From Chitinophaga pinensis (lineage in GTDB: Bacteria > Bacteroidota > Bacteroidia > Chitinophagales > Chitinophagaceae), in assembly GCA_945862385.1 (NCBI GenBank), contig CAMAXV010000001.1, forward strand, positions 62,001 through 126,000: DNA of 64,000 nucleotides. The letters are read 5' to 3'. The position numbers and the translations under genes were made by a program. Positions 1-64,000 of this stretch are shown here, piece after piece. The notes under the pieces were generated by a model. That model made no database searches, was not told where the DNA came from, and worked only from the letters and a program-made list of their open reading frames with translations. How positions within the stretch are numbered: the stretch's first letter is position 1; each line of letters starts with the position of its first letter.

Positions 1-610
1 TCAGGTCAATCACCAGGTCATTGCCTTCCATATTCAATACAGAGCTGGTGTCTCCCCACCAGTATGGCTTCCCAGAATTACCGCCATTCGCGATGTAAAT
101 CCTTCCGTCCAGCCCGAGGGTAAGTCCGTTGAAATTATGCTGAAGATTGCCAATCTCAAAGCCACCCATCAACGTATCCCGCGTGTCGGCACGAAGGTCG
201 CCATCCGTATCCCAGATATGCAAAAGATAGGGAGGTGCCGCAACTAGCAATCCCTCCCGGTAGGGCATGATAGAACTGGCCAGCTGCAGGCTATCTGCAT
301 AAACTGCTGAGCTGTCGTACCGCCCATCTCTGTCATGATCAAACAACATGGAAACATAGCTCTGCTTGTCTTCCTGTGGGTATCCGGGCATCTGCAATAC
401 ATACGCATGGCCTGAAGCATCAAATTCCAGGTCTACCGGATCATGGATCAATGGTTCCACTGCCACCTGTTCGAGCCAGAAATCATCAGCCAGTTGAAAA
501 CCTTCCGGTGATTGGGGATTTTTTCCATTGCATGAATTCAATGCGTTAACAGTTATCAGCAGCCATGCTGACACCAAAACTGACCTTAACTGAAAATTAG
601 TGTAAGGCAT
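1..610 (-). CDS. PVC-type membrane-bound dehydrogenase, N-terminal part (cut by window edge)
   Basis: Reading leftwards from an ATG at 608-610 there is an open frame of 203 codons that runs off the left edge, so the 3' part is missing. The product starts with a hydrophobic signal (about residues 9-25) and a relaxed lipobox ending in Cys27 (ALNSC), so it is probably a lipoprotein. It then shows the DPVDLEFDASGHAYVLQMPGY pattern and two Asp-rich loops (DHDRDGRYD, DTDGDLRAD) typical of beta-propeller dehydrogenases related to PQQ-dependent sugar dehydrogenases. This fits the family called PVC-type membrane-bound dehydrogenase, often with a C-terminal cytochrome that would lie outside the window. 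The substrate is unknown. It is divergent from the methyltransferase at 680. Confidence 0.75.
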   Translation of the reverse strand, partial: MPYTNFQLRSVLVSAWLLITVNALNSCNGKNPQSPEGFQLADDFWLEQVAVEPLIHDPVDLEFDASGHAYVLQMPGYPQEDKQSYVSMLFDHDRDGRYDSSAVYADSLQLASSIMPYREGLLVAAPPYLLHIWDTDGDLRADTRDTLMGGFEIGNLQHNFNGLTLGLDGRIYIANGGNSGKPYWWGDTSSVLNMEGNDLVIDL

Positions 611-679
611 ATATAAACATTGAATAGGTTTAATTGTAATGTATCAGCAACACTTACCACGGTACACAGCTTAAATTTA

Positions 680-1393
680 ATGAAAATGTCAAAGCCATTA
701 CATCTGTTGATCTGCATATTTACCTTTTTTGTCAGTAACCTTGCATTACAGGCTCAGGAAAAATATGTGCTCAAAAAAGGGGATCCTAACGGCATCGGGA
801 AATGGTATATGGGCCGACAAATCGCGCAGGTGATGAGTCACTGGGGGATCGACTGGCTCGAAAGACCTGAACGGGAGATGGAAGAAAACACCAGTATGCT
901 GATCAGCAACCTGGGTTTAAAAACCGGAATGACCATTGCAGACATCGGTGCCGGAAGTGGATACCATGTGGCGCTCATGGCTCCAAAGGTTGGTCAGGCC
1001 GGAAAGGTTTATGCCGTTGATGTGGAGCCCGAGATGATCCGTTTCATACAGGAACGTATCAAAATGGAAAAACTGAATAATGTGACCCCCGTGCTGGGCA
1101 CGGAACAATCGGTTAAACTTCCTGAATCATCAGTAGACCTGATGCTGCTGGTGGATGTTTACCACGAATTCGCTTATCCCTACGAAATGGCGCGGTCTAT
1201 GCTGGCTGCACTCAAACCAGGTGGCAGGTTGGTATTGGTGGAGTTCCGGACAGAAGACCCGTTGGTACCCATCAAAGAAATCCATAAAATGAGCCAACAG
1301 CAGGCCGTGAAGGAACTCAAGGCAGCAGGGTTCAAATTCACCAAAAACATAAGCAACCTCCCCTGGCAGCACTGTTTGGTTTTTGAAAAGTAA
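680..1393 (+). CDS. Exported class I SAM-dependent methyltransferase
   Basis: The open frame extends upstream to a TTG at 620, but the ATG at 680 starts a standard signal peptide (MKMSKPLHLL..., hydrophobic to about residue 24, cleavage near LQAQ/EK), so 680 is preferred (237 aa). A class I methyltransferase fold follows, with SAM motif I TIADIGAGSGYHV, the acidic motif II region (VYAVDVEPEM) and a later LKPGGRLVLVEF strand. Substrate unknown. Seen: a signal peptide before an apparently complete SAM-binding fold. SAM is normally cytoplasmic, so the location is odd; similar signal-bearing methyltransferases are annotated in Bacteroidota and Planctomycetes. No operon partner; divergent from the gene at 610. 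Confidence 0.8.
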   Translation: MKMSKPLHLLICIFTFFVSNLALQAQEKYVLKKGDPNGIGKWYMGRQIAQVMSHWGIDWLERPEREMEENTSMLISNLGLKTGMTIADIGAGSGYHVALMAPKVGQAGKVYAVDVEPEMIRFIQERIKMEKLNNVTPVLGTEQSVKLPESSVDLMLLVDVYHEFAYPYEMARSMLAALKPGGRLVLVEFRTEDPLVPIKEIHKMSQQQAVKELKAAGFKFTKNISNLPWQHCLVFEK

Positions 1394-1396
1394 AAA

Positions 1397-1456
1397 AGAG
1401 TTTAGTTGAGAGTTGAGCTTGCCTGCCTTCGGCAGGAGAGTTTAGTTTAGAGTTGA
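1397..1456. repeat. 20-nt direct repeats split by a 20-nt GCCTGCC/GGCAGG hairpin
   Basis: 1397-1416 and 1437-1456 are the same 20-nt sequence with one mismatch (AGAGTTTAGTTGAGAGTTGA and its T variant). Exactly 20 nt separate them (1417-1436), containing the palindrome CCTGCC-TTC-GGCAGG. The hairpin recurs elsewhere in the window. Confidence 0.85.
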
Positions 1457-1479
1457 AAGATTATCTCTCAACTCTAAAC
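1445..1479 (+). terminator. Possible terminator hairpin after the exported methyltransferase
   Basis: GTTTAGAGTTGA (1445-1456) pairs perfectly with TCAACTCTAAAC (1468-1479) across an 11-nt loop. No clean T-run follows, so the hairpin is certain but a terminator role is only inferred from its place 50 nt behind the stop codon. Confidence 0.4.
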
Positions 1480-1619
1480 GATCAACTATTTAACAGCTTT
1501 GCTGTAAACATAGAGGTGCTATAAACTGGAAAATACTTCAACCAGCCGTTTTTTCCCCCACTCCAGCAATTGCACATTTCCTAACTTGCCATGCACCATC
1601 TTTGTAAAAACCGTGAGGA

Positions 1620-4478
1620 ATGAATAAACCGGAAGTTCAGGAATATGAGCGGGCTTTCAGCAGGCTGAATGCTGAACAGCAGGCAGCTGTGCTGGAAACG
1701 GAGGGACCGGTGATGGTAGTGGCCGGACCAGGTACGGGCAAGACGGAAGTACTTTGCATGCGCATTGGTAGAATTCTGCAGGTACAGGACTGCCATCCTT
1801 CCGGTATACTATGTCTGACCTTTTCAAGAGCGGCTGTAGAAAACATCCGCTTGCGGCTTCAAACTTTGATCGGAACTACTGCAAATCTGGTGGAAGTGCA
1901 TACTTTTCATTCTTTCAGTCACAAGCTCTTGAGAGAAAAGGGTGTAGGAATCCTGCGCAACAAAAAACTGATCAGCAGGGCACAACAATCCATGCTACTC
2001 AGTCGGCTCCTCCAAACCCAATTTGTAGCAGAAGATCCCCGACAACTGAAACCTGCACCAGCAGCTGTAATCAGCAGCTACCTGTATATCTTCAACCACC
2101 TGGCGAGAGAAGGTATCAGCCTGAATGACCTTCGGAATGAAGCCAGCGGATGGAGTCCAGACGCCATTGCGTTTACGGAACAACTTGCCGAACTACACGA
2201 GTCATATACCCGGATGCTGGAAGAGCGGAAATTGATAACGTTTGACGACCTTTTGCTGGAGGCGATCCTGTTGGTTTCAGAACAGCAAGAATTACACGCT
2301 GCGCTAAGGGAACAATACCAGTACCTGCTGCTGGATGAGTTTCAGGATACCAATCCACTGCAACTGCAATTGATCCGACTGCTCACTATCGGCGCAACAT
2401 CACCTAACCTATTTGCTGTAGGCGATCAAAACCAGAGCATTTACCGTTTTCAGGGTGCCGGCACGCAGCAGTTCAACTGGATGGAAGAACAATTTAATGG
2501 TGTCAAAACCATCAGGCTATCTGCCAACTACAGAAGCAAACCAGCACTGGTAGAGGCTTTCGGAAGATTATCCGCCATACTTCATAATGGATTAATTGAA
2601 GTTGAAGGTAAACCGTTTGCAGAAAAAGCAATAGCTGAACATACTGAGCCATTGGTCTGCAGGGTCTACCGCAACAGTGATGAAGAAGCCATGGGCACAG
2701 CATTGCTGATTCAGCAAATGTTTTCTAAGGAAAGTGCGGGCACCACTGCTGTATTGGCGAGAAAACACCAGGACTTGCAACTGGTAGCGGGTTACCTGCA
2801 CCAGCTGGGCATTCCCTTCCGATATAACCGCCAGGAAAACAACCTGCTTCAAAGTCATTTTGGTCAGTGTCTGCACTTTACGCTGCAGTTCCTGCACCTG
2901 CGCGGATTGGACAACTACATGTCTGAAGGGTACCTGTATCATGCCCTCTTACACAAGCAGGAAGGGAAGCAGTTGTTGCAGCTGTTCATGGAACAAAGAC
3001 AGCAAACACAAGTCCGGCTCTTTGAGTGGCTTGGAACTTCGGGAGAACGGTTATCCTACCTGAGAGATTGGTATCCGCTTATACAGTCACTCCTCTGGCG
3101 CTGTGATGAACCACTGAACAGGGAAACGCTCACCATCCTGAAATCTGCTGCCCTTACCGGTCTGCGTGAAGCCCCTGCTCAAGCAGAAGAACAGGCATGG
3201 ACAGGATGGCTGGAGCAATTTCTAGAAACAGATAAACAAAAAACCCTCCGTTCCCTGGCTGCCATGATTGGCTATCAGGTGCAGCAAAACATACCCATTC
3301 CGGTGCCGGTTGACCAACTGCTACCCACTGAAATATCCCTAATCTTATCTACAATTCACGCTGCCAAGGGCATGGGGTTCAGTCAAGTCATGCTGATCTG
3401 TTGCCAATCTTCCAACTGGGAGGTTTCCCCTCCGCCTTATGCACTGCCCGTACCTGAAGAGATTCGGGGGAAAATATACCCTGATGCTGCAGGCTGGGAT
3501 GACTTTGCTAGGTTACTATACGTAGGCTGTACCCGATCAGAGCAGGAACTGCATTGCAGCTATAATGAAGAAGAAACCGGTTCGGAGCTAAGTAAATTCC
3601 TACAACCCTTACTGGATCAGGGAATGGTGCTACAAGACTGCAGAGACAGGAACTTCAATATACCACCGGCAGCAACATACCAGGTTGAAAATGACGAAGA
3701 CTGGAACAATCTGGTTCAGGATCGTTGTGCCCGCTATGCCTTGTCGCCTACCGGCACGCATAACTGGAATGAATGTCAGAACAGGTTTTTTATTACGCAG
3801 CTCCTCAAGGTACCCGGGCTTGGTTCGGAGGCCACTGCCTTTGGTAATATCATGCATGATGTACTTAAATTGATTGGTAAATCACCTGCTGTGCAACATG
3901 ATTCAGTGTGGATCGAACAGACCATAAACCGGTTATTCAAAAGTTACTGGTTCCGTTTTTTTCCTGTACATCTTGATGCCTACCGCCGTTATGCATTGTG
4001 GCTGCTGCCCCGCTATCTGGTTATAAGTCCGTTACCCGAGCAACCAGGCTTCATTGAAAAATCATTTCAATATGTCAGTCCAACCGGAATGCGCATCAAG
4101 GGCATCCTGGACAGGGTGGAAGTAATGGATGGAACAGTGCGGATGACCGACTACAAAACCGGCAGAAGGAAAGACAGTCTGAATCCATTTGAGGACGAAG
4201 AAAATCCTGGTTCAGCTTACTGGCGGCAGGGTATGATTTATGCGGGCATCATGCAATCGGTTTATCCGGATGCCAGTACGTTTGAATTTGCTTTTCATTA
4301 CCTGGAGGATGATAAACCTGTGGAAGTGCTGGATGTGAAGCCCCATGACGCACTCAACAACTGGCTGCATGCCGTATGGACAGAAATCATGACACTCAGG
4401 TTAAGAAAAAACTGCATTGATCCCGATTGTATTTACTGCAAGACCATGGCAGATATTAAAATCCATAACCAGGATTAA
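1620..4478 (+). CDS. UvrD-family helicase fused to an AddB-like Fe-S PD-(D/E)XK nuclease
   Basis: 952 aa. The N-terminal two thirds is a superfamily 1A helicase: Walker A AGPGTGKT (35-42), DEFQD (239-243), GDQNQSIYRFQGA, LSANYRSKP, a motif V region STIHAAKGMGF and motif VI RLLYVGCTR. The C-terminal third is a RecB-type nuclease: ILDRVE (about 829) and TDYKTG (about 841-846). Four cysteines surround the nuclease as in the AddB Fe-S staple: Cys719 in the SPTGTHNWNECQNRFF segment, then Cys932, Cys937 and Cys940 at the C-terminus (CX4CX2C). Expected role is ATP-driven unwinding and cutting of DNA in repair. It is a single-chain relative of AddA/AddB, not either of them. It is separate from the recDCB genes 4 kb away. 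A GTGAGGA stretch precedes the ATG. Confidence 0.88.
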   Translation: MNKPEVQEYERAFSRLNAEQQAAVLETEGPVMVVAGPGTGKTEVLCMRIGRILQVQDCHPSGILCLTFSRAAVENIRLRLQTLIGTTANLVEVHTFHSFSHKLLREKGVGILRNKKLISRAQQSMLLSRLLQTQFVAEDPRQLKPAPAAVISSYLYIFNHLAREGISLNDLRNEASGWSPDAIAFTEQLAELHESYTRMLEERKLITFDDLLLEAILLVSEQQELHAALREQYQYLLLDEFQDTNPLQLQLIRLLTIGATSPNLFAVGDQNQSIYRFQGAGTQQFNWMEEQFNGVKTIRLSANYRSKPALVEAFGRLSAILHNGLIEVEGKPFAEKAIAEHTEPLVCRVYRNSDEEAMGTALLIQQMFSKESAGTTAVLARKHQDLQLVAGYLHQLGIPFRYNRQENNLLQSHFGQCLHFTLQFLHLRGLDNYMSEGYLYHALLHKQEGKQLLQLFMEQRQQTQVRLFEWLGTSGERLSYLRDWYPLIQSLLWRCDEPLNRETLTILKSAALTGLREAPAQAEEQAWTGWLEQFLETDKQKTLRSLAAMIGYQVQQNIPIPVPVDQLLPTEISLILSTIHAAKGMGFSQVMLICCQSSNWEVSPPPYALPVPEEIRGKIYPDAAGWDDFARLLYVGCTRSEQELHCSYNEEETGSELSKFLQPLLDQGMVLQDCRDRNFNIPPAATYQVENDEDWNNLVQDRCARYALSPTGTHNWNECQNRFFITQLLKVPGLGSEATAFGNIMHDVLKLIGKSPAVQHDSVWIEQTINRLFKSYWFRFFPVHLDAYRRYALWLLPRYLVISPLPEQPGFIEKSFQYVSPTGMRIKGILDRVEVMDGTVRMTDYKTGRRKDSLNPFEDEENPGSAYWRQGMIYAGIMQSVYPDASTFEFAFHYLEDDKPVEVLDVKPHDALNNWLHAVWTEIMTLRLRKNCIDPDCIYCKTMADIKIHNQD

Positions 4479-4588
4479 TTTTTGTAACCCTCCTTAGTGG
4501 TATTGAGTGATGAGAGTTCAGATTGGTAGCTTATCAGTCAACAAGCCCATGCCCTCTGCATTTCAACTTGACACTGACTGTCCCAACC

Positions 4589-5566
4589 CTACTTTCCGCC
4601 CAGCAGCTCCTTAATGCCGCCCAAGGAAGAGAGAACACCAGTAGCTTCATAAGGAATATAGACCGTTTTAGTCTGGTCTCCTTTTGTCATTTCCTTCAGT
4701 GCTTCCACATATTTGATTGCCACCATATAGTTAACCGGATCTGCTTTGGTTTGGGCTACCGCCTGAGAAATCATGCTGATGGATTGTGATTCGGCTTCGG
4801 CCATTTTCAGGATTGCAGAGGCTTCACCTTCTGCGCGGAGTATCCTCGCCTGGCGTTCACCTTCAGCGCGGTTTACTTCAGCAGCCTTGCGTCCTTCTGC
4901 TTCGAGAGTCAATTGCGCACGTGTACCCTCTGCTTCCAGAATCTTCGCGCGTTTATCGCGCTCAGCGCGCATCTGCTTCTCCATCGCATCGCGTATATCG
5001 TGCGGTGGATTGATATCCTGCAACTCCACCCGGTTCACCTTTACACCCCATTTATGTGTGGCATCATCGAGTACATTACGCAATTTGGAATTGATGATAT
5101 CCCTTGAAGTAAGGGTTTCGTCAAGGTCCATCTCACCAATTACATTCCGCAGTGTTGTCTGTGTCAACTTTTCTATTGCATCGGGCAGGTTTGCAATTTC
5201 GTAAACGGCTTTGACGGGGTCTGTTATCTGAAAATAGAGGATAGCATTGATTTCGGTAACTACATTGTCTTTGGTAATCACATTCTGCTTCGGAAAGTCG
5301 TATACCGTTTCCCTTAGGTCAATGCGGGTAACATTGAGCTTCTGAATGACTGATTTTCCATTGGTCTCCTCTTTGAGGTAACGCCACATGATCTTCCGTG
5401 GCTGATCAATAATAGGCCATATAATATTGATGCCTGAATTAAGGGTGCGATCATAACGACCAAGCCGTTCGATGACCATTGTCTCAGATTGCTGAACAAT
5501 TCGAAAGCCCATGACCACCAGTGCTATAACCAGTGCCAGCAGTGCGAGGAAGATAACTGTACCCAT
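4589..5566 (-). CDS. Stomatin/prohibitin-like SPFH membrane protein (QmcA/paraslipin type)
   Basis: 325 aa from the ATG at 5564-5566. An earlier TTG at 5602 would overlap the upstream gene by 35 nt and is less likely. One N-terminal membrane segment (MGTVIFLALLALVIALVVMGF) is followed by an SPFH domain (VIERLGRYDRTLNSGINIIWP, ALYFQITDPVKAVYEI) and a long Ala/Glu/Arg-rich coiled coil (AERDKRAKILEAEGTRAQ and following), as in stomatins that form membrane rings. The ATG lies one base after the stop codon of the NfeD-like gene, so the two are translationally coupled. The NfeD/stomatin pair is a well-known conserved operon linked to membrane quality control and proteolysis; the exact role here is unknown. 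Confidence 0.92.
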   Translation of the reverse strand: MGTVIFLALLALVIALVVMGFRIVQQSETMVIERLGRYDRTLNSGINIIWPIIDQPRKIMWRYLKEETNGKSVIQKLNVTRIDLRETVYDFPKQNVITKDNVVTEINAILYFQITDPVKAVYEIANLPDAIEKLTQTTLRNVIGEMDLDETLTSRDIINSKLRNVLDDATHKWGVKVNRVELQDINPPHDIRDAMEKQMRAERDKRAKILEAEGTRAQLTLEAEGRKAAEVNRAEGERQARILRAEGEASAILKMAEAESQSISMISQAVAQTKADPVNYMVAIKYVEALKEMTKGDQTKTVYIPYEATGVLSSLGGIKELLGGK

Positions 5567-5567
5567 A

Positions 5568-5987
5568 TTAAATTGATTTGACGTGAAGAATGGTTGAATC
5601 AACGCGGGTTATTTTAACCTGAACTCTTGCTTCAAGCATAGCAGATTCACTGCAAACCGCTTTCCAGTTGTCACCGCCTACCTGCACCCTACCCGTTCCT
5701 GTACTTGCATCTATTCTCTCAGAAACACGACCCAACTGACCAATCAGGGCATCGGTGTTGGTCAGGTGTCTTTTGGAGAAATGCTGAAGAAGGGGTCTTG
5801 CCCATACAAAGCTAACCAGGGTGAAAACGGCTGCCAAGAGGAGTTGAATTTCAAGCGAACTGCCAAAGAGGGAAGCCAAGGCAGCACCCAACGCACCTGC
5901 AGCCAGACTAATGAAAAAAAAGGTAGTGGTGAATACTTCGATGATCAGCATCGCAATCGCAATGATGATCCAAATCTGCCAGTTCAT
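5568..5987 (-). CDS. NfeD-like membrane protein, partner of the stomatin gene
   Basis: 139 aa if started at the ATG at 5985-5987 (MNWQIWIIIAIAML), which gives the usual NfeD topology. An in-frame ATG at 6041 would add 18 polar residues and is less likely. Two or three membrane segments (IWIIIAIAMLIIEVFTTTFF, ISLAAGALGAALASLF, LLLAAVFTLVSFVWA) are followed by a small C-terminal OB-fold domain of NfeD type (GQLGRVSERIDASTGTGRVQ, ending TRVDSTILHV). It is the short form without a ClpP-like protease domain. It precedes the stomatin gene with one base between stop and start. Confidence 0.88.
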   Translation of the reverse strand: MNWQIWIIIAIAMLIIEVFTTTFFFISLAAGALGAALASLFGSSLEIQLLLAAVFTLVSFVWARPLLQHFSKRHLTNTDALIGQLGRVSERIDASTGTGRVQVGGDNWKAVCSESAMLEARVQVKITRVDSTILHVKSI

Positions 5988-6066
5988 AGCTGATGCATTT
6001 AGGATGTTAAGGTAGTGAAAATTACATTTCCTTTTCCTCATCTCTAGTTTCCGGGTTTATCCCTAC

Positions 6067-6104
6067 TTGCTTCCTATCCCCCAACAACCTAACTTTGCAA
6101 AATG
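6067..6104 (+). promoter_or_regulatory. Promoter of the AraC-type regulator, predicted leaderless
   Basis: The -7 box TAACTTTG (6090-6097) fits the Bacteroidota consensus TAnnTTTG, and TTG at 6067-6069 lies 20 nt upstream as the -33 element. Only four bases (CAAA) separate the box from the ATG at 6102, so the start of transcription should fall on or next to the start codon. Confidence 0.6.
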
Positions 6105-7355
6105 CTCTTATACGGCTCACTGGCTGCAGGCCTGCTGGCAATCATCTCGTTGGTTTTTAACTGGAATACCAACAGAAACGCCATTTTTCTATCTGCGCTG
6201 CTGGTTATTCTGGCCATCCATGGCATGCTACATGCCGCCATACTCAACAAAGAACCGTTTTGGCTGGTTAAACTGCTCTACAACCAGTTCTCACCTGCCT
6301 ACTTTTTAACCGGACAAATGCTTTTCTTCTATATAAGGGGCACCATTACCGATAAAATCGACCTTACCAGGAAGGATATCCTTCATTTTATACCGGCATT
6401 TATCATACTGGTTAACGTTTTTCCCTATATCCTCCTCCCCACAGATCAAAAAGATACCATTATCATGCATGTCATCTCTGCCCATGATGACATCAATAGT
6501 TTCAACACAAACTGGCTCATCCCGGCCGATTTAAACTTCATTATCCGTGCGCTGCTGATTCTAGCCTATATCGGATATTCCTTCCAACTGCTGAAAAGGT
6601 ATCAAAAGGATAACAGCGCACATAAGAATTCACCTAAAAATCAGGAACTGATCACTATGCGTTGGTTATACATGCTGATAGCCTGTATGCTGATTATTTT
6701 TATCGGCTATATCTATGTAGCAGTAAGTTATTCTCTTAAAATCAATAGCGGTAATGCATTGAATCGTATCCTCTTTAACTTCTTCAACATTTCTGGTATG
6801 GCTGCATTTATGGCCATACCCCTTATCCTCATCACTTTCCCCCAGATTTTGTATGGCATACCAGCTGCAACACGCCTGCCTTATCAAAAAAATAATGAAG
6901 TACCTACAGAAAAATCAGTGGCATATTATGATCAGCATGAACCAGCAGTTATACCAGTGCAGGAAATAACTGAAGAGGAAGCCATAGCAGAGCCATTTAC
7001 TGAATTGGCTTCAGCTGTGATGGCATACCTGCAATCAGAAAAACCTTACCTCAGCAATGATTTTAGCATAGATACACTGGCCAGAGCCATGGCAGTACCC
7101 AGGCATCACCTCTATTATTGTATGAACCGCGTGATCAGGATCAAGTTTCCGGACCTTCGAAACAAATTACGCGTAGAACATGCTAAAAAACTGCTCGAAT
7201 CAGGTGAACACAAAAACCTCTCCATAGAAGGCATCGGTTACCAGTCAGGGTTCAGCTCCCGCTCCAACTTTTTCAGTGCTTTTAAAAACGAAACTGGGTG
7301 TACTCCTTCAGCATACCTGCTTCAGGTAACCACAAAAAACCAGCCAGAACATTAA
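6102..7355 (+). CDS. Membrane-bound AraC-family transcriptional regulator
   Basis: 417 aa. The N-terminal half has about seven hydrophobic helices (for example YGSLAAGLLAIISLVF, IFLSALLVILAIHGML, ILHFIPAFIILVNVFPYILL, MLIACMLIIFIGYIYVAV). A linker of about 70 residues leads to a C-terminal AraC double helix-turn-helix (about 315-410), with LSIEGIGYQSGFSSRSNFFSAF and the family signature ending KNETGCTPSAYL. The arrangement (integral membrane sensor plus AraC DNA-binding domain) is common in Bacteroidota; the ligand is not known. The promoter suggests a leaderless transcript. No operon partner is visible; the next gene is convergent. Confidence 0.9.
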   Translation: MLLYGSLAAGLLAIISLVFNWNTNRNAIFLSALLVILAIHGMLHAAILNKEPFWLVKLLYNQFSPAYFLTGQMLFFYIRGTITDKIDLTRKDILHFIPAFIILVNVFPYILLPTDQKDTIIMHVISAHDDINSFNTNWLIPADLNFIIRALLILAYIGYSFQLLKRYQKDNSAHKNSPKNQELITMRWLYMLIACMLIIFIGYIYVAVSYSLKINSGNALNRILFNFFNISGMAAFMAIPLILITFPQILYGIPAATRLPYQKNNEVPTEKSVAYYDQHEPAVIPVQEITEEEAIAEPFTELASAVMAYLQSEKPYLSNDFSIDTLARAMAVPRHHLYYCMNRVIRIKFPDLRNKLRVEHAKKLLESGEHKNLSIEGIGYQSGFSSRSNFFSAFKNETGCTPSAYLLQVTTKNQPEH

Positions 7356-7363
7356 GTTAGTAA

Positions 7364-7440
7364 CCTTGTGCCCTGCCTTCGGCAGGCAGGCTCGTGCCTT
7401 GTGCCCTGCCTTCAGCAGGCAGGCTCGTGCCTTGTGCCTG
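7364..7440. repeat. 33-nt tandem repeat carrying the GCCTGCC hairpin
   Basis: Unit 1 (7364-7396) and unit 2 (7397-7429) are 33 nt each and differ at one base (CTTCGG versus CTTCAG). A third, truncated unit begins at 7430 (CCTTGTGCC). Each full unit holds CCTGCC-NNN-GCAGGCAGG, the hairpin also seen near 1420, 44485 and 54065. It lies between two convergent genes and might act as a bidirectional transcript end. Confidence 0.85.
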
Positions 7441-7445
7441 GCAGC

Positions 7446-8603
7446 TTAACCCCTACTCCCCTCATACATCTCATACTCAAGCAACCGGCAGTCGATTTTA
7501 GCGTTCAAAAACTCCATGCGTCTGCTTGGTTTTAGTCTCACAGACTTGGCAAGGTCCAGGTTACCTGTGAACACATAAGCTGTTTTGCCTTTGCATCGCT
7601 TCTTGAAGAAATCTCCAATCCTGGCATAAGTTTCCTGTAATGCAGTCTCCTCACCCAGGCGCTCACCATATTCGGGATTGATCATGACCACACCTTCGCC
7701 GTCCGGAACCTCCGTTTCTGCAAAATCGCAGACCTGAAAATCAATTAACTCCTCCACACCTGCACGTGCCGCATTTACGCGGGCAATCTGTACAGCCTTT
7801 TCACTGATGTCTGATGCTATAATGCGCAAGCCATTCGGCTCCTGCACTGCATTATGCAAAAGCTCCAGCTCTGCCCTATATACCTCTGGCTCATAGTCAA
7901 GGATATGCATGAATGCATAATTATCTCGCAGCAATCCGGGCATGCGCCTGGTAGCAATCAAAGCAGCTTCAATGGCCAGTGTTCCCGATCCGCACATGGG
8001 ATTGATAAATGTACTTTGCTTGTCCCACCGTGTTCTCAAAATAGTTGCTGCCGCCAGAGCCTCCAGCATGGGCGCAGTACCGGGCAATTTGCGGTAGCCA
8101 TGGCGGGCCAGACTCTCGCCGGAAGTATCCAGAAAAAGCTCTGCCTGATCCTGATTCCAAAAGAGATTCACCACCACAGCTACAAGGTCTGAACCAGTAC
8201 TGGGCCGGATGGCAGAAGCCCTGCGCATGGTATCCACAATAGCATCCTTCACACGTAAATTGGCATAGAGATTGGTAGATATCGTTGGATGATAAACATT
8301 GCTGGTCACCGAAAAATACCCGTTCCGGGCAATGAGTCGTTCCCAGGGGATACCCAGCGTCTGCCGGTACAACTCATCGGGATCATTGCAGGTAAAGGAT
8401 TTCAGGGAATACATAACCTGACTTGCTGTGCGGAGGTTGAGGTTTAACCTGATACAGTCATTGACACTGGCCATGAGCTCCACACCGGTCTGAAAGACCC
8501 TATCTGTCTTAAAACCCAATGCTTCCACTTCCTGCTGCAATGCGGGAGCTAACCATTTGTGGCAGGTAATCACCACTTTCCGCTTCGTTTCAAATACACC
8601 CAT
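7446..8603 (-). CDS. THUMP-domain rRNA guanine-N2 methyltransferase, RlmL-like
   Basis: 385 aa from the ATG at 8601-8603. An ATG four codons earlier overlaps a perfect TAnnTTTG box, so the later start is preferred. The protein has an N-terminal THUMP domain (about 40-155), then a Rossmann methyltransferase domain with FINPMCGSGTLAIEAAL (SAM motif I), IIASDISEKAV and the target-base motif region VVMINPEYGERLGEE. This matches the family that methylates N2 of a guanine in 23S rRNA (RlmL, G2445 in E. coli) but lacks the RlmK half of the gamma-proteobacterial fusion protein. The catalytic tetrad reads NPEY rather than the commoner NPPY. It acts in the cytoplasm on pre-ribosomes. Confidence 0.88.
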   Translation of the reverse strand: MGVFETKRKVVITCHKWLAPALQQEVEALGFKTDRVFQTGVELMASVNDCIRLNLNLRTASQVMYSLKSFTCNDPDELYRQTLGIPWERLIARNGYFSVTSNVYHPTISTNLYANLRVKDAIVDTMRRASAIRPSTGSDLVAVVVNLFWNQDQAELFLDTSGESLARHGYRKLPGTAPMLEALAAATILRTRWDKQSTFINPMCGSGTLAIEAALIATRRMPGLLRDNYAFMHILDYEPEVYRAELELLHNAVQEPNGLRIIASDISEKAVQIARVNAARAGVEELIDFQVCDFAETEVPDGEGVVMINPEYGERLGEETALQETYARIGDFFKKRCKGKTAYVFTGNLDLAKSVRLKPSRRMEFLNAKIDCRLLEYEMYEGSRG

Positions 8604-8608
8604 AGCAA

Positions 8609-8616
8609 CAAACATA
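8609..8616 (-). promoter_or_regulatory. -7 box of the RlmL-like gene
   Basis: On the minus strand TATGTTTG (8616 to 8609) matches TAnnTTTG exactly, with five bases before the ATG at 8603. No clear -33 TTG was found. It predicts a leaderless or nearly leaderless message and argues against the ATG at 8615. Confidence 0.45.
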
Positions 8617-8679
8617 AGGGAATTTTACCTCAGGTTGAAGAGATCTTAAAATATGGAAACAAAATTTCACCCATAACCT

Positions 8680-8687
8680 CATATTTG
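8680..8687 (+). promoter_or_regulatory. Possible -7 box of the recD-recC-recB-sbcDC block
   Basis: CATATTTG (8680-8687) differs from TAnnTTTG only in the first base and lies 16 nt before the recD ATG. No convincing -33 TTG is visible. No other promoter-like site was noticed within the block, whose gene gaps are at most 27 nt. Confidence 0.35.
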
Positions 8688-8703
8688 CATATATCACTAG
8701 CTT

Positions 8704-10497
8704 ATGCATACCCTTTCTGATATTCACCTGCAGTTTGCCAATGCCTTCCGGGATGCACGGATCAGACCTGCCGCCTACCTGCTGTCTAAAAAACTCGAGG
8801 AGGGTCATATCTGTGTTCCCGTGGATAGTGTGCTCACAGAAGACCTGCCCTTTGAAAAGCGCTGGCTACCTGAGCCTGCTGAACAACCCGATATGGTGGG
8901 TACACCAGGGGGTGAATCAAAACCTTTTATCCGCGATGGAAACCTGATCTACTTCCAGCGCTATCACCACTATGAATCTCAAATCATCAGCCACGTCGTT
9001 GCACGTGCCACCTCAAGCCTGCGGCTGTTGCCGGAGAGGATGGCAGCCCTCGAAAAACACCACACACTGGTCACCAACCTGGTGGCAACCTATCCGCTGG
9101 ATGGGTTGCTGCCGGAAGAGCAGTGCGACTGGCAACTGGTGGCATGCCTCCAGGCCCTGCTGAGTGATTTCAGCATCATTACAGGCGGACCAGGTACGGG
9201 TAAAACCACTACCCTTGCCAAACTGCTGCGCATCCTCTATGCCATCAACCCGGATACATCCGTTGCATTGGCTGCACCAACAGGCAAGGCATCCATGCGC
9301 ATGCACGAATCCCTCCAAAACTCAGCTGCGGCCTTCCCGGAAATGCAGCCGGTTTTCGACAAACTGAAACCTTCCACCCTCCATAGCCTCCTGGGCTACA
9401 GACCCAATTCCATCCATTTCAAATACAACCGCAAAAACACCCTGCCCTTTAGCTGGGTAGTAGTGGATGAGGCTTCCATGATAGACGTGCCGATGTTCGC
9501 CAAGCTGCTGGATGCTTTGCATCCGGAAACGCGGATTATCCTGCTGGGCGATAAAGACCAGCTTGCCTCCGTAGAGGCAGGCAGCCTGCTGGGCGACCTC
9601 TGCTCGGTTATCCCCAACCTGAATGGCATGGAACCGGCCAGGAGAGACTGGATCAACAGCTTCCTGCCAGATCCGCAAAGGCAAATCCCGGAAACAGGTA
9701 TTGCCGCAAACACACCCTGGTTGTCTAACCACATCCTGCAGCTTAAACTGAGTCACCGCTTCAAAAAAAGAGGCGCTATCGGGAACCTGGCAGGTATCAT
9801 CATCCGGGGCGAAACAGCCGCACTATCACCTATGCTGACTGATGCTGAGGCTGGCGAACTCCATTTCGACAACGTTTACAATCAGTCTGTGCTGGAAACA
9901 TTTTGCAAGGGTTATGCCGACTATATCCAGGAACCAGATATCAAAAAAGCCCTGGAAAAACTGAACAACCTCCGGGTGCTGGTGGCAGTCCGGGAAGGTG
10001 AAAACGGCCTCTATACCGTCAACAGGCAGATTGAGCGGTTCCTGCGCCAGGAACTGCTGCTCAAGCCTGACAGGGAGTTCTATCCCAACAGGCCGGTGAT
10101 GGTGACGCGGAATAACTACGAATTAAACCTTTTCAATGGCGATGTGGGCATCCTGCGGCCCGATGTACAAGGCAACCTGCGGGCCTGGTTCACAGACAGC
10201 AACGGGGAGCTAAGGAGCATACTTCCTGCCTACCTCAGCGATGCTGAAACAGTTTTCGCCATGACGATACACAAAAGCCAGGGTTCTGAATTCGATAAAG
10301 TCATGGTCATCCTGCCGGAAGGCACAGACAACCCGCTGCTTACGAGGGAGTTGCTTTACACTGCTGTAACGCGGGCAAAAAAATCTGTATCCATCCAGGC
10401 CACAGCAGAAACCCTGCTGCACACGGTCTCCCGCTCGGTGAAACGTATTTCGGGCATCACCCAACGCATTAACCAGATCAACCTGACCATTAGCTAA
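8704..10497 (+). CDS. recD: Exodeoxyribonuclease V alpha subunit RecD
   Basis: 597 aa, close to the 608 aa of E. coli RecD. It has an N-terminal RecB-interacting region, then a superfamily 1B helicase: Walker A GGPGTGKTTT (from 161), VVVDEASMID (DEAS 255-258), ILLGDKDQLASVEAGS, the late motif TIHKSQGSEFDKV (about 520) and LLYTAVTRAKK (about 550). RecD is the fast 5'-3' helicase of RecBCD, which unwinds DNA from double-strand ends. Gene order is recD-recC-recB, unlike enterobacterial recC-ptrA-recB-recD. The recC start follows 19 nt after the stop, which supports one operon. Confidence 0.95.
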   Translation: MHTLSDIHLQFANAFRDARIRPAAYLLSKKLEEGHICVPVDSVLTEDLPFEKRWLPEPAEQPDMVGTPGGESKPFIRDGNLIYFQRYHHYESQIISHVVARATSSLRLLPERMAALEKHHTLVTNLVATYPLDGLLPEEQCDWQLVACLQALLSDFSIITGGPGTGKTTTLAKLLRILYAINPDTSVALAAPTGKASMRMHESLQNSAAAFPEMQPVFDKLKPSTLHSLLGYRPNSIHFKYNRKNTLPFSWVVVDEASMIDVPMFAKLLDALHPETRIILLGDKDQLASVEAGSLLGDLCSVIPNLNGMEPARRDWINSFLPDPQRQIPETGIAANTPWLSNHILQLKLSHRFKKRGAIGNLAGIIIRGETAALSPMLTDAEAGELHFDNVYNQSVLETFCKGYADYIQEPDIKKALEKLNNLRVLVAVREGENGLYTVNRQIERFLRQELLLKPDREFYPNRPVMVTRNNYELNLFNGDVGILRPDVQGNLRAWFTDSNGELRSILPAYLSDAETVFAMTIHKSQGSEFDKVMVILPEGTDNPLLTRELLYTAVTRAKKSVSIQATAETLLHTVSRSVKRISGITQRINQINLTIS

Positions 10498-10516
10498 CCA
10501 TACACAGCATTAAACC

Positions 10517-13500
10517 ATGGGCATATCCCTCAACATTTCAAACTCATTGAGTCCGCTCTCAGTCAAACTTGCATCAGACCTGAAAGCCATGTCTGTTGAT
10601 CCTTTCAGCGCGCAATGGGTAGTCACCCAAACGGAAGGTATGAACAGCTGGCTGAAGTCGACCCTGGCCAAAGAACTGGGCATCGCCTCCAATATCCGCT
10701 TCTGCAAACCCAACGACATCATTTCCAGGGTTCACCAGCTCTGCACGTATCCGTCCAGACCAGCTCTGGACAGCGAAACTTCGCGCTGGTATCTCTACGC
10801 ACTGCTGGGCAGCGAGAACTTCCGCGAAGCGCATCCAGACATCCATGCCTATTTCGGCAGCAACGACATCAAACGCATCGCACTGGCCGATGAACTGGCT
10901 GACCTTTTCGATCAGTACCAGGTTTACCGATACGAGCATATCAAAACATGGAACCAGCTCAACACCGAACTCATTGCAGGCGACTGGCAGGCATGGCTTT
11001 GGTGGCAGATGAAGGAAAAGCTGAACGGGGCACTGGGAGACAGGGTTGAGATGGCTGATGAGATACTGAAGGGCTTGCAGAACCCGGATGTGCAGGATCT
11101 GCTCAGGCGGAAAATCGGACAACTGCATTTTTTCGGCATTGCCGTAATCACACCATATTACCTGCGCATACTGCACGCACTCTCAGGCATTATAGACATT
11201 CATTTCTACCTCATCAATCCTGCACCGGAACAATACTGGTTAGACGACCGGTCTGAAAAACAGATTACAAGGCTGCTGCAGAAAAGAAACCTGCCACGGG
11301 AAGACAAAGAACATATCCTGCAGGGTAACGACCTGCTGCTGAACTGGGGAACCATCATCCGGGAAACATTCGGCTTGCTGCTGGATCAGGATGAATTCAT
11401 CAACCTCTACGACCCCTCCCTGGCCAATCCACACAGGTCTCCAAAAACCCTGCTGCATAAGATCCAGCACGACATTTACCACAATGCCATAGGTGAAGAG
11501 CGGCAACCACTGACTGCATCAGACATTAAGGACGGCTCCTTCTTCATCAATGGTTGCTACACACCCCTGCGGGAAGTAGAGGTGCTGTATAATCACCTGG
11601 TAAGCCTGGTAGATAAAAGCACTGAACCCTTCCCTGCCCGCGACATCCTCGTCATGGTAAGTGATATTGATCAGTATGCACCCTATATTCACGCTATTTT
11701 CAGCAATGCGCCCTACCGTTTTCCGTATACCATTGCAGATGAAACCATTACGGCAGACAACAACCTGTTCACTGCCATCAGGCAACTCCTGCTGGTTGAC
11801 CCCACCCGCTTCAAGGCGGAAGCCATCCTCGAACTGCTGGAATCCCCCTATATCCGCAAGCGGTTTCAGATTACAGACACCGATGCCATCCGTGATGCAG
11901 TGCGGGAGGCAGGCATCATCTTCAGCATATCAGGCCGGGAGAAAGATGGCACGCGTGTGATTAGCTGGGAACACGGACTGAAAAAAATCCTTTACGGAAT
12001 CTGTATGACCGGTGAAGCAGCCTATCAGGACGGGCTTGAAACCGTTGTGCCACTGGATACAGAAGAAGGCGCCGCTGCGCTGGAAAGGGTTAAGCTAATA
12101 CACTTCATCCAGATCCTCATCAGCAAAATCAGGGAATGGGAAACACCCAAAACCATTGCGGAATGGTCGGCCTACCTGAATGAGCTGGTGGAAGACATGG
12201 TTTTTCAGTCTGGCGAATCGGAAGATGAAGACTATCCACGGTTTGTGCAGCTCACCGAACAACTGGCTGAACTTAACCCTGCAGACACAGGTCTCATCAG
12301 CTTCGAGGTATTCCGCCACAGCTTCCTCCATCGCCTTTCCATGGAAAAGCGGTCGCAGTCGTTTGCCGGTGCCGGCATCACCTTCTGTTCCCTCATCCCC
12401 ATGCGCAGCATACCCTTCCATGTAGTGGCTATGCTGGGGATGGATTTTGATAAGTTCCCACGTAAAGAATCACCACTCAGCTTCAGTCTGCTGACCAAAC
12501 AGCGGCTGCCAGGAGACCGGAACGTGAAGGACAACGACAAACACCTGTTCCTCGAAACACTGCTCTCTGCAAAGGAACAGCTCTACATCAGCTTTACAGC
12601 CAAAAGTGCGAAAGACGCCTCAGATCTGCCTCCTTCTTCATTGGTGGATGAGTGCATAGACTATGTGGCGCGAAGCATGGAAGCAGATACCGATGTATTG
12701 CGGAAACAATGGATCACCATCCACCCCCTGCATGGATTCAGTAAGGAATATTTCAATGGTACCCTGGTCAACTACCTGAGTGAAAACCGTTTTGCCACGC
12801 AGATACCAGTTTCAACTGGTACTGCCGGAATACCAGATTTCCGGTTACAGAACCTGGACATCGAAGAAGTTGCCCGATTCATGGAGAACCCCATACGTTC
12901 CTATTACAACAATGTGCTAAAAGTCTATTACCGCGATGAAGAAACCCTCCTGCCGGATCACGAACCCTTTGAAATAAGCGGATGGCAAGCGCATCAACTG
13001 AAAATGTCTTTCATCACCGGAACCATTTCACCCGATGCACCCACTGGCATTGCTGCCGGCGTACTCCCGCTGCACAACATGGGAAAGGCATCATTGCAGG
13101 TGATGCAGCAAGAAACCGACCTGCTGCGGTCTGTCTTCCTGCAAACTGCAGGTAGTCTTGAAATGCATACACACAACATTCACCTGCAATTCAGCGAAAC
13201 ACTACTGACAGGCAAAGCCGGACCATGCTATGGAGATCAACTGATCTGTGTTTGTCCCTCCCGCAACCGAATCAAATACCTCCTACATGACTTTACACAT
13301 TACCTGGCCCTTCGGGCACAGGGCTTGTTACTTGACTTTGTCTTCATCGGTAAAAACATCAGCAAGAAAGATACCGCAGAGGCCTGTGTCATCAAGGCAG
13401 ATCGGATAACACAATCCGAAGCACTTGAAACCCTCGGAAAATATATAGCGCATTTCAAAAGCGGACATGAACAGTGTTTTCCTTTTTTCCCGGCATTTGG

Positions 13501-13729
13501 GAAGGAAGATCTGAAATTGGTTGACAAGGATTTTAATGAGATCATGGAATTCCTCGATGATGAAAAAGACAACAGCTTCAGTCACGATTTCACAGACACC
13601 TACCTTACCAAAGCCCTGGAGCATGGCTGGCTGAATAATGACACCTATAGCAGGTTGCAAATGAAGGTGTGTGAAATCCTGGAACCCATTCAGCAATTGT
13701 TACCCACCGTTTTCAACAAAAGCAAATAA
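10517..13729 (+). CDS. recC: Exodeoxyribonuclease V gamma subunit RecC
   Basis: 1070 aa (E. coli RecC 1122). The start resembles RecC (SVKLASDLKAMSVDPFSAQW, WVVTQTEGMNSWLKSTLAKE), with later typical stretches such as FFGIAVITPYYLRILHAL, ITFCSLIPMRSIPFHVVAML and GMDFDKFPR. RecC is a catalytically inactive relative of helicase-nucleases that holds RecB and RecD, splits the duplex and, in E. coli, reads Chi. No nuclease triad was recognised in the C-terminal region, as expected. Whether a Chi-like sequence is recognised cannot be judged here. The gene lies between recD and recB, with 3 nt before the recB ATG. Confidence 0.93.
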   Translation: MGISLNISNSLSPLSVKLASDLKAMSVDPFSAQWVVTQTEGMNSWLKSTLAKELGIASNIRFCKPNDIISRVHQLCTYPSRPALDSETSRWYLYALLGSENFREAHPDIHAYFGSNDIKRIALADELADLFDQYQVYRYEHIKTWNQLNTELIAGDWQAWLWWQMKEKLNGALGDRVEMADEILKGLQNPDVQDLLRRKIGQLHFFGIAVITPYYLRILHALSGIIDIHFYLINPAPEQYWLDDRSEKQITRLLQKRNLPREDKEHILQGNDLLLNWGTIIRETFGLLLDQDEFINLYDPSLANPHRSPKTLLHKIQHDIYHNAIGEERQPLTASDIKDGSFFINGCYTPLREVEVLYNHLVSLVDKSTEPFPARDILVMVSDIDQYAPYIHAIFSNAPYRFPYTIADETITADNNLFTAIRQLLLVDPTRFKAEAILELLESPYIRKRFQITDTDAIRDAVREAGIIFSISGREKDGTRVISWEHGLKKILYGICMTGEAAYQDGLETVVPLDTEEGAAALERVKLIHFIQILISKIREWETPKTIAEWSAYLNELVEDMVFQSGESEDEDYPRFVQLTEQLAELNPADTGLISFEVFRHSFLHRLSMEKRSQSFAGAGITFCSLIPMRSIPFHVVAMLGMDFDKFPRKESPLSFSLLTKQRLPGDRNVKDNDKHLFLETLLSAKEQLYISFTAKSAKDASDLPPSSLVDECIDYVARSMEADTDVLRKQWITIHPLHGFSKEYFNGTLVNYLSENRFATQIPVSTGTAGIPDFRLQNLDIEEVARFMENPIRSYYNNVLKVYYRDEETLLPDHEPFEISGWQAHQLKMSFITGTISPDAPTGIAAGVLPLHNMGKASLQVMQQETDLLRSVFLQTAGSLEMHTHNIHLQFSETLLTGKAGPCYGDQLICVCPSRNRIKYLLHDFTHYLALRAQGLLLDFVFIGKNISKKDTAEACVIKADRITQSEALETLGKYIAHFKSGHEQCFPFFPAFGKEDLKLVDKDFNEIMEFLDDEKDNSFSHDFTDTYLTKALEHGWLNNDTYSRLQMKVCEILEPIQQLLPTVFNKSK

Positions 13730-13732
13730 CCC

Positions 13733-16700
13733 ATGCAACACACCCCACAATCTTTTAATCCAGCTACCGTAAGCCTCGAAGGAAGTAACCTGATTGAAGC
13801 CAGCGCAGGCACCGGCAAGACCTATTCCATTGCCCTGCTTGTACTCAGACTGGTTATGGAAAAAAATATTCCCATCCAGCAGATCCTGATGGTGACCTTC
13901 ACCCGGGCTGCTGTTGCAGAACTGGAGCTGCGTGTGCGTGCTTTTGTGCGGCTCGCCGCCAAAGTAAGCCGGGGACAAGCCATAGAAGATGCAGCCATCA
14001 CCAAACTGGTTAATGCTGCCAGATCGGTGCATGGTGCAGATACCATCAGCCGCAGGCTGGCAGATGCACAACTCCTGCTGGATGAAACTTCTGTACTTAC
14101 TATACACGGATTTTGTCAGCGTACCCTTGGTGAATATGCTTTTGAAACCGGACAACTCTTTGGAGCAGAAACCCTGGGCGAAGAGGAATTTCTGCAACTG
14201 GTGCATGATAGCTTCCATGAATTCTGGCGACAGCATGTCACCATCCTGCACCCTGGGCTGCTGGAGCTGTTGTTGGAGAACGGTTTAGACCGGGAAGACA
14301 TGCTGAAGTTAATCAGGGAGGCACTGGGTGGAAAGCTGATGCGCCACCTAGGAGATATCCCTCGGAACTTCCTTACTGAACATTACCAGCAGGAGCTGCT
14401 GGATTCATTCCAACAGGCTGGCATTGATCCCGCACAAACCCTTTCAGATATCATCCACCACATCACCACCATGGCGATAGACTGGGTTGTTGCAGAAATC
14501 AGACAGGTCAAACAGGCAAGAGGCTTTATAACCTACGACGATATGATCCGCCTGCTGCATGAAGCTGTACTGACTGGAAGCCACCGGAATCAGCTGTCGA
14601 GGCACCTGCAGGAAAAATATAAAGCAGTTTTCATCGATGAGTTTCAGGATACCGACCGGATGCAGTTCGAAATTTTTCAGGCACTATTTGAAACAAATCA
14701 TATCCTCTTCTACATCGGAGACCCCAAGCAGTCTATTTACGGCTGGCGTAAGGCCGATATCTTCACCTATTTCAAAGCCAAATCCAAGGTGAACAAGATT
14801 CATGTCATGAACACCAATCACAGGTCTGGCAAAGACTACATCGAAGCGATGAACAGCTTCTTCCTGCCAGAGCCGGAGTTCGACACCTTTGCATTCCAAC
14901 AGCACAGCGATGCCATTAAATACATCCCGGTGCAGTCTCCCGACGAAAACAAAAAAGGCACACTTTGCTATAAAGGTGAACCCGTTACGCCTATCCTGAT
15001 TTCAGAACATGCCAAAAAGAAAGAGCTGCAGAAAGCAGTACCTGCGCTGGTTACCCAGCTCCTTTTTTCCGGGCACTATACCATTGAAATTCCTGGTAAA
15101 CCAGTAAGGGCAGTCATCCCCGGAGATATCGGTATTCTTGTGCGCAAGAACAGGGAAGGCAAACAGATCAAGGAACTGCTTGCGCAATATGGTATTGCTT
15201 CCATCACGATTGATGATGCCAAGCTGCTGCAGACAAGTGAAGCCCTGGATATGTTGTATGTCATGGAAGCCGTAAAAGACATCAGCAGAAAATCCATCAA
15301 CAAAGCCCTCCTGACATCACTGGGGGGATATACACCTGAAACACTACTTACTGCCAACGAGGAAGCCATCCTCCTGCGCTTCCGCACCTACCAGGAAACC
15401 TGGAAAAGCAGGGGTGTTTTTGAAATGTTGCGCCAGTTTTTATCAGACCATGCACTGCCTTTACTGATGGAACAGGCAGGCGGCCAAACAGAACGAAGGG
15501 TCTCCAACATCCTGCAACTAGTGGAGATCATCCACAAGGTGAGTGAAAGGAAGCATTATGATGAACAGGAACAGATCCAGTGGCTCAAAAGAAGCATAGA
15601 CGGCGAACTACGTGAAGGCGACGAATACGAACAACGCATTGAAAGCGATGAAGATGCAGTGAAAATTGTGACCATCCACAAGAGCAAGGGACTGGAATAC
15701 AACATCGTACTGGCACCTGCACTGGATATGCTCGCGAAAGAATCCCATATCAAAACCCTCAGCTACCGCCATCCGGAGACCGGAAAATACATTGTTATCC
15801 ATAAAAAACGTGCCAGTGAGGAAGAAACAGGCTGGGGTGAAGCACAACAAGAGCAAGAAAACAGGAGGTTACTTTACGTGGCTATAACCCGTGCCCGCTA
15901 TCAGTGTCTGATTACGGCCAACATGGCTTCGAAGTATTCAAAATCCTGTTTGCGGGTTTTCACAAAATCCATCAAATCAAACAAGAAGGGAATTCCGGGA
16001 GTGGCTTTCCACACACCCGATGCGGTTGTAAGGAAACCAGCTGCCCGGATGGAGGTTAGGCTGGAGCGGACTTATGCACGCGCAGATCACTTCAGCCTTT
16101 CACAGTTGAAGTGGCGCCGAACAAGTTACAGTGCACTCAACCCGGAACATACTGTATTTTCAACCGTATCAGACCCTCAGGCTGTGATGGATGGCTATAA
16201 CCGTTTCATTTTCAGACAATTGAAAAAAGGAGCACACACAGGCAACCTCCTGCATTATGTATTTGAACACATCAATTTTACTGAACCGGGTAACTGGGAG
16301 GAAGTTGTTGAAAGAGCACTGAAGCGTCTTTCAGGAAAAACAGACACTGATTATGCCCAGGGAATTTTACTGATGCTGGAACGCATCATCTCCCGGCCCC
16401 TCCTGCCAAACGGCACCCTCAGCCTAAGTGAAGTAAGCTGGCAGAACAGACTCAACGAACTGGAGTTTGATATGCCACTGACACTTTTCAACACAGATAT
16501 GCTTCAGCTATTATCGCCGCCTGAAACCCCTTTTTACCTGCGGTCTGGGGAGGAAATGGAAGGTATCCTGAACGGGAAAATGGATCTTTTTTTCATGCAT
16601 GCAGGGAAGTATTACATCCTCGACTGGAAGTCCAATCACCTTGGAGACAATCCCGAACAATACCGTCCGGAACAGCTTTCGGCAGCCATGACAGCCAACA

Positions 16701-16903
16701 ATTACCACCTGCAGTATCACCTGTATACACTCGCTGCATGCAGGTATCTGCAGCTGCGCGTTCCCGGTTTCGATTATAGTCGTGATTTTGGCGGTGTGAT
16801 TTACCTCTTCATCAGGGGTATACAAGAAGAAGGAAACAACGGTATATTTGTACACAAACCGGAGCAATCTGTCATCGATGGCTTCCGACAGATTCTTGCA
16901 TGA
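13733..16903 (+). CDS. recB: Exodeoxyribonuclease V beta subunit RecB
   Basis: 1056 aa (E. coli RecB 1180). Helicase motifs: Walker A ASAGTGKT (23-30), DEFQD (302-306), YIGDPKQSIYGWRKADI, MNTNHRSGKDY, VTIHKSKGLEYNIVLAP and RRLLYVAITRARYQ. The C-terminal nuclease keeps the RecB residues: GKMDLFF (Asp near 950), DWKSN (964-968) and a QYHLY motif behind it. Together with RecC and RecD it should resect double-strand ends and load RecA. The stop overlaps the next start as ATGA at 16900-16903, so translation of the transferase-like gene is probably coupled to recB. Confidence 0.95.
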   Translation: MQHTPQSFNPATVSLEGSNLIEASAGTGKTYSIALLVLRLVMEKNIPIQQILMVTFTRAAVAELELRVRAFVRLAAKVSRGQAIEDAAITKLVNAARSVHGADTISRRLADAQLLLDETSVLTIHGFCQRTLGEYAFETGQLFGAETLGEEEFLQLVHDSFHEFWRQHVTILHPGLLELLLENGLDREDMLKLIREALGGKLMRHLGDIPRNFLTEHYQQELLDSFQQAGIDPAQTLSDIIHHITTMAIDWVVAEIRQVKQARGFITYDDMIRLLHEAVLTGSHRNQLSRHLQEKYKAVFIDEFQDTDRMQFEIFQALFETNHILFYIGDPKQSIYGWRKADIFTYFKAKSKVNKIHVMNTNHRSGKDYIEAMNSFFLPEPEFDTFAFQQHSDAIKYIPVQSPDENKKGTLCYKGEPVTPILISEHAKKKELQKAVPALVTQLLFSGHYTIEIPGKPVRAVIPGDIGILVRKNREGKQIKELLAQYGIASITIDDAKLLQTSEALDMLYVMEAVKDISRKSINKALLTSLGGYTPETLLTANEEAILLRFRTYQETWKSRGVFEMLRQFLSDHALPLLMEQAGGQTERRVSNILQLVEIIHKVSERKHYDEQEQIQWLKRSIDGELREGDEYEQRIESDEDAVKIVTIHKSKGLEYNIVLAPALDMLAKESHIKTLSYRHPETGKYIVIHKKRASEEETGWGEAQQEQENRRLLYVAITRARYQCLITANMASKYSKSCLRVFTKSIKSNKKGIPGVAFHTPDAVVRKPAARMEVRLERTYARADHFSLSQLKWRRTSYSALNPEHTVFSTVSDPQAVMDGYNRFIFRQLKKGAHTGNLLHYVFEHINFTEPGNWEEVVERALKRLSGKTDTDYAQGILLMLERIISRPLLPNGTLSLSEVSWQNRLNELEFDMPLTLFNTDMLQLLSPPETPFYLRSGEEMEGILNGKMDLFFMHAGKYYILDWKSNHLGDNPEQYRPEQLSAAMTANNYHLQYHLYTLAACRYLQLRVPGFDYSRDFGGVIYLFIRGIQEEGNNGIFVHKPEQSVIDGFRQILA

Positions 16904-17646
16904 AGATATACAACTACACTGAACAGCCGGATGAATTGAATCCGGAAGACTTCGACGACTACCTCGCCAGGGGTTGGTACCGCATGTACCAGAACCTCTT
17001 TACTGTTACACACTGGCTTAACGGCGATACTTTTGAAATGGATCGGGTTTGGTGGTTGCGTTATGATGCCAGAAATATTTATGTACACCATTCGCATAAA
17101 AAAATCCTGAGGCGGGCCGGTAGATTTGGAATCAGCATTGAAGCGTATGATGAAATTCCTGAAGAGGATGTTGAGCTATATGCAAAATACCGGTCGTGGA
17201 TCAGTTTTGACGGGTACGACAGCCTGTCTAAATGTCTTTACGACGACGAAGAAAACCTAGGATTATTCGATACCTGGGCAATATCAGTAAGAGACGGCGA
17301 CCAGTTAATTGCAAAAGGACTCATAGACCTGGGTTCAAATGCTGTGATGGCCAAAGTAAGCTTCTACGACCCTGAATACATCAGGTTTAGTCCGGGTAAA
17401 CTCCTCATGCTACTCGAAGTGGAATTTATGCGCGAACAGGGATTCCGCTGGTACTACCCGGGTTATGTAATTGTAGGCAGACCAAAATTCGACTATAAAC
17501 TTTTTCTGGGTAGGGAGATAGCTGAGTACTTTGATCCGGAGGTTGAATGCTGGAAACCCTTTTGTGAAAAGATCATGGAGCCTGAAATGAGAACAGAAGA
17601 TGAAGATGCTGAGCTGATCCACCATTTCATCCGGCACTGGATGTAG
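16900..17646 (+). CDS. Ate1/Bpt-like aminoacyl-tRNA-protein transferase homologue
   Basis: 248 aa, size of bacterial Bpt/arginyl-tRNA-protein transferases. The C-terminal half matches the Ate C domain (GNAT-like): KVSFYDPEYIRFSPGKLLML, LEVEFMREQGFRWYYPGYVI and VGRPKFDYKLFLG correspond to the YDP, SLG..L.EI, YYYLGYYI and P.M.YK pattern. Upstream WWLRYDARNI, HKKILRRAGRF, YAKYRSW and YDSLSKCLYD fit the family's middle part. The N-terminal domain keeps the YLARGWYRMYQNLF segment but lacks the cysteines that normally follow. Known relatives attach Leu or Arg to protein N-termini and mark them for degradation; activity here is inferred only. It overlaps recB by four bases and lies 27 nt before sbcD. 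Confidence 0.72.
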   Translation: MKIYNYTEQPDELNPEDFDDYLARGWYRMYQNLFTVTHWLNGDTFEMDRVWWLRYDARNIYVHHSHKKILRRAGRFGISIEAYDEIPEEDVELYAKYRSWISFDGYDSLSKCLYDDEENLGLFDTWAISVRDGDQLIAKGLIDLGSNAVMAKVSFYDPEYIRFSPGKLLMLLEVEFMREQGFRWYYPGYVIVGRPKFDYKLFLGREIAEYFDPEVECWKPFCEKIMEPEMRTEDEDAELIHHFIRHWM

Positions 17647-17673
17647 CCAAACACCTAAAACACCCGATTACCG

Positions 17674-18879
17674 ATGAGAATTTTTATTTCAGCCGACTGG
17701 CACCTGGGAAAGCGTTTGCACCAGGAAGACCTCAGTGAGGACATGGAACTGTTCTTTACATTCCTGATTGAAAAAATCAGGGAAGAAGAAACCGATTACC
17801 TGCTCATAGCCGGAGATATTTTTGATCAGCATAACCCGGCACATGAGGCAAGCCGACAGTATTACCGGTTTTTGTCGAAACTGAATGCCACCGGTTGCAA
17901 GGCCATTATCATTGCCGGAAACCATGATTCACCCTCTTTTCTGGATACCCCTTCAAGCCTGCTCAGCAATTTCGGAGTAACCGTTGTATCACAGTATCCC
18001 GGAATGGATAAAATCAACGATGTGTTTATTCCCATTGAAGACAAAAGCGGCAGAAATAAAGCGATTGTGGCAGCTATTCCCTTTTTGCAGGATAGGTTTA
18101 TCAGGCAGGTAGGAGAAGGGGATAGTTCAAAAACAATCGACGAAAAAATTCAGGAAGGCATGCGGAATATTTTCCTGCATGCTGGTGAAGCCCTCCGCAG
18201 AGAACACCCGGGTTTAACACATATCGGCATGGCACATTTGCATGCACAGGGGATGCAGGTAAATGAAGCAGAAAGAGACATTCAGATTGGCAACATATTG
18301 GGCATCACTGCTGATGCACTAAACCAGTTTGATTACCTCGGGCTTGGACATATCCATACCGGACAGGCTGTACTGGAAGGACGTATTCATTATGCCAGTT
18401 CACCCGTCTCACTGGGTTTTTCTGAAAACAATTATGCCCATAAAATCATCAGGCTGGATCTGGAAGACGGACAAATCAAACAAAGCTTTATTCCCATACC
18501 CAAAACACGTTCGCTCTACCAGGTTAAAGGTAGTCTGGCGGAGGTGGAACAAAAAATCAACAGCCTCCGGTGCAAGTATCAACTGCCTGTGCTGCTGGAT
18601 ATTGCCATTGAAGAACCCACTTACAAACCTACCGTAATGGAAGCTATTACAACATGGAGAGAAACGCTCCCCACCCGGAATTTCAGGCTTATCCAGCAGC
18701 GTGTTACCTACCAAGATCGCTTAAACAGTTCACGCACATCCGCATTGCAGGCAGAACGCGTTCATGACCTTCAGCCGGAGGCAGTATTCAGTGCACTCAT
18801 AAAAGAGCGGGAAGATAACGCAGAGAAGACAGCCATCATGGAACTGTTTCAGTCCCTTTTATCAGACCTAACCCGCTAA
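17674..18879 (+). CDS. sbcD: Exonuclease subunit SbcD (Mre11-like)
   Basis: 401 aa, the usual SbcD length. The calcineurin-like metallophosphoesterase motifs are complete: DWH (8-10), GDIFD (47-51), GNHDS (82-86), HLHAQG, and GHIH (about 225-228), which bind the two Mn ions. SbcD is the nuclease of the SbcCD complex, which cuts hairpins and removes protein-blocked DNA ends. Two bases separate its stop from the sbcC ATG. The position behind recDCB and the transferase-like gene suggests co-transcription. Confidence 0.95.
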   Translation: MRIFISADWHLGKRLHQEDLSEDMELFFTFLIEKIREEETDYLLIAGDIFDQHNPAHEASRQYYRFLSKLNATGCKAIIIAGNHDSPSFLDTPSSLLSNFGVTVVSQYPGMDKINDVFIPIEDKSGRNKAIVAAIPFLQDRFIRQVGEGDSSKTIDEKIQEGMRNIFLHAGEALRREHPGLTHIGMAHLHAQGMQVNEAERDIQIGNILGITADALNQFDYLGLGHIHTGQAVLEGRIHYASSPVSLGFSENNYAHKIIRLDLEDGQIKQSFIPIPKTRSLYQVKGSLAEVEQKINSLRCKYQLPVLLDIAIEEPTYKPTVMEAITTWRETLPTRNFRLIQQRVTYQDRLNSSRTSALQAERVHDLQPEAVFSALIKEREDNAEKTAIMELFQSLLSDLTR

Positions 18880-18881
18880 CT

Positions 18882-21800
18882 ATGAAAATACACCAGCTCC
18901 GCTTCAGGAATATCAACTCCCTCAAAGGGGATTTTCTCATTGATTTCGACAGACCCGAATTTACAGGAGCCGGACTTTTCGCCATTACCGGTCCAACCGG
19001 TGCTGGCAAAACAACCCTCCTCGATGCCATCACCCTGGCATTGTATTCTTATACAGCAAGGATGGAGAACGTCAGCGAGTCTTCAGTAGAAGATGACAGG
19101 GCCATTATGACACGCGGAACAAAAGACTCCCTTTCTGAAATCACATTCAGTGTAAATGGCATTACCTACCAGTCTCACTGGTCTGTTCGCCTTACCCGCA
19201 ATGGCACTCCGGATAAAATCAAACTTAAAATCAGCCGAAAGGAAGGTGATGAATTCAAACCACTAACAGATAAGGTGTCAGAATCCAAGTCTGCCATTGT
19301 TAAAATAATCGGACTCACCAAAGAACAGTTTACCCAGGGCATTGTACTCAGTCAGGGTAAATTTGATGAATTTCTCCGTGCAAAAAATCATGAGCGCTAC
19401 GAACTGCTGGAAATTATCACAGGTACAAGCCTCTTTCGTGAAATTGGTATAGCCGCTAACCAGCGGTTCAAAGACATCCAGCAGCAAATCAAGCAGCATG
19501 CTGCTATTCTGGAAAACGTCAGACTCCTCTCGGCTGAAGAAATTTCACAACTACAAACAGAACTCAATCAACTGGATGAAGCAAAAACTGATCTGCTGGG
19601 TACACAAACGGTTTTAAATAAGCTTAAAGACACTAAACAGCGTATTGAGGAACTGAACAGCACTTTAGTCGATATTGATACCCAATTGGCTCATCAGGCC
19701 AAAAAAAGGGCTGAAACGATGCCACAGGCACATTTATTGAACAGGCATAACCTGGCACTTCCTCACCATGGCCAATGGCAGGCATGGATTTGGGTGCAGG
19801 AAGAAGTTAAGCGCCTGGATAGCCAGATCAACAGGATAATCAGTGCGGATCTGGAACAACAAAAGGTGTTATCAGGATGCTGTGAAGATCTTTCACGTGC
19901 TACAGGCATGCAAGTACAGGAATCTGATTTTACAAGCCAGCTGGAACACTTTTTCAACCTGATAAACAGTCTGGATATGGCCTGTGAATCACTCAAAAAC
20001 AAGTTCGACAGCCTTCGGAACCCCATGGTAGCTGCAGTTCAGGCGTTACCTGCCAGCCTCCGGACTGCATTGAAAGAAAAGCTTTCAGATTCAAATTGGT
20101 TGCGCAGTTATAAGCAGGAACAGGAAACCTTGTTGAATGACAGTCAACTTCCAACTTATATTTCCGGCATGGATTTGTCTGAAGCTGCGGCAAAAAGTCG
20201 AATCAGGATAAATGGATTGCAACAATGTGGCAGTCAGTCTGCCCGGATGGATGCCATCCAGGCTACATCCAATAAAATTCAGGCGGAGCGGTCGGTATTG
20301 CAGCTGACCTGTGAGCAGATTAGTCAGGATAAATCAGTGACTTTAATTGAACTGTCAGAAGGTGAAAAGGCTGCTGATGTTTTACATCAGGCTGTTGAAG
20401 CCAACAAAGCAGTAATGGCTTTGGAGATCCAGCGCAGCAAATTGAAAGATGGAGAACCATGTCCCTGTTGTGGCTCCACAAACCATCCCTATGCCAGCAT
20501 GCTGCCCACTTTAAATGATGAACTTGAAGCATCTTTTACACAACAGCTAGAAATAGTTAACCAGCTGAAAGTCAAACTTAACACCCAGGAAAAAGGGATA
20601 TTGGTGGCAGAAACCAGTCTGGCTGGATTAAACCAACAACTACAGCAGCTGGAGACTGAGCGCATCCCCCTCCAAAAAAATTTGGAGACGGGTTTACAAG
20701 CTGCTCAAATACCCGGTGCCACCACAACAGACATACTTAAAGCCATCAGTCAGGAGGAGTTGTTAGAAAAAACGATAACCCTGCATCAGCAGTGGCAGCA
20801 GTCCGTCATTCACCTTGACAGCCTCATAGGGGGGCTTGAAAACATGCAGCAGGCAAAGCAAGAATTAGATAACAGCATTCTTGAAAGAAAACAAGCCTTT
20901 GCCGGTGAAAATATTCAGCAGTTCTGCAATAACCTAATCACCAGGTGGCAGACTGCTACCGCAACCCTGACTGCCAATGCCATTGAAAAAGAAAAGCTTG
21001 GAAGTGAGATTTCGGATCAAAAAAGCAGTTGTGAAAGCCTGCAACAGCAACTAATGGAAACCTTGCAAAACGCAGGATTTGCCGATATCGAAGATTTCAG
21101 TTCTGCCCTGCTCAATCCGAATACAGCTGAGGAAATCCGCCTGAAGTTAGACCAGCTTAAAGAAGCAGAGAACACTTTGAAGGGGAAAAAAGCACAGGCT
21201 GCTGAACAGCTGGAGGCTGCGACAAAAGAAGATGACCCACACCAAACTATGGAAGATCTGTTGCTTTCACTCAGCAATAATTCAATAGCATTGCAGCTAA
21301 ACCTGGTCAGCCAGGGCGAAATCAGGGAGAAAATTCGAACAGACAGCGAAAACCGCTCTAAACAAGAGGAACTTTTTGAAGCACTTGAAAAGCTGAAATC
21401 AATTGAAAAAATTCACAACATCCTCAACGAGTATATCGGAGATGCCACTGGTAATAAATTCAACAACATTGTGCAGCGCATAACCATGCGGCATTTGTTT
21501 GAACTGGCCAATGAAAAGCTGCAGGTGTTGATGGACCGTTACCGGCTTGAACTAGGTACAGGGAAAAATGAAGATGACATCTGGGTGATAGACAACCACA
21601 TGGGCAATGAATGGCGGACCATCGACAGTGTTTCAGGTGGCGAGCGTTTTGTTATTTCCCTGGCACTGGCATTGGCACTGAGTGATATGGCTTCCCGGAA
21701 TGTTCGTATTGATTCATTATTTATTGATGAGGGATTTGGCAGCCTGTCTCCAGACGACCTCTACAATGCCATCAATATGCTGGAGAAAATGCAGGTGGAA

Positions 21801-21956
21801 AGCAATAAACTGGTGGGTATCATCAGCCACGTGGAAAGCCTCAAGGAACGTATAGCCACACAAATTGTGGTAAGTAAACTGCAAAATGGCGAGAGTACCC
21901 TGCACCTGAAAGACGGACAAAAACTGGAGCATTTAAAAATAACAGGAGTAGTATAA
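18882..21956 (+). CDS. sbcC: Exonuclease subunit SbcC (Rad50-like ATPase)
   Basis: 1024 aa. N-terminal Walker A GPTGAGKT (37-44) and Q-loop region (GIVLSQGKFDEFLRAK), long coiled coils, a central zinc hook CPCC (527-530), then the C-terminal ABC signature SGGERF (from 918) and Walker B LFIDEGFGSL (about 945-954). It is the SMC-like ATPase that tethers DNA and controls SbcD. All elements needed for function are present. It is the last gene of the recombination block; the next start is 54 nt downstream and belongs to an unrelated envelope protein. Confidence 0.95.
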   Translation: MKIHQLRFRNINSLKGDFLIDFDRPEFTGAGLFAITGPTGAGKTTLLDAITLALYSYTARMENVSESSVEDDRAIMTRGTKDSLSEITFSVNGITYQSHWSVRLTRNGTPDKIKLKISRKEGDEFKPLTDKVSESKSAIVKIIGLTKEQFTQGIVLSQGKFDEFLRAKNHERYELLEIITGTSLFREIGIAANQRFKDIQQQIKQHAAILENVRLLSAEEISQLQTELNQLDEAKTDLLGTQTVLNKLKDTKQRIEELNSTLVDIDTQLAHQAKKRAETMPQAHLLNRHNLALPHHGQWQAWIWVQEEVKRLDSQINRIISADLEQQKVLSGCCEDLSRATGMQVQESDFTSQLEHFFNLINSLDMACESLKNKFDSLRNPMVAAVQALPASLRTALKEKLSDSNWLRSYKQEQETLLNDSQLPTYISGMDLSEAAAKSRIRINGLQQCGSQSARMDAIQATSNKIQAERSVLQLTCEQISQDKSVTLIELSEGEKAADVLHQAVEANKAVMALEIQRSKLKDGEPCPCCGSTNHPYASMLPTLNDELEASFTQQLEIVNQLKVKLNTQEKGILVAETSLAGLNQQLQQLETERIPLQKNLETGLQAAQIPGATTTDILKAISQEELLEKTITLHQQWQQSVIHLDSLIGGLENMQQAKQELDNSILERKQAFAGENIQQFCNNLITRWQTATATLTANAIEKEKLGSEISDQKSSCESLQQQLMETLQNAGFADIEDFSSALLNPNTAEEIRLKLDQLKEAENTLKGKKAQAAEQLEAATKEDDPHQTMEDLLLSLSNNSIALQLNLVSQGEIREKIRTDSENRSKQEELFEALEKLKSIEKIHNILNEYIGDATGNKFNNIVQRITMRHLFELANEKLQVLMDRYRLELGTGKNEDDIWVIDNHMGNEWRTIDSVSGGERFVISLALALALSDMASRNVRIDSLFIDEGFGSLSPDDLYNAINMLEKMQVESNKLVGIISHVESLKERIATQIVVSKLQNGESTLHLKDGQKLEHLKITGVV

Positions 21957-22010
21957 TTTAATGGGTAAAGTTTCGTTAAATAGGTGAATCCCTCACCTAA
22001 ATCCAAACCC

Positions 22011-22496
22011 ATGAAACGTATTGTATTCATTATCATCAGTTTAGCATTTTTCTCTTGTTCCAAATCAGGCATTCTCTCTATTCCAATTAAGATGTCTAAC
22101 AGCCTGGACATCGCAGTAACAGCGAATTCTCCAGACAATTTGCAGGTCCCACTCAATGTGGATGCAGGCAATGATCCGGAAATGCAACAATACCTTTCAA
22201 GGGTTAAAAGCTTCTCCGTAAAGAGCATCAGCTATGAAATACAGAATTTCTATGGCAATCCGGGTACGGAACTTACAGGTAATGTATCCATTGGTGATAT
22301 CAACATAGGAATCAATAAACTGATTCTGGATAAACCGGGCGTGCACACACTGGAACTAACCGGAGAACAACTGGCCGCAATAAGTGCAGATTTTTCAGCT
22401 GACCATGCTGTTTCTGCCTTGGTTGGCGGCACTGTTACCAATAAGCCTGCAGCCTTCCGCATCAAATTCACTTTCAATGTCAGTGTAAGGCTATAA
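22011..22496 (+). CDS. Small putative lipoprotein, unknown function
   Basis: 161 aa from the ATG at 22011. An upstream GTG at 21984 would add nine residues before the signal peptide and is rejected. It has a typical signal (MKRIVFIIISLAFFSC) with the lipid-acceptor Cys near residue 16, so it is likely anchored to the outer membrane. The rest is rich in beta strands, with VKSISYEIQNFYGNPGTELT and a C-terminal AAFRIKFTFNVSVRL. No family was recognised. A weak hairpin follows it. Confidence 0.65.
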   Translation: MKRIVFIIISLAFFSCSKSGILSIPIKMSNSLDIAVTANSPDNLQVPLNVDAGNDPEMQQYLSRVKSFSVKSISYEIQNFYGNPGTELTGNVSIGDINIGINKLILDKPGVHTLELTGEQLAAISADFSADHAVSALVGGTVTNKPAAFRIKFTFNVSVRL

Positions 22497-22512
22497 TCAG
22501 ACTTGTTTTTTA

Positions 22513-22541
22513 GGATTTGATAAAAATCCCTGAATTTTTTT
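22513..22541 (+). terminator. Weak terminator-like hairpin
   Basis: GGATTT (22513-22518) pairs with AAATCC (22524-22529), followed within four bases by a run of seven T. The stem is short and AT-rich, so termination is only possible. Confidence 0.35.
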
Positions 22542-22596
22542 ATACAAATCATTTCCAGGCACTGCCAGGGCTGATAGTTTCGGGTCAAACAAATTC

Positions 22597-23025
22597 ATGA
22601 ATATGAAAAAACTTTTGACCGCAACAATCATGCTTCTGGCAGTTTCTTTTTTACAAGCACAGGATCAGACACAGGACCAGGACAAAATCCGACTGCAGGA
22701 TAAGAAACAAATTCACCAGTATCTGCACTTTGAAAACAAGGAAGTATACATGGTGAAAGACCAGAAAAGGACAAGACTACAGAAAGAACTCCGATTAAAA
22801 GATGGCAGTGTTGTGCAACCAGACGGAGCATTCCTGAATAAAAAAGGGGACCGTCTTCGCTTAAGGGAAGGTGAATGTCTGGATATGGATGGGAATTGGT
22901 TTGCCAACCACGAAAAAATGATGGAACGTATGCGCAACAGGGAGAAGGAAATGGATAGGAGTCGGCCTAAAATGCAGGAAAAAGTGAAGGGTATCGAAAA
23001 AGGGAGACAAAAAAATGGACAATGA
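22597..23025 (+). CDS. Small secreted protein, DUF6799-like
   Basis: 142 aa with signal peptide (MKKLLTATIMLLAVSFLQAQ; the ATG at 22603 is as likely as 22597). The mature part is very charged and contains repeated short motifs (VYMVKDQKRTRLQKELRLKDG, then GAFLNKKGDRLRLREGECLD) like those of a short Chitinophagaceae domain catalogued as DUF6799. It ends in a basic helical tail (MMERMRNREKEMDRSRPKMQ). Function unknown. The stop overlaps the start of the barrel gene as ATGA, so the pair is co-translated. Confidence 0.6.
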   Translation: MNMKKLLTATIMLLAVSFLQAQDQTQDQDKIRLQDKKQIHQYLHFENKEVYMVKDQKRTRLQKELRLKDGSVVQPDGAFLNKKGDRLRLREGECLDMDGNWFANHEKMMERMRNREKEMDRSRPKMQEKVKGIEKGRQKNGQ

Positions 23026-23915
23026 AAAATATCCTTTTCTTCCTCACCATCGTCTGCTACCATTTATTTTCTGTTGCACAGGCTCAGGATGAAAACTTAA
23101 ATGACTCCAGCATCAACAGGAATGTTTTTAAGCAATCTTTTGGGAGGCTTTCCCTGAATTATTCCAGCGACTGGATTTATGCAGGCAGAAAAGATCCAAT
23201 TACTCTGCCTTACCTGACTGTCGCTGCCGCTTACTTTCACCAATCAGGCTTATTCGTAAGGGGTTCTGCCTCACTTTTGTTAAAAGGGACAGACAAGCGG
23301 GTTGATCAACTTAAACTCACTGGCGGATATGCCTATTACAAGAACAACTTGTTTTGGGGCGTTTATGGAAGTTTATTTTCGTTCAACGATAGCAGTTATG
23401 CGGTTTTGTCTGAAATTAATGCCAGTGCCTATGGTTATTTTGGGTATGATTTCCGGTTATTTGAACTCATGGCAGATGCCGGAACAATGTTTGGAGCAGC
23501 CACAGATTTCACAGCCGGCCTTGATCTCTCCAAAACAATATATGCATCGGGCGGCAGGTTGAAAATGATGCCTTCTGTTTACCTGCTTGGCGGAAGTCAG
23601 CAGTACTACAACTCGTATTACCAGATCAGAAATACGGAAACCAAAAAGCGCATTGGCCGTGGAAACGGAGGTAGTGCGGGAACTGTAGTAACTTCAGACA
23701 CCACTGTAGTTGTTGAAAACAGCTCAAAGTTCAGGCTGCTTTCTTACGAGTTCAGCTTACCTGTTCAGTACACAACCAGTCGCCTACGTTTCGGAATTAC
23801 CCCTGCATTTGTTATCCCCGTCAACCCTTCCATCATAACCATTGATCAGGTAACCACCAAAGAGGATCTTGAAAACAGCTTTTATTTCAATATCAACTTA
23901 GCCTACCGACTTTGA
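23022..23915 (+). CDS. Predicted outer-membrane beta-barrel protein
   Basis: 297 aa. Signal peptide MKNILFFLTIVCYHLFSVAQAQ, then alternating aromatic/hydrophobic strands (YLTVAAAYFHQSGLFVRGSA, LKLTGGYAYYKNNLFWGVYG, SAYGYFGYDFRLFELMADAG) and a C-terminal strand ending in LAYRL, as in Bacteroidota outer-membrane barrels. No named family was recognised. Translationally coupled to the DUF6799-like gene (4-nt overlap), suggesting a joint envelope role. Its end overlaps by 13 nt the end of the convergent DUF3445 gene. Confidence 0.65.
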   Translation: MKNILFFLTIVCYHLFSVAQAQDENLNDSSINRNVFKQSFGRLSLNYSSDWIYAGRKDPITLPYLTVAAAYFHQSGLFVRGSASLLLKGTDKRVDQLKLTGGYAYYKNNLFWGVYGSLFSFNDSSYAVLSEINASAYGYFGYDFRLFELMADAGTMFGAATDFTAGLDLSKTIYASGGRLKMMPSVYLLGGSQQYYNSYYQIRNTETKKRIGRGNGGSAGTVVTSDTTVVVENSSKFRLLSYEFSLPVQYTTSRLRFGITPAFVIPVNPSIITIDQVTTKEDLENSFYFNINLAYRL

Positions 23916-24634
23916 TGACTTAAAAGACTGCGGATAAACTGAAGATTTTTATAGTCGGCAACTGCATCAGACATCGAAGCCAGACTTTCAAGTATAACAG
24001 TTTTTTTGAATGGCTCCTGAAAGACTTCAGCCAATGGATACATATTGACTTTCACAAAAAACAGACAGACACCATCGGACAATCCGATGGTTGTCTGCGT
24101 TTCCGTCCTGAACCACAAATCACTTATCCCATCCGGAACCGGTCTAACCAGATCCGGATGCTGACTCAATCCCTGCAACGATGTGATGGTCCAGACATAA
24201 CGCCTGAAACATGCCCCCTCTCGGGAAATCAAGGCCGTTACCTTTTCACTTGCGCCACGCAACCGCTCACCATCACCCACTGGCAAGTGCATATCAAAGA
24301 AATTTAAACCCAGTTTCTCTGATGGTTTGAAGCCACTCGGAAAGCAAAAACAGATTGCTTTCAAAACGCCGTGTTGCAGTATTGCCAGATCTTCTTCAAA
24401 CTGAAGTGCAAGCTCACGGATATCTTCTGTTGGTGTTTTGCCGGCAAAATCAGCCATTCTTTTTACGAGAGACCCTGCCTGTTCATCTGCTGATACAATA
24501 TCATGACTGAATCTGCTGAGCTGAGCCTGCTTCTGGTGCAGGTAATACAAATCCGGCGCAGTATTGAAAGCCTCTCCCTCATACTTTGAAATATCCGCAC
24601 TAACGGTATAAGGCACTTTTACCGGAAATACCAT
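23903..24634 (-). CDS. DUF3445 family, heme-dependent oxidative N-demethylase-like
   Basis: 243 aa from the ATG at 24632-24634 (MVFPVKVPYTVSADISKY). An ATG at 24676 is possible but would leave only about 70 nt for the divergent promoters. The middle and C-terminal patterns fit DUF3445/HODM: QFEEDLAILQHGVLKAICF, CFPSGFKPSEKLGLNFFDM, MHLPVGDGERLRG, FRRYVWTI and FRTETQTTIGLSDGVCLFFV. The founding enzyme of this family is a heme, PAS-fold oxygenase that removes N-methyl groups from dimethylamine. It stands back to back with nitric oxide synthase, another heme monooxygenase, so a shared regulator or linked nitrogen chemistry is possible; that is inference. Confidence 0.75.
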   Translation of the reverse strand: MVFPVKVPYTVSADISKYEGEAFNTAPDLYYLHQKQAQLSRFSHDIVSADEQAGSLVKRMADFAGKTPTEDIRELALQFEEDLAILQHGVLKAICFCFPSGFKPSEKLGLNFFDMHLPVGDGERLRGASEKVTALISREGACFRRYVWTITSLQGLSQHPDLVRPVPDGISDLWFRTETQTTIGLSDGVCLFFVKVNMYPLAEVFQEPFKKTVILESLASMSDAVADYKNLQFIRSLLSHQSR

Positions 24635-24733
24635 GATTTTATTCGGTTTATGCCCCAAATTAAGCCAAAATACCATCCATCAGGGTAAAATAGTACTTCG
24701 TTCAACATTTAATTCAGATTCAGTACAAATACT

Positions 24734-24745
24734 TACCTTTGTAGC
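24734..24745 (+). promoter_or_regulatory. -7 box of the nitric oxide synthase gene, predicted leaderless
   Basis: TACCTTTG (24734-24741) matches TAnnTTTG exactly and is followed by four bases and the ATG at 24746. No clear TTG was seen at -33, so the upstream half is weak. Confidence 0.5.
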
Positions 24746-25918
24746 ATGTTTAACGTTGATGCATCTGAGGTGAAACAAAATTTGCTGCTTGAAAAAGCAC
24801 ATAGTTTCCTGAAGACCGCCTATAGGGAACTGGAAAAAACCGAACTGCTGCCGGATCGGCTTTCTGCAGTTGAACAGGAAATCAGCCTGAGCGGCACCTG
24901 GAGTCCCACAACAGAAGAACTCACACATGGTGCACGCATGGCCTGGCGCAACAGCAACAGATGTATTGGCAGGTTGTATTGGAAAACCCTGAAGGTAATT
25001 GATGCAAGACAGCTGGAAGAACCCGAAGAGATATTCAATGCCCTGCAACAACACATAGATTTTGCATTTAACGACGGACAAATCCGATCCGCGATAACCA
25101 TATTCCGGGCGAAAAGTCGCACTGAACCTGACGGTCCGCGTATACTCAACCACCAGCTCATCCGTTTCGCCGGTCATCAGCAAGGAGATGGATCCGTTAT
25201 CGGAGACCCCGCTTCTGTAGAATTTACGCAGTGGTGCAAATCAAAGGGCATAACTTTTGAAGGCAGTCCGTTTGACCTGCTTCCACAAGCCATTCAATGG
25301 CCCGGATCATCACCTGAAATCAGACAACTGCAGCTCCCGGAAAAAATGCTGGTAAACATCGAACATCCAGATTACCTCTGGTTTTCATCGATGCAGATTA
25401 AATGGTATGGATTGCCATTGATTTCGGATATGATGCTTGAAATAGGGGGAATCGAATTCACTGCAGCCCCTTTTAACGGCTGGTACATGGGTACCGAAAT
25501 CGGCAGCAGGAACCTGGGGGATACAAGTAGGTATAACCTTTTACCGACAATAGCAGAAAAGCTCGGACTTGATACTACTTATCATAGAAGTTTCTGGAAA
25601 GACAGGACCATGCTTGAACTGAACCGCGCTGTTTTGTTTTCATTCGACAAAGCAGGCGTTACCATCTCCAATCACCACGATGCTGCAGAACAGTTTGTAC
25701 ATTTTGAAGAAACGGAAAATAAAAAAGGGAGAGAGATTCGTGCCGACTGGACCTGGATCACACCACCCATGAGTGGTTCGGCCACTCCCGTCTTTCACCG
25801 CAATTATACCAATGAAGTAATCACCCCTAATTTCTTCTATCAAGACGACCTGCTGCATGCATCAAAAATGCCGGCAGCAAAGGGGTGTCCGTTTCACCGC
25901 AACAGTATTGTGAGTTAA
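24746..25918 (+). CDS. nos: Bacterial nitric oxide synthase, oxygenase domain
   Basis: 390 aa, oxygenase domain only, slightly longer than the ~363 aa Bacillus enzymes. Diagnostic parts: WRNSNRCIGR with the heme-thiolate Cys73, MQIKWYGLPLISDMMLEIGG, NGWYMGTEIGSRNLGD with the substrate-binding Glu251, ISNHHDAAEQFVHFEE, and ADWTWITPPMSGSATPVFHR (pterin/heme region). It should oxidise L-arginine to citrulline and NO with electrons from cellular reductases, since no reductase is fused or adjacent. An extra C-terminal tail carries KGCPFHR with Cys381, a Cys-Pro pair of the kind called heme regulatory motif in other proteins. It is divergent from the DUF3445 gene. Confidence 0.95.
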   Translation: MFNVDASEVKQNLLLEKAHSFLKTAYRELEKTELLPDRLSAVEQEISLSGTWSPTTEELTHGARMAWRNSNRCIGRLYWKTLKVIDARQLEEPEEIFNALQQHIDFAFNDGQIRSAITIFRAKSRTEPDGPRILNHQLIRFAGHQQGDGSVIGDPASVEFTQWCKSKGITFEGSPFDLLPQAIQWPGSSPEIRQLQLPEKMLVNIEHPDYLWFSSMQIKWYGLPLISDMMLEIGGIEFTAAPFNGWYMGTEIGSRNLGDTSRYNLLPTIAEKLGLDTTYHRSFWKDRTMLELNRAVLFSFDKAGVTISNHHDAAEQFVHFEETENKKGREIRADWTWITPPMSGSATPVFHRNYTNEVITPNFFYQDDLLHASKMPAAKGCPFHRNSIVS

Positions 25919-26012
25919 TTTTAAAATCATCACAAAAAAAAATTTATATTTTTTTGGGCAGGACTTGCATTTTTAGAAAACGTTAACTAAATATGTATTC
26001 TAAATCCTTCCC

Positions 26013-26696
26013 ATGAAAAAAATTTTACTCCTCTCAGCGGGCTTATTTGCCTTTATTGCTTCACAAGCACAGACTCAGATCATCCACGCACAGGTAGGCA
26101 CTACAGGAATCGGTATCGGCTATCAGGTTCCAATCAGTTCAAAAGTATCAGCGTACACATCACTTAACTACATGAAAGCAGCACCATCGCTCCTGCTCAA
26201 AGGAAGCGACAACCAGTACCGCGTAAAAGGTACTGCAGATTTCATGCAGTTTGAAATGGCTGTGAAGTGGTATCCTAATGCATATGAAACAAGCTATGGC
26301 GAAACAAATACGGGTCGACTTTTTGTAAAAGGTGGCTTGGCACTCCGCAATACAGGCGAATATCAGCTTAACAGTGACTTCCAAGACATTAAACCCGGAA
26401 ACGCATTTGACCCGATTGATCCCAAAACTAAAAGTCAGGTTTACGCCATTAACACAGCACTCGTTCAACCATTCGCAATCGTTGGCTACCAGCTTTTAAG
26501 AGAAGATAGTCCCTGGACACTTGAAATAGAAGGTGGACTCACCTACCATGGCAGACCGGAAGCAACTACGGTTAATTCATCCGTAGGCGGCAAGGGCATC
26601 ACAACCGGTGTCACCAGCTCCACCAGGGTTTCCGGCATGATTGCAGCAGCGCAGGTTTATCCTGTATTGCGACTTAATATGGGTATGAAATTTTGA
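26013..26696 (+). CDS. Predicted outer-membrane beta-barrel protein
   Basis: 227 aa. Signal peptide MKKILLLSAGLFAFIASQAQ, then beta-strand patterns with turns (GIGIGYQVPISSKVSAYTSL, MQFEMAVKWYPNAYETSYGE, LFVKGGLALRNTGEYQLNSD) and a terminal VLRLNMGMKF ending in Phe, typical for OmpA-like or PorT-like barrels of Bacteroidota. No specific family was recognised. The 94-nt upstream region is AT-rich with poly-A and poly-T tracts; a strong terminator follows. Confidence 0.7.
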   Translation: MKKILLLSAGLFAFIASQAQTQIIHAQVGTTGIGIGYQVPISSKVSAYTSLNYMKAAPSLLLKGSDNQYRVKGTADFMQFEMAVKWYPNAYETSYGETNTGRLFVKGGLALRNTGEYQLNSDFQDIKPGNAFDPIDPKTKSQVYAINTALVQPFAIVGYQLLREDSPWTLEIEGGLTYHGRPEATTVNSSVGGKGITTGVTSSTRVSGMIAAAQVYPVLRLNMGMKF

Positions 26697-26723
26697 TTCT
26701 GATAACTCCTACACGCATCGCGC

Positions 26724-26753
26724 AAACCCCTTCAAAGTGAAGGGGTTTTTTTA
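26724..26753 (+). terminator. Rho-independent terminator
   Basis: AAACCCCTTC (26724-26733) pairs perfectly with GAAGGGGTTT (26739-26748) over a 5-nt loop, and the T-run continues to 26752. It sits 28 nt after the stop of the barrel gene. Confidence 0.9.
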
Positions 26754-26833
26754 TTGAAATAGTGGACTAATAAAAGGCCAAGTTCCCAGACATTAAAAAA
26801 ACATCCCTGTAATTTGCAACTAAATTTAGAGTA

Positions 26834-27478
26834 ATGGAAAGATTGAAATCCCTTGATCCTCCTCACAAAGGCTTACGCAACGCATTATCACAATTTTCAT
26901 TGCTTGCAGGAAGAACGCAATATGACAATATCGATTCAATACAAAAGCTAAAACAACTCGGCAGTGAAGTTTTCCATTTACTCCGTGATCACACCCAGAC
27001 TGAAGAAAAATTTATACTAAAACCATTGGAAGACAGGGTGCCAGGAGCTGCAGCCAGTGATTCTGCAGATCACAAAATTCTTGATGCCCACGAATTTTTA
27101 CTTGAGCAAAAGTTGGCTTCTTTTGATGGAACCCAATCTGATGAAGAGGGGCATGAATTCTACCTGAAGTTCACCGAATTTCACAGTCAATACCTGGAAC
27201 ACATCGCAGAAGAAGATCGGGTAACGGAGAAAATGATGCAGGCTCATTTTACGGATGAAGAATTGATTAGTCACCAGGTGCAGATCATGCAAGAAATGGA
27301 TTTCAAAACTCTTTTGCTTTGGTTCAAGTTCATTGTACCTGCAAGGAGAAATACAGAAAACAAACAAGTACTGACTGCTTTTAAAGCCAATGCTCCTGCT
27401 GAGGCCTATGAAGCTGCCAAAGCCACCATCCTCAGCGTTGTAACTGTTGATGAGTGGGATGCTATGAAGCCGGCTTGA
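26834..27478 (+). CDS. Hemerythrin-like (HHE) protein
   Basis: 214 aa, soluble and mainly helical. The first 130 residues carry the His/Glu pattern of a four-helix di-iron hemerythrin domain: His11 (PPHKGL), His53 with Glu57 (DHTQTEEKF), His80 (SADHKIL), and His117/His123 (FHSQYLEHIAEE). The remaining about 80 residues (FKTLLLWFKFIVPARRNTEN) are helical without known motif. Such proteins bind O2 or NO or act in iron and nitrosative-stress handling; the location 0.9 kb behind nitric oxide synthase makes NO an attractive ligand, but this is inference. It is separated from the preceding gene by a terminator. Confidence 0.82.
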   Translation: MERLKSLDPPHKGLRNALSQFSLLAGRTQYDNIDSIQKLKQLGSEVFHLLRDHTQTEEKFILKPLEDRVPGAAASDSADHKILDAHEFLLEQKLASFDGTQSDEEGHEFYLKFTEFHSQYLEHIAEEDRVTEKMMQAHFTDEELISHQVQIMQEMDFKTLLLWFKFIVPARRNTENKQVLTAFKANAPAEAYEAAKATILSVVTVDEWDAMKPA

Positions 27479-27557
27479 GAAAAAAAAATGACCTTAGACT
27501 AAATTATATTAGAAAAGTATTCCCTGTAAACCCTACCAAAGAAAACCCACCATTAAA

Positions 27558-30416
27558 ATGAAAAAATCAATTAGCCTAAGGGTACTCAAGATTATTACCC
27601 CCGTACTATTTCTTGTTACGGGCTTGCATGCACAGGAAGTGACAGTAAAAGGTCAGGTTCTTGATAATAAAGGTATGGCATTAAGGGGTGTATCAGTTAC
27701 TGCTGTTAAAGGGAAAAATGGCATCACAACAGATGTGGATGGTAATTTCTCATTGATGGTTGACTCCACTGATTTTTTAAGATTCACAGCAGTTAGTATC
27801 CGCACCTTAGAGCTGGCTGTAAATAACAGGTTTATGCTTGTGACCCTTCAGGTGAATGAAGAAGAACTTGATCAGATTGTGCTGGTTGGCAACAGAGGAG
27901 GTGGCAGGGTGAAAACAGAAACACCTGTTCCTGTTGATGTAATCAGGCTGAATCAGCTTGGATTAGGGGATGGTAAGCCGAATTTAACATCGATGCTCAA
28001 TATTGCTGCACCATCCTTCAACTACAATAAAACAAGTGGTTCTGATGGAGCTGATCACATAGACCTGGGAACTCTAAGAGGCCTGGGGCCAGATCAGACA
28101 CTTGTGTTGATTAATGGCAAAAGAAGACATCAGACAGCCTTCATCGCATTATTCGGCACCCGAGGCAGAGGTAATTCAGGAACTGACCTGAATGCTTTTC
28201 CGGAAAATGCCATTGACCGGGTTGAAATTTTGCGGGATGGTGCATCAGCTCAATATGGTTCAGATGCCATGGCTGGTGTAATCAACATCATCCTCAAAAA
28301 GAATACCGGAAAATGGAATATAGACCAGGGTTTTTCTTTTCATGCAGACAAAAACTACAATACCCTCAACAACCCTGATCCTAGTCAGTATTACACAGGT
28401 AAACAACTAGATGGCAGAACTTACAGTTTTTCTGCAGACAATGGCTGGAAATTAGGTAAGAATAATGGCAGTATCCATCTAGCAGTAAACTACCTGAGCA
28501 GGGGTAAAACTTTCAGACAGGTCCCGGATACCAATGTCAGAAAAAATCCGGAAGCATTACCTGTTAACACGATGAGGCGTGCTTTTGGAGAATCTTCCCT
28601 TCAGGCATGGGGCACGATGATAAACCTTGAACTTCCATTAGATAAAAAAGGAACCGTGCTTTATGCCTTCGGAGGTTTCTCAAAAAAATTGGGTGATTCG
28701 TATGCTTTCACGCGCAATGCATCAGCGAGACCAGATCGGTTTCCCGTTGATAATAATGGAAAAATCATCTTTGTGCCGGATATCATGAAAAAGACGAGTG
28801 GTGGCGAAATATTTTACAATCCGCATAATCAGGCACATATAACTGATGTATCATTTGCAGGAGGATTAAAAGGAAAATCACGAAATGAGTGGAACTGGGA
28901 CATCAGCAATACAACCGGACAGAATGATTTTCATTTTTATGGCAACAAAACATTCAACGCTTCCCTGATTAACAGACCTGAAAAAACAAAATTTGATGAT
29001 GGTGGTCTCAGGTTCCTGCAGAGTACAACAAATTTTGACCTGAACCGATCCTTTAAAAGCATAGGAAAAGGGCTGAACATTGCGATGGGAGCTGAATTCA
29101 GGTTTGAGCAATACAACATATTTGCAGGCGAAGAGGCCTCTTATGAGGGATATGACAATGCGTTTGGACAAAGCGCAGGAGCACAGGGTTTTCCTGGATT
29201 TAGCATTGCAGATGTGATTAAAGGCTCAAGAACCAACCTAAGTTTATTCGCGGATGGCGATTTACAGGTTACCGATAACTGGCTGATTAGTGCTGCGGGG
29301 CGCTTAGAAAACTTTTCGGATTTTGGATTTGTTGCTACCGGAAAATTTGCAACAATGGTAAGGCTTGGTAAATTCATTAACTGGAGAGCCTCCTTCAGTT
29401 CCGGATTCAGGGCGCCATCCCTTCAGCAGATTTATTTCAACAACACCATCACTTCCTTCAGTTTTGGAAAACTGGTGCAAAACAGGATAGCATCCAATGT
29501 TGACCCAATCACCAGGGCTGCAGGCATTCCTTTGCTGAAAGAAGAAAATGCCATCAATGTCGGAACTGGATTCACTGCCAAAATTGCCAAAGGTCTGAGG
29601 TTTACATTGGATGGCTATATGGTTAAATTAACAGACAGAATTGTGCTATCTGGCTTATTCAGTGCCGATGACGCTACACTGGATCCTGCATTTACACAAG
29701 CATTAAAAAGCATTGATGTGGCCTCTGCACAGTTTTTTGCCAATGCTGTAAATACCACAAACCTCGGTCTTGATTTTGTGCTTGATTATGCTACAAAGTG
29801 GAAGAATAACACCATAAAGTTTTCTCTCAATGGCAATTTCAATCAAGTAAAAATAGATGATGTCAATATCCCAGCTATGCTCAATGATTCCTACATCCAC
29901 AGAAAATCATTTTTCAGCGACAGGGAAGAGCAGTTCCTCAAAGCCTCTGCACCAGCATCAAAAATTGTATTTGGCGCGGAAATACAACATGGAAAATGGC
30001 ATGTTGGTTTACGGCAGATTTTCTTTGGGAGGATGCAGACGCTTGGCTTTGGATGGTCTGGACTGGCCAGTCAGCGTGGAACCGGTGGACCTGGAGATCC
30101 TGCCATTTCTGGGAACTTTCTTGGTATTGATCCCTATGTAGACATAGATGGATTCAATGATCAGGTCAATGTATTGCCTGAAATATTCAACTACACTGCT
30201 AAAACCACTACCGATCTATATGGCAACTTCAGGTTGAAAGAGAAAATTCAACTTACATTGGGTGTTGATAACCTTTTCAATGTACACCCTGATTATGCTG
30301 GTGTTCCACAGGCCAGGTATCAGTCATTTGTAAACGAAACCGGTGGCCCCTGGGAGTCAGTCCAAATGGGCTTCAACGGCACCAGGTTTTACAGCCGGCT
30401 GAAGTTAACCTTTTAA
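27558..30416 (+). CDS. TonB-dependent outer-membrane receptor with carboxypeptidase-like N-domain
   Basis: 952 aa. Signal peptide to about residue 25 (GLHAQ), carboxypeptidase-regulatory-like domain (VTVKGQVLDNKGMALRGVSV, about 28-110), a TonB-box-like segment around LDQIVLVGNR, a plug domain (about 120-250) with HIDLGTLRGLGPDQTLVLIN and GVINIILKK, then a 22-strand-type barrel ending YSRLKLTF. It should import a substrate across the outer membrane using TonB energy. It is not of the SusC type and no SusD partner is next to it; the substrate cannot be predicted. A TATATTAG stretch about 55 nt upstream resembles a -7 box with one mismatch. Its 3' end faces the ATP-grasp gene at 23 nt. Confidence 0.92.
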   Translation: MKKSISLRVLKIITPVLFLVTGLHAQEVTVKGQVLDNKGMALRGVSVTAVKGKNGITTDVDGNFSLMVDSTDFLRFTAVSIRTLELAVNNRFMLVTLQVNEEELDQIVLVGNRGGGRVKTETPVPVDVIRLNQLGLGDGKPNLTSMLNIAAPSFNYNKTSGSDGADHIDLGTLRGLGPDQTLVLINGKRRHQTAFIALFGTRGRGNSGTDLNAFPENAIDRVEILRDGASAQYGSDAMAGVINIILKKNTGKWNIDQGFSFHADKNYNTLNNPDPSQYYTGKQLDGRTYSFSADNGWKLGKNNGSIHLAVNYLSRGKTFRQVPDTNVRKNPEALPVNTMRRAFGESSLQAWGTMINLELPLDKKGTVLYAFGGFSKKLGDSYAFTRNASARPDRFPVDNNGKIIFVPDIMKKTSGGEIFYNPHNQAHITDVSFAGGLKGKSRNEWNWDISNTTGQNDFHFYGNKTFNASLINRPEKTKFDDGGLRFLQSTTNFDLNRSFKSIGKGLNIAMGAEFRFEQYNIFAGEEASYEGYDNAFGQSAGAQGFPGFSIADVIKGSRTNLSLFADGDLQVTDNWLISAAGRLENFSDFGFVATGKFATMVRLGKFINWRASFSSGFRAPSLQQIYFNNTITSFSFGKLVQNRIASNVDPITRAAGIPLLKEENAINVGTGFTAKIAKGLRFTLDGYMVKLTDRIVLSGLFSADDATLDPAFTQALKSIDVASAQFFANAVNTTNLGLDFVLDYATKWKNNTIKFSLNGNFNQVKIDDVNIPAMLNDSYIHRKSFFSDREEQFLKASAPASKIVFGAEIQHGKWHVGLRQIFFGRMQTLGFGWSGLASQRGTGGPGDPAISGNFLGIDPYVDIDGFNDQVNVLPEIFNYTAKTTTDLYGNFRLKEKIQLTLGVDNLFNVHPDYAGVPQARYQSFVNETGGPWESVQMGFNGTRFYSRLKLTF

Positions 30417-30439
30417 GTGAAATAAGTTTTATGCTATAT

Positions 30440-31378
30440 TCAGAAAGAATAACTAAGTCTCAGCTCGTTTGAATTAGTATAAGTTTGATTTAATCTTATG
30501 CTGTTTTGAAATATATCCAGTATAGACATGCTATTGTATTCAAGCAATGCGGGCAATAAGCTTTTCACAGGATGCAGATTTGGCATCGCATTTACATCCA
30601 ACAAATAAATATCATTGTCTCTCAAGCGAAAATCCATGCGCGACATATACCTCAATCCCAACTGTTTATGGAAGTCAGACGCAATTGTCATCATCTGTTC
30701 CTTGATATTAGTATCCAAATTATATGAAAAAGACCGGCTTGTTCCCCCAAATGAATTACCAGCAACAAAAATAAGTCTGTCTGAATTGGGGATAATTTCT
30801 ACAGGCGGGAGTGCTTTATAGTCTAACCCGGTATCAGATGGAATAACAGCTACTGAAAATTCACGTCCAGCAATATATTCCTGTAGAATGTGTTTGCCAA
30901 AGCTACCAGCTTGAAGCAGATTGCTCATGCTTTCTCCATTTAGGATATGGATACCATGGTGACAACTTCCAAACCGAGGTTTTAAAATATAGGTATGCTG
31001 TTTTTCAAGGACAGTTTTGTGCTGAATGGCAACAGGAACCTGAACACCAAGTTGAACAGCCTTTTTTTCAACCCACAACTTATCTTGTACCTGACGCTGT
31101 ATCCAACCGGGTGAAGAAAGGTGATTTACACGCTGATTATCTAACCAGCTCGCAATTTCATCTTGTGAATGCTCCATGAAACCATAACAGAGGTTAATAA
31201 CACCATCATATTGCTGGAGAATTTTGCCCAGGTAATCACTTGGGTATTCCATGTGTCGGACATCCACCCTATAATGAGGCTCAAGCAGATTTCTAATGAA
31301 ATTTACAGTAAAAGAATCTATATTTTCCTTCCAAGGTGTATACTCACTTTCAGCATAAAGAATAACGAGCGTTTTCAT
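30440..31378 (-). CDS. ATP-grasp ligase, D-Ala-D-Ala-ligase-like
   Basis: 312 aa from the ATG at 31376-31378 (MKTLVILYAESEY); an earlier TTG at 31411 is less likely. The fold order fits the D-alanine-D-alanine ligase group of ATP-grasp enzymes: an N-terminal Rossmann-like part with DGVINLCYGF, the linker DKLWVEKKAVQLGVQVP, the ATP-binding strand YILKPRFGSCHHGI, the loop LQEYIAGREFSVAV, and metal-binding RMDFRLRDNDIYLLDVNAMP. True Ddl has a VHPxxHGxxGEDG-like segment at its start and ENxxPG at its end; these are altered here (NLCYGF, DVNAMPNL). The substrate is probably a different amino acid or peptide. It is not in an obvious operon; the class C hydrolase lies 195 nt upstream on the same strand. 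Confidence 0.75.
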   Translation of the reverse strand: MKTLVILYAESEYTPWKENIDSFTVNFIRNLLEPHYRVDVRHMEYPSDYLGKILQQYDGVINLCYGFMEHSQDEIASWLDNQRVNHLSSPGWIQRQVQDKLWVEKKAVQLGVQVPVAIQHKTVLEKQHTYILKPRFGSCHHGIHILNGESMSNLLQAGSFGKHILQEYIAGREFSVAVIPSDTGLDYKALPPVEIIPNSDRLIFVAGNSFGGTSRSFSYNLDTNIKEQMMTIASDFHKQLGLRYMSRMDFRLRDNDIYLLDVNAMPNLHPVKSLLPALLEYNSMSILDIFQNSIRLNQTYTNSNELRLSYSF

Positions 31379-31573
31379 ACCGCTAAAAAATGTTTGATGA
31401 TGAAATATCAAATGGGGTAAATCGAATAGGAATAAGAGGCAATATTAAGCGTATTGCAATAAGTAATTGTTAGACAATAATCAACTATATATTACCTGAA
31501 TGTGAACGTAATATGATGTTGATCAAAGGGCAATAACTAGCTACAGTTAAATACACGTGTGCGTATTTAAAAC
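31379..31573. other. AT-rich intergenic region before the ATP-grasp gene
   Basis: 195 nt without a credible gene. It must hold the promoter of the ATP-grasp gene on the minus strand, but no perfect TAnnTTTG was found. At 31549-31568 AAATAC and GTATTT flank a CACGTG-like core, a possible weak end signal of the serine hydrolase transcript. Confidence 0.4.
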
Positions 31574-32797
31574 TCATTTACTCAAGGCCTGAAAGGCAAA
31601 TCTTTCAAGCATCGATAACTTACTCGGTAAATCAAACGGTGCACGCTGAAACATGAATAGAGTGATAATCCTCTTTTGTCTGTCAACCAGGTAAGAAGTA
31701 TTGAAAGCTCCACCCCAGAAAAATGAGCCGGGTGTTGCTCCTGTCATTCGGCTTCCTGCTTCTGTGGTAACACCCACTCCGAGTCCGAATGTATTGGGGG
31801 ATTTCATACCACCTGTTATAAATGTTGCCCCGCTGAGTTGTCCGGTACTCAGGCTATCTATCCACCTTTTAGAAATGATAGATTTACCTTTATTATCAAT
31901 ACCATCATTAGCCAGGCAAATCAGCAGTTTCATGTAATCATTTGGCGTTGATACCAAACCTCCCGCACCTGATTCAAGCGAAATAGAATCATTCACAGGG
32001 AAATCAACCGGAAAAACTTTTGTGTCCATTTGTACCAGCTTTCCTGAACCTTCATTGATGGAAACAGGCAATAACCTGTTATGCTTGGATGGAGGTAGCT
32101 TAAAGTAAGTATCCTCCATATTTAATGGTGAAAATATAAACTTATCAAGGTAGGTGCTCAACTTCATCCCACTTACAATTTCAATCCATCTGGCTAAAAC
32201 ATCGGTACTATAACCATAACTAAACCTTGCACCAGGTTCATGAACCAATGGCATACGCGCAATTTGAAGTACTTCTTCTTCGAGCGTCTTATACTTCATT
32301 TGAAGAGATTTATCCAAACCATATTGCTTAAACAGAAGCGCATACTGGGGCCATTCATCAACACTTGAAATCCCGGATGTATGACTCAGGAGATGTCTGA
32401 GGGTAATGGATTTTTTCAGTGGATTAAGTTGAATAGAATCGCCATTTTTAACTGCAACCTTTTGACCTGCAAATTGTGGGATCCACTTTTCTATTGGCGC
32501 ATCCAGACTGATATTGTTTTTTTCAATAAGCTGTAATGCAGCTACAGAAACGATTAATTTAGTTTGTGATGCAATCCTGAAAATAGCATCCATTTTCATT
32601 TCATCAGTGTAATCTGGATTTTTCCAACCGTATGCCTTCTGATGCACAATCCTGCCATCCTTCCACACCATAGCTACCCCACCAGGAACTTTATTACCAT
32701 CAATCAAAGATTGAAAAGTACTGTCTATTTTAGTGAAATTTTGAGCTGTAACTAACGAAGAACTAATTAAGCATGTAAAAAAAACAATCAACCTCAT
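31574..32797 (-). CDS. Secreted serine hydrolase of the class C beta-lactamase/EstB family
   Basis: 407 aa. Signal peptide MRLIVFFTCLISSSLVTAQ. The catalytic SxxK is SQTK within FRIASQTKLIVSVAAL (about residues 75-80). The Tyr motif is in FSYGYSTDVLARWIE, typical for EstB-like esterases and D-aminopeptidases. A late GSFFWGGAFNTSYLVD segment corresponds to the HxG/KTG region. Reaction type is serine-ester or amide hydrolysis in the periplasm; substrate unknown. Beta-lactam resistance should not be assumed, since most members are esterases or peptidases. The 195 nt downstream, up to the ATP-grasp start, is AT-rich. Confidence 0.88.
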   Translation of the reverse strand: MRLIVFFTCLISSSLVTAQNFTKIDSTFQSLIDGNKVPGGVAMVWKDGRIVHQKAYGWKNPDYTDEMKMDAIFRIASQTKLIVSVAALQLIEKNNISLDAPIEKWIPQFAGQKVAVKNGDSIQLNPLKKSITLRHLLSHTSGISSVDEWPQYALLFKQYGLDKSLQMKYKTLEEEVLQIARMPLVHEPGARFSYGYSTDVLARWIEIVSGMKLSTYLDKFIFSPLNMEDTYFKLPPSKHNRLLPVSINEGSGKLVQMDTKVFPVDFPVNDSISLESGAGGLVSTPNDYMKLLICLANDGIDNKGKSIISKRWIDSLSTGQLSGATFITGGMKSPNTFGLGVGVTTEAGSRMTGATPGSFFWGGAFNTSYLVDRQKRIITLFMFQRAPFDLPSKLSMLERFAFQALSK

Positions 32798-32882
32798 ATC
32801 CTGGATTTGAGGCGCGAAATTAAGTCCATCATCGCAGTTGATCGACTATTTAAAGCAACTTCATAATTTGTTAATACAACAT

Positions 32883-33866
32883 TTATAAACCTGTTATAAT
32901 GCTAAGTTGAGGGTATTTAAGCTTTAAGTTATTAATGGCTTCAACTGAAATTTGCGAATTCCAGCAATATACTTTTCTTAATCCCTTCAACTGAACAATA
33001 TATTTCAATCCCTCATCACTTACTGTTGTTCCTACCAGATTAAGGTATTCAAGGTTTTCCAGGTTAGAAAGAACCGATAAAAATGAATCCCCCAGGGGGG
33101 TGTTCCTGATATCAAGTCTTCTGAGTTGTGTCAGCTTCCCAATTAATTTTAAATCAATACCAGTAAGTTGCTGATTAGCAAGACTCAATCCATATATATT
33201 AGCTGAAATGCGAACCAGCTGTTCAAACTGCTGCTGTGTTAATGTATTCATGTTGATTGTAGAAACATCTAACCAGCCACTTCCTTCAGCCAGGAGTCTG
33301 ATGGTAAAGCCGGACGCCTTCAGTTCTTTGATTAATGCAGTATCAACCGGAGCAACAACAGGAAGCTTTGGTCCATTGGGAAGCTCAGTTGTAGCAACCT
33401 GTAACATCTGTCTTACAGTATCCTTAACGTGCTTTTCCGTTTCTTCCTGTTGAGGCCTCAGGAAATCAGCTCCGTGGGTCAGACTTCCTCCTGCATGGCC
33501 GGTAAAAACCATCGCAATGAGCGCAGCAATAAAAACCGGCTGAAAGGCTTTATGTATCTGGTTAGTCTTCAGAATATACCGGTGTAAAAAATATACACAT
33601 CCGCACAGGATAGTAAATGCAATAGCCAACCACTGATGTGTTTCCGCAGCCTGTTCATTGTATTCTCCTGATGTGTTGAGTAAAAACCCGGAGGCCGCAC
33701 TTAATATAGCACTGATCCAGGATAAAAGTAGAATAAAACCAAGCTGTTTGGATAGGCGTACAGACTTATCAGGGTTAAAATAAAAAAGCACAAAGGCTAA
33801 GCTGAATATGCCTATAGGCAGGTGCAGCAGAATGGGATGCAGGTGGCCAAGAAAGGAAGTAATCAT
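32883..33866 (-). CDS. DUF2231-type membrane protein with C-terminal leucine-rich-repeat-like domain
   Basis: 327 aa. The first 140 residues form four membrane helices beginning with HLHPILLHLPIGIFSLAFVL, the DUF2231 signature with conserved His that may bind heme. The C-terminal half has leucine-rich-like repeats (LKLIGKLTQLRRLDIRNTPL, LSNLENLEYLNLVGTTVSD, IVQLKGLRKVYCWNSQIS). In related proteins a PSCyt1 cytochrome domain with CxxCH sits between the two; here no CxxCH is present, only a linker of about 40 residues. The start overlaps the DUF1501 stop as ATGA, so it is the third gene of a three-gene operon with the cytochrome/DUF1549/DUF1553 protein. Confidence 0.82.
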   Translation of the reverse strand: MITSFLGHLHPILLHLPIGIFSLAFVLFYFNPDKSVRLSKQLGFILLLSWISAILSAASGFLLNTSGEYNEQAAETHQWLAIAFTILCGCVYFLHRYILKTNQIHKAFQPVFIAALIAMVFTGHAGGSLTHGADFLRPQQEETEKHVKDTVRQMLQVATTELPNGPKLPVVAPVDTALIKELKASGFTIRLLAEGSGWLDVSTINMNTLTQQQFEQLVRISANIYGLSLANQQLTGIDLKLIGKLTQLRRLDIRNTPLGDSFLSVLSNLENLEYLNLVGTTVSDEGLKYIVQLKGLRKVYCWNSQISVEAINNLKLKYPQLSIITGL

Positions 33867-35329
33867 GCCAGTAAACCATGTACAACATGGCCGGATACAT
33901 CTGTAAGCCTGTACCTCCGCCCCTGCGTCTTGTAAATAAATTGTTCATGGTCAACACCCATCAGGTGCATGAGTGTGGCCTGGAAATCATGAACATGTAC
34001 CTTGTCTTTCACCACATTGTGTGCAAAATCATCTGTTTCACCGTAAACCAATCCGGGCTTCACCCCACCACCTGCCATCCAGATGGAATAACATCCGGGA
34101 TGGTGATCTCTTCCAAAACCTTCCGGTGTCAGTGATCCCTGTGAGAAGCTTGTCCTGCCGAACTCTCCGCCCCAGATGACCAGTGTGTCATCCAGCAATC
34201 CGCGTTGTTTGAGGTCCTTCACCAGCGCTGCAGATGCCTGATCTGTCTGCTTTGTAGCCCTTCGAATACCTGAATAGAGTCCTCCGTGATGGTCCCAACC
34301 AAGGTGATAAAGCTGGATAAACCGCACGTCCTTCTCCGCCAGTCGTCTGGCCATGATACAATTATAGGCGAAGGTGCCAGGCTTTTTCACATCCTCACCA
34401 TACATATCAAGTATATGCTGGGGCTCGTCAGATAAATCAGAGACCGATGGAATAGCCATCTGCATGCGGTAAGCCATTTCATGCTGATTGATCTGACTTT
34501 CTATTTCAGTATCATGCCACACTTCATTCTGCATGCGGTTCATCTTCTTAATAAAGTCAAGTGCCCGTCTCCTGTCCATTCTATCTATGCCCTGCGGATT
34601 AGACAAATAAGGAACAGGATCACTGGCAGACATAAACTGCACACCCTGGTGGTGCGAAGGCAGAAAACCACTGCTCCAGGAAGCATTGCTGATAGGTTGA
34701 TCTCCGCCACCCTTAGAAAGCATAACGATGAAGGATGGCAGGTTTTCATTCATACTGCCGAGTCCGTAACTGAGCCAGGAACCAATACAGGGCCTTCCAC
34801 TGAGCTGGTGGCCAGTCTGGGTAAAAATAACTGCCGGCTCATGGTTGATTTGTTCCGTAAACATCGATTTGACGATACAGAGGTCGTCTGCAATGGAAGC
34901 AATATGGGGAACATGTTCAGAAAAAAAGGCGCCGTTACTGCCATGTTGGGTGAATGTGGCGGAAGGCATGGCAAGTGGAAAAGAATACTGGTTACTGACC
35001 ATACCGGAAATACGGTTCTTTCCAATCACGGAAGGAGGTATTTCCTGTCCGTGCATGCTGTACAATTTTGGCTTGTAATCGAACAGCTCCATCTGAGACG
35101 GACCTCCACTCTGAAAGAGGTAGATGACCCGTTTTGCCCGTGGCTGAAAATGCGGATTAATCAGGGGTTTGTTGATTTCTTCCGCTGCTGCAATGGCCTG
35201 CTTTGCAGCTGGCTTTCTGCTTCCGCATCCCATCAGTGTCTGAAGGGCTACACCTCCAAGACCCAAAACAGATCCTTTCAGGAATTCACGTCTCTTATTT
35301 TCAAAATGGCGATGGAAAAATTCTTCCAT
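33863..35329 (-). CDS. DUF1501 family protein (sulfatase-like fold, Tat-exported)
   Basis: 488 aa. A Tat-type signal (KRREFLKGS, twin Arg at 13-14) is followed by a hydrophobic stretch and a lipobox LMGC (Cys35), so it may be a Tat-exported lipoprotein. The mature part has the DUF1501 features: RVIYLFQSGGPSQMELFDYK, LPSFIVMLSKGGGDQPI, FIQLYHLGWDHHGGLYSGIR, LVIWGGEFGRTSFSQG and GRDHHPGCYSIWMAGGGVK. The fold belongs to the alkaline phosphatase/sulfatase superfamily; activity is not established. It is almost always encoded next to a DUF1549/DUF1553 protein, as here (5 nt behind it). Confidence 0.93.
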   Translation of the reverse strand: MEEFFHRHFENKRREFLKGSVLGLGGVALQTLMGCGSRKPAAKQAIAAAEEINKPLINPHFQPRAKRVIYLFQSGGPSQMELFDYKPKLYSMHGQEIPPSVIGKNRISGMVSNQYSFPLAMPSATFTQHGSNGAFFSEHVPHIASIADDLCIVKSMFTEQINHEPAVIFTQTGHQLSGRPCIGSWLSYGLGSMNENLPSFIVMLSKGGGDQPISNASWSSGFLPSHHQGVQFMSASDPVPYLSNPQGIDRMDRRRALDFIKKMNRMQNEVWHDTEIESQINQHEMAYRMQMAIPSVSDLSDEPQHILDMYGEDVKKPGTFAYNCIMARRLAEKDVRFIQLYHLGWDHHGGLYSGIRRATKQTDQASAALVKDLKQRGLLDDTLVIWGGEFGRTSFSQGSLTPEGFGRDHHPGCYSIWMAGGGVKPGLVYGETDDFAHNVVKDKVHVHDFQATLMHLMGVDHEQFIYKTQGRRYRLTDVSGHVVHGLLA

Positions 35330-35334
35330 GATCG

Positions 35335-38300
35335 TTATTTTCTTGTTATAAATGCATCGGTATTCATCAATGCAAGGGCCACATTAGACAAGGCAGTTAA
35401 TCTCAGTTCATCAACTCCATCTATCGTGCTGGCACCATTAGATAGCAGTGCTTTTCGTTTATCCGAGAGGTTGCGGTAGGTGTTTTCCTCTTCCTTGAAA
35501 AGGGCCATTGCAGCGGCAGCCTCCCGGGCTGTAGGCTGACTGCCCGTAATCAGCCTGAATCCAAAACGTATCTGGCTTTCCGGGGTACTACCTCCTTCTC
35601 TTATCATTCTTGCCGCAACAAATCTTGCAGCTTCCACAAACTGCGGATCATTGAGTAGCGCGAGAGATTGCATGGGCGAGCTCGAAACCTGACGTTTGAC
35701 TGCACAGACAGAACGGTCTGGCGCATCAAAAATATGGAGGAATGGCACAACACTGGTGCGTTTTCTAATGGTATAAATGCTCTTTCGGTACAGGTCTTCT
35801 CCGGTAGAAAGGAGGTATTGATAGCGCCAGGATTTATCACTGAGTTCTTCCCAAAGACCCGCAGGCTGATACGGATAAACACTGGGGCCACCTACTTTAT
35901 CAGAAAGCAAACCTGCTATCTGCAGGGCATTATCGCGGAGCATTTCTGCAGGGTACCTGTAACGCGGACTCCTTGTGAGCCAGGTATTGTCAGGGTCAAG
36001 CTTTTTTGCTTCTACTGAAGCAGCTGCCGATTGCCTGTAAGTTGCACTCATGAAAATATACTTCATCAATGCCTTGGTGTCCCAGCCATTCTCGCGGTAC
36101 CAGATAGCCAGGTGATCGAGTAGTGCAGGATGGGTAGGCAATGACCCCTGATTGCCAAAATCATCGGAGCTGTTGACCAGTCCGCGACCAAAAATAAGCT
36201 GCCATACGCGGTTCACAGCTACCCTGGATGTTAGTGGATGTTCAGGATCAAACATCCATTTGGCTAGACCAAGTCTGTTCCTTGGCAGTTGTTTACCAAA
36301 AGAAAATATCGCAGCAGGCGTGCCTGGCTGCACTTCTTCTCCATGGTTATCATAAACCCCTCTTTCCAGTAAAAACGTTTTGCGCGGCTTTGGCAGGTCT
36401 CCCATCACCATCACTTCTTTCGTTGAATCATACAGATCACTCAGTGATTTCCTTGCCAGTAAGAGGTGAGAACTATCCTGGGTGCTCTTCAAACCAGTCA
36501 GATTGAAAGGTTTGAGTTGATGAAGATGGCGGACTTCAGCTGCCACCAATTGGTTATTAAACAGGTGAAATTCATCAATTTCACCATCCGGCATACTTCT
36601 GTCAAGATCCCGTTTACCGAATACCAGTCCACGGTACCTGTTGGTCTTGTGGATATTGGGATAGGAGCGGATGTTCTTGTACAGCTGATCATATTCAACA
36701 GTGGTTGCAGTCTGCTTTCCATCTATGAAAAAAGTCACTCCGGAAGCCTTGCTGCTTCCGTCGTAACTGACTGCAATATGGTACCAGCGACCGGGTTCCA
36801 GTGCAGTTTTGGTAAATACACTGATAGCGTCGTGTGGGAATGCATGACTGAGCCTGAAATTAAGCTTGTTTTCTTTTAACAAAAGATCATACCCCTGATA
36901 GCCGTACCGGTGTGGATCGCTGGCATGGAATACTGTTGCCAATGGATATTTCTCCGGAACTTTTATCCATAAACTGAAAGCAAACGGATCGTAACGTTCG
37001 AAATAAGCTATGTTGTAGGGTTCAAAAGCAACAGTGGTTTCGTCGTTGTACTTCAGGGAAAGGCCTTTTACTCCCTCACCTGATTCTGCCTTTCTCACCA
37101 TTGCATCCAGTTTGTTTGCTGTTGCATTGATATAATATTCCTTATCCTTGATTTTTTTAATGCTCTCGAAATCCAGTTTGGCCAGCAGTTTAGAAGATAA
37201 AAGTCTGGCTATTTCTTCCTGACTGGCTTTTTCAAGCCTTACAGCTTCGTCTTTAAATCTGGCTTGTTCCTTTTTTTCGAGTGAGGCAATCTGCCCAGAC
37301 AACAGACCAATCTTCCTTTCAGTTTCAGGTGTTGTAAGACGAAGGGTTGGACCAGCTACCATGTCCGGACCACCATAATTGGGACTACCCTTCTCAAAAG
37401 TGCTGTTGAAAAAGGCAAAGAGGGAGTAATAATCCTTCTGACTCACAGGATCGTATTTATGGTCATGACACTTGGCACAACCTAGTGTAAGACCCAGTAG
37501 CGCAGTACCCAGCGTGTTTGTGCGGTCAGTCACATACTCCACCCTGAATTCCTCTTCGATGATTCCTGCCTCCGAATTTTGTTTATGCATGCGGTTGAAG
37601 CCCGTAGCCAATACCTGTTCCTGAGTGGGCTTTGGTAGAAGGTCTCCTGCAAGTTGCCAGGTTATGAACTGATCAAAAGGAATGTTGCGGTTATAGGCAC
37701 TTACGACCCAGTCTCGCCAGGGACTGACCTCATGATGCTTATCATCAAGATAACCATGACTATCCGCAAACCTCGCCACATCCAGCCAATACGCCGCCAT
37801 GCGCTCACCGTAATGCTTCGAAGAGAGCATCCTTTCAACCAGCCGCTCATAAGCTGAAGGATCCTTATCCCGGATGAACCGGTCAACTTCAGCCACCGTT
37901 GGGGAAATACCCCGGATATCAAAACTCAGTCTCCTGATGAGGGTCTCCCTGTCGGCTTCAGCAGCCGGTTTGAGGCTTCGCTGTTCCTGATCTGCGAGGA
38001 TGAACTGATCGATAGGGTTCTTTACCCATGCCTTATTGCTTACTGCGGGAGCTGTCTGCTTTTTAGGCGCCACAAAAGCCCAGTGGGGCTTATACTCAGC
38101 GCCTTGTTCGATCCATTTGATGATGATGGCTTTTTCCTGCTCTGTGAGTGTAAGATGCGACTCAGGAGTAGGCATTTTATATTCGGGATCATTGCTTAAG
38201 ATGCGGTGGATAACCTCACTTCTACGTAAGTTTCCAGGCTTAATTGCCTTCAGTCCGGATTCAGTCACTTTAGTGTATGATGCCTCCGGAATATCCAGTC

Positions 38301-38514
38301 GAAGGTCAGCCTTCTGCTTTTTGGCATCCGGGCCATGACAGGCAAAACATTTGTCTGAAAGGATACGCTTGACATCCCTGTTGAAGTCTATTTCTTCGGG
38401 AAGTGATGCATAAGCAGCTGCCACATCTTCAGGCATATCAACTTGTCCGCACGATGAAATCATGAACAGGCATGCCGGTAACAAAAGATTTGAAAACAGA
38501 GATTTTCTGGTCAT
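35335..38514 (-). CDS. Cytochrome PSCyt1-DUF1549-LamG-DUF1553 lipoprotein
   Basis: 1059 aa from the ATG at 38512-38514; a TTG two codons earlier is rejected. Lipoprotein signal with Cys22 (FMISSC). Domains in order: a Planctomycete-type cytochrome with heme motif CFACH (56-60) and axial Met candidates in YKMPTPESHL; DUF1549 (about 165-370, SFDIRGISPTVAEVDRFI, ATGFNRMHKQNSEAGIIEEE, LGCAKCHDHKYDP with a second CxxCH); a LamG/concanavalin domain (about 475-650, FAFSLWIKVPEK, WYHIAVSYDGSS); and DUF1553 (about 740-1050, NRLGLAKWMFDPEHPLTSRV, VNRVWQLIFGRGLV). These proteins occur with DUF1501 and are linked to degradation of complex glycans. First gene of its operon. Confidence 0.92.
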   Translation of the reverse strand: MTRKSLFSNLLLPACLFMISSCGQVDMPEDVAAAYASLPEEIDFNRDVKRILSDKCFACHGPDAKKQKADLRLDIPEASYTKVTESGLKAIKPGNLRRSEVIHRILSNDPEYKMPTPESHLTLTEQEKAIIIKWIEQGAEYKPHWAFVAPKKQTAPAVSNKAWVKNPIDQFILADQEQRSLKPAAEADRETLIRRLSFDIRGISPTVAEVDRFIRDKDPSAYERLVERMLSSKHYGERMAAYWLDVARFADSHGYLDDKHHEVSPWRDWVVSAYNRNIPFDQFITWQLAGDLLPKPTQEQVLATGFNRMHKQNSEAGIIEEEFRVEYVTDRTNTLGTALLGLTLGCAKCHDHKYDPVSQKDYYSLFAFFNSTFEKGSPNYGGPDMVAGPTLRLTTPETERKIGLLSGQIASLEKKEQARFKDEAVRLEKASQEEIARLLSSKLLAKLDFESIKKIKDKEYYINATANKLDAMVRKAESGEGVKGLSLKYNDETTVAFEPYNIAYFERYDPFAFSLWIKVPEKYPLATVFHASDPHRYGYQGYDLLLKENKLNFRLSHAFPHDAISVFTKTALEPGRWYHIAVSYDGSSKASGVTFFIDGKQTATTVEYDQLYKNIRSYPNIHKTNRYRGLVFGKRDLDRSMPDGEIDEFHLFNNQLVAAEVRHLHQLKPFNLTGLKSTQDSSHLLLARKSLSDLYDSTKEVMVMGDLPKPRKTFLLERGVYDNHGEEVQPGTPAAIFSFGKQLPRNRLGLAKWMFDPEHPLTSRVAVNRVWQLIFGRGLVNSSDDFGNQGSLPTHPALLDHLAIWYRENGWDTKALMKYIFMSATYRQSAAASVEAKKLDPDNTWLTRSPRYRYPAEMLRDNALQIAGLLSDKVGGPSVYPYQPAGLWEELSDKSWRYQYLLSTGEDLYRKSIYTIRKRTSVVPFLHIFDAPDRSVCAVKRQVSSSPMQSLALLNDPQFVEAARFVAARMIREGGSTPESQIRFGFRLITGSQPTAREAAAAMALFKEEENTYRNLSDKRKALLSNGASTIDGVDELRLTALSNVALALMNTDAFITRK

Positions 38515-38682
38515 GTGCAACAGGAAGTTTTAAGACAATTAACTCAGGCGTATTAGGGCAACTCAATTTACGAATAAATTTAACATCAACTTGAAAAGTT
38601 GAAAGTCTAGTAGTTGCAATAGTACTAAATCTTAAAGGTGTTGATGAGTTTCACTAATTTCAAAGTAAACAACGATTGGGTC

Positions 38683-40914
38683 ATGATGAAAAAAACTTTT
38701 CTTAAGTTATTACCATTACTTCTTTTTTTTCTACCGATAGTGCTTTTGTCACAGGAAATACATGTATCGAAAAAGGGTAACGACAATAACCCGGGTACAA
38801 AATTGAAACCGCTGGCTACTCCTGAAGCTGCAAGGAATCTTTTGCGGGAAATGCGTGCAAAAAACAAAGGGCAGGGAAAACCCGCTACTGTATTGATCCA
38901 TGCAGGTACATACGACCTTGCAAGTACCTTTGTACTCGACAGCAGGGATGCAGGAACTGAAGATCGTCCGATTACCTGGATGGCAAACGGCAGTGATAAT
39001 GTGATCCTGAGCGGAGGGAAAACCATCTCCCCGGATTTATTTAAAAAAATCAGCAATCCGGCTACTTTAAAAAGATTGAACAAGACTGCGGCTGATCAGG
39101 TACTTGAGCTGGATATCCATGCTGCGGGAATAACCAACACCGGCAAACACAGACAATACGGACATGCACTGCCGGTGATACCTTCTACCATGGAACTGTT
39201 CTTCAACCACGAACCCATGACGCTGGCAAGGTATCCCAATAAAGGGAATATCAAAATAGGAAAGGTAAAAGATGCTGGCTCTGTTCCAAGAGTTGGCGAT
39301 AAATCGAACCGTGGTGCGGTTTTCAACTATACTGATGAACGTCACACAAAGTGGGCGGGACAACAAAATATCTGGATACAAGGCACACTAAACTACGGAT
39401 TCGCAGATGATTACAATCCCATCGCAACCATCGATACCATCAGCAAAACAGTCAAACTGGGTAAACCACACCTCTATGGAGTTGGCGCAGGAAATGACTT
39501 TCAATCTTATGTAGCCATCAATATCCTCGAAGAACTGGATATGCCTGGTGAATGGTTTCTTGATGAATCTTCGGGTAAACTCTATCTCTGGCCACCCGCA
39601 TCCATGCAGGGTGCTGATATCAAAGTGTCTGTACTGGAAGAACCCGTGATTGCATTGGAAGGAGTCAGTTACCTTCGGTTTTCAGGGATGAAAATTGAGG
39701 GCGGCAGGGGTATTGGTTTGTATATGGAAAACTGCTCCTACACTGAAGTAGCAGGTTGTACCATCCGCAATGTAGGCACCACGGGCATTGTGATGGGACA
39801 GGGTGCTAAACTGCTGGATGAGAACAGCTCGGTGGATGATTACGTGGGTGTTCCAGTATCGAGAGAGGTCGGAAGCTACCAGAATCATATTTACCGCAAC
39901 ACAACCTGGAACCGGAATGCAGGGCACCACAACCGCATCCTGAGTTGTGATATCTACAATACCGGTAGCGGTGGTATCATGTTGAGTGGCGGAGATAAAC
40001 AAACACTGACTCCGGGAAACAACACAGTAGAGAACTGCAGGGTTTCTCTTTACAACAGAAGAAACAAGTTCACCTATGCCGGCATCCGGGTAGATGGTTG
40101 TGGCAACAGGATTGCACACAATGAAATCTTCAACTCAGACTGGCATGGTATTTTTGTACATGGTAATGAACATGTGTTTGAATACAATCACATCCATGAT
40201 GTTACACTCAATTCCAATGATACCTCACCCTGGTATATCGGCAGAAATCCGAGCGACAGAGGCAACATAGTTCGCTTTAATTTCTTCGATCACTGCGGCA
40301 ACAAAAACCGCATGAATATGGGCATCTACTGTGACGATTCTTCTTCTGACGTGCTTATTTATGGAAACGTCTTCAACGACATGCTTACAGACCATGGTGT
40401 GCTTTTCAGCAACACAGGATGGCACCTGATAATGAAAAACAATATCGTCATCAATCCCATTGCCCACACTGCCGTCACCTCAGCCAACTACTATACCTGG
40501 GCTGCTCCCCAGGCTTTACAAATGTTTGGTGAAAATGGCATCGTACGCAACAGGCTGACAAAAGACATTGATTTCCAGTCGCCCCCCTACTCCACAAAAT
40601 ACCCGGCACTCATGCCATACCTGGATGTCATCACACCTGGTAAAGAATGGCAATCCATGCGGGCCAGGGGAAATATGCTTGAAGGAAACCTGATCATCGG
40701 TGGTCCGGACAACCCCATCAAACTTCTTGGAGGTGAGCATGCCCAGATGGAAGGTAAAAACAACTGGGTTACCAAAGAGGATCCGGGGTTTGTGGACATG
40801 AAAAATAAAAATTTTGCACTGAAAGCCGATGCCAAAGTCTTTCAGATGATTCCGGGATTTGAACCCGTCCCTTTCAGCAAAATGGGTATTTACAAGGATA
40901 AATACAGAAAATGA
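38683..40914 (+). CDS. Secreted right-handed parallel beta-helix protein, possible glycoside hydrolase
   Basis: 743 aa from the ATG at 38683 (the ATG at 38686 is equally good; the frame opens at a GTG at 38638). Signal peptide FLKLLPLLLFFLPIVLLSQ. The start of the mature protein (EIHVSKKGNDNNPGTKLKPL) and the segment MELFFNHEPMTLARYPNKGN resemble parallel beta-helix enzymes of the GH141-like type. The central part has beta-helix rungs rich in Gly/Asn (GIGLYMENCSYTEVAGCTIR, NRILSCDIYNTGSGGIML, GIFVHGNEHVFEYNHIHD). Probable role is cleavage of a plant or algal polysaccharide in the periplasm; substrate unknown. Convergent with the propeller gene, 7 nt apart. Confidence 0.75.
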   Translation: MMKKTFLKLLPLLLFFLPIVLLSQEIHVSKKGNDNNPGTKLKPLATPEAARNLLREMRAKNKGQGKPATVLIHAGTYDLASTFVLDSRDAGTEDRPITWMANGSDNVILSGGKTISPDLFKKISNPATLKRLNKTAADQVLELDIHAAGITNTGKHRQYGHALPVIPSTMELFFNHEPMTLARYPNKGNIKIGKVKDAGSVPRVGDKSNRGAVFNYTDERHTKWAGQQNIWIQGTLNYGFADDYNPIATIDTISKTVKLGKPHLYGVGAGNDFQSYVAINILEELDMPGEWFLDESSGKLYLWPPASMQGADIKVSVLEEPVIALEGVSYLRFSGMKIEGGRGIGLYMENCSYTEVAGCTIRNVGTTGIVMGQGAKLLDENSSVDDYVGVPVSREVGSYQNHIYRNTTWNRNAGHHNRILSCDIYNTGSGGIMLSGGDKQTLTPGNNTVENCRVSLYNRRNKFTYAGIRVDGCGNRIAHNEIFNSDWHGIFVHGNEHVFEYNHIHDVTLNSNDTSPWYIGRNPSDRGNIVRFNFFDHCGNKNRMNMGIYCDDSSSDVLIYGNVFNDMLTDHGVLFSNTGWHLIMKNNIVINPIAHTAVTSANYYTWAAPQALQMFGENGIVRNRLTKDIDFQSPPYSTKYPALMPYLDVITPGKEWQSMRARGNMLEGNLIIGGPDNPIKLLGGEHAQMEGKNNWVTKEDPGFVDMKNKNFALKADAKVFQMIPGFEPVPFSKMGIYKDKYRK

Positions 40915-40921
40915 ATACTTC

Positions 40922-41965
40922 CTATACGCGTTCCAGCATATAAGGATAAGTGTTGCCCGCATTCCACTGAGCTACATAGAGATTTTTATCGGCATCAACG
41001 CATACATCATGGCAATGTTTGAAGATGGGTTCAGCCTGAACCATAGGCAGTAATTCGCCTTTTTTATAAGTTGGTTTTGTACCTCCGGGATTAGAAACAA
41101 CCCTGTTGTTGCCATCCAGGATGGTTACAAATCCAGCATTGTAGGTAAGCATGTGGTTTTTAAGTGCTGAAAAACAAACCCCTGAATACAGATTTTCGCC
41201 ATCAAATACAGCTCGGCTTACATATGCACCGGGAACCTGTATAGAAGACCTGTATGTTCCATCGAGTCCAAAGATCTTGAAACAGGTTTTTATACGGTCT
41301 GTGCACATTAATACCGGATCATTCGGGTTGCGTGTGTCCAGCGTAACACCATGCACCTGTTTGAAATTTTTTTCGCCGAAACTGTCACCGCCAAATTTAC
41401 GGATGAATTCTCCCTTTGCAGTGTACTGCAAGATAAACTGCGAACCATAACCATCTGCGATGTAGATATCACCATTCGGACCAATACAGGTTTCTGTAGG
41501 TTTGAATTTGTCACAGTCACCGTATTGTCCGATTGTTTTTGGATGCCTGATAGTAAGGAGAATCCTACCATCCATCGTTGTCTTATACACCTCACCCAAT
41601 TCATGGTCTGTGATATACAGGAACTCTTCACCCCCCTCATCATGGATTGTTAGTCCATGGCCACCAGGAAATGCATGACCCCAGCTGTCCAACAACTTGC
41701 CTGACCTGTCGTATATGATGATGTTATTCTTCTTTTCATTCGTCAGAAGAATAATACGTTTCTTTTTATCCATCACCATTTCATGACAGTCTTTCACTGG
41801 AGTCCGGGCATCAAGCACACCCCAGTTGCGGTTCACCCTGTAACGAAAATCACCATGTCCAATGATGGGTCCATCATTATTACGGACTCGTATGATATTG
41901 AATGATGCAGCAGTAAAAGCCAGTGCCCCTAGGGCTGCATTTTTGATGAATTGACGTCTTTGCAT
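40922..41965 (-). CDS. Tat-exported NHL-type beta-propeller protein
   Basis: 347 aa from the ATG at 41963-41965 (MQRRQFIKNAALGALAFTAA), which gives a clean Tat signal peptide; the upstream extension to 42070 is not credible. The rest shows repeated propeller blades: CHEMVMDKKKRIILLTNEKK, GHGLTIHDEGGEEFLYITDH, TCIGPNGDIYIADGYGSQFI, KHCHDVCVDADKNLYVAQWN, as in NHL-repeat proteins related to peptidylglycine lyases. A catalytic role cannot be read. It is divergent from the metallophosphoesterase gene, with 114 nt between the starts, so the two may share control. Confidence 0.82.
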   Translation of the reverse strand: MQRRQFIKNAALGALAFTAASFNIIRVRNNDGPIIGHGDFRYRVNRNWGVLDARTPVKDCHEMVMDKKKRIILLTNEKKNNIIIYDRSGKLLDSWGHAFPGGHGLTIHDEGGEEFLYITDHELGEVYKTTMDGRILLTIRHPKTIGQYGDCDKFKPTETCIGPNGDIYIADGYGSQFILQYTAKGEFIRKFGGDSFGEKNFKQVHGVTLDTRNPNDPVLMCTDRIKTCFKIFGLDGTYRSSIQVPGAYVSRAVFDGENLYSGVCFSALKNHMLTYNAGFVTILDGNNRVVSNPGGTKPTYKKGELLPMVQAEPIFKHCHDVCVDADKNLYVAQWNAGNTYPYMLERV

Positions 41966-42079
41966 GTCGATGGTTCTTAGCTTAAAAGTAGGCATTGTTC
42001 GGATATAACTATACATAAACATCCTCATCGATAAATTCATTAATTTCAGTGCAGCAGCAAAACACTGCATACAAATCAG

Positions 42080-43078
42080 ATGGACAGAAGAAAAGTAATC
42101 GGAAACCTAACCCTTGCCTCACTGGGCATTGCAGCTACCGGATTTGCCAGGGGAAACATGTGCACATCATCGGTTCTGCAACGGGAGGGTTCCTTTTCTT
42201 TAAATGGACACATCTTGCGTTTCACACATCCGGGCATCAGCAAAAATTTTTCCATCACCATGCTGGCAGATACCCATCTCTTCAAGGATGATGAGCGGGG
42301 ACTGCCATTCACGGGCTTCAGCGGAAGGATGGCAAAAGCCTACAACAGCACGAAACATTTTATCAGCGGTGAATCCACCAATCCCGAGAAAGCATTTGTA
42401 GAAACGATACAAATCGCACAGCAAAACAATTCCGCCATGCTGGCCATGATTGGAGATATTTTCAGTTTCCCTTCCGAAGCGGCTGTGGACTTTGTGAGGG
42501 ATGAATTGAAAAAGATTGGGTTGGATTATATGTATACTGCAGGTAACCACGACTGGCATTATGAAGGGATGGAAGGAACTTCTGATGCATTAAGAGATAC
42601 CTGGATTAAAAAACGATTAATAAGCCTGTACGGAAATCAGAATCCATATGCACAACGCAGGGAAATAAATGGTGTAATCTTCATCACCATCGATAATTCC
42701 ACCTACGAAATCAATGCAGAACAACTCAGTTTACTGGAATCTTGCCTCCATGAAAATAAACCCTGCTTCCTGCTGCTGCACATACCACTCTATGCTCCTG
42801 GCAGACCAGTTTCATTTGGTTGCGGACATCCACAATGGAATGCAGCGAATGATAAAAATTTTCAGTTGGAAAGAAGAATGCCCTGGCGCACAGCAGGTCA
42901 TACTTCAACGACCATGGCATTTTACAATGCTGTTTTTTCAGCACCTAATCTGATGGGTATCCTGGCCGGACATATCCATCAACCTTCTGTTGATGTAATC
43001 AATGGTATTCCTCAAGTAGTGGCTGCAGCCAACGCAAATGGTGGATACCTGCAGGTGAATTTCGTATCAGGAAAATAG
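42080..43078 (+). CDS. Exported metallophosphoesterase
   Basis: 332 aa. The start (MDRRKVIGNLTLASLGIAAT) is a Tat-like signal with two Arg. Calcineurin-like metal-binding motifs follow in order: MLADTHL, MIGDIF, TAGNHDW, LLLHIPLYAPGRP and GILAGHIHQPS. Expected to hydrolyse phosphoesters with two metal ions in the periplasm or on the outer surface; substrate unknown. It stands in the secreted-protein cluster next to the propeller gene (divergent) and the Dabb gene (convergent and abutting: one gene ends at 43078, the other at 43079). Confidence 0.88.
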   Translation: MDRRKVIGNLTLASLGIAATGFARGNMCTSSVLQREGSFSLNGHILRFTHPGISKNFSITMLADTHLFKDDERGLPFTGFSGRMAKAYNSTKHFISGESTNPEKAFVETIQIAQQNNSAMLAMIGDIFSFPSEAAVDFVRDELKKIGLDYMYTAGNHDWHYEGMEGTSDALRDTWIKKRLISLYGNQNPYAQRREINGVIFITIDNSTYEINAEQLSLLESCLHENKPCFLLLHIPLYAPGRPVSFGCGHPQWNAANDKNFQLERRMPWRTAGHTSTTMAFYNAVFSAPNLMGILAGHIHQPSVDVINGIPQVVAAANANGGYLQVNFVSGK

Positions 43079-43456
43079 CTACTTCCCTGCCCAATAGTCG
43101 ATTACCAGCACTTTATCCAGGTGCGGTTTCAAGACATCTACAAATGCTTTGTGTGCCGGATGTGGCAGGTAAATTTCACGGTCTTTCTCTGATGTGAAAG
43201 TCACAAAAAAACAATGGGTGAAACCCTGATTCAAACCTTCGGGACTGTTGTTCTTCCCCCATTCAAAATCCTTGATTTCCTTTATCTGGGCAGGAAGTTT
43301 CTTGAAGGCATCTTCTACTGTTTTAACTTCAGCAGCACTGCTTGTAGATTTAAACGAAAAAAGTACCACGTGACGCAAACTGCCACCTTGTTGCTGTGCT
43401 TGGGTCATAGTTGATAAACTGCAAAAAATGAGTAAAGAAAGGACAAGCTTTTTCAT
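43079..43456 (-). CDS. Secreted Dabb (stress-responsive alpha/beta barrel) protein
   Basis: 125 aa with signal peptide MKKLVLSLLIFCSLSTMTQA. The mature 100 residues are one Dabb domain: LRHVVLFSFKSTSSAAEVKT, the NSPEGLNQGFTHCFFVTF segment, then YLPHPAHKAFVDVLKPHLDK and VLVIDYWAG. Dabb dimers are usually cytoplasmic or plant proteins of unclear role; exported forms are frequent in Bacteroidota carbohydrate clusters. Monocistronic by layout. Confidence 0.9.
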   Translation of the reverse strand: MKKLVLSLLIFCSLSTMTQAQQQGGSLRHVVLFSFKSTSSAAEVKTVEDAFKKLPAQIKEIKDFEWGKNNSPEGLNQGFTHCFFVTFTSEKDREIYLPHPAHKAFVDVLKPHLDKVLVIDYWAGK

Positions 43457-43517
43457 ATCAGCAATTTAATCAATAACTTGTTATGTCTATTCAGCATATA
43501 CATTAAAATTGTTGCCC

Positions 43518-44378
43518 ATGAAAAAATGGTTCTTCATAATCCTCTTGTACCTCTGCAATGGAGCTTTCGGACAAACCAGTTCCCGCGCAAGAGACAATGA
43601 TATTTTACAACTGTTGCATCAGTATTTCGCTGAAACCCCCTCCTCCTCTTCGATGATGGTAAATGGTGGCAACGGATTGATGACAAAAAGGAAGTTTGAA
43701 CTGGTAAGAGATTCTCTCATAATCATGATACATGATCCGAAAGATCTGATTTCTGGTACTGATTTCTTTGATACCATAAAGATTCCCATGCGTTCTATCA
43801 ATAAGGTGGCGCTCATCAGAGAAAATGGAGAAAACGGTATGCCTGGAACAGCGATTCAATTTACTCCCAAAAAAGAACCTTACGGTCAGGTTAAAGTGGA
43901 AGATGTGGGTTCAGCCGGCAACAGCAAGATTGATGAAAAGCAACTGAATCAGGTTCGGGGCTCTTCAGTTGGACAGCGGATAGCAGGACAGGCTGCAGGT
44001 GTAAGGGTATCCAATGATAACAGTCCGGGTGGAGCACCTCGCATCAATATCCGCGGCATCAGTTCGGTATTTTCCGGTAATAATCCCCTCTATATTGTGG
44101 ATGATGTTCCAATGAGCAATATAAACCTCCTGAATCCTGATGATATCGCATCCATTGAAATCCTCAAGGATGCATCCGCAACCGCATTATACGGAGTCAG
44201 GGGTGCCAATGGTGTGGTGCTCATCAAAACCAAAAAAGGCGGAGAGGAAGAACCGGCTAACAATACCGAAAGCATAACGCCCTTTGCCCTTTGGGTTTTT
44301 GGCAACAAAGCAAAGGAAATGAAAAAGGCCAAGGATGATAAAAGACTCCTTGACCTTCTTCAGGCCCGAATTGATTGA
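43518..44378 (+). CDS. Stand-alone TonB-receptor plug-domain protein without barrel
   Basis: 286 aa from the ATG at 43518 (an upstream TTG at 43509 is less likely). Signal peptide MKKWFFIILLYLCNGAFG. An N-terminal domain of about 120 residues of unknown kind is followed by a SusC-type plug: DEKQLNQVRGSSVGQRIAGQ, GAPRINIRGISSVFSGNNPL, YIVDDVPMSNI, LNPDDIASIEILKDASATAL and YGVRGANGVVLIKTKKG. The protein ends about 45 residues later, where a barrel of 600 or more residues would start. The stop is followed by no trace of barrel sequence in any frame, only a palindromic repeat, so it looks like a complete short protein, not a broken receptor. Confidence 0.82.
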   Translation: MKKWFFIILLYLCNGAFGQTSSRARDNDILQLLHQYFAETPSSSSMMVNGGNGLMTKRKFELVRDSLIIMIHDPKDLISGTDFFDTIKIPMRSINKVALIRENGENGMPGTAIQFTPKKEPYGQVKVEDVGSAGNSKIDEKQLNQVRGSSVGQRIAGQAAGVRVSNDNSPGGAPRINIRGISSVFSGNNPLYIVDDVPMSNINLLNPDDIASIEILKDASATALYGVRGANGVVLIKTKKGGEEEPANNTESITPFALWVFGNKAKEMKKAKDDKRLLDLLQARID

Positions 44379-44404
44379 TTCAATAATTGATCTGTTGTGC
44401 AATT

Positions 44405-44618
44405 AAAAACTTCAAAAACTCCCCTCCTGTCCAGGAGGGGTGGCACGAGTGAGTTTGCACCGAAGGTGCAGACGAACGAGCTTGCCTGCCGGAGGCAGGT
44501 GACGGGGTGGTGGATTTAAAAAATCTAGTTCCACCACCCCGCCGAAACAAACTCACTTCGTTCATTTGTTTCGGCACCCCTTCCGGCGCGGCGGACAGGC
44601 TCTGTCCAGGAGGGGAGT
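44405..44618. repeat. Palindromic intergenic repeat element, copy 1
   Basis: This fills most of the 322-nt gap between two convergent genes (44379-44700). Outer arms ACTCCCCTCCTG (44418-44429) and CAGGAGGGGAGT (44607-44618) are perfect complements; inner arms GGGGTGGTGGA (44504-44514) and TCCACCACCCC (44530-44540) also are. It includes the local hairpin CTTGCCTGCC-GGA-GGCAGG. The left half is shared with copy 2 at 53985, including the AAAAACTTCAAAA lead. Such elements are known in Bacteroidota genomes; here it may also end transcripts from both sides. The rest of the gap shows nothing else. Confidence 0.85.
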
Positions 44619-44700
44619 AAGTCTCCATTTTGGTAGCATAAAATATTAATTTTAAGCTTCTAAAAACTTGTGTTTATGGGACAAAGCGTTAATAAAATAA

Positions 44701-45060
44701 CTAATCAGGTTTCACTGAAAAAAAAATGCTGCGGTCATTCAGGAACGCAGCAATCCAAACCAAAGCAAGTGTAAACGCTGCATTAATTACCGGCATTCCG
44801 TGGGAAAGGTCGGTTGCCATAGCACCTGCGAAATAAGCTGTCAAAAACAATACGCCTAACTTTCTGGTAGCAGGATAGATGAAAAGACCTGCAAAAACGA
44901 TCTCCATGATTCCCAGAAGTGTGATATAATCCCCTACACCAACCTTGGTGAGTGTATCAACAGCTTCCTTTAATCCGGATAATTTCATGATACCACTCAT
45001 CACCACCATCGAGGTAACGAGCACAGTGTAAACAGTAATGGCAATTTTTTTGTACTTCAT
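44701..45060 (-). CDS. DoxX-like small membrane protein
   Basis: 119 aa with four membrane segments (ITVYTVLVTSMVVMSGIMKL, YITLLGIMEIVFAGLFIYPA, LGVLFLTAYFAGAMATDLSH, VINAAFTLALVWIAAFL). Size, topology and the GIMKLSG and AYFAGAMATDL patterns fit the DoxX-like family. Function unknown; some relatives work with oxidoreductases. Convergent with the plug gene across the palindromic element. Confidence 0.82.
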   Translation of the reverse strand: MKYKKIAITVYTVLVTSMVVMSGIMKLSGLKEAVDTLTKVGVGDYITLLGIMEIVFAGLFIYPATRKLGVLFLTAYFAGAMATDLSHGMPVINAAFTLALVWIAAFLNDRSIFFSVKPD

Positions 45061-45186
45061 GTGGGTTGTTTTAAGTGAGACAAATTACCAAAATTGTTTT
45101 AATCAGCATAGACAAAAAGAATGAAAACTTAAACAGCAGAACAAAACCGGAAATAATGCGTTTGAAGGAAATAAAGCATTTAAACC

Positions 45187-45627
45187 ATGACCAAAATAAA
45201 AATACTTTCTGTAATACTGGTTATCTTTTTGATGGGATGTGAAAAGTATGAAGCAGGCGGACTCATCAGCAAAACTGAGCAAAACCTGGTAAAAACCTGG
45301 AAACTACAGCAATACCTGCGAAACAATACTGATGTAACATCCACTATCCTCATCAGTAACTACGAAGAAACTTATCAATCGAATAACACATACCCACGTT
45401 CCTACACCAACAAAGACAAGCGTAATATCACTGAAACGGGTAGCTGGAAACTGGATACTGAACAGAGAATTATACAGATTTCAGGAGTCAGCAGTATCGA
45501 AATCACTACCCAATCAGGAACTATTTCAGCTTCCAACAGAACAATTACCAAACTCACAGCCAACGAATTCTGGTATTCATTTGTGAACGGCAGTGATAAG
45601 CATGAATTCCGGCTCATCAAAAAATAG
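45187..45627 (+). CDS. Lipocalin-like lipoprotein
   Basis: 146 aa. Lipoprotein signal with Cys18 (ILVIFLMGC). The mature part resembles the small lipocalin-like beta-barrel domain common in Bacteroidota lipoproteins: KTWKLQQYLRNNTDVT near the start, ETGSWKLDTEQRIIQI in the middle, ITKLTANEFWYSFVNG near the end. Ligand unknown. The M20 peptidase starts 52 nt behind, with its own likely -7 box. Confidence 0.7.
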   Translation: MTKIKILSVILVIFLMGCEKYEAGGLISKTEQNLVKTWKLQQYLRNNTDVTSTILISNYEETYQSNNTYPRSYTNKDKRNITETGSWKLDTEQRIIQISGVSSIEITTQSGTISASNRTITKLTANEFWYSFVNGSDKHEFRLIKK

Positions 45628-45653
45628 CCTAAAGAATGAGAATGGATTATTAA

Positions 45654-45661
45654 TATCTTTG
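45654..45661 (+). promoter_or_regulatory. -7 box of the M20 peptidase gene
   Basis: TATCTTTG (45654-45661) matches TAnnTTTG exactly and lies 18 nt before the ATG at 45680. No TTG was found at the -33 position. Confidence 0.4.
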
Positions 45662-45679
45662 GTTTTCATTTGCAAAACC

Positions 45680-47125
45680 ATGGTTAAGAAAATTGTCCTC
45701 TCCCTGTTAGGCTTACTGATTGTATTACTGGCAGTCTTACTGATCAATACATTTCGCTTCAAATCTGCAGCAGTTGAAGGAGAAAAGGCTTTGGCCATCG
45801 GCAACCACGATTCAGCCGCAGCTCACCTGAGCAGGGCCATCCAGATCAAAACGGTTTCATTCGGAGATACCCTGGCTATTGATACCACTGAATTCACCCA
45901 GTTCAGGTCGTTTATGGAATCAACCTATCCCTTAATGCATAGCAAACTGGAAAGGACCGTTTTCGGAGAATTCAGCTATGTTTTCAAATGGAAAGGAAAA
46001 GATACCACGGCAGCTCCTCAGGTACTCATGGCACACCTTGATGTAGTGCCGGTAGAAGCTATAGCAGAAAGCAAATGGACACATCCTCCTTTCAGCGGAC
46101 TCATCAGTCAGGATACCATCTGGGGAAGAGGGGCAGTAGACGACAAAGGTGCTGCCATAGCCATCATGGAAGCAACTGAGGAATTGCTCAATGAAAATTA
46201 TACCCCTGAACGTACTACATATATCTGCTTCGGACACGATGAAGAAATTTCCGGCAGAAGAGGAGCCAAAGTATTTTCCAAATGGTTTGCAGACAACAAC
46301 ATCAAGCCAGCTGTAGTGCTTGATGAAGGTGGCATGATTGATACCCAGCAATTCAAAGAACTCAAGAAACCAGTTGCTGTTATCGGTACCGGTGAGAAAG
46401 GTTATGTCAATATCGATATTGCTGTTGAACTTCCTGGCGGCCACTCCTCTATGCCATTACCTGAAACCGCCATTGATATCCTCAACACAGCCATCAGCAA
46501 AGTGAGGGAAGAGCAGATGCCTGCCATCATCACCCCACCAGTTCAGGAACTGCTGGGCGTAACCGTTGCTTCACAATCCTTGTTCACCAAAATGGTTGTG
46601 GCCAACCAGTGGCTTTTCAAAGGTGCACTCGTTAGCCAGATGGAGAAATCCAAACAAACCAATGCCATGATCCATACCACCCTGGTGCCTACTATTGTTA
46701 AAGCAGGCATCAAGGATAATGTGATACCCACTATTGCCAAAGCTACTTTCAACAGCCGCATCCTGCCCGGACAAACCAGCGATGATGTGGTGGAATTTGT
46801 GAAAAAAGCAGTTAATGACCCGCGTGTGAGTGTTTCCAAACAAACCATTTCCCTGATGGAGCCTTCCACCACAACGCCATCCACTCATCCTGCATTTAAA
46901 AAACTGGCCTCCATTACCTACAAAACCGTACCCAACGCGTTGGTTTCTCCCTATCTTGTGGTCGGTGCCACCGATTCACGCTACTTCAGAAGCTTCAGCG
47001 ATGCAGTGCTGAATTTTACGCCTATTCAGGATGCCAAAGGGTTCCATGGCATCGATGAACGCATTGGTGTAACTGACCTGAATAGAATGGTAAGTTTTTA
47101 CCGCCTTTTTATCAGCGGTAAGTAA
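45680..47125 (+). CDS. M20 family metallopeptidase (PM20D1/CPS1-like), membrane-anchored
   Basis: 481 aa from the ATG at 45680; the frame opens further up at a GTG inside the preceding gene, which is less likely. One N-terminal membrane helix (KIVLSLLGLLIVLLAVLLI), then the M20 signature in order: VLMAHLDVVPV, DTIWGRGAVDDKGAAIAIM, ICFGHDEEISGRRGA and AVVLDEGG, with zinc ligands in the AHLD, DDK, DEE and DEG segments. A dimerisation domain starts at VELPGGHSSMPLPETAIDIL. Closest type is carboxypeptidase S/PM20D1, which cleaves peptides or N-acyl amino acids. It probably faces the periplasm. Confidence 0.92.
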   Translation: MVKKIVLSLLGLLIVLLAVLLINTFRFKSAAVEGEKALAIGNHDSAAAHLSRAIQIKTVSFGDTLAIDTTEFTQFRSFMESTYPLMHSKLERTVFGEFSYVFKWKGKDTTAAPQVLMAHLDVVPVEAIAESKWTHPPFSGLISQDTIWGRGAVDDKGAAIAIMEATEELLNENYTPERTTYICFGHDEEISGRRGAKVFSKWFADNNIKPAVVLDEGGMIDTQQFKELKKPVAVIGTGEKGYVNIDIAVELPGGHSSMPLPETAIDILNTAISKVREEQMPAIITPPVQELLGVTVASQSLFTKMVVANQWLFKGALVSQMEKSKQTNAMIHTTLVPTIVKAGIKDNVIPTIAKATFNSRILPGQTSDDVVEFVKKAVNDPRVSVSKQTISLMEPSTTTPSTHPAFKKLASITYKTVPNALVSPYLVVGATDSRYFRSFSDAVLNFTPIQDAKGFHGIDERIGVTDLNRMVSFYRLFISGK

Positions 47126-47280
47126 CATAGTGTAATTAGAAAAAATCCTTCATCTGCCTGTAAAACTGCGTTTTGACGTTATTTTTCGTCGAAATGGGCT
47201 CCCTTTTTAACAAATTTATAGGAAAAAGCCTACTTTGTGGCAATCCGAACCAAACTTCAGCTTAACAAAAAAATTCGTTT

Positions 47281-50200
47281 ATGAGAAGGATTCTCTTCGC
47301 CTTGATGGCATGCCTTTCAGTCTATTCAGCTTCAGCCCAGCAAAACAATTTCTGGTCGTCTCACGGAGCGGGCATCGCTCAGGTAAGCGTTGCCAGAAAC
47401 GCCCAAAGAGCTTCATTTCCTGCAGATTACAAATTGTTTGACCTGAACATGACCCCTTTCCGTCAGGAAATGATGTCTGTTACCCGCAACACCAAAGCCA
47501 CTACCATCATCACCCTGCCCAATGCAGATGGTGGCGTTGAAGAGTTTGAGGTAACTGAAGCCTCAAACTTCGAACCTGCACTCCAGGCGAAATACCCGGA
47601 TATCAGGAGCTTTTCCGGTAAAGGTGTCACTGATAAATCTGCCAGCCTCAAACTGAGCATCTCCGCTCAGGGTATGCAGTCGATGGTTTTCCGCTCAGGC
47701 AGGGAAGACGAGTACATTGAATCCTACGCAGCAGACCAGCCCGTTTATGCGGTATTCAAGGCACAGCGCAAGGCCGGACAAATGCCCTGGACCTGCAATA
47801 CTGCCGACAGGAATTTGGCCAATGCCTTGAACCAGCAGGTAGGACAGGAGATTTCAATTGCCCGCTCGGGTGGTGATCTCAAGACACTCCGCCTGGCTTT
47901 GTCTTGCAACGGTGAATACGCCAATTTCTTCGGTGCCACCAGCTCAGCTCAGGTAGGTTTGGTTCTCGCAGCTTTCAACAATACACTCACCCGTTGCAAT
48001 GGTATCTTCGAAAAAGACCTGGCCCTTCACCTGAATCTCATTCCTAGTACCACTAATGTTATTTATTATAATGGAGGGACAGATCCCTATACCACACTCG
48101 CCAACTGGAACGCCCAATTGGAAACCGCATTGATTGCCAATGTAGGTGAAGCCAACTATGATATCGGACACATGTTCGGTTCTACCGGTGGCGGTGGAAA
48201 TGCAGGCTGTATCGGTTGCATTTGTGTTAACCGTGCAGGAGCAACAAATGGCAAAGGCAGCGGCATCACTTCACCAGCTGATGGGATTCCACAAGGTGAT
48301 AATTTCGATATTGATTATGTTGCTCATGAGATTGGCCACCAGTTGGGTGCTAACCATACTTTCTCCTTCAGCAATGAAGGGACTGGCGTCAACAAGGAAG
48401 TAGGATCTGGTATCACCATCATGGGATATGCCGGTATTACTGCTCAGGATGTTGCACCTCATTCCATTGATATCTTCCATCAGGCCTCCATCCAGCAGAT
48501 TCAAAACAATTTGTTGACCAAAACATGTCCAACCACCCTCAGCATCGCCGGAAACAATGCCACACCGGTTGTTGCACCCCTCACCAATTATACCATCCCC
48601 CGAAGCACACCTTTTGCACTCACCGGTGCTGCCAGCGATGCTGATGGTGATGTGTTAACCTATACATGGGAACAAAACGACAATTCAACAACTACCGGCA
48701 CTAACAGTGTTGCTCGCGCTAATAAAACAACCGGTCCAAACTGGATTTCCTTTAAACCCACAACCTCACCTACGAGGCTGTTTCCACAATTATCAACCAT
48801 CCTCGCCGGCGCAACTGTAACTGGTCCGCTCCCGGGCGGTGACGCCGGTGCCAATATCGAAGCACTCAGCTCGGTGGCCCGTACATTGAATTTCAGGCTA
48901 ACTGTTAGGGACAATGCCCCTTATAGTTCAACTAGTCCTGAAGTAGGACAAACATCTTTTGCAGACATGGTGGTGACAGTGAACGGAACTGCTGGTCCAT
49001 TTGGTGTTTCCGCTCCCAACACAGCTGTCAACTGGGCAGGCGGTTCAACACAAACCGTCACCTGGACTGTCAACAGCACCAACCTTGCCCCAATCAATTG
49101 TGCCAATGTGAAGATTTCACTCAGCACAGATGGCGGACAAACATTCCCCACTGTATTACTAGAAAGTACTCCGAACGATGGTAGTCAGGCTGTAGTGATT
49201 CCCAACACAGTCAGTACCACTGCACGAATCAAGATTGAGTCTATTGGCAATATCTTCTTCGACATCAGTAACACCAATTTCTCCATCACCACTCCACCAT
49301 TATGTGGTGATCCGACCGGACTTACTACTGGCTCCATCACCAACAGCAGTGCAGCCCTAAGCTGGACAGCCGTGCCAAACGCAATCAGCTATGCGGTGGA
49401 ATATAAACTCAATACGGCTACTACCTGGACTGTTCTCACAGCAGCACAGGCTGGAACTACAGCAAGCCTTACCGGACTCACCGGTGCAACAGCTTACAAC
49501 TGGAGGGTTCGTGCTACCTGTGCCGCCGGTGCCGGAAACTTTGTTCAGGCCAACTTCACAACCCTGGTGAATTGTGGCAATCCTACCGGACTTACTACAG
49601 GCTCCATAACCAACAGCAGTGCAGCCTTAAGCTGGACAGCCGTGGCCAATGCTACCAGCTATAGGGTTGAATACAAGACCAATGCAGCTGCAACCTGGAC
49701 AGTATTGACAGCTGCACAAGCTGGAACAACTGCCAACCTTACCGGATTGGTGCAGGGAACTGCTTACAACTGGAGGGTACAGGCTACTTGTCCGGCCGGA
49801 ACCGGAAGCTTTGTTCAAGCCAACTTCTCTACAACAAGTCCAAGCTGCGCAAGTGCACTGGACAATGCCACCAACAACACAGTTGCAGGATCTGCAGTGA
49901 TTCCGTTTAACACCAATGTAACCGGACTCATCAATGTAGGCAGTGATGTGGATCATTACCGATTCACTATTACAACAGCAGGAACGATTACTATTACACT
50001 CACTACACTCCCTGCGAATTATAACCTGAGGTTAGTAAATACAAATGGAAGAACAGTTCTTGTTACTTCAGCACAAAGTGGAACAAGAAATGAAACGATC
50101 ACCCGCAGCATGAGACCAGGCACCTACTATGTACGTGTATATCCTACAAACACACGTACATTCAATGCAACGAGATGTTATACTTTACGTGTGGCTTTGG

Positions 50201-50517
50201 GAACAGCAACCAGACTGGCAAGAGTTGCTGCAGGTGAAGCTAACACGGGAGCAATCAAAACTGGAAGTGATGTTGCTGTAGGATCTTTTTATGGATTCCC
50301 CAATCCCGTACAAAATACACTTAACCTGAACCTGAGTGGTTTCAAAGGGACTTCGCAAGTAGTAGTGTATAACATGAACGGAAAGCGCATGATGTCTAAG
50401 CTAACTGCTAACACCAATACCACACTTGATTTCTCAAGGTTACCCAAGGGTATTTACATGCTGCGTGTTTTCAACGCCAATGGCAACAGCGGAAACATGA
50501 AAGTGATCAAAAACTGA
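47281..50517 (+). CDS. Secreted reprolysin-type zinc metalloprotease with two FnIII repeats and T9SS sorting domain
   Basis: 1078 aa. Signal peptide MRRILFALMACLSVYSASAQ, a propeptide-like region (to about 200), and a metzincin protease domain with HEIGHQLGANH (349-359) and the Met-turn ITIMGYAGI. Proprotein-convertase-like and beta-sandwich parts follow (about 420-670). Then come two fibronectin type III domains of 90 residues each (about 675-764 and 765-854), a pre-peptidase C-terminal domain (VDHYRFTITTAGTITITLTT), and a C-terminal type IX sorting domain (YGFPNPVQNTLNLNL, ending in GNMKVIKN). It should be exported through the outer membrane and anchored or released. A TACTTTG stretch upstream is close to, but not exactly, a -7 box. 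A strong terminator follows. Confidence 0.93.
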   Translation: MRRILFALMACLSVYSASAQQNNFWSSHGAGIAQVSVARNAQRASFPADYKLFDLNMTPFRQEMMSVTRNTKATTIITLPNADGGVEEFEVTEASNFEPALQAKYPDIRSFSGKGVTDKSASLKLSISAQGMQSMVFRSGREDEYIESYAADQPVYAVFKAQRKAGQMPWTCNTADRNLANALNQQVGQEISIARSGGDLKTLRLALSCNGEYANFFGATSSAQVGLVLAAFNNTLTRCNGIFEKDLALHLNLIPSTTNVIYYNGGTDPYTTLANWNAQLETALIANVGEANYDIGHMFGSTGGGGNAGCIGCICVNRAGATNGKGSGITSPADGIPQGDNFDIDYVAHEIGHQLGANHTFSFSNEGTGVNKEVGSGITIMGYAGITAQDVAPHSIDIFHQASIQQIQNNLLTKTCPTTLSIAGNNATPVVAPLTNYTIPRSTPFALTGAASDADGDVLTYTWEQNDNSTTTGTNSVARANKTTGPNWISFKPTTSPTRLFPQLSTILAGATVTGPLPGGDAGANIEALSSVARTLNFRLTVRDNAPYSSTSPEVGQTSFADMVVTVNGTAGPFGVSAPNTAVNWAGGSTQTVTWTVNSTNLAPINCANVKISLSTDGGQTFPTVLLESTPNDGSQAVVIPNTVSTTARIKIESIGNIFFDISNTNFSITTPPLCGDPTGLTTGSITNSSAALSWTAVPNAISYAVEYKLNTATTWTVLTAAQAGTTASLTGLTGATAYNWRVRATCAAGAGNFVQANFTTLVNCGNPTGLTTGSITNSSAALSWTAVANATSYRVEYKTNAAATWTVLTAAQAGTTANLTGLVQGTAYNWRVQATCPAGTGSFVQANFSTTSPSCASALDNATNNTVAGSAVIPFNTNVTGLINVGSDVDHYRFTITTAGTITITLTTLPANYNLRLVNTNGRTVLVTSAQSGTRNETITRSMRPGTYYVRVYPTNTRTFNATRCYTLRVALGTATRLARVAAGEANTGAIKTGSDVAVGSFYGFPNPVQNTLNLNLSGFKGTSQVVVYNMNGKRMMSKLTANTNTTLDFSRLPKGIYMLRVFNANGNSGNMKVIKN
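49321..49860 (+). repeat. 270-bp tandem repeat coding for two FnIII domains
   Basis: Inside the metalloprotease gene the sequence starting CTTACTACTGGCTCCATCAC (49321) recurs 270 nt later (49591) with few changes, mostly synonymous, over most of the domain. The encoded units share GLTTGSITNSSAALSWTAV, LTAAQAGTTA, LTGL, TAYNWRV and FVQANF. Confidence 0.85.
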
Positions 50518-50540
50518 TAAAAATCAGCTATTGTTATACA

Positions 50541-50572
50541 AAGCTCCTGCTCACAAGGCAGGAGCTTTTTTT
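50541..50572 (+). terminator. Rho-independent terminator of the metalloprotease gene
   Basis: AAGCTCCTGC (50541-50550) pairs perfectly with GCAGGAGCTT (50558-50567) over a 7-nt loop, followed by a T-run to 50572. Confidence 0.92.
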
Positions 50573-50676
50573 ATGCTGATGAAAATCAATTCATCACTCT
50601 CTGTATGTCATTGCAGGTGCATGTTCATTGGTTGAATTTTACCCCTATTGTTTCACTTTTAAAACAAATTCAAATT

Positions 50677-51351
50677 ATGAAAACAGATGCACAAATCCAG
50701 CAGGATGTAATGGCCGAACTCAAATGGGAACCATTCCTCAGTGCCCATGAAATAGGCGTTTCCGTGAGAGATGGAGTAGTAACCTTATCCGGACAGGTTG
50801 ATTCCTACTCCAAAAAACTGATGGCGGAAAAAGCAGCCAAAAAGGTTTCCGGGGTCAAAGCAATCGCAGAAGACATTCAAATTGGGGTATCCAAAACCAA
50901 TGTGAAAACAGACACTGAAATTGCTGCAGCGATTGTCAACGCGCTCAAATGGCATACACCCTTGATGAAAGAACAAATCAAAGTAAAAGTGGAAGATGGT
51001 TATGTAAAACTGGAAGGTGAAGTGGAATGGGAATTCCAGCGCATCAATGCCAAAACTGCAATTGAAAACCTGGCCGGAGTAAGGTCTGTATCCAACTTGA
51101 TTATAGTTAAACCGAAACTGGAAGCCAAAGACATAAAAGCCAAAATTGCTTCAGCATTTCACAGGAGTGCAACTGTTGATGCCAACAGGGTTACTGCGGA
51201 TGTATCCGGAAGCAAAGTAACATTATATGGATCAGTCAGATCCATGGCAGAAAAGGAAGATGCAGAAACTGCAGCCTGGAATGCACCAGGCATCACCATG
51301 GTGCAGAACAAACTCACCATCGAAGAACCCAGTTATTCTTTTGAGGAAGGA
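50677..51351 (+). CDS. Protein of three BON domains
   Basis: 224 aa from the ATG at 50677 ([19 protein letters not shown]); the earlier ATG at 50605 would add residues without family support. Three successive BON domains are visible: about 1-70 ([32 protein letters not shown]), 75-145 ([32 protein letters not shown]) and 150-220 ([35 protein letters not shown]). No signal peptide. BON domains are thought to bind phospholipid or membrane partners; OsmY-like stress function is possible. Coordinates end at the last coding base; the TGA occupies 51352-51354. Confidence 0.9.
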
Positions 51352-51390
51352 TGAATAGATGATGATTATTAAGTTTAAACTCGCCTTTAT

Positions 51391-51423
51391 GAATGAGTCT
51401 TAGCCTTCGGTATAGACTCATTC
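51391..51423. terminator. Hairpin between BON and CLC genes
   Basis: GAATGAGTCT (51391-51400) pairs perfectly with AGACTCATTC (51414-51423) over a 13-nt loop. It is not followed by a T-run, so its role as a terminator or a leader structure is open. Confidence 0.45.
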
Positions 51424-51479
51424 ATTCTACTTGACACCTGACAGGTTTACCCATTCGAGGAACAATCCTCCAACTTGAA

Positions 51480-51491
51480 TATATTTGCCTG
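51480..51491 (+). promoter_or_regulatory. -7 box of the CLC transporter gene, predicted leaderless
   Basis: TATATTTG (51480-51487) matches TAnnTTTG exactly, with four bases (CCTG) before the ATG at 51492. No clear -33 TTG is present at the usual distance. Confidence 0.5.
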
Positions 51492-52754
51492 ATGAGCATG
51501 ATGCCTCAACTCAGGGAGTATTCCAAGCAATTTTACATGGCCATGAAATGGGGCTGGCTGATTATTCCGGTGGCGGTTCTAAGCGGACTGATGGTCTCCT
51601 TGTTCCTATGGCTGCTGGATAAATCAACTGTAACTTTTCAATCGAACTATTGGTTGATCTTCCTGATGCCGCTTGCTGGTATACTAATCACCTGGCTCTA
51701 CAAACATGGCAAAGATTCAGGCAAAGGAAACAACCTCATCATTGCAGCCATTCAGGATCCATCCAAACAAGTACCCGCAAGAATGTCGCCCCTGATACTG
51801 TTCACTACAGTGATGACACATCTGGTTGGAGGCTCAGCTGGAAGAGAAGGAACTGCCGTGCAGATGGGAGGCAGCCTTGCTGGTCTTCCATTCCGGTTTT
51901 TTCAACTCGAAAAATACCAACAACAAGTCATTCTGCGATGCGGAGCTGCAGCAGGATTTGGTGCCGTATTTGGCACACCCTTTGCAGGCGCGGTATTTGC
52001 CATTGAATTCACACGGATTGGTAGTATACACTGGCGATCATTATTTCCTTGTCTGCTTGCTGCTTTGCTGGCAGATGAGACCGTCCAAATCACAGGAATT
52101 GACCACACCCCTTATGCCATTCAATTTACCACCACTACTTTTTCATTTTTACCAGTTGAGCCCATTTTGCTTTTGAAAGTGATTAGCGCAGGCGTCGCAT
52201 TCGGACTCACCGCCAGGCTATTTGTAAAGGTAGCCCATGGCATAAAGTCAACCACCCAAAAATTTATCCCGAATCCTTATCTGATAGTGGTTGCAGCCAG
52301 TTTGCTTGTTTGGGGCATCAGTGAACTGCTGGGAACTTACGATTACCTCGGACTGGGTGTTGAAAGCCCGAATAGCAATGGCATCAGCATCCTATCCAGT
52401 TTTCAGTCCAACCACATTGACCCCCTGGGCTGGTGGTGGAAACTCTTACTCACAGCCATTACGTTGAACATGGGCTTTAAAGGCGGAGAAGTGACCCCGT
52501 TGTTTTTTATGGGTGCTGCACTCGGACACACCCTTGCGGTCTATGCCGGCGGACCGGTAGATTTGTTTGCCGGGCTCGGACTGATTGCCGTCTTTGCAGG
52601 AGCAGCCAATACACCATTGGCCTGTGTGGTAATGGGTCTTGAGCTTTTTGGAACTGAACACCTGATTTATATGGTTGCAGCCTGTTTTGTAGCCTTTGCC
52701 TGCAGCGGTAAAAAGGGTATATACTCCGCGCAGGAATATGGATTGTTCGACTAA
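51492..52754 (+). CDS. CLC-family anion transporter with fluoride-type (CLC-F) motifs
   Basis: 420 aa, ten or more membrane helices, no CBS domains. The gate motif is GREGT (117-121, gating Glu119). The canonical chloride-selectivity loop GSGIP is replaced by GNNLI (79-83), the form described for fluoride/proton antiporters of the CLC-F clade. The later FGTPFAGAVFAIEF and GFKGGEVTPLFFMGAALG segments are typical for CLC proteins. It should export F- in exchange for protons across the inner membrane; the fluoride call rests on the two motifs. No fluoride (crcB) riboswitch was found upstream. The glycosyltransferase follows after 14 nt, possibly in one operon. Confidence 0.85.
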   Translation: MSMMPQLREYSKQFYMAMKWGWLIIPVAVLSGLMVSLFLWLLDKSTVTFQSNYWLIFLMPLAGILITWLYKHGKDSGKGNNLIIAAIQDPSKQVPARMSPLILFTTVMTHLVGGSAGREGTAVQMGGSLAGLPFRFFQLEKYQQQVILRCGAAAGFGAVFGTPFAGAVFAIEFTRIGSIHWRSLFPCLLAALLADETVQITGIDHTPYAIQFTTTTFSFLPVEPILLLKVISAGVAFGLTARLFVKVAHGIKSTTQKFIPNPYLIVVAASLLVWGISELLGTYDYLGLGVESPNSNGISILSSFQSNHIDPLGWWWKLLLTAITLNMGFKGGEVTPLFFMGAALGHTLAVYAGGPVDLFAGLGLIAVFAGAANTPLACVVMGLELFGTEHLIYMVAACFVAFACSGKKGIYSAQEYGLFD

Positions 52755-52768
52755 ATTTACAGCTGCTT

Positions 52769-53959
52769 ATGCAACGTATATTATTCATGAGTTTAGGTAG
52801 CCGGGGTGATATGGAACCTTTTCTCGCTCTGGCAGAGGAAATGCAAATCAAGGGCTTTCAAGTTGCATGTTGTATGCCAGCTCAGTTCGAATCGCTGGTC
52901 AAAGAAGTCTGTGACGCTTTCTTTCCTCAGGATGAAGCTTTTCTCAACCTGCTGAATGATAAAGATGTTCGTATGATTATGGGGCAGGTTGGCAGCGGTT
53001 TCAATCGTATTAAGGCCATATTCAGACTTACAAAACTCATTTCACCCATTCAATATCAGTTGATTCTCGATCAGGAAAAAGCAGTTAAACAATTCAATCC
53101 CGATCTCATCATTTTTCATGTCAAATGCATTTATCCCATACTCTGGGCAATGTTTGACAAGGGGAAGATAAAAATGCTTAGTCCCATGCCCTGCATGACT
53201 CATACTGTTGATGAAGAACCACATATTGGATTTGGTGCACCCGGACCAGTATGGTGGAACCGACTCACCTATCAACTCGCCATCTTAGCACAGGTTCGAA
53301 AATCAATCCTCGGTTACGGAAAAAAATTTATGCTGGAAAAGGGAATTGAATTGAATGCCAGAAAAATCACTCATTTTATAAAGGATGAACTTGAAGTGGA
53401 ATATGCCTTCGATACCAGACTCTTTGCTCGTCCGGATTACTGGCCTGAAAGGGCGCAGGTTACCCAATTCAGGGAGCGCAATAAATTACAACACTTTTCG
53501 CCTCCTGAATTGCTCATACAATTTTTAGAAAAGTTTCCAAACGCATTGTATATAGGGTTTGGCAGTATGGTTAATGCAAAGCCTGCAGTAATTGGAAAAG
53601 ATATGCTGGAGGTTTGTGAGGAGAAAAAAATTCCCGTCATCATCAACCGATCCTGGGGAGGTATTGAACTACCTGAAACATTACCTGAATGGGCCTTTGA
53701 GATTGACAATGTGCCCTTTGATTATTTATTTCCCAAAGTCGGTTTTATCATTCACCATGGAGGATCTGGTACTACACACAGTGCGCTGCATTGTGGTAAA
53801 CCACAAGCTATCATTCCCCATATTGGTGATCAGTTTTTCTGGAACAGGCAAATTGAAAAGCAGGGAGCAGGCGTTGCAGGTTTCCCCATAAAAAAATGGA
53901 GTAGATTGGAATTCAGTCGGCTGCTCGAAAAATTGGTCAGTTTTAGCGAATTACGTTAG
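52769..53959 (+). CDS. GT1/GT28-type glycosyltransferase
   Basis: 396 aa. N-terminal GT28-like motif FMSLGSRGDMEPFLALAEEM and C-terminal UDP-sugar-binding segment GFIIHHGGSGTTHSALHCGK, PQAIIPHIGDQFFWNRQIEK. This is the pattern of sterol or flavonoid-type 3-glucosyltransferases and of bacterial macrolide or lipid glycosyltransferases. No membrane helix. The acceptor is unknown; a lipid or small hydrophobic compound is likely from the family. It lies 14 nt behind the CLC gene, on the same strand; a repeat element follows 25 nt after the stop. Confidence 0.87.
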   Translation: MQRILFMSLGSRGDMEPFLALAEEMQIKGFQVACCMPAQFESLVKEVCDAFFPQDEAFLNLLNDKDVRMIMGQVGSGFNRIKAIFRLTKLISPIQYQLILDQEKAVKQFNPDLIIFHVKCIYPILWAMFDKGKIKMLSPMPCMTHTVDEEPHIGFGAPGPVWWNRLTYQLAILAQVRKSILGYGKKFMLEKGIELNARKITHFIKDELEVEYAFDTRLFARPDYWPERAQVTQFRERNKLQHFSPPELLIQFLEKFPNALYIGFGSMVNAKPAVIGKDMLEVCEEKKIPVIINRSWGGIELPETLPEWAFEIDNVPFDYLFPKVGFIIHHGGSGTTHSALHCGKPQAIIPHIGDQFFWNRQIEKQGAGVAGFPIKKWSRLEFSRLLEKLVSFSELR

Positions 53960-53984
53960 TAGATTTTAAAGGTGAAGCGCTTTT

Positions 53985-54114
53985 AAAAACTTCAAAATTC
54001 CCCTCCTGGCCAGGAGGGGTGGCACGAATTTGTCTGAGCCAAAGGCGAAGGCAAATGAGCTTGCCTGCCGCAGGCAGGTGACGGGGTGGTGGATTATTTT
54101 GCTTAATTCCACCA
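53985..54114. repeat. Palindromic intergenic repeat element, copy 2
   Basis: This copy shares with copy 1 (44405) the lead AAAAACTTCAAAA, the hairpin CCCCTCCTGGCCAGGAGGGG, TGGCACGA, GAGCTTGCCTGCC-GCA-GGCAGG and the end TGACGGGGTGGTGGAT. The inner arm TGGTGGA (54087-54093) pairs with TCCACCA (54108-54114). The long right half of copy 1 is missing. Confidence 0.85.
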
Positions 54115-54190
54115 ACCAACCTCAACTCATTTCTCTCAACTCAATATTCCCACTAACTTTACACTCTGAAATCAAAACCTCCCACCAACC

Positions 54191-54808
54191 ATGACCAAAG
54201 AATTCTGGAACCAGCGCTACGCAGAACAGGAATATGCTTACGGCACCGAACCCAACTCCTGGCTAAAGGAATGCCTGGAGAAACTACAGACTGGGACAAT
54301 GTTGGTTCCTGCTGATGGAGAAGGACGCAATGGTGTATTTGCGGCACAGCAGGGATGGCAGGTTACTGCCTTTGACATCAGTGAGGAAGGGAGAAAAAAA
54401 GCATTACAGCTGGCTGATACAAGAGGTGTTTCGGTAAACTATGATTTGTGCGACATGGATGAAGTTGATTATCCGGATGCATCCTTCGATGCACTTGTAT
54501 TGGTATTTGCTCATTTCCCGGCTGTAAAGCGGAAAGCATGGCATGAGCGTTTGAGTAAAATGATAAAACCAGGTGGCTACCTGATAATGGAAGCCTTTCA
54601 TCCCGATCACCAGATTAATCAACAGATAAACCCTGCTGCAGGCGGACCGAAAGAACCTTCTATGCTTTATACCAAGGAATTGGTAACTGGTGATTTTCCA
54701 GAATGGCATATGATTGAACTCCTGCAGGAAGAAGTGATGTTACAGGAAGGGCCCTACCATGTAGGCAAGGCAGCTGTAGTGAGGGTTCTGGCGCAAAAAC
54801 CACTATAG
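54191..54808 (+). CDS. Class I SAM-dependent methyltransferase, TehB-like
   Basis: 205 aa, cytoplasmic. Starts FWNQRYAEQEYAYGTEPNSW, then the SAM-binding GTMLVPADGEGRNGVFAAQQ, WQVTAFDISEEG, a DLCDMDEVDYPDASFDALVL stretch and KMIKPGGYLIMEAF. This matches the small TehB/thiopurine-methyltransferase-like group, in which some members volatilise tellurite or methylate thiols; the substrate is not predictable. TAACTTTA about 30 nt upstream is one base off the -7 consensus. Confidence 0.87.
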   Translation: MTKEFWNQRYAEQEYAYGTEPNSWLKECLEKLQTGTMLVPADGEGRNGVFAAQQGWQVTAFDISEEGRKKALQLADTRGVSVNYDLCDMDEVDYPDASFDALVLVFAHFPAVKRKAWHERLSKMIKPGGYLIMEAFHPDHQINQQINPAAGGPKEPSMLYTKELVTGDFPEWHMIELLQEEVMLQEGPYHVGKAAVVRVLAQKPL

Positions 54809-54817
54809 ATTAAACAG

Positions 54818-55411
54818 CTATAGGTGTAGATGGGAGAAAAAATACTCCTGACTTACTTCTCTTACACCACCGGGTTTTAAATTTCCCAGATGAATATCTT
54901 CAATAGAAGTTCTGATCAGTCGAACGCAGGGATGTTTTACAACCCCTACCATTTTCCTGACCTGGTGGAATTTACCTTCAGTTAACGAAATCTCCAGCCA
55001 GGAATTGAGCACTTTAGGATGCAAAGGAACGAGTGGTTCTGAAACTTCAGGAGATTCTTTCAACAGTCTTACTACACAGGGTTGTGTCATAACCTGTTGA
55101 TCAAATGGCGCACTGATTGCCACGCCGTTAGATAACAACTGAACTGTTTCCTCACTTACAATTCTTTTCACCTGCACCAGGTAAGTGCGTGTATGCGGTT
55201 GCTTACCTTGAAACAATAACCTGGTGATTCGCTTGTCTGTTGTGAGGAGCAACAATCCTTCAGAGTCTTTATCGAGCCGACCAATAGCATGTGTACCTTC
55301 TGGAAAATCAAAGTCAATATCACCCAATAAACGCACCTTGTGCGTACTCACAAACTGGGAGACCATATCATAGGGCTTGTGCAATAAGAAATACCGGAGT
55401 GGGTTTTCCAT
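54818..55411 (-). CDS. rRNA pseudouridine synthase, RluE-like
   Basis: 197 aa. RsuA/RluB/RluE family without the S4 domain: starts RYFLLHKPYDMVSQF, catalytic Asp in HAIGRLDKDSEGLLLLT, then TRTYLVQVKRIVSEE, GKFHQVRKMVGVVKHPCVRL and RTSIEDIHLGNLKPGGVREV. This short form corresponds to RluE, which makes pseudouridine 2457 in E. coli 23S rRNA; the exact site here is inferred. It lies 21 nt behind the ATPase gene on the same strand and may be read through from it. Confidence 0.9.
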   Translation of the reverse strand: MENPLRYFLLHKPYDMVSQFVSTHKVRLLGDIDFDFPEGTHAIGRLDKDSEGLLLLTTDKRITRLLFQGKQPHTRTYLVQVKRIVSEETVQLLSNGVAISAPFDQQVMTQPCVVRLLKESPEVSEPLVPLHPKVLNSWLEISLTEGKFHQVRKMVGVVKHPCVRLIRTSIEDIHLGNLKPGGVREVSQEYFFSHLHL

Positions 55412-55432
55412 GACTTATTTTCTAATATTGCT

Positions 55433-56686
55433 TTAAACGCCAAGTGAAGCTAATGAAATAACATTTATTCCATCTGGTCTGCTATAACTGATGCCTGTTC
55501 CTGTGATGATATTGAGTGACTTAAGTTTTTTTAGTTTGCGTTCATGAACCACCGATCGAAATTTTTGCAGGTTCATTGCAGCCTCTTCAATATTTCCTGT
55601 TCCAAGTTTTATTTCAAAAGCACACCAGTCTCCATTGTATTGCTGAACGATTGCATCCACTTCCAATCCACTCGAATCACGGTAATGAAAAACACTGGCA
55701 TCATTTGCCTGTGCATATACACGGAGATCATGAACAACTAGTGACTCAAACAAAAACCCTGTAAAATTCAAATCATTCAAAAGTGAATCTTTATCAACAC
55801 CCAAAGCTGCTGCCGCTAAAGCAACATCCGTAAAATGTCTTTTAGGAGATTTTCTCAATGCATAGGATGAACGAATGTGGGTATTCCACGCCGGCTGGTC
55901 TTCAATTATCATTAATCGATTTAATGTATCTAAATAGTCATACACGGTTGGTCTTGTAATTCCTATATTATCCTGTTGACGAATATCTGCTTCCAAAGCT
56001 GTTATATCAACCATGGTTGATGTATTTCTTGCAAGTGAACGAAGCAGACTGGTTACTTTAATAGGGTCACGTTTTACTGAGGAAACCCTACTCATATCCA
56101 CTTCAGCCAGTAAGGTTATATATGCCCTGTTAAGATCTGTTGCCTGCTCAATTGTTTTATTCAACAGTGTTGGAAAACCTCCAATAATTATTTTTTCAAT
56201 GATAAATTCAAGATCTGTAGATGTATCACAGATGTTTACCTTTTTTTCTTTGAATAAATCAGATAAACTGATCAATCCGGAAGAAAAACCTAATTCCTGC
56301 CACGACATCGTTCGCATTTCAACGATTGTAAATCTGCCTGCACCTGAATGCATCTGAGCAGATTCCTCTGGATTAGCTGAACCAGTGAGAATGAATTGTC
56401 CGCTTGTATTTCTATCGTCTATTTCATGCCTGATATAATCCCATAACTTCGGTTCTACCTGCCACTCATCTATCAATCGGGGTGTTTCGCCTTGCAGTAA
56501 ACGTTCTGGCTCGATATTGATGAGCGACCTTACCTGCATATCCCTATCAACATTCAGGATACTTTTTGCCAATTGTTTCGCAGATTCAGTTTTCCCGCAG
56601 GCTTTTGCTCCCTTGATGAGAACTGCACCCGATGCATTGACTTTTCGAATCAACTCTTTATCCGATATGCGCTCTTTGTATTCCAC
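55433..56686 (-). CDS. AAA_14/DUF4143 ATPase
   Basis: 417 aa. The start codon is GTG (56684-56686); the nearest upstream ATG is followed by a stop. N-terminal ATPase with Walker A GAKACGKTESA and Walker B-like PRLIDEWQVEP, sensor segment FILTGSANP. C-terminal DUF4143 domain with GGFPTLL, a winged-helix-like part (ITRPTVYDYLDTLNRLMIIE) and a PD-(D/E)XK-like core (SSGLEVDAIVQQYNGDWCAF, then EIKLG). The family is widespread, often in accessory DNA; function is not established, though DNA binding and toxin-antitoxin-like control have been suggested. Three direct repeats stand directly before the gene and may bind the protein itself. Confidence 0.9.
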   Translation of the reverse strand: MEYKERISDKELIRKVNASGAVLIKGAKACGKTESAKQLAKSILNVDRDMQVRSLINIEPERLLQGETPRLIDEWQVEPKLWDYIRHEIDDRNTSGQFILTGSANPEESAQMHSGAGRFTIVEMRTMSWQELGFSSGLISLSDLFKEKKVNICDTSTDLEFIIEKIIIGGFPTLLNKTIEQATDLNRAYITLLAEVDMSRVSSVKRDPIKVTSLLRSLARNTSTMVDITALEADIRQQDNIGITRPTVYDYLDTLNRLMIIEDQPAWNTHIRSSYALRKSPKRHFTDVALAAAALGVDKDSLLNDLNFTGFLFESLVVHDLRVYAQANDASVFHYRDSSGLEVDAIVQQYNGDWCAFEIKLGTGNIEEAAMNLQKFRSVVHERKLKKLKSLNIITGTGISYSRPDGINVISLASLGV

Positions 56687-56702
56687 AAAAGTTTAACTCA
56701 TA

Positions 56703-56710
56703 CAAATGTA
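56703..56710 (-). promoter_or_regulatory. -7 box of the AAA_14/DUF4143 gene
   Basis: On the minus strand TACATTTG (56710 to 56703) matches TAnnTTTG exactly, 16 nt before the GTG start. The three repeats begin two bases upstream of it, where the -33 element should be. Confidence 0.5.
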
Positions 56711-56712
56711 GG

Positions 56713-56781
56713 TTATTTTACATTTTTAAAGTATTTTATTTTACACTTTTTAAACAGTTTATTTTACATTATTTTAGATTT
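56713..56781. repeat. Three direct repeats with an exact 23-nt period before the ATPase gene
   Basis: TTATTTTACA occurs at 56713, 56736 and 56759, each exactly 23 nt apart. Units 1 and 2 also share the following T-run and AAA. On the minus strand the core reads TGTAAAATAA. The array ends two bases from the predicted -7 box, the position of an operator. Confidence 0.85.
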
Positions 56782-56819
56782 TCATTTGACAGAATTTAAA
56801 TAATCTCTCAAATAAAGGC

Positions 56820-58238
56820 TCATTTTACCTTCTGAACATACTTTGCATGGATAAAATATTCAAAAAAACGCTTGTCAAATTCAGTTCGTTGCTTGAGAAT
56901 CAGTTCATCATTTAAACCGCTGTAGGCGATGAATTTGTGATTGATCATCTGGAGGGCTGCTGCTCGTATATTGTTCTGAGATTTTACATCCTTGCGGGCA
57001 ATGCCCAACACCTCATTCACACTATTCACAGATGTCATGTTGCCATTGGATGAGTTTTTCAGGATGAGGTCAAGGAGTGATTTTTCAACTGCGGAAAGTG
57101 TTTCTGAAAAAGGGATATTGCGCTGAAAAGATGCTTCCTTTTTAGTTTCCTCAGGTTCAAATTCAGCTATTATATGATTTGAGCTTGTCATTGATCTATT
57201 TCTTCTCTTGAATGAATAAACTCCTGACGCAACTATGATGATTATGATACCAGTAAACAGGGAGAGTAAGAGATTAGATTGGCCGGAATCAATGGCGATT
57301 TTGTCGGAAGTCCAGGTAATATCCTTTTCAGAAAAGGGAACACTGTCAATTTTTGCTTTTAGGGGATTGACAAAATAGAGCATTTTATCTCTTGAAATCA
57401 TCATCAATTGCTGGTATTGGTTCCAGTTTTCCTGTATGATACGTGCTTTATCAGAAGCAATATTGCCTATCCTGTTATTACCAAAATCAAATAGTTTCAA
57501 TTCATTCTGAATGAAAGAAATCATACCGTATGGGGTATTGAAAATGGGGAAATTAACCCAGCCTGCTTCATCAAAGGAAGTTTTATTGGTGGTTTTAGAC
57601 TCATCCCACCATTTTTTGGTGACTAAATCAAGACATTGCAGATACTTTTTTCCATCCGCTTCACCACCCTCTTGAATCCACTCCTTTTTTGGTATCGTGT
57701 AAACTGCATAAATTTTTTGCGCCTTTTCGTCATAGTATATGCGTGCATTATGCCACAACCTCAGCGGAATCTGCTTATTTGTTTTGATGATGTACCAGGA
57801 ATGATTTTTTTCATTGTAATAACGCATCATACCATTAAAATTCCAGAATCCATAACCACCCAGGCTGAAAATGGTGTCTTTGTACACAAAATTGAAAGCC
57901 CCGAAGTTATATCCCTGGTAAAAAGTTGAATCCAGACGCACCACCTGGTTATTGGAATCTCTGGCCAGCAGGATGCCAGTTCCATCCAGTTGTATCAACA
58001 TTTTCCCTTTGTGCCAAAAATAAGTGTGTCTTAAATTTCCGGGTTGAAATGGATAGTGAAAGTCGCCCAATGTATCAGCCTGGTATTTGTAATGGATGGT
58101 ACCATAAGGTGGATTGGATTCAAATTTCTGCTCTATGGTTTCCAGAAATGTTTGTCCCCCAGCATGGAAACCAACAATAAGAAGACCAATATGAATTAAA
58201 AATATTTTGGAGTACTTCATTTTGAAATCTTCTATCAT
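56820..58238 (-). CDS. Membrane protein with periplasmic propeller-like domain and conserved cytoplasmic domain, unknown family
   Basis: 472 aa (an ATG at 58220 giving MKYSKIFLIHIGLLIVGFHA is an equally good start). Signal peptide, then about 290 residues of periplasmic domain with repeated Trp/Tyr/Gly blades (LGDFHYPFQPGNLRHTYFWH, KGKMLIQLDGTGILLARDSN, IFSLGGYGFWNFNGMMRYY). One membrane helix follows (about 323-345, LSLFTGIIIIIVASGVYSF), then a cytoplasmic tail of about 125 residues ending in a conserved domain (FSETLSAVEKSLLDLILKNS, VNEVLGIARKDVKSQNNIRA, AALQMINHKF). The layout suggests a sensor that signals across the membrane, but no family was recognised. A second copy stands directly upstream. 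Confidence 0.75.
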   Translation of the reverse strand: MIEDFKMKYSKIFLIHIGLLIVGFHAGGQTFLETIEQKFESNPPYGTIHYKYQADTLGDFHYPFQPGNLRHTYFWHKGKMLIQLDGTGILLARDSNNQVVRLDSTFYQGYNFGAFNFVYKDTIFSLGGYGFWNFNGMMRYYNEKNHSWYIIKTNKQIPLRLWHNARIYYDEKAQKIYAVYTIPKKEWIQEGGEADGKKYLQCLDLVTKKWWDESKTTNKTSFDEAGWVNFPIFNTPYGMISFIQNELKLFDFGNNRIGNIASDKARIIQENWNQYQQLMMISRDKMLYFVNPLKAKIDSVPFSEKDITWTSDKIAIDSGQSNLLLSLFTGIIIIIVASGVYSFKRRNRSMTSSNHIIAEFEPEETKKEASFQRNIPFSETLSAVEKSLLDLILKNSSNGNMTSVNSVNEVLGIARKDVKSQNNIRAAALQMINHKFIAYSGLNDELILKQRTEFDKRFFEYFIHAKYVQKVK

Positions 58239-58268
58239 ATCAATTGTTGATGAAAGTAAGTTTTAAAT

Positions 58269-59692
58269 TCACTTAGCTTTTAATTTAATGACAAATTTTT
58301 GATGGATGAAATATTCAAAAAACCTTTTGTCAAATTCAGTCCTTTGTTTCATAATCAGTTCATCATGCAAACCGCTGTATGCGGTAAACTTGTGATTGAT
58401 CATCTGGAGAGCGGCTGCACGGATATTGTTCTGAGATTTGACATCCTTGCGGGCAATGCCCAGCACTTCATTGACCTGAATGACACTGGTCATTTTGCCA
58501 GCTGTTGAATTTTTCAGGATGAGATCTAACAACCCCTTTTCAACCGTAGTAAGTGTTTCTGAAAATGGGATAGTTCGCGGCTCAATGGTATCCAGCTTTT
58601 CCGGAATCTGCTGTTCAATCGCATTTTGATGTGAAGCAGGTTCTTCAAGAGATTCCTTGACAACTGTAATATCTGATTGTTGAGATGTCCGCTTTCTTTT
58701 CCACCAATACATACCGGATGCAACTGTCATCAAAATAAGAATAGTGATTGCTGAGGAAGTGACGGGTATGGGAATATCAACAGGGGTAGTATATAATGGA
58801 ATAGAAGTCCATTCAATATCAGCTGATGAAAAAGGAAGGGTGTCTATTTTTTTCATTGCCGGATTAATAAAGTGGAGGTTTTTTCCTGAACTGAACATCA
58901 ACAGGTGATTAGATGAGTACCAGTAATCAGCAAGGTTTCTTGCTTTGGATATGTTGATGTGCCCGAGTCGGTTGTTGCGGAAATCAACAATTTTAACCTC
59001 TTTGAGAACAAAAGCAATGAGACCTTGTGGTGCGTTGAACATGGCCATAGCCGCTTATCCCACCACAACTTGGTTTTGAGGTCCAGGCACTGTACGTAAA
59101 GCTGCTCGTCAAAAGCCACCGCCTCCATGACCCACTCTTCATGAGGCATTCCATAAATGGCATAAATCTTTTCATCGGCAACGTCATAATAGACCTGCGC
59201 GTTATACCACTGTCTGATAGGGATCAGGACATTAGACTTAACCACAGACCATGAACTGTTGACTTCACTGAAACACCTGAGTTGTCCGTTGAATTGCCAG
59301 AAACCATATCCTCCCAGGCTGAAAATGGTGTCTTTATAGACGAAATTAAAAGCCCCATAATTATAGCCTTCATAAAGGGTTGAATCGATGCGCTGCATCC
59401 GGCCCAATGAATCTGCACGTAATAGTTTACCCGTTCCATCCAGCTGTATCACCATCTTTCCTTTGTGAAAAAGATAATGGTGCCTGGCGTAGCTATACAA
59501 AACAGGATAATGGAAATCCCCCAGTGTATCAGCTGTGAATTTATAATGTGCCAGTCCGTTTGGAGGATGTTGTTGTATGTATCCTTCCATCTTTTGCAAA
59601 AAAGACTGTGCCTGCAGTTGAGAAAAACTGATTTGCAGGAGGAGGGAAATAAAAAAACAAATAACTGATTTCCGCAAAGATGGTGCTATCAT
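58269..59692 (-). pseudogene. Broken paralogue of the preceding membrane protein
   Basis: This is a second copy of the gene at 56820-58238, split into two frames. The 5' part (59692 to about 59060, ATG at 59690-59692) has the signal peptide and blades (LGDFHYPVLYSYARHHYLFH, IFSLGGYGFWQFNGQLRCF) as far as CLDLKTKLWWDK, then runs into unrelated residues and stops at 58898. The 3' part reopens at the ATG at 59046-59048 (MAMFNAPQGLIAFVLKEVKI) and continues through the membrane helix to the conserved tail, stop at 58269. Between WWD and FN the intact copy has 60 nt, this one 17 nt, so about 43 nt are lost and the frame shifts. The C-terminal part (259 aa) is intact and more than 80% similar to the copy by eye. 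Confidence 0.8.
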
Positions 59693-59710
59693 ACCTTCAA
59701 AATTATCCAA

Positions 59711-59957
59711 ATTATACTTCTAAACTGATTTTCTGAATTTCGTATAATACATATGTTTAATTTATATATCATTGATTATCAATATCTGGAAGCGGTTTTT
59801 AAAAAGCTGACAGAAATTATGCTTTCATGATTACTGAGGTTTGGTTTTTGATTCAGAAGATCGAATATTTGATATCACACCATTTAAAAATTTGCTCAAT
59901 TTTTTTCTTGCAGCCGTTGTTAACCATCCTCCCTAATTAATTTAAAAATAAGATCAC
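59711..59957. other. AT-rich intergenic region
   Basis: 247 nt between divergent genes, strongly AT-rich, with no ORF of note. It must hold the promoters for the broken membrane protein gene (leftwards) and the lipoprotein gene (rightwards), but no perfect TAnnTTTG was recognised on the plus strand. Confidence 0.4.
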
Positions 59958-60923
59958 ATGAAGCTATTCTTTCAACTGATGTTACTAGCAGGAATGTTAT
60001 TGTGTTTGAATGGCTGCAGTAAAGAAAAAAATCAGTCAAAGACTATTCAGCTTGAAAATCTCAACTGGACCAAAATCAATGATGGATTATCCATCAACCT
60101 GATTGCTGTGGGAAATGAATTATTTCTAACCAAACAAAATCAGGTACTTAAATCAACAGATATGGGTACCAGCTGGATAAAACTGGGTTGGCCGGCAGAT
60201 TTAAGCGTCTACGGAGGTTTAGCTTACTCACCAAAGAACAATCAATTAATTATTAGTGCTGCCAATAATGGTTGGTATTATTCCACAGATAAAGGATTAT
60301 CATTTAAACAATCTGGACCTACCGGTTTCAATACAGGATCAGCAGTAATTCTTCCACTTTCAAATGGACAAATCATCGGCGCACAAACAGGAAATAATGT
60401 AAAAGGGTTATATAAATCCGCTGGAATAACCCCACTCAACTGGAGCCAGAAAATGACAGGCGTTGACTTCACCTCTATCACCAAAGTCACAGATGACACC
60501 CTTTATGCATGTGGTGTAGGTGCTCCTGCAATAGTAAAATCAATTGATGGAGGTGAAAGCTGGACAGCTATTGAAACAAAAAGTCATGCACTGAACTATA
60601 TTTTATCATATCAGGACAGCATTATGGTAGTTAATCGCTGGGGAACTATCAGTGTTGCGAATAGAAAAAGTAATATTGATTTATATGCAGTTCGTAGTAC
60701 AATAGCAGGAAACATGGCACACTTTGCAGATTACTCCTCAATAGACAAACTTCTAATCATAACTGCAGCGGAAAACGGAATCTACATGAGCAGAGATATG
60801 GCCTTCAGTTTCAAATTCAATTCAATTCCTGGTGTTAAAACTTATATTCATCCTAAAATCATTGGCGACTATCTATTTGTCAATACCGACGCAGGACTTT
60901 ACAGAGCTCAGTTTAAATTCTGA
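59958..60923 (+). CDS. Lipoprotein with BNR/sortilin-type propeller repeats
   Basis: 321 aa. Lipoprotein signal with lipobox LNGC (Cys20). The remainder has BNR-like Asp-box blades: VLKSTDMGTSWIKLGWP, WYYSTDKGLSFKQSGP, IVKSIDGGESWTAIE and IYMSRDMAFSFKFNS. Such propellers occur in exo-sialidase-like and photosystem-assembly-like (Ycf48) proteins; the missing catalytic set and small size argue for a binding role. Single gene between two long AT-rich gaps. Confidence 0.8.
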   Translation: MKLFFQLMLLAGMLLCLNGCSKEKNQSKTIQLENLNWTKINDGLSINLIAVGNELFLTKQNQVLKSTDMGTSWIKLGWPADLSVYGGLAYSPKNNQLIISAANNGWYYSTDKGLSFKQSGPTGFNTGSAVILPLSNGQIIGAQTGNNVKGLYKSAGITPLNWSQKMTGVDFTSITKVTDDTLYACGVGAPAIVKSIDGGESWTAIETKSHALNYILSYQDSIMVVNRWGTISVANRKSNIDLYAVRSTIAGNMAHFADYSSIDKLLIITAAENGIYMSRDMAFSFKFNSIPGVKTYIHPKIIGDYLFVNTDAGLYRAQFKF

Positions 60924-60964
60924 CAACAATGTATTTTACACCATTAATATTGTGTGCCAGAAAT

Positions 60965-62296
60965 TCAAGTATCAATAAAATCATCGCTATTATTAATTTT
61001 CCCAAATTCATGAGGTAAGTTTTTCTTTGTTTTTAATCCAAGACTTTTCAATTCAGTAGCCTGCTGAAGCAAGTTTCCACTTCCATTGCTGAGTTGTCCG
61101 CGGGCATTGTTGTAAGCAGTAGCAGCCTCTTCAATTTTTGTCCCAACCTTATTCAGGTTTTCTACAAAACCAACAAACTTATCATACAACAATGCTCCTC
61201 TTCGCGCAATTTCCTGGGCATGTTGGTTCTGGTATTCCCGCTTCCAAAGATCGGCAATGAGCTTCAATGAGGTAATGAGATTAGTTGGACTCAACAAGAG
61301 AATGCGTTTCTCATAAGCGAAATTCCACAACTCAGGGTCTCCCTGCATTGCTGCTATATAGGCCGGTTCACTGGGCACAAACATCATCACAAAATCCAAC
61401 GCTTTATTGTAATCATCATATCCTTTATTGCTCAATGTGAGGATATGGGTTTTTACAGCTGCAACATGTGCATCAAGTTCCTTCTTTTGCTCATCGGTAT
61501 CTGTTGCTGCAATGCATCTTGTAAACGCATTCATTGAAACCTTGGAATCAATAATGACTGATCTGTTGTCGGGATACTTAATGACTGCATCGGGTCTCAT
61601 CTTCTTTCCCTCTGCATCAGACTTAAGCGGCTTTCCATTTTCATCCAGCAACTGGTGCTCCATGAAATACTCCCGTCCTTTGACGAGTCCTGATTTCTCC
61701 AGAATACTCTCCAGAATCATCTCCCCCCAATTGCCCTGGGTTTTGGCCTCCCCTTTCAAAGCCCTCGTCAGGTTATGGGCTTCCTCGCTGATGAGCTTGT
61801 TCAATGCTGCCAATTCCCTCACCTTTTCACCTAGCGAAAATCTTTCTTTTGATTCTTTATCATAGACTTCCTCAACCTTGGTCTTAAATGCTGTAATATT
61901 TTGTCCGAGTGGCTCCAGAATGCTTTTCAGATTTTTCTGATTCACCTCAGTAAACTTCTCCGTTTTCGTTTCAAGAATCTTATTGGCGATGTTCTCAAAT
62001 TCCTGATTAAATTTGTTACCCATCTCTTCCATGTCTGTTTTCTGAGTCTGCAATTTTTCAAGAAGCATTTCATTACTTGCCTTAAGCTCTGCGACCTGAT
62101 TATTTTTTTGTTCTAAGATTTGTCTGTTTAATTTCAAATCTGACTGCAGGTCAGCAATAGCTGCATTTTTATCATGCAGCAACAAGGTTGTTGCTGCTTG
62201 CACATATTTGGAAGAAGTAGATTTTGCGAGTAGCCAACCTGCAATAATCCCCAAAAATATCCCTCCTGTGATGTAAGCTAAAATTACTGTTGTCAT
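60965..62296 (-). CDS. rmuC: DNA recombination protein RmuC
   Basis: 443 aa. N-terminal membrane helix (TVILAYITGGIFLGIIAGWL), a long coiled coil (about 35-170), then the RmuC domain with GEAKTQGNWGEMILESILEK, REYFMEHQLLDENG, RPDAVIKYPDNRSVIIDSKV (restriction-nuclease-like core) and LLLSPTNLITSLKLIADLWK. RmuC limits DNA inversions at short repeats in E. coli and is thought to be a membrane-linked nuclease. The gene is divergent from the NTF2-like gene; the 24-nt palindrome at 62406 lies between them. Confidence 0.95.
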   Translation of the reverse strand: MTTVILAYITGGIFLGIIAGWLLAKSTSSKYVQAATTLLLHDKNAAIADLQSDLKLNRQILEQKNNQVAELKASNEMLLEKLQTQKTDMEEMGNKFNQEFENIANKILETKTEKFTEVNQKNLKSILEPLGQNITAFKTKVEEVYDKESKERFSLGEKVRELAALNKLISEEAHNLTRALKGEAKTQGNWGEMILESILEKSGLVKGREYFMEHQLLDENGKPLKSDAEGKKMRPDAVIKYPDNRSVIIDSKVSMNAFTRCIAATDTDEQKKELDAHVAAVKTHILTLSNKGYDDYNKALDFVMMFVPSEPAYIAAMQGDPELWNFAYEKRILLLSPTNLITSLKLIADLWKREYQNQHAQEIARRGALLYDKFVGFVENLNKVGTKIEEAATAYNNARGQLSNGSGNLLQQATELKSLGLKTKKNLPHEFGKINNSDDFIDT

Positions 62297-62405
62297 TTTT
62301 TAAAGTTTTACTTCTCCTACTCAATTGAACAAGTTATGACATAAGAGAAAAATATCAGCAATCAACCCTTTTTCCATGTATAGTTTAACAAAACCCTTAC
62401 TATTG

Positions 62406-62429
62406 TTACATTTCATGAGTGAAATGTAA
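62406..62429. promoter_or_regulatory. Perfect 24-nt inverted repeat, candidate operator
   Basis: TTACATTTCA (62406-62415) and TGAAATGTAA (62420-62429) are perfect complements around TGAG. It ends 16 nt before TACCTTTA (62446-62453), a near-consensus -7 box of the gene at 62470, so it covers the place of the -33 element. Confidence 0.55.
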
Positions 62430-62469
62430 ATTTCCCTTTTATTGATACCTTTAGTTCAAACTACACACT

Positions 62470-62913
62470 ATGAATATCAGAGTTGTCAAATTTGTATCCT
62501 TGTTACTATTAAGTTCCGTTGGATTGACTCTTCATGCGCAAGATAAAAATGTAAAAGCCGTTCAGGAAACCATCAACACATTTTTCAAAGCATTCAGTGA
62601 GGGTGATTTTAAATACATCCAACAAACTTCTACAGTAGATTTTCTATTGCTGGAACAAGGTATGATCTGGACTTTGGATACGCTTCAAAACAAACTGTCT
62701 AAACCAAAACCTGCAGGATACTCACGCAAAAACAGGTTTGATTTTTTTGAAACACGCATAACCGTAAAAAGGGCATGGGTTGGATACCACAACTATGCAG
62801 ATTTTGAGACAGCTGCAGGAAAAAGGAAGATCCACTGGCTGGAATCTGCGGTGCTGGTCAAAGAAAAAAAATCCTGGAAACTGGAAATGATGCATTCCAC
62901 CATTGTTCAATAA
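62470..62913 (+). CDS. Secreted NTF2-like (DUF4440/SnoaL-type) protein
   Basis: 147 aa with signal peptide (VSLLLLSSVGLTLHA). The mature part fits the NTF2-like fold used by DUF4440: VKAVQETINTFFKAFSEGDF at the start, a central YNRF-type strand (NRFDFFETRITVKRAWVGYH) and HWLESAVLVKEKKSWKLEMM at the end. Function unknown; ligand binding or a small periplasmic enzyme is possible. Gap of 24 nt to the M28 peptidase suggests an operon of two exported proteins. Confidence 0.8.
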   Translation: MNIRVVKFVSLLLLSSVGLTLHAQDKNVKAVQETINTFFKAFSEGDFKYIQQTSTVDFLLLEQGMIWTLDTLQNKLSKPKPAGYSRKNRFDFFETRITVKRAWVGYHNYADFETAAGKRKIHWLESAVLVKEKKSWKLEMMHSTIVQ

Positions 62914-62937
62914 CTTTATAGCATAAAAATCATAACC

Positions 62938-64000
62938 ATGCGTTTCAAACTGCTCTTTACATCGCTCTTCATTACTGCTACTTTGGGTAATCTCTCCCTG
63001 CAGGCACAGCAAGAACCTACTGTAGCTGCCATCATCAAAGAGGCGACTGAAAACTCGCAACTGAAACGGATGAGTCATGAATTGATGGATGGAGTAGGTC
63101 CGCGCCTGGTGGGCTCTACCAAAATGCTGAATGCAAGCGACTGGGCCATTGCACAATACCAGCAATATGGCATTACTGCCAAAAGAGAGAATTATGGTAC
63201 ATGGAGGGGATGGGACAGAGGTATTACGCATGTAGATATGATCAGTCCCTGGACCAAATCACTGGAAGCCACCCAACTGGCCTTCTCACCTTCCACCAAA
63301 AAAACTGTAAAAGGGGAAACCATCATCCTTGCAGACGTAGCAGATTCAGCTGCCTTCCAGCAGTGGCTGCCGAATGTGAAAGGCAAATTTGTTCTGTTGG
63401 CCATGCCGCAGCCTACGGGTAGACCAGATTACAACTGGAAAGAATTTGCCACCAAGGCTTCCATGGACAAAATGCAACAGGAGCGTAAGGAAGCCACTGA
63501 AGCCTGGCGGAAACGCATCAGCAAAACGGGATACAACAACCGTACCCTGGCCATAGCATTAGAAAAAGCTGGCGCTGCAGGTATCATCGGCAGCAACTGG
63601 AGCCAGGGCTTTGGCGTGAATAAAATCTTTGATGCGTACACCAAAAAGATTGCAACGATTGATGTGATGCTTGAAGATTACGGTCTGCTTTACCGACTGA
63701 CCGAATCGGGAAGAGCTCCAATCATTAGTGTAAACGCCCAATCCAAAGAACTAGGAGAAGTAGCCACCTTCAATACCCTGGCTGAAATCAAGGGCACTGA
63801 AAAGCCCAATGAATATGTGATGCTCTCCGCACATTTCGACTCCTGGGATGGTGGTACAGGTGCAACAGATAATGGTACCGGAACCATGGTGATGATGGAA
63901 GCGATGCGCATCCTGAAAAAAGTTTACCCCAATCCTAAACGTACCATCCTGGTGGGCCATTGGGGCAGTGAAGAACAGGGACTGAACGGCTCCCGTGCCT
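62938..64000 (+). CDS. M28 family metallopeptidase, N-terminal part (cut by window edge)
   Basis: From the ATG at 62938 the frame is open for 354 codons to the right edge, so the end is missing. Signal peptide MRFKLLFTSLFITATLGN to LQAQ. An N-terminal propeptide-like region (ELMDGVGPRLVGSTKM) and an inserted PA domain (about 120-260) precede the M28 core: VMLSAHFDSWDGGTGATDNG (zinc-binding His and Asp), TMVMMEAMRILK, and GHWGSEEQGLNGSRA with the catalytic Glu-Glu pair. It should be a secreted zinc aminopeptidase or carboxypeptidase. Probably co-transcribed with the NTF2-like gene 24 nt upstream. Confidence 0.9.
   Translation, partial: MRFKLLFTSLFITATLGNLSLQAQQEPTVAAIIKEATENSQLKRMSHELMDGVGPRLVGSTKMLNASDWAIAQYQQYGITAKRENYGTWRGWDRGITHVDMISPWTKSLEATQLAFSPSTKKTVKGETIILADVADSAAFQQWLPNVKGKFVLLAMPQPTGRPDYNWKEFATKASMDKMQQERKEATEAWRKRISKTGYNNRTLAIALEKAGAAGIIGSNWSQGFGVNKIFDAYTKKIATIDVMLEDYGLLYRLTESGRAPIISVNAQSKELGEVATFNTLAEIKGTEKPNEYVMLSAHFDSWDGGTGATDNGTGTMVMMEAMRILKKVYPNPKRTILVGHWGSEEQGLNGSRA

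Follow-up and report, generated by a model that had tools for sequence, protein, structure and literature searches.

A divergent, probably metal-free Ate/Bpt-like transferase encoded between recB and sbcD in a Chitinophaga genome

The closest described systems are eukaryotic ATE1 and the bacterial Bpt/Ate transferases. In PMC10115844, four ATE1 cysteines (C20, C23, C94 and C95) form a zinc site that matters for stability; Y22 of the yeast enzyme contacts the tRNA end, and helix alpha-f enters the acceptor-stem groove of the tRNA. The identical cysteines are assigned instead to an Fe-S cluster in PMC9884297. The importance of the site for RNA binding and activity, as well as for stability, is described in PMC10115844 and PMC9884297. 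Among the PMC papers listed under CC0, CC BY or CC BY-SA licences, which does not prove absence elsewhere, none was found on a cysteine-free Ate from Bacteroidota or on an Ate beside recBCD.

The transferase gene and its place in a row of repair genes

The gene lies in the window, the whole stretch of 64,000 nt that was analysed, and all gene coordinates given for it are positions within this stretch. It is part of a tight row in the order recD-recC-recB-ATE-sbcD-sbcC, with gaps of 19, 3, -4, 27 and 2 nt:

8704..10497, plus strand: recD-like helicase (AAA_19, AAA_30 and UvrD_C_2 above cut-off)
10517..13729, plus strand: recC (TIGR01450, 596.9 bits, cut-off 582.9)
13733..16903, plus strand: recB (TIGR00609, 703.6 bits, cut-off 696.05)
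16900..16903, plus strand: ATGA in which the recB stop and the transferase start overlap
16900..17646, plus strand: ATE_C transferase gene (ORF with ATG start, 248 aa)
17674..18879, plus strand: sbcD (TIGR00619, 152.8 bits, cut-off 77.65)
18882..21956, plus strand: sbcC-like ATPase (TIGR00618, 305.7 bits, below the cut-off of 478.5)

A preliminary description of this DNA had reported an ORF upstream of sbcD with an ATGA overlap to recB, and this arrangement is present as claimed: since recB ends at 16903, the two genes have the ATGA in common, and sbcD lies 27 nt downstream. Judged by this spacing, the transferase gene is likely to be co-transcribed with the recB row. RecD_N scores 20 bits on the recD-like helicase, slightly below its cut-off of 22. 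Despite the sub-cut-off TIGR00618 score, 18882..21956 is a clear sbcC homologue. Elsewhere in the window, 1620-4478 encodes a UvrD helicase of 952 aa with a C-terminal PDDEXK nuclease.

Kinship with Ate/Bpt transferases and the missing cysteines

An Ate/Bpt pattern had been proposed for the C-terminal half of the protein, and it was borne out. Pfam ATE_C (PF04377) matches residues 89-200 significantly, with 71.3 bits against a cut-off of 25 (E 1.4e-19), and all three motifs on which the proposal drew were located. Profile searches with both Ate N and Ate C models had been suggested at the same time; the C-terminal model thus matched, and ATE_N gave no match to the window protein up to E 1 in the Pfam search. 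The best NCBIfam arginyltransferase model, NF002346, reaches E 3.5e-21 at 75.8 bits, below its cut-off of 170, and six further arginyltransferase models of that collection likewise score below cut-off. PF13480 (GNAT) matches the protein too (E 3.6e-5), which makes a different acyl donor conceivable. The window's genome holds no second ATE_C match at E 1 or better. The features within the gene are:

17089..17115, plus strand: short basic helix of the model (codons 64-72), roughly at the start of alpha-f
17365..17403, plus strand: motif YDPEYIRFSPGKL (residues 156-168)
17449..17472, plus strand: motif WYYPGYVI (residues 184-191; P187, G188 and Y189 in 54/54 rows)
17482..17505, plus strand: motif PKFDYKLF (residues 195-202; Y199, K200 and L201 in 54/54 rows)

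The rows counted here are those of alignment A3, in which the window protein is joined by 53 rows drawn from the best 80 of the 185 encoding stretches returned by the named scan; two of its rows are halves of one fused protein. ATE_C matches all 54 rows, and at E <=0.01 PF13480 (GNAT) matches 42 and ATE_N 2 of them. A PDB search with the single sequence returned ATE1 chains at E ~2e-6 to 8e-6, and the A3 profile returned Ate1 chains down to E 3e-14 with nothing else significant. Aligned with hhalign to an S. meliloti protein annotated as an arginyltransferase, A3 gave E 1.2e-13 over 205 columns that cover the N-terminal half; on this alignment, that half is homologous to the S. meliloti protein despite the lack of an ATE_N match. 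In a second alignment, A4, which includes Proteobacterial proteins, G25, R54, L93, D143, P158 and L171 are common to all 11 rows, as are Y186, G188, Y189, Y199 and K200.

A structure model had also been proposed for comparison with known transferases, and its closest match is ATE1. The AlphaFold2 model was built with A3 (pLDDT 95.4, pTM 0.92). ATE1 chains head its Foldseek results (E down to 6.5e-13), with lower scores for LFTR. By VIA-align, human ATE1 gives Z 19.3 with 218 residues aligned (rmsd 3.3), and the Ate1 enzymes of K. lactis and yeast give ~18 and ~15. The next folds are MprF, FemX and the Sba18 family (Z 12-14), and the acetyltransferases Eis and VipF reach Z 10-12. On the predicted structure, ATE1 is clearly the best fold for the window protein.

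The absence of the family's N-terminal cysteines, noted in the preliminary description, was confirmed on several counts. No CxxC or CC occurs within the first 70 residues in any of the 54 A3 rows, the window protein included. In A4, two Proteobacterial proteins, one of which is annotated as an arginyltransferase, carry a PC-YL segment and CxxCxxC at this position, neither of which the window branch has. The model begins near residue 30 of human ATE1 and, in the yeast enzymes, near residues 53-54, which leaves the C20xxC23 segment (residues 1-52 of yeast ATE1) without a counterpart. Because this segment, with C20, C23 and Y22, is gone, tRNA use by the window protein is not assured. C94-C95 fall opposite non-cysteines in the HMM alignment of A3 to the yeast enzyme, an alignment whose N-terminal part is not significant. 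In the putative stem helix, lysine or arginine occupies residue 67 in 38, residue 68 in 46 and residue 71 in 46 of the 54 rows, with the equivalence to alpha-f resting on a weak alignment. Read through the role given to alpha-f in PMC10115844, the basic helix at 64-72 may be a weak hint of retained tRNA binding. The window protein represents a divergent, probably metal-free Ate/Bpt-like branch. As ATE_N and the cysteines were both looked for and not found, it is not filed under Ate/Bpt proper.

Distribution and gene neighbourhoods of the branch

Of the 60 nearest genomes, the window's own counted, 28 carry a homologue, and so do 17 of the 296 genomes sampled from the whole phylum. Most of the best 80 of the 185 stretches are labelled Bacteroidota; the groups among these 80 are Chitinophagaceae, Cyclobacteriaceae, Hymenobacter, Saprospiraceae and others, and three are labelled only 'uncultured bacterium'. 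The first genome-contig scan, with the window protein as single query, found no relative. The branch is found mainly in Bacteroidota and is scattered through the phylum. In a tree drawn at the midpoint and not rooted, the window protein pairs with its closest homologue, L123 (100/99), and next joins L124 (99/80), and a branch with 100/99 separates two Proteobacterial sequences from the rest. L144 and L157, from MAGs labelled Borreliella and Spirochaetales, pair together inside the Bacteroidota tree and represent either transfer or mislabelled bins.

Several homologues have an unusual architecture. Two transferase copies are fused in one 502-aa frame at L048 (3502-5010), copies stand in tandem at L059 (127-1961), and the homologue ORFs of L060, L061, L063 and L065-L067 measure 343-447 aa, of which ~100 aa form an additional C-terminal region. 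Part of a plasmid protein from Bernardetia (L203, 2944-4014), annotated as DUF952 domain-containing, is Ate-like. A mobile origin was considered and rejected: the transferase query (P0001) had this Bernardetia record as its one plasmid match and matched nothing among phage records.

The homologue loci came in sets of 33, 16 and 80 (the best 80 of 185). Twenty of the 80 are centred as earlier loci and repeat them, which leaves 109 distinct loci; L068 and L122 gave no transferase match by tblastn at the limits used. No recD, recC, recB, sbcD or sbcC gene was found in these 109 other loci within the sequence examined, and since many contigs are short the absence of a neighbour holds only for that sequence. 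The neighbours vary and include a Gfo/Idh oxidoreductase, a beta-CASP nuclease, a GluQRS-like synthetase and MnmG. L123 lies ~15 nt downstream of the beta-CASP nuclease gene. The sole 'recB' match in the other loci, at L124 in a Ferruginibacter MAG (E 2.7e-5), was rejected: it is a UvrD-family helicase, with 43 bits for TIGR00609 against a cut-off of 696, and is related to the UvrD-PDDEXK protein of the window. In 98 genomes around L124, compared with flanks of <=1.5 kb, 25 places were matched, and the helicase gene stands only in L124's own place (L219). The neighbours of L123 and L124 are read as shifting.

Viewed from the repair genes, the picture is similar. Among the 60 nearest genomes, 8 have recB at E 1e-80 or better, and the transferase gene adjoins recB only in the window's genome. 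In G018, the contig with recB breaks off within that gene; the homologue is found close to the beginning of a different contig, which has no recB match. At L208, recB is followed directly by SbcD above cut-off (177.1 bits against 77.65) without a transferase gene. After recB, L207 and L210 carry SbcD-like phosphoesterases below cut-off (43.2 and 41.4 bits). L208, and more weakly L207 and L210, thus show that the recBCD-SbcD pairing exists without the transferase. By eye, an SMC-like ATPase ORF follows the SbcD-like gene of L207, and other genes follow recB at L209, L211, L213 and L214, the last being a further genome of the family; L212 stops inside recB. For nine close sbcD genes from the genus (58-64% identity), flanks of <=1.5 kb contained no recB and no transferase gene. 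The gene-neighbourhood survey for recB and sbcD that the preliminary description had called for thus finds the adjacency in the window's genome only.

Co-occurrence was counted with TIGR00609 at E 1e-60 or better across the phylum, where 145 of the 296 genomes have RecB (99 of them above the family cut-off). Most homologues there are in genomes that lack RecB: RecB occurs in 1 of 17 homologue-bearing genomes, which is the window's own, against 144 of the 279 others (Fisher p 2e-4). The nearest 60 genomes point the contrary way, with the homologue in all 8 that carry recB (Fisher p 0.001; for the genus, p 0.036, or 0.07 when the window's own genome is left out), and in the 37-genome genus sbcD is present in 13 of 25 homologue-bearing genomes against 0 of 12 others (p 0.002), figures which are confounded by shared descent and small genomes, so that neither is an independent count. 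Mean genome size in the genus is 2.1 Mb without the homologue and 3.2 Mb with it. The co-occurrence with recB and sbcD among the nearest genomes leans toward a repair link, but without adjacency.

Other genes recur near the homologues. The transferase gene and an N-demethylase-like gene are close, convergent and mostly adjacent at L037, L038, L040-L043, L045 and L055. At 23903-25918, the window itself has a haem-dependent oxidative N-demethylase-like gene (PF11927, minus strand) arranged divergently with a gene for a bacterial nitric oxide synthase oxygenase (PF02898, E 3.3e-148, plus strand); sbcD, sbcC and three further ORFs separate the N-demethylase-like gene from the transferase gene (16900). 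A nitric-oxide link was rejected: the synthase gene is 7 kb from the transferase gene, and its protein as query matched none of the 109 other homologue loci. Relatives of the UvrD-PDDEXK protein lie near the transferase gene at L124 (34 nt upstream) and L048/L140 (~3 kb). A short synthetase-like gene stands directly downstream of the transferase gene at L044, L047, L049 and L050, and the product at L145 (= L049) scores 162.9 bits with the GluQRS model TIGR03838, below the cut-off of 276.7. At L109 and many Hymenobacter loci, the homologue is upstream of mnmG, a tRNA-modification gene; the MnmG protein family appears in 21 loci of the best 80 of 185, and one member reaches 838.9 bits with TIGR00136.

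Likely activity and comparison with known systems

Going by its sequence relatives, tRNA-dependent aminoacyl transfer is the best reading of the window protein's activity. A divergent Ate/Bpt-type, GNAT-fold transferase that depends on aminoacyl-tRNA is probable if the Bpt-like version and versions with another acceptor are taken together. In such an enzyme, the GNAT domain would hold a charged tRNA by its acceptor stem, and the amino acid would pass from the tRNA to an amino group. If bacterial Bpt is taken as the model, a protein N-terminus may be the acceptor and Leu the donor amino acid, and the tagged protein would then be read by ClpS and delivered to ClpS/ClpAP. This N-terminal tagging is a tentative reading that falls short of an even chance. 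It draws on the full-length homology, the ATE1 fold of the model and the precedent of Bpt from V. vulnificus, as described in PMC3692480 and PMC4052509. Also in its favour, the window's genome encodes ClpS (70.4 bits), found in a search that the preliminary description had suggested, and Aat as a separate protein (215.2 bits). The lack of ATE_N and of the cysteines argues against the tagging reading, as do the 5 of 28 homologue-bearing genomes with no ClpS match, although 9 of 32 others are also without one. Among the 60 nearest genomes, ClpS occurs in 23 of the 28 with a homologue and in 23 of the 32 without one, which neither supports nor refutes a ClpS link. FemX, MprF and the Sba18/Sbb17 peptide synthases fold as ATE1 does and have acceptors other than N-termini. 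Aminoacyl-tRNA-dependent transfer to a small molecule, peptide, lipid or side chain is rather unlikely, yet it would fit the loss of the metal site, which alters the substrate-side domain, the rank of FemX, MprF and Sba18 as next folds, and the patchy spread (17 of 296 phylum genomes) with tandem or fused copies; ATE1 is nevertheless the better fold (Z 19.3 against ~13) and the sole significant sequence match in the PDB. That the protein is a GNAT acetyltransferase with acetyl-CoA as donor is improbable: the PF13480 match of the window protein and of 42 of 54 rows speaks for it, but the ATE_C match is far better, and Eis and VipF reach Z 10-12 against 19 for ATE1.

The preliminary description had further proposed a link between N-terminal tagging and break repair, to be judged by conserved linkage with recBCD/sbcCD in related genomes; the 109 other loci showed no recB or sbcD neighbour in the sequence examined, an outcome that the description had named as refuting the proposal. 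The ATGA overlap with recB, the position inside the recDCB-sbcDC row and the homologue's presence in each of the 8 nearby genomes (of 60) that carry recB favour such a link, as does the UvrD-family helicase gene 34 nt upstream in the sister L124, a member of the supported trio (99/80). Against it, no other homologue was found adjoining recB or sbcD, the other seven recB-bearing genomes have the homologue and recB on different contigs, none of the 24 other matched places repeats the L124 arrangement, only 1 of the 17 phylum genomes with a homologue has RecB, and recB and sbcD are neighbours elsewhere without the transferase gene. That the transferase tags or controls RecBCD or SbcCD is very improbable, and the fuller proposal, a recB-coupled, metal-free Ate branch with a new substrate that would tag a RecBCD or SbcCD subunit and so set the amount of the repair enzyme, is equally improbable. 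A repair role for the transferase is not indicated; the link rests on one genome, and the position beside the repair genes is probably accidental. The tRNA-dependent transferase would have landed in the recB-sbcD operon as a lineage-specific arrangement. The repair link is not worth pursuing on the neighbourhood alone. As a natural cysteine-free branch, these proteins would show whether the core alone tags in a tRNA-dependent manner, and which substrate.

Among known systems, the L/F-transferase Aat, FemX and MprF have a GNAT-type core in common with the window protein, but they give no significant sequence match to it in the PDB, and their structural scores are lower than those of ATE1. The GWRHFG relatives (L117-L122 and the Bernardetia plasmid protein) are 20-25% identical to it. 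Those placed in the tree (L117, L119, L122 and L203) also lack CxxCxxC and fall on the window's side of the supported branch from the two Proteobacterial sequences, and L117, L119, L120 and L122 give weak ATE_N matches (E 1e-5 to 5e-5), slightly below cut-off. Bacterial Bpt/Ate proteins (PRK01305; S. meliloti UIJ96167.1; an Aeromonas caviae ORF) show full-length homology and are of similar size, but they have the PC-YL segment and CxxCxxC, which the window protein lacks, and its NCBIfam scores are far below cut-off. Eukaryotic ATE1 is larger (~500 aa against 248 aa), is 19-23% identical in structural alignments, and has the N-terminal residues (1-52 in yeast, with C20, Y22 and C23) and the CC at C94/C95 that the window protein is without. 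ATE1 (PDB 8tzv, 7wg1, 8e3s) nevertheless has the ATE_C domain too, its fold takes in almost all of the window protein (Z 15-19), and both proteins have the LIA, DP-Y, SLGK-like, YY-GY and YK motifs.
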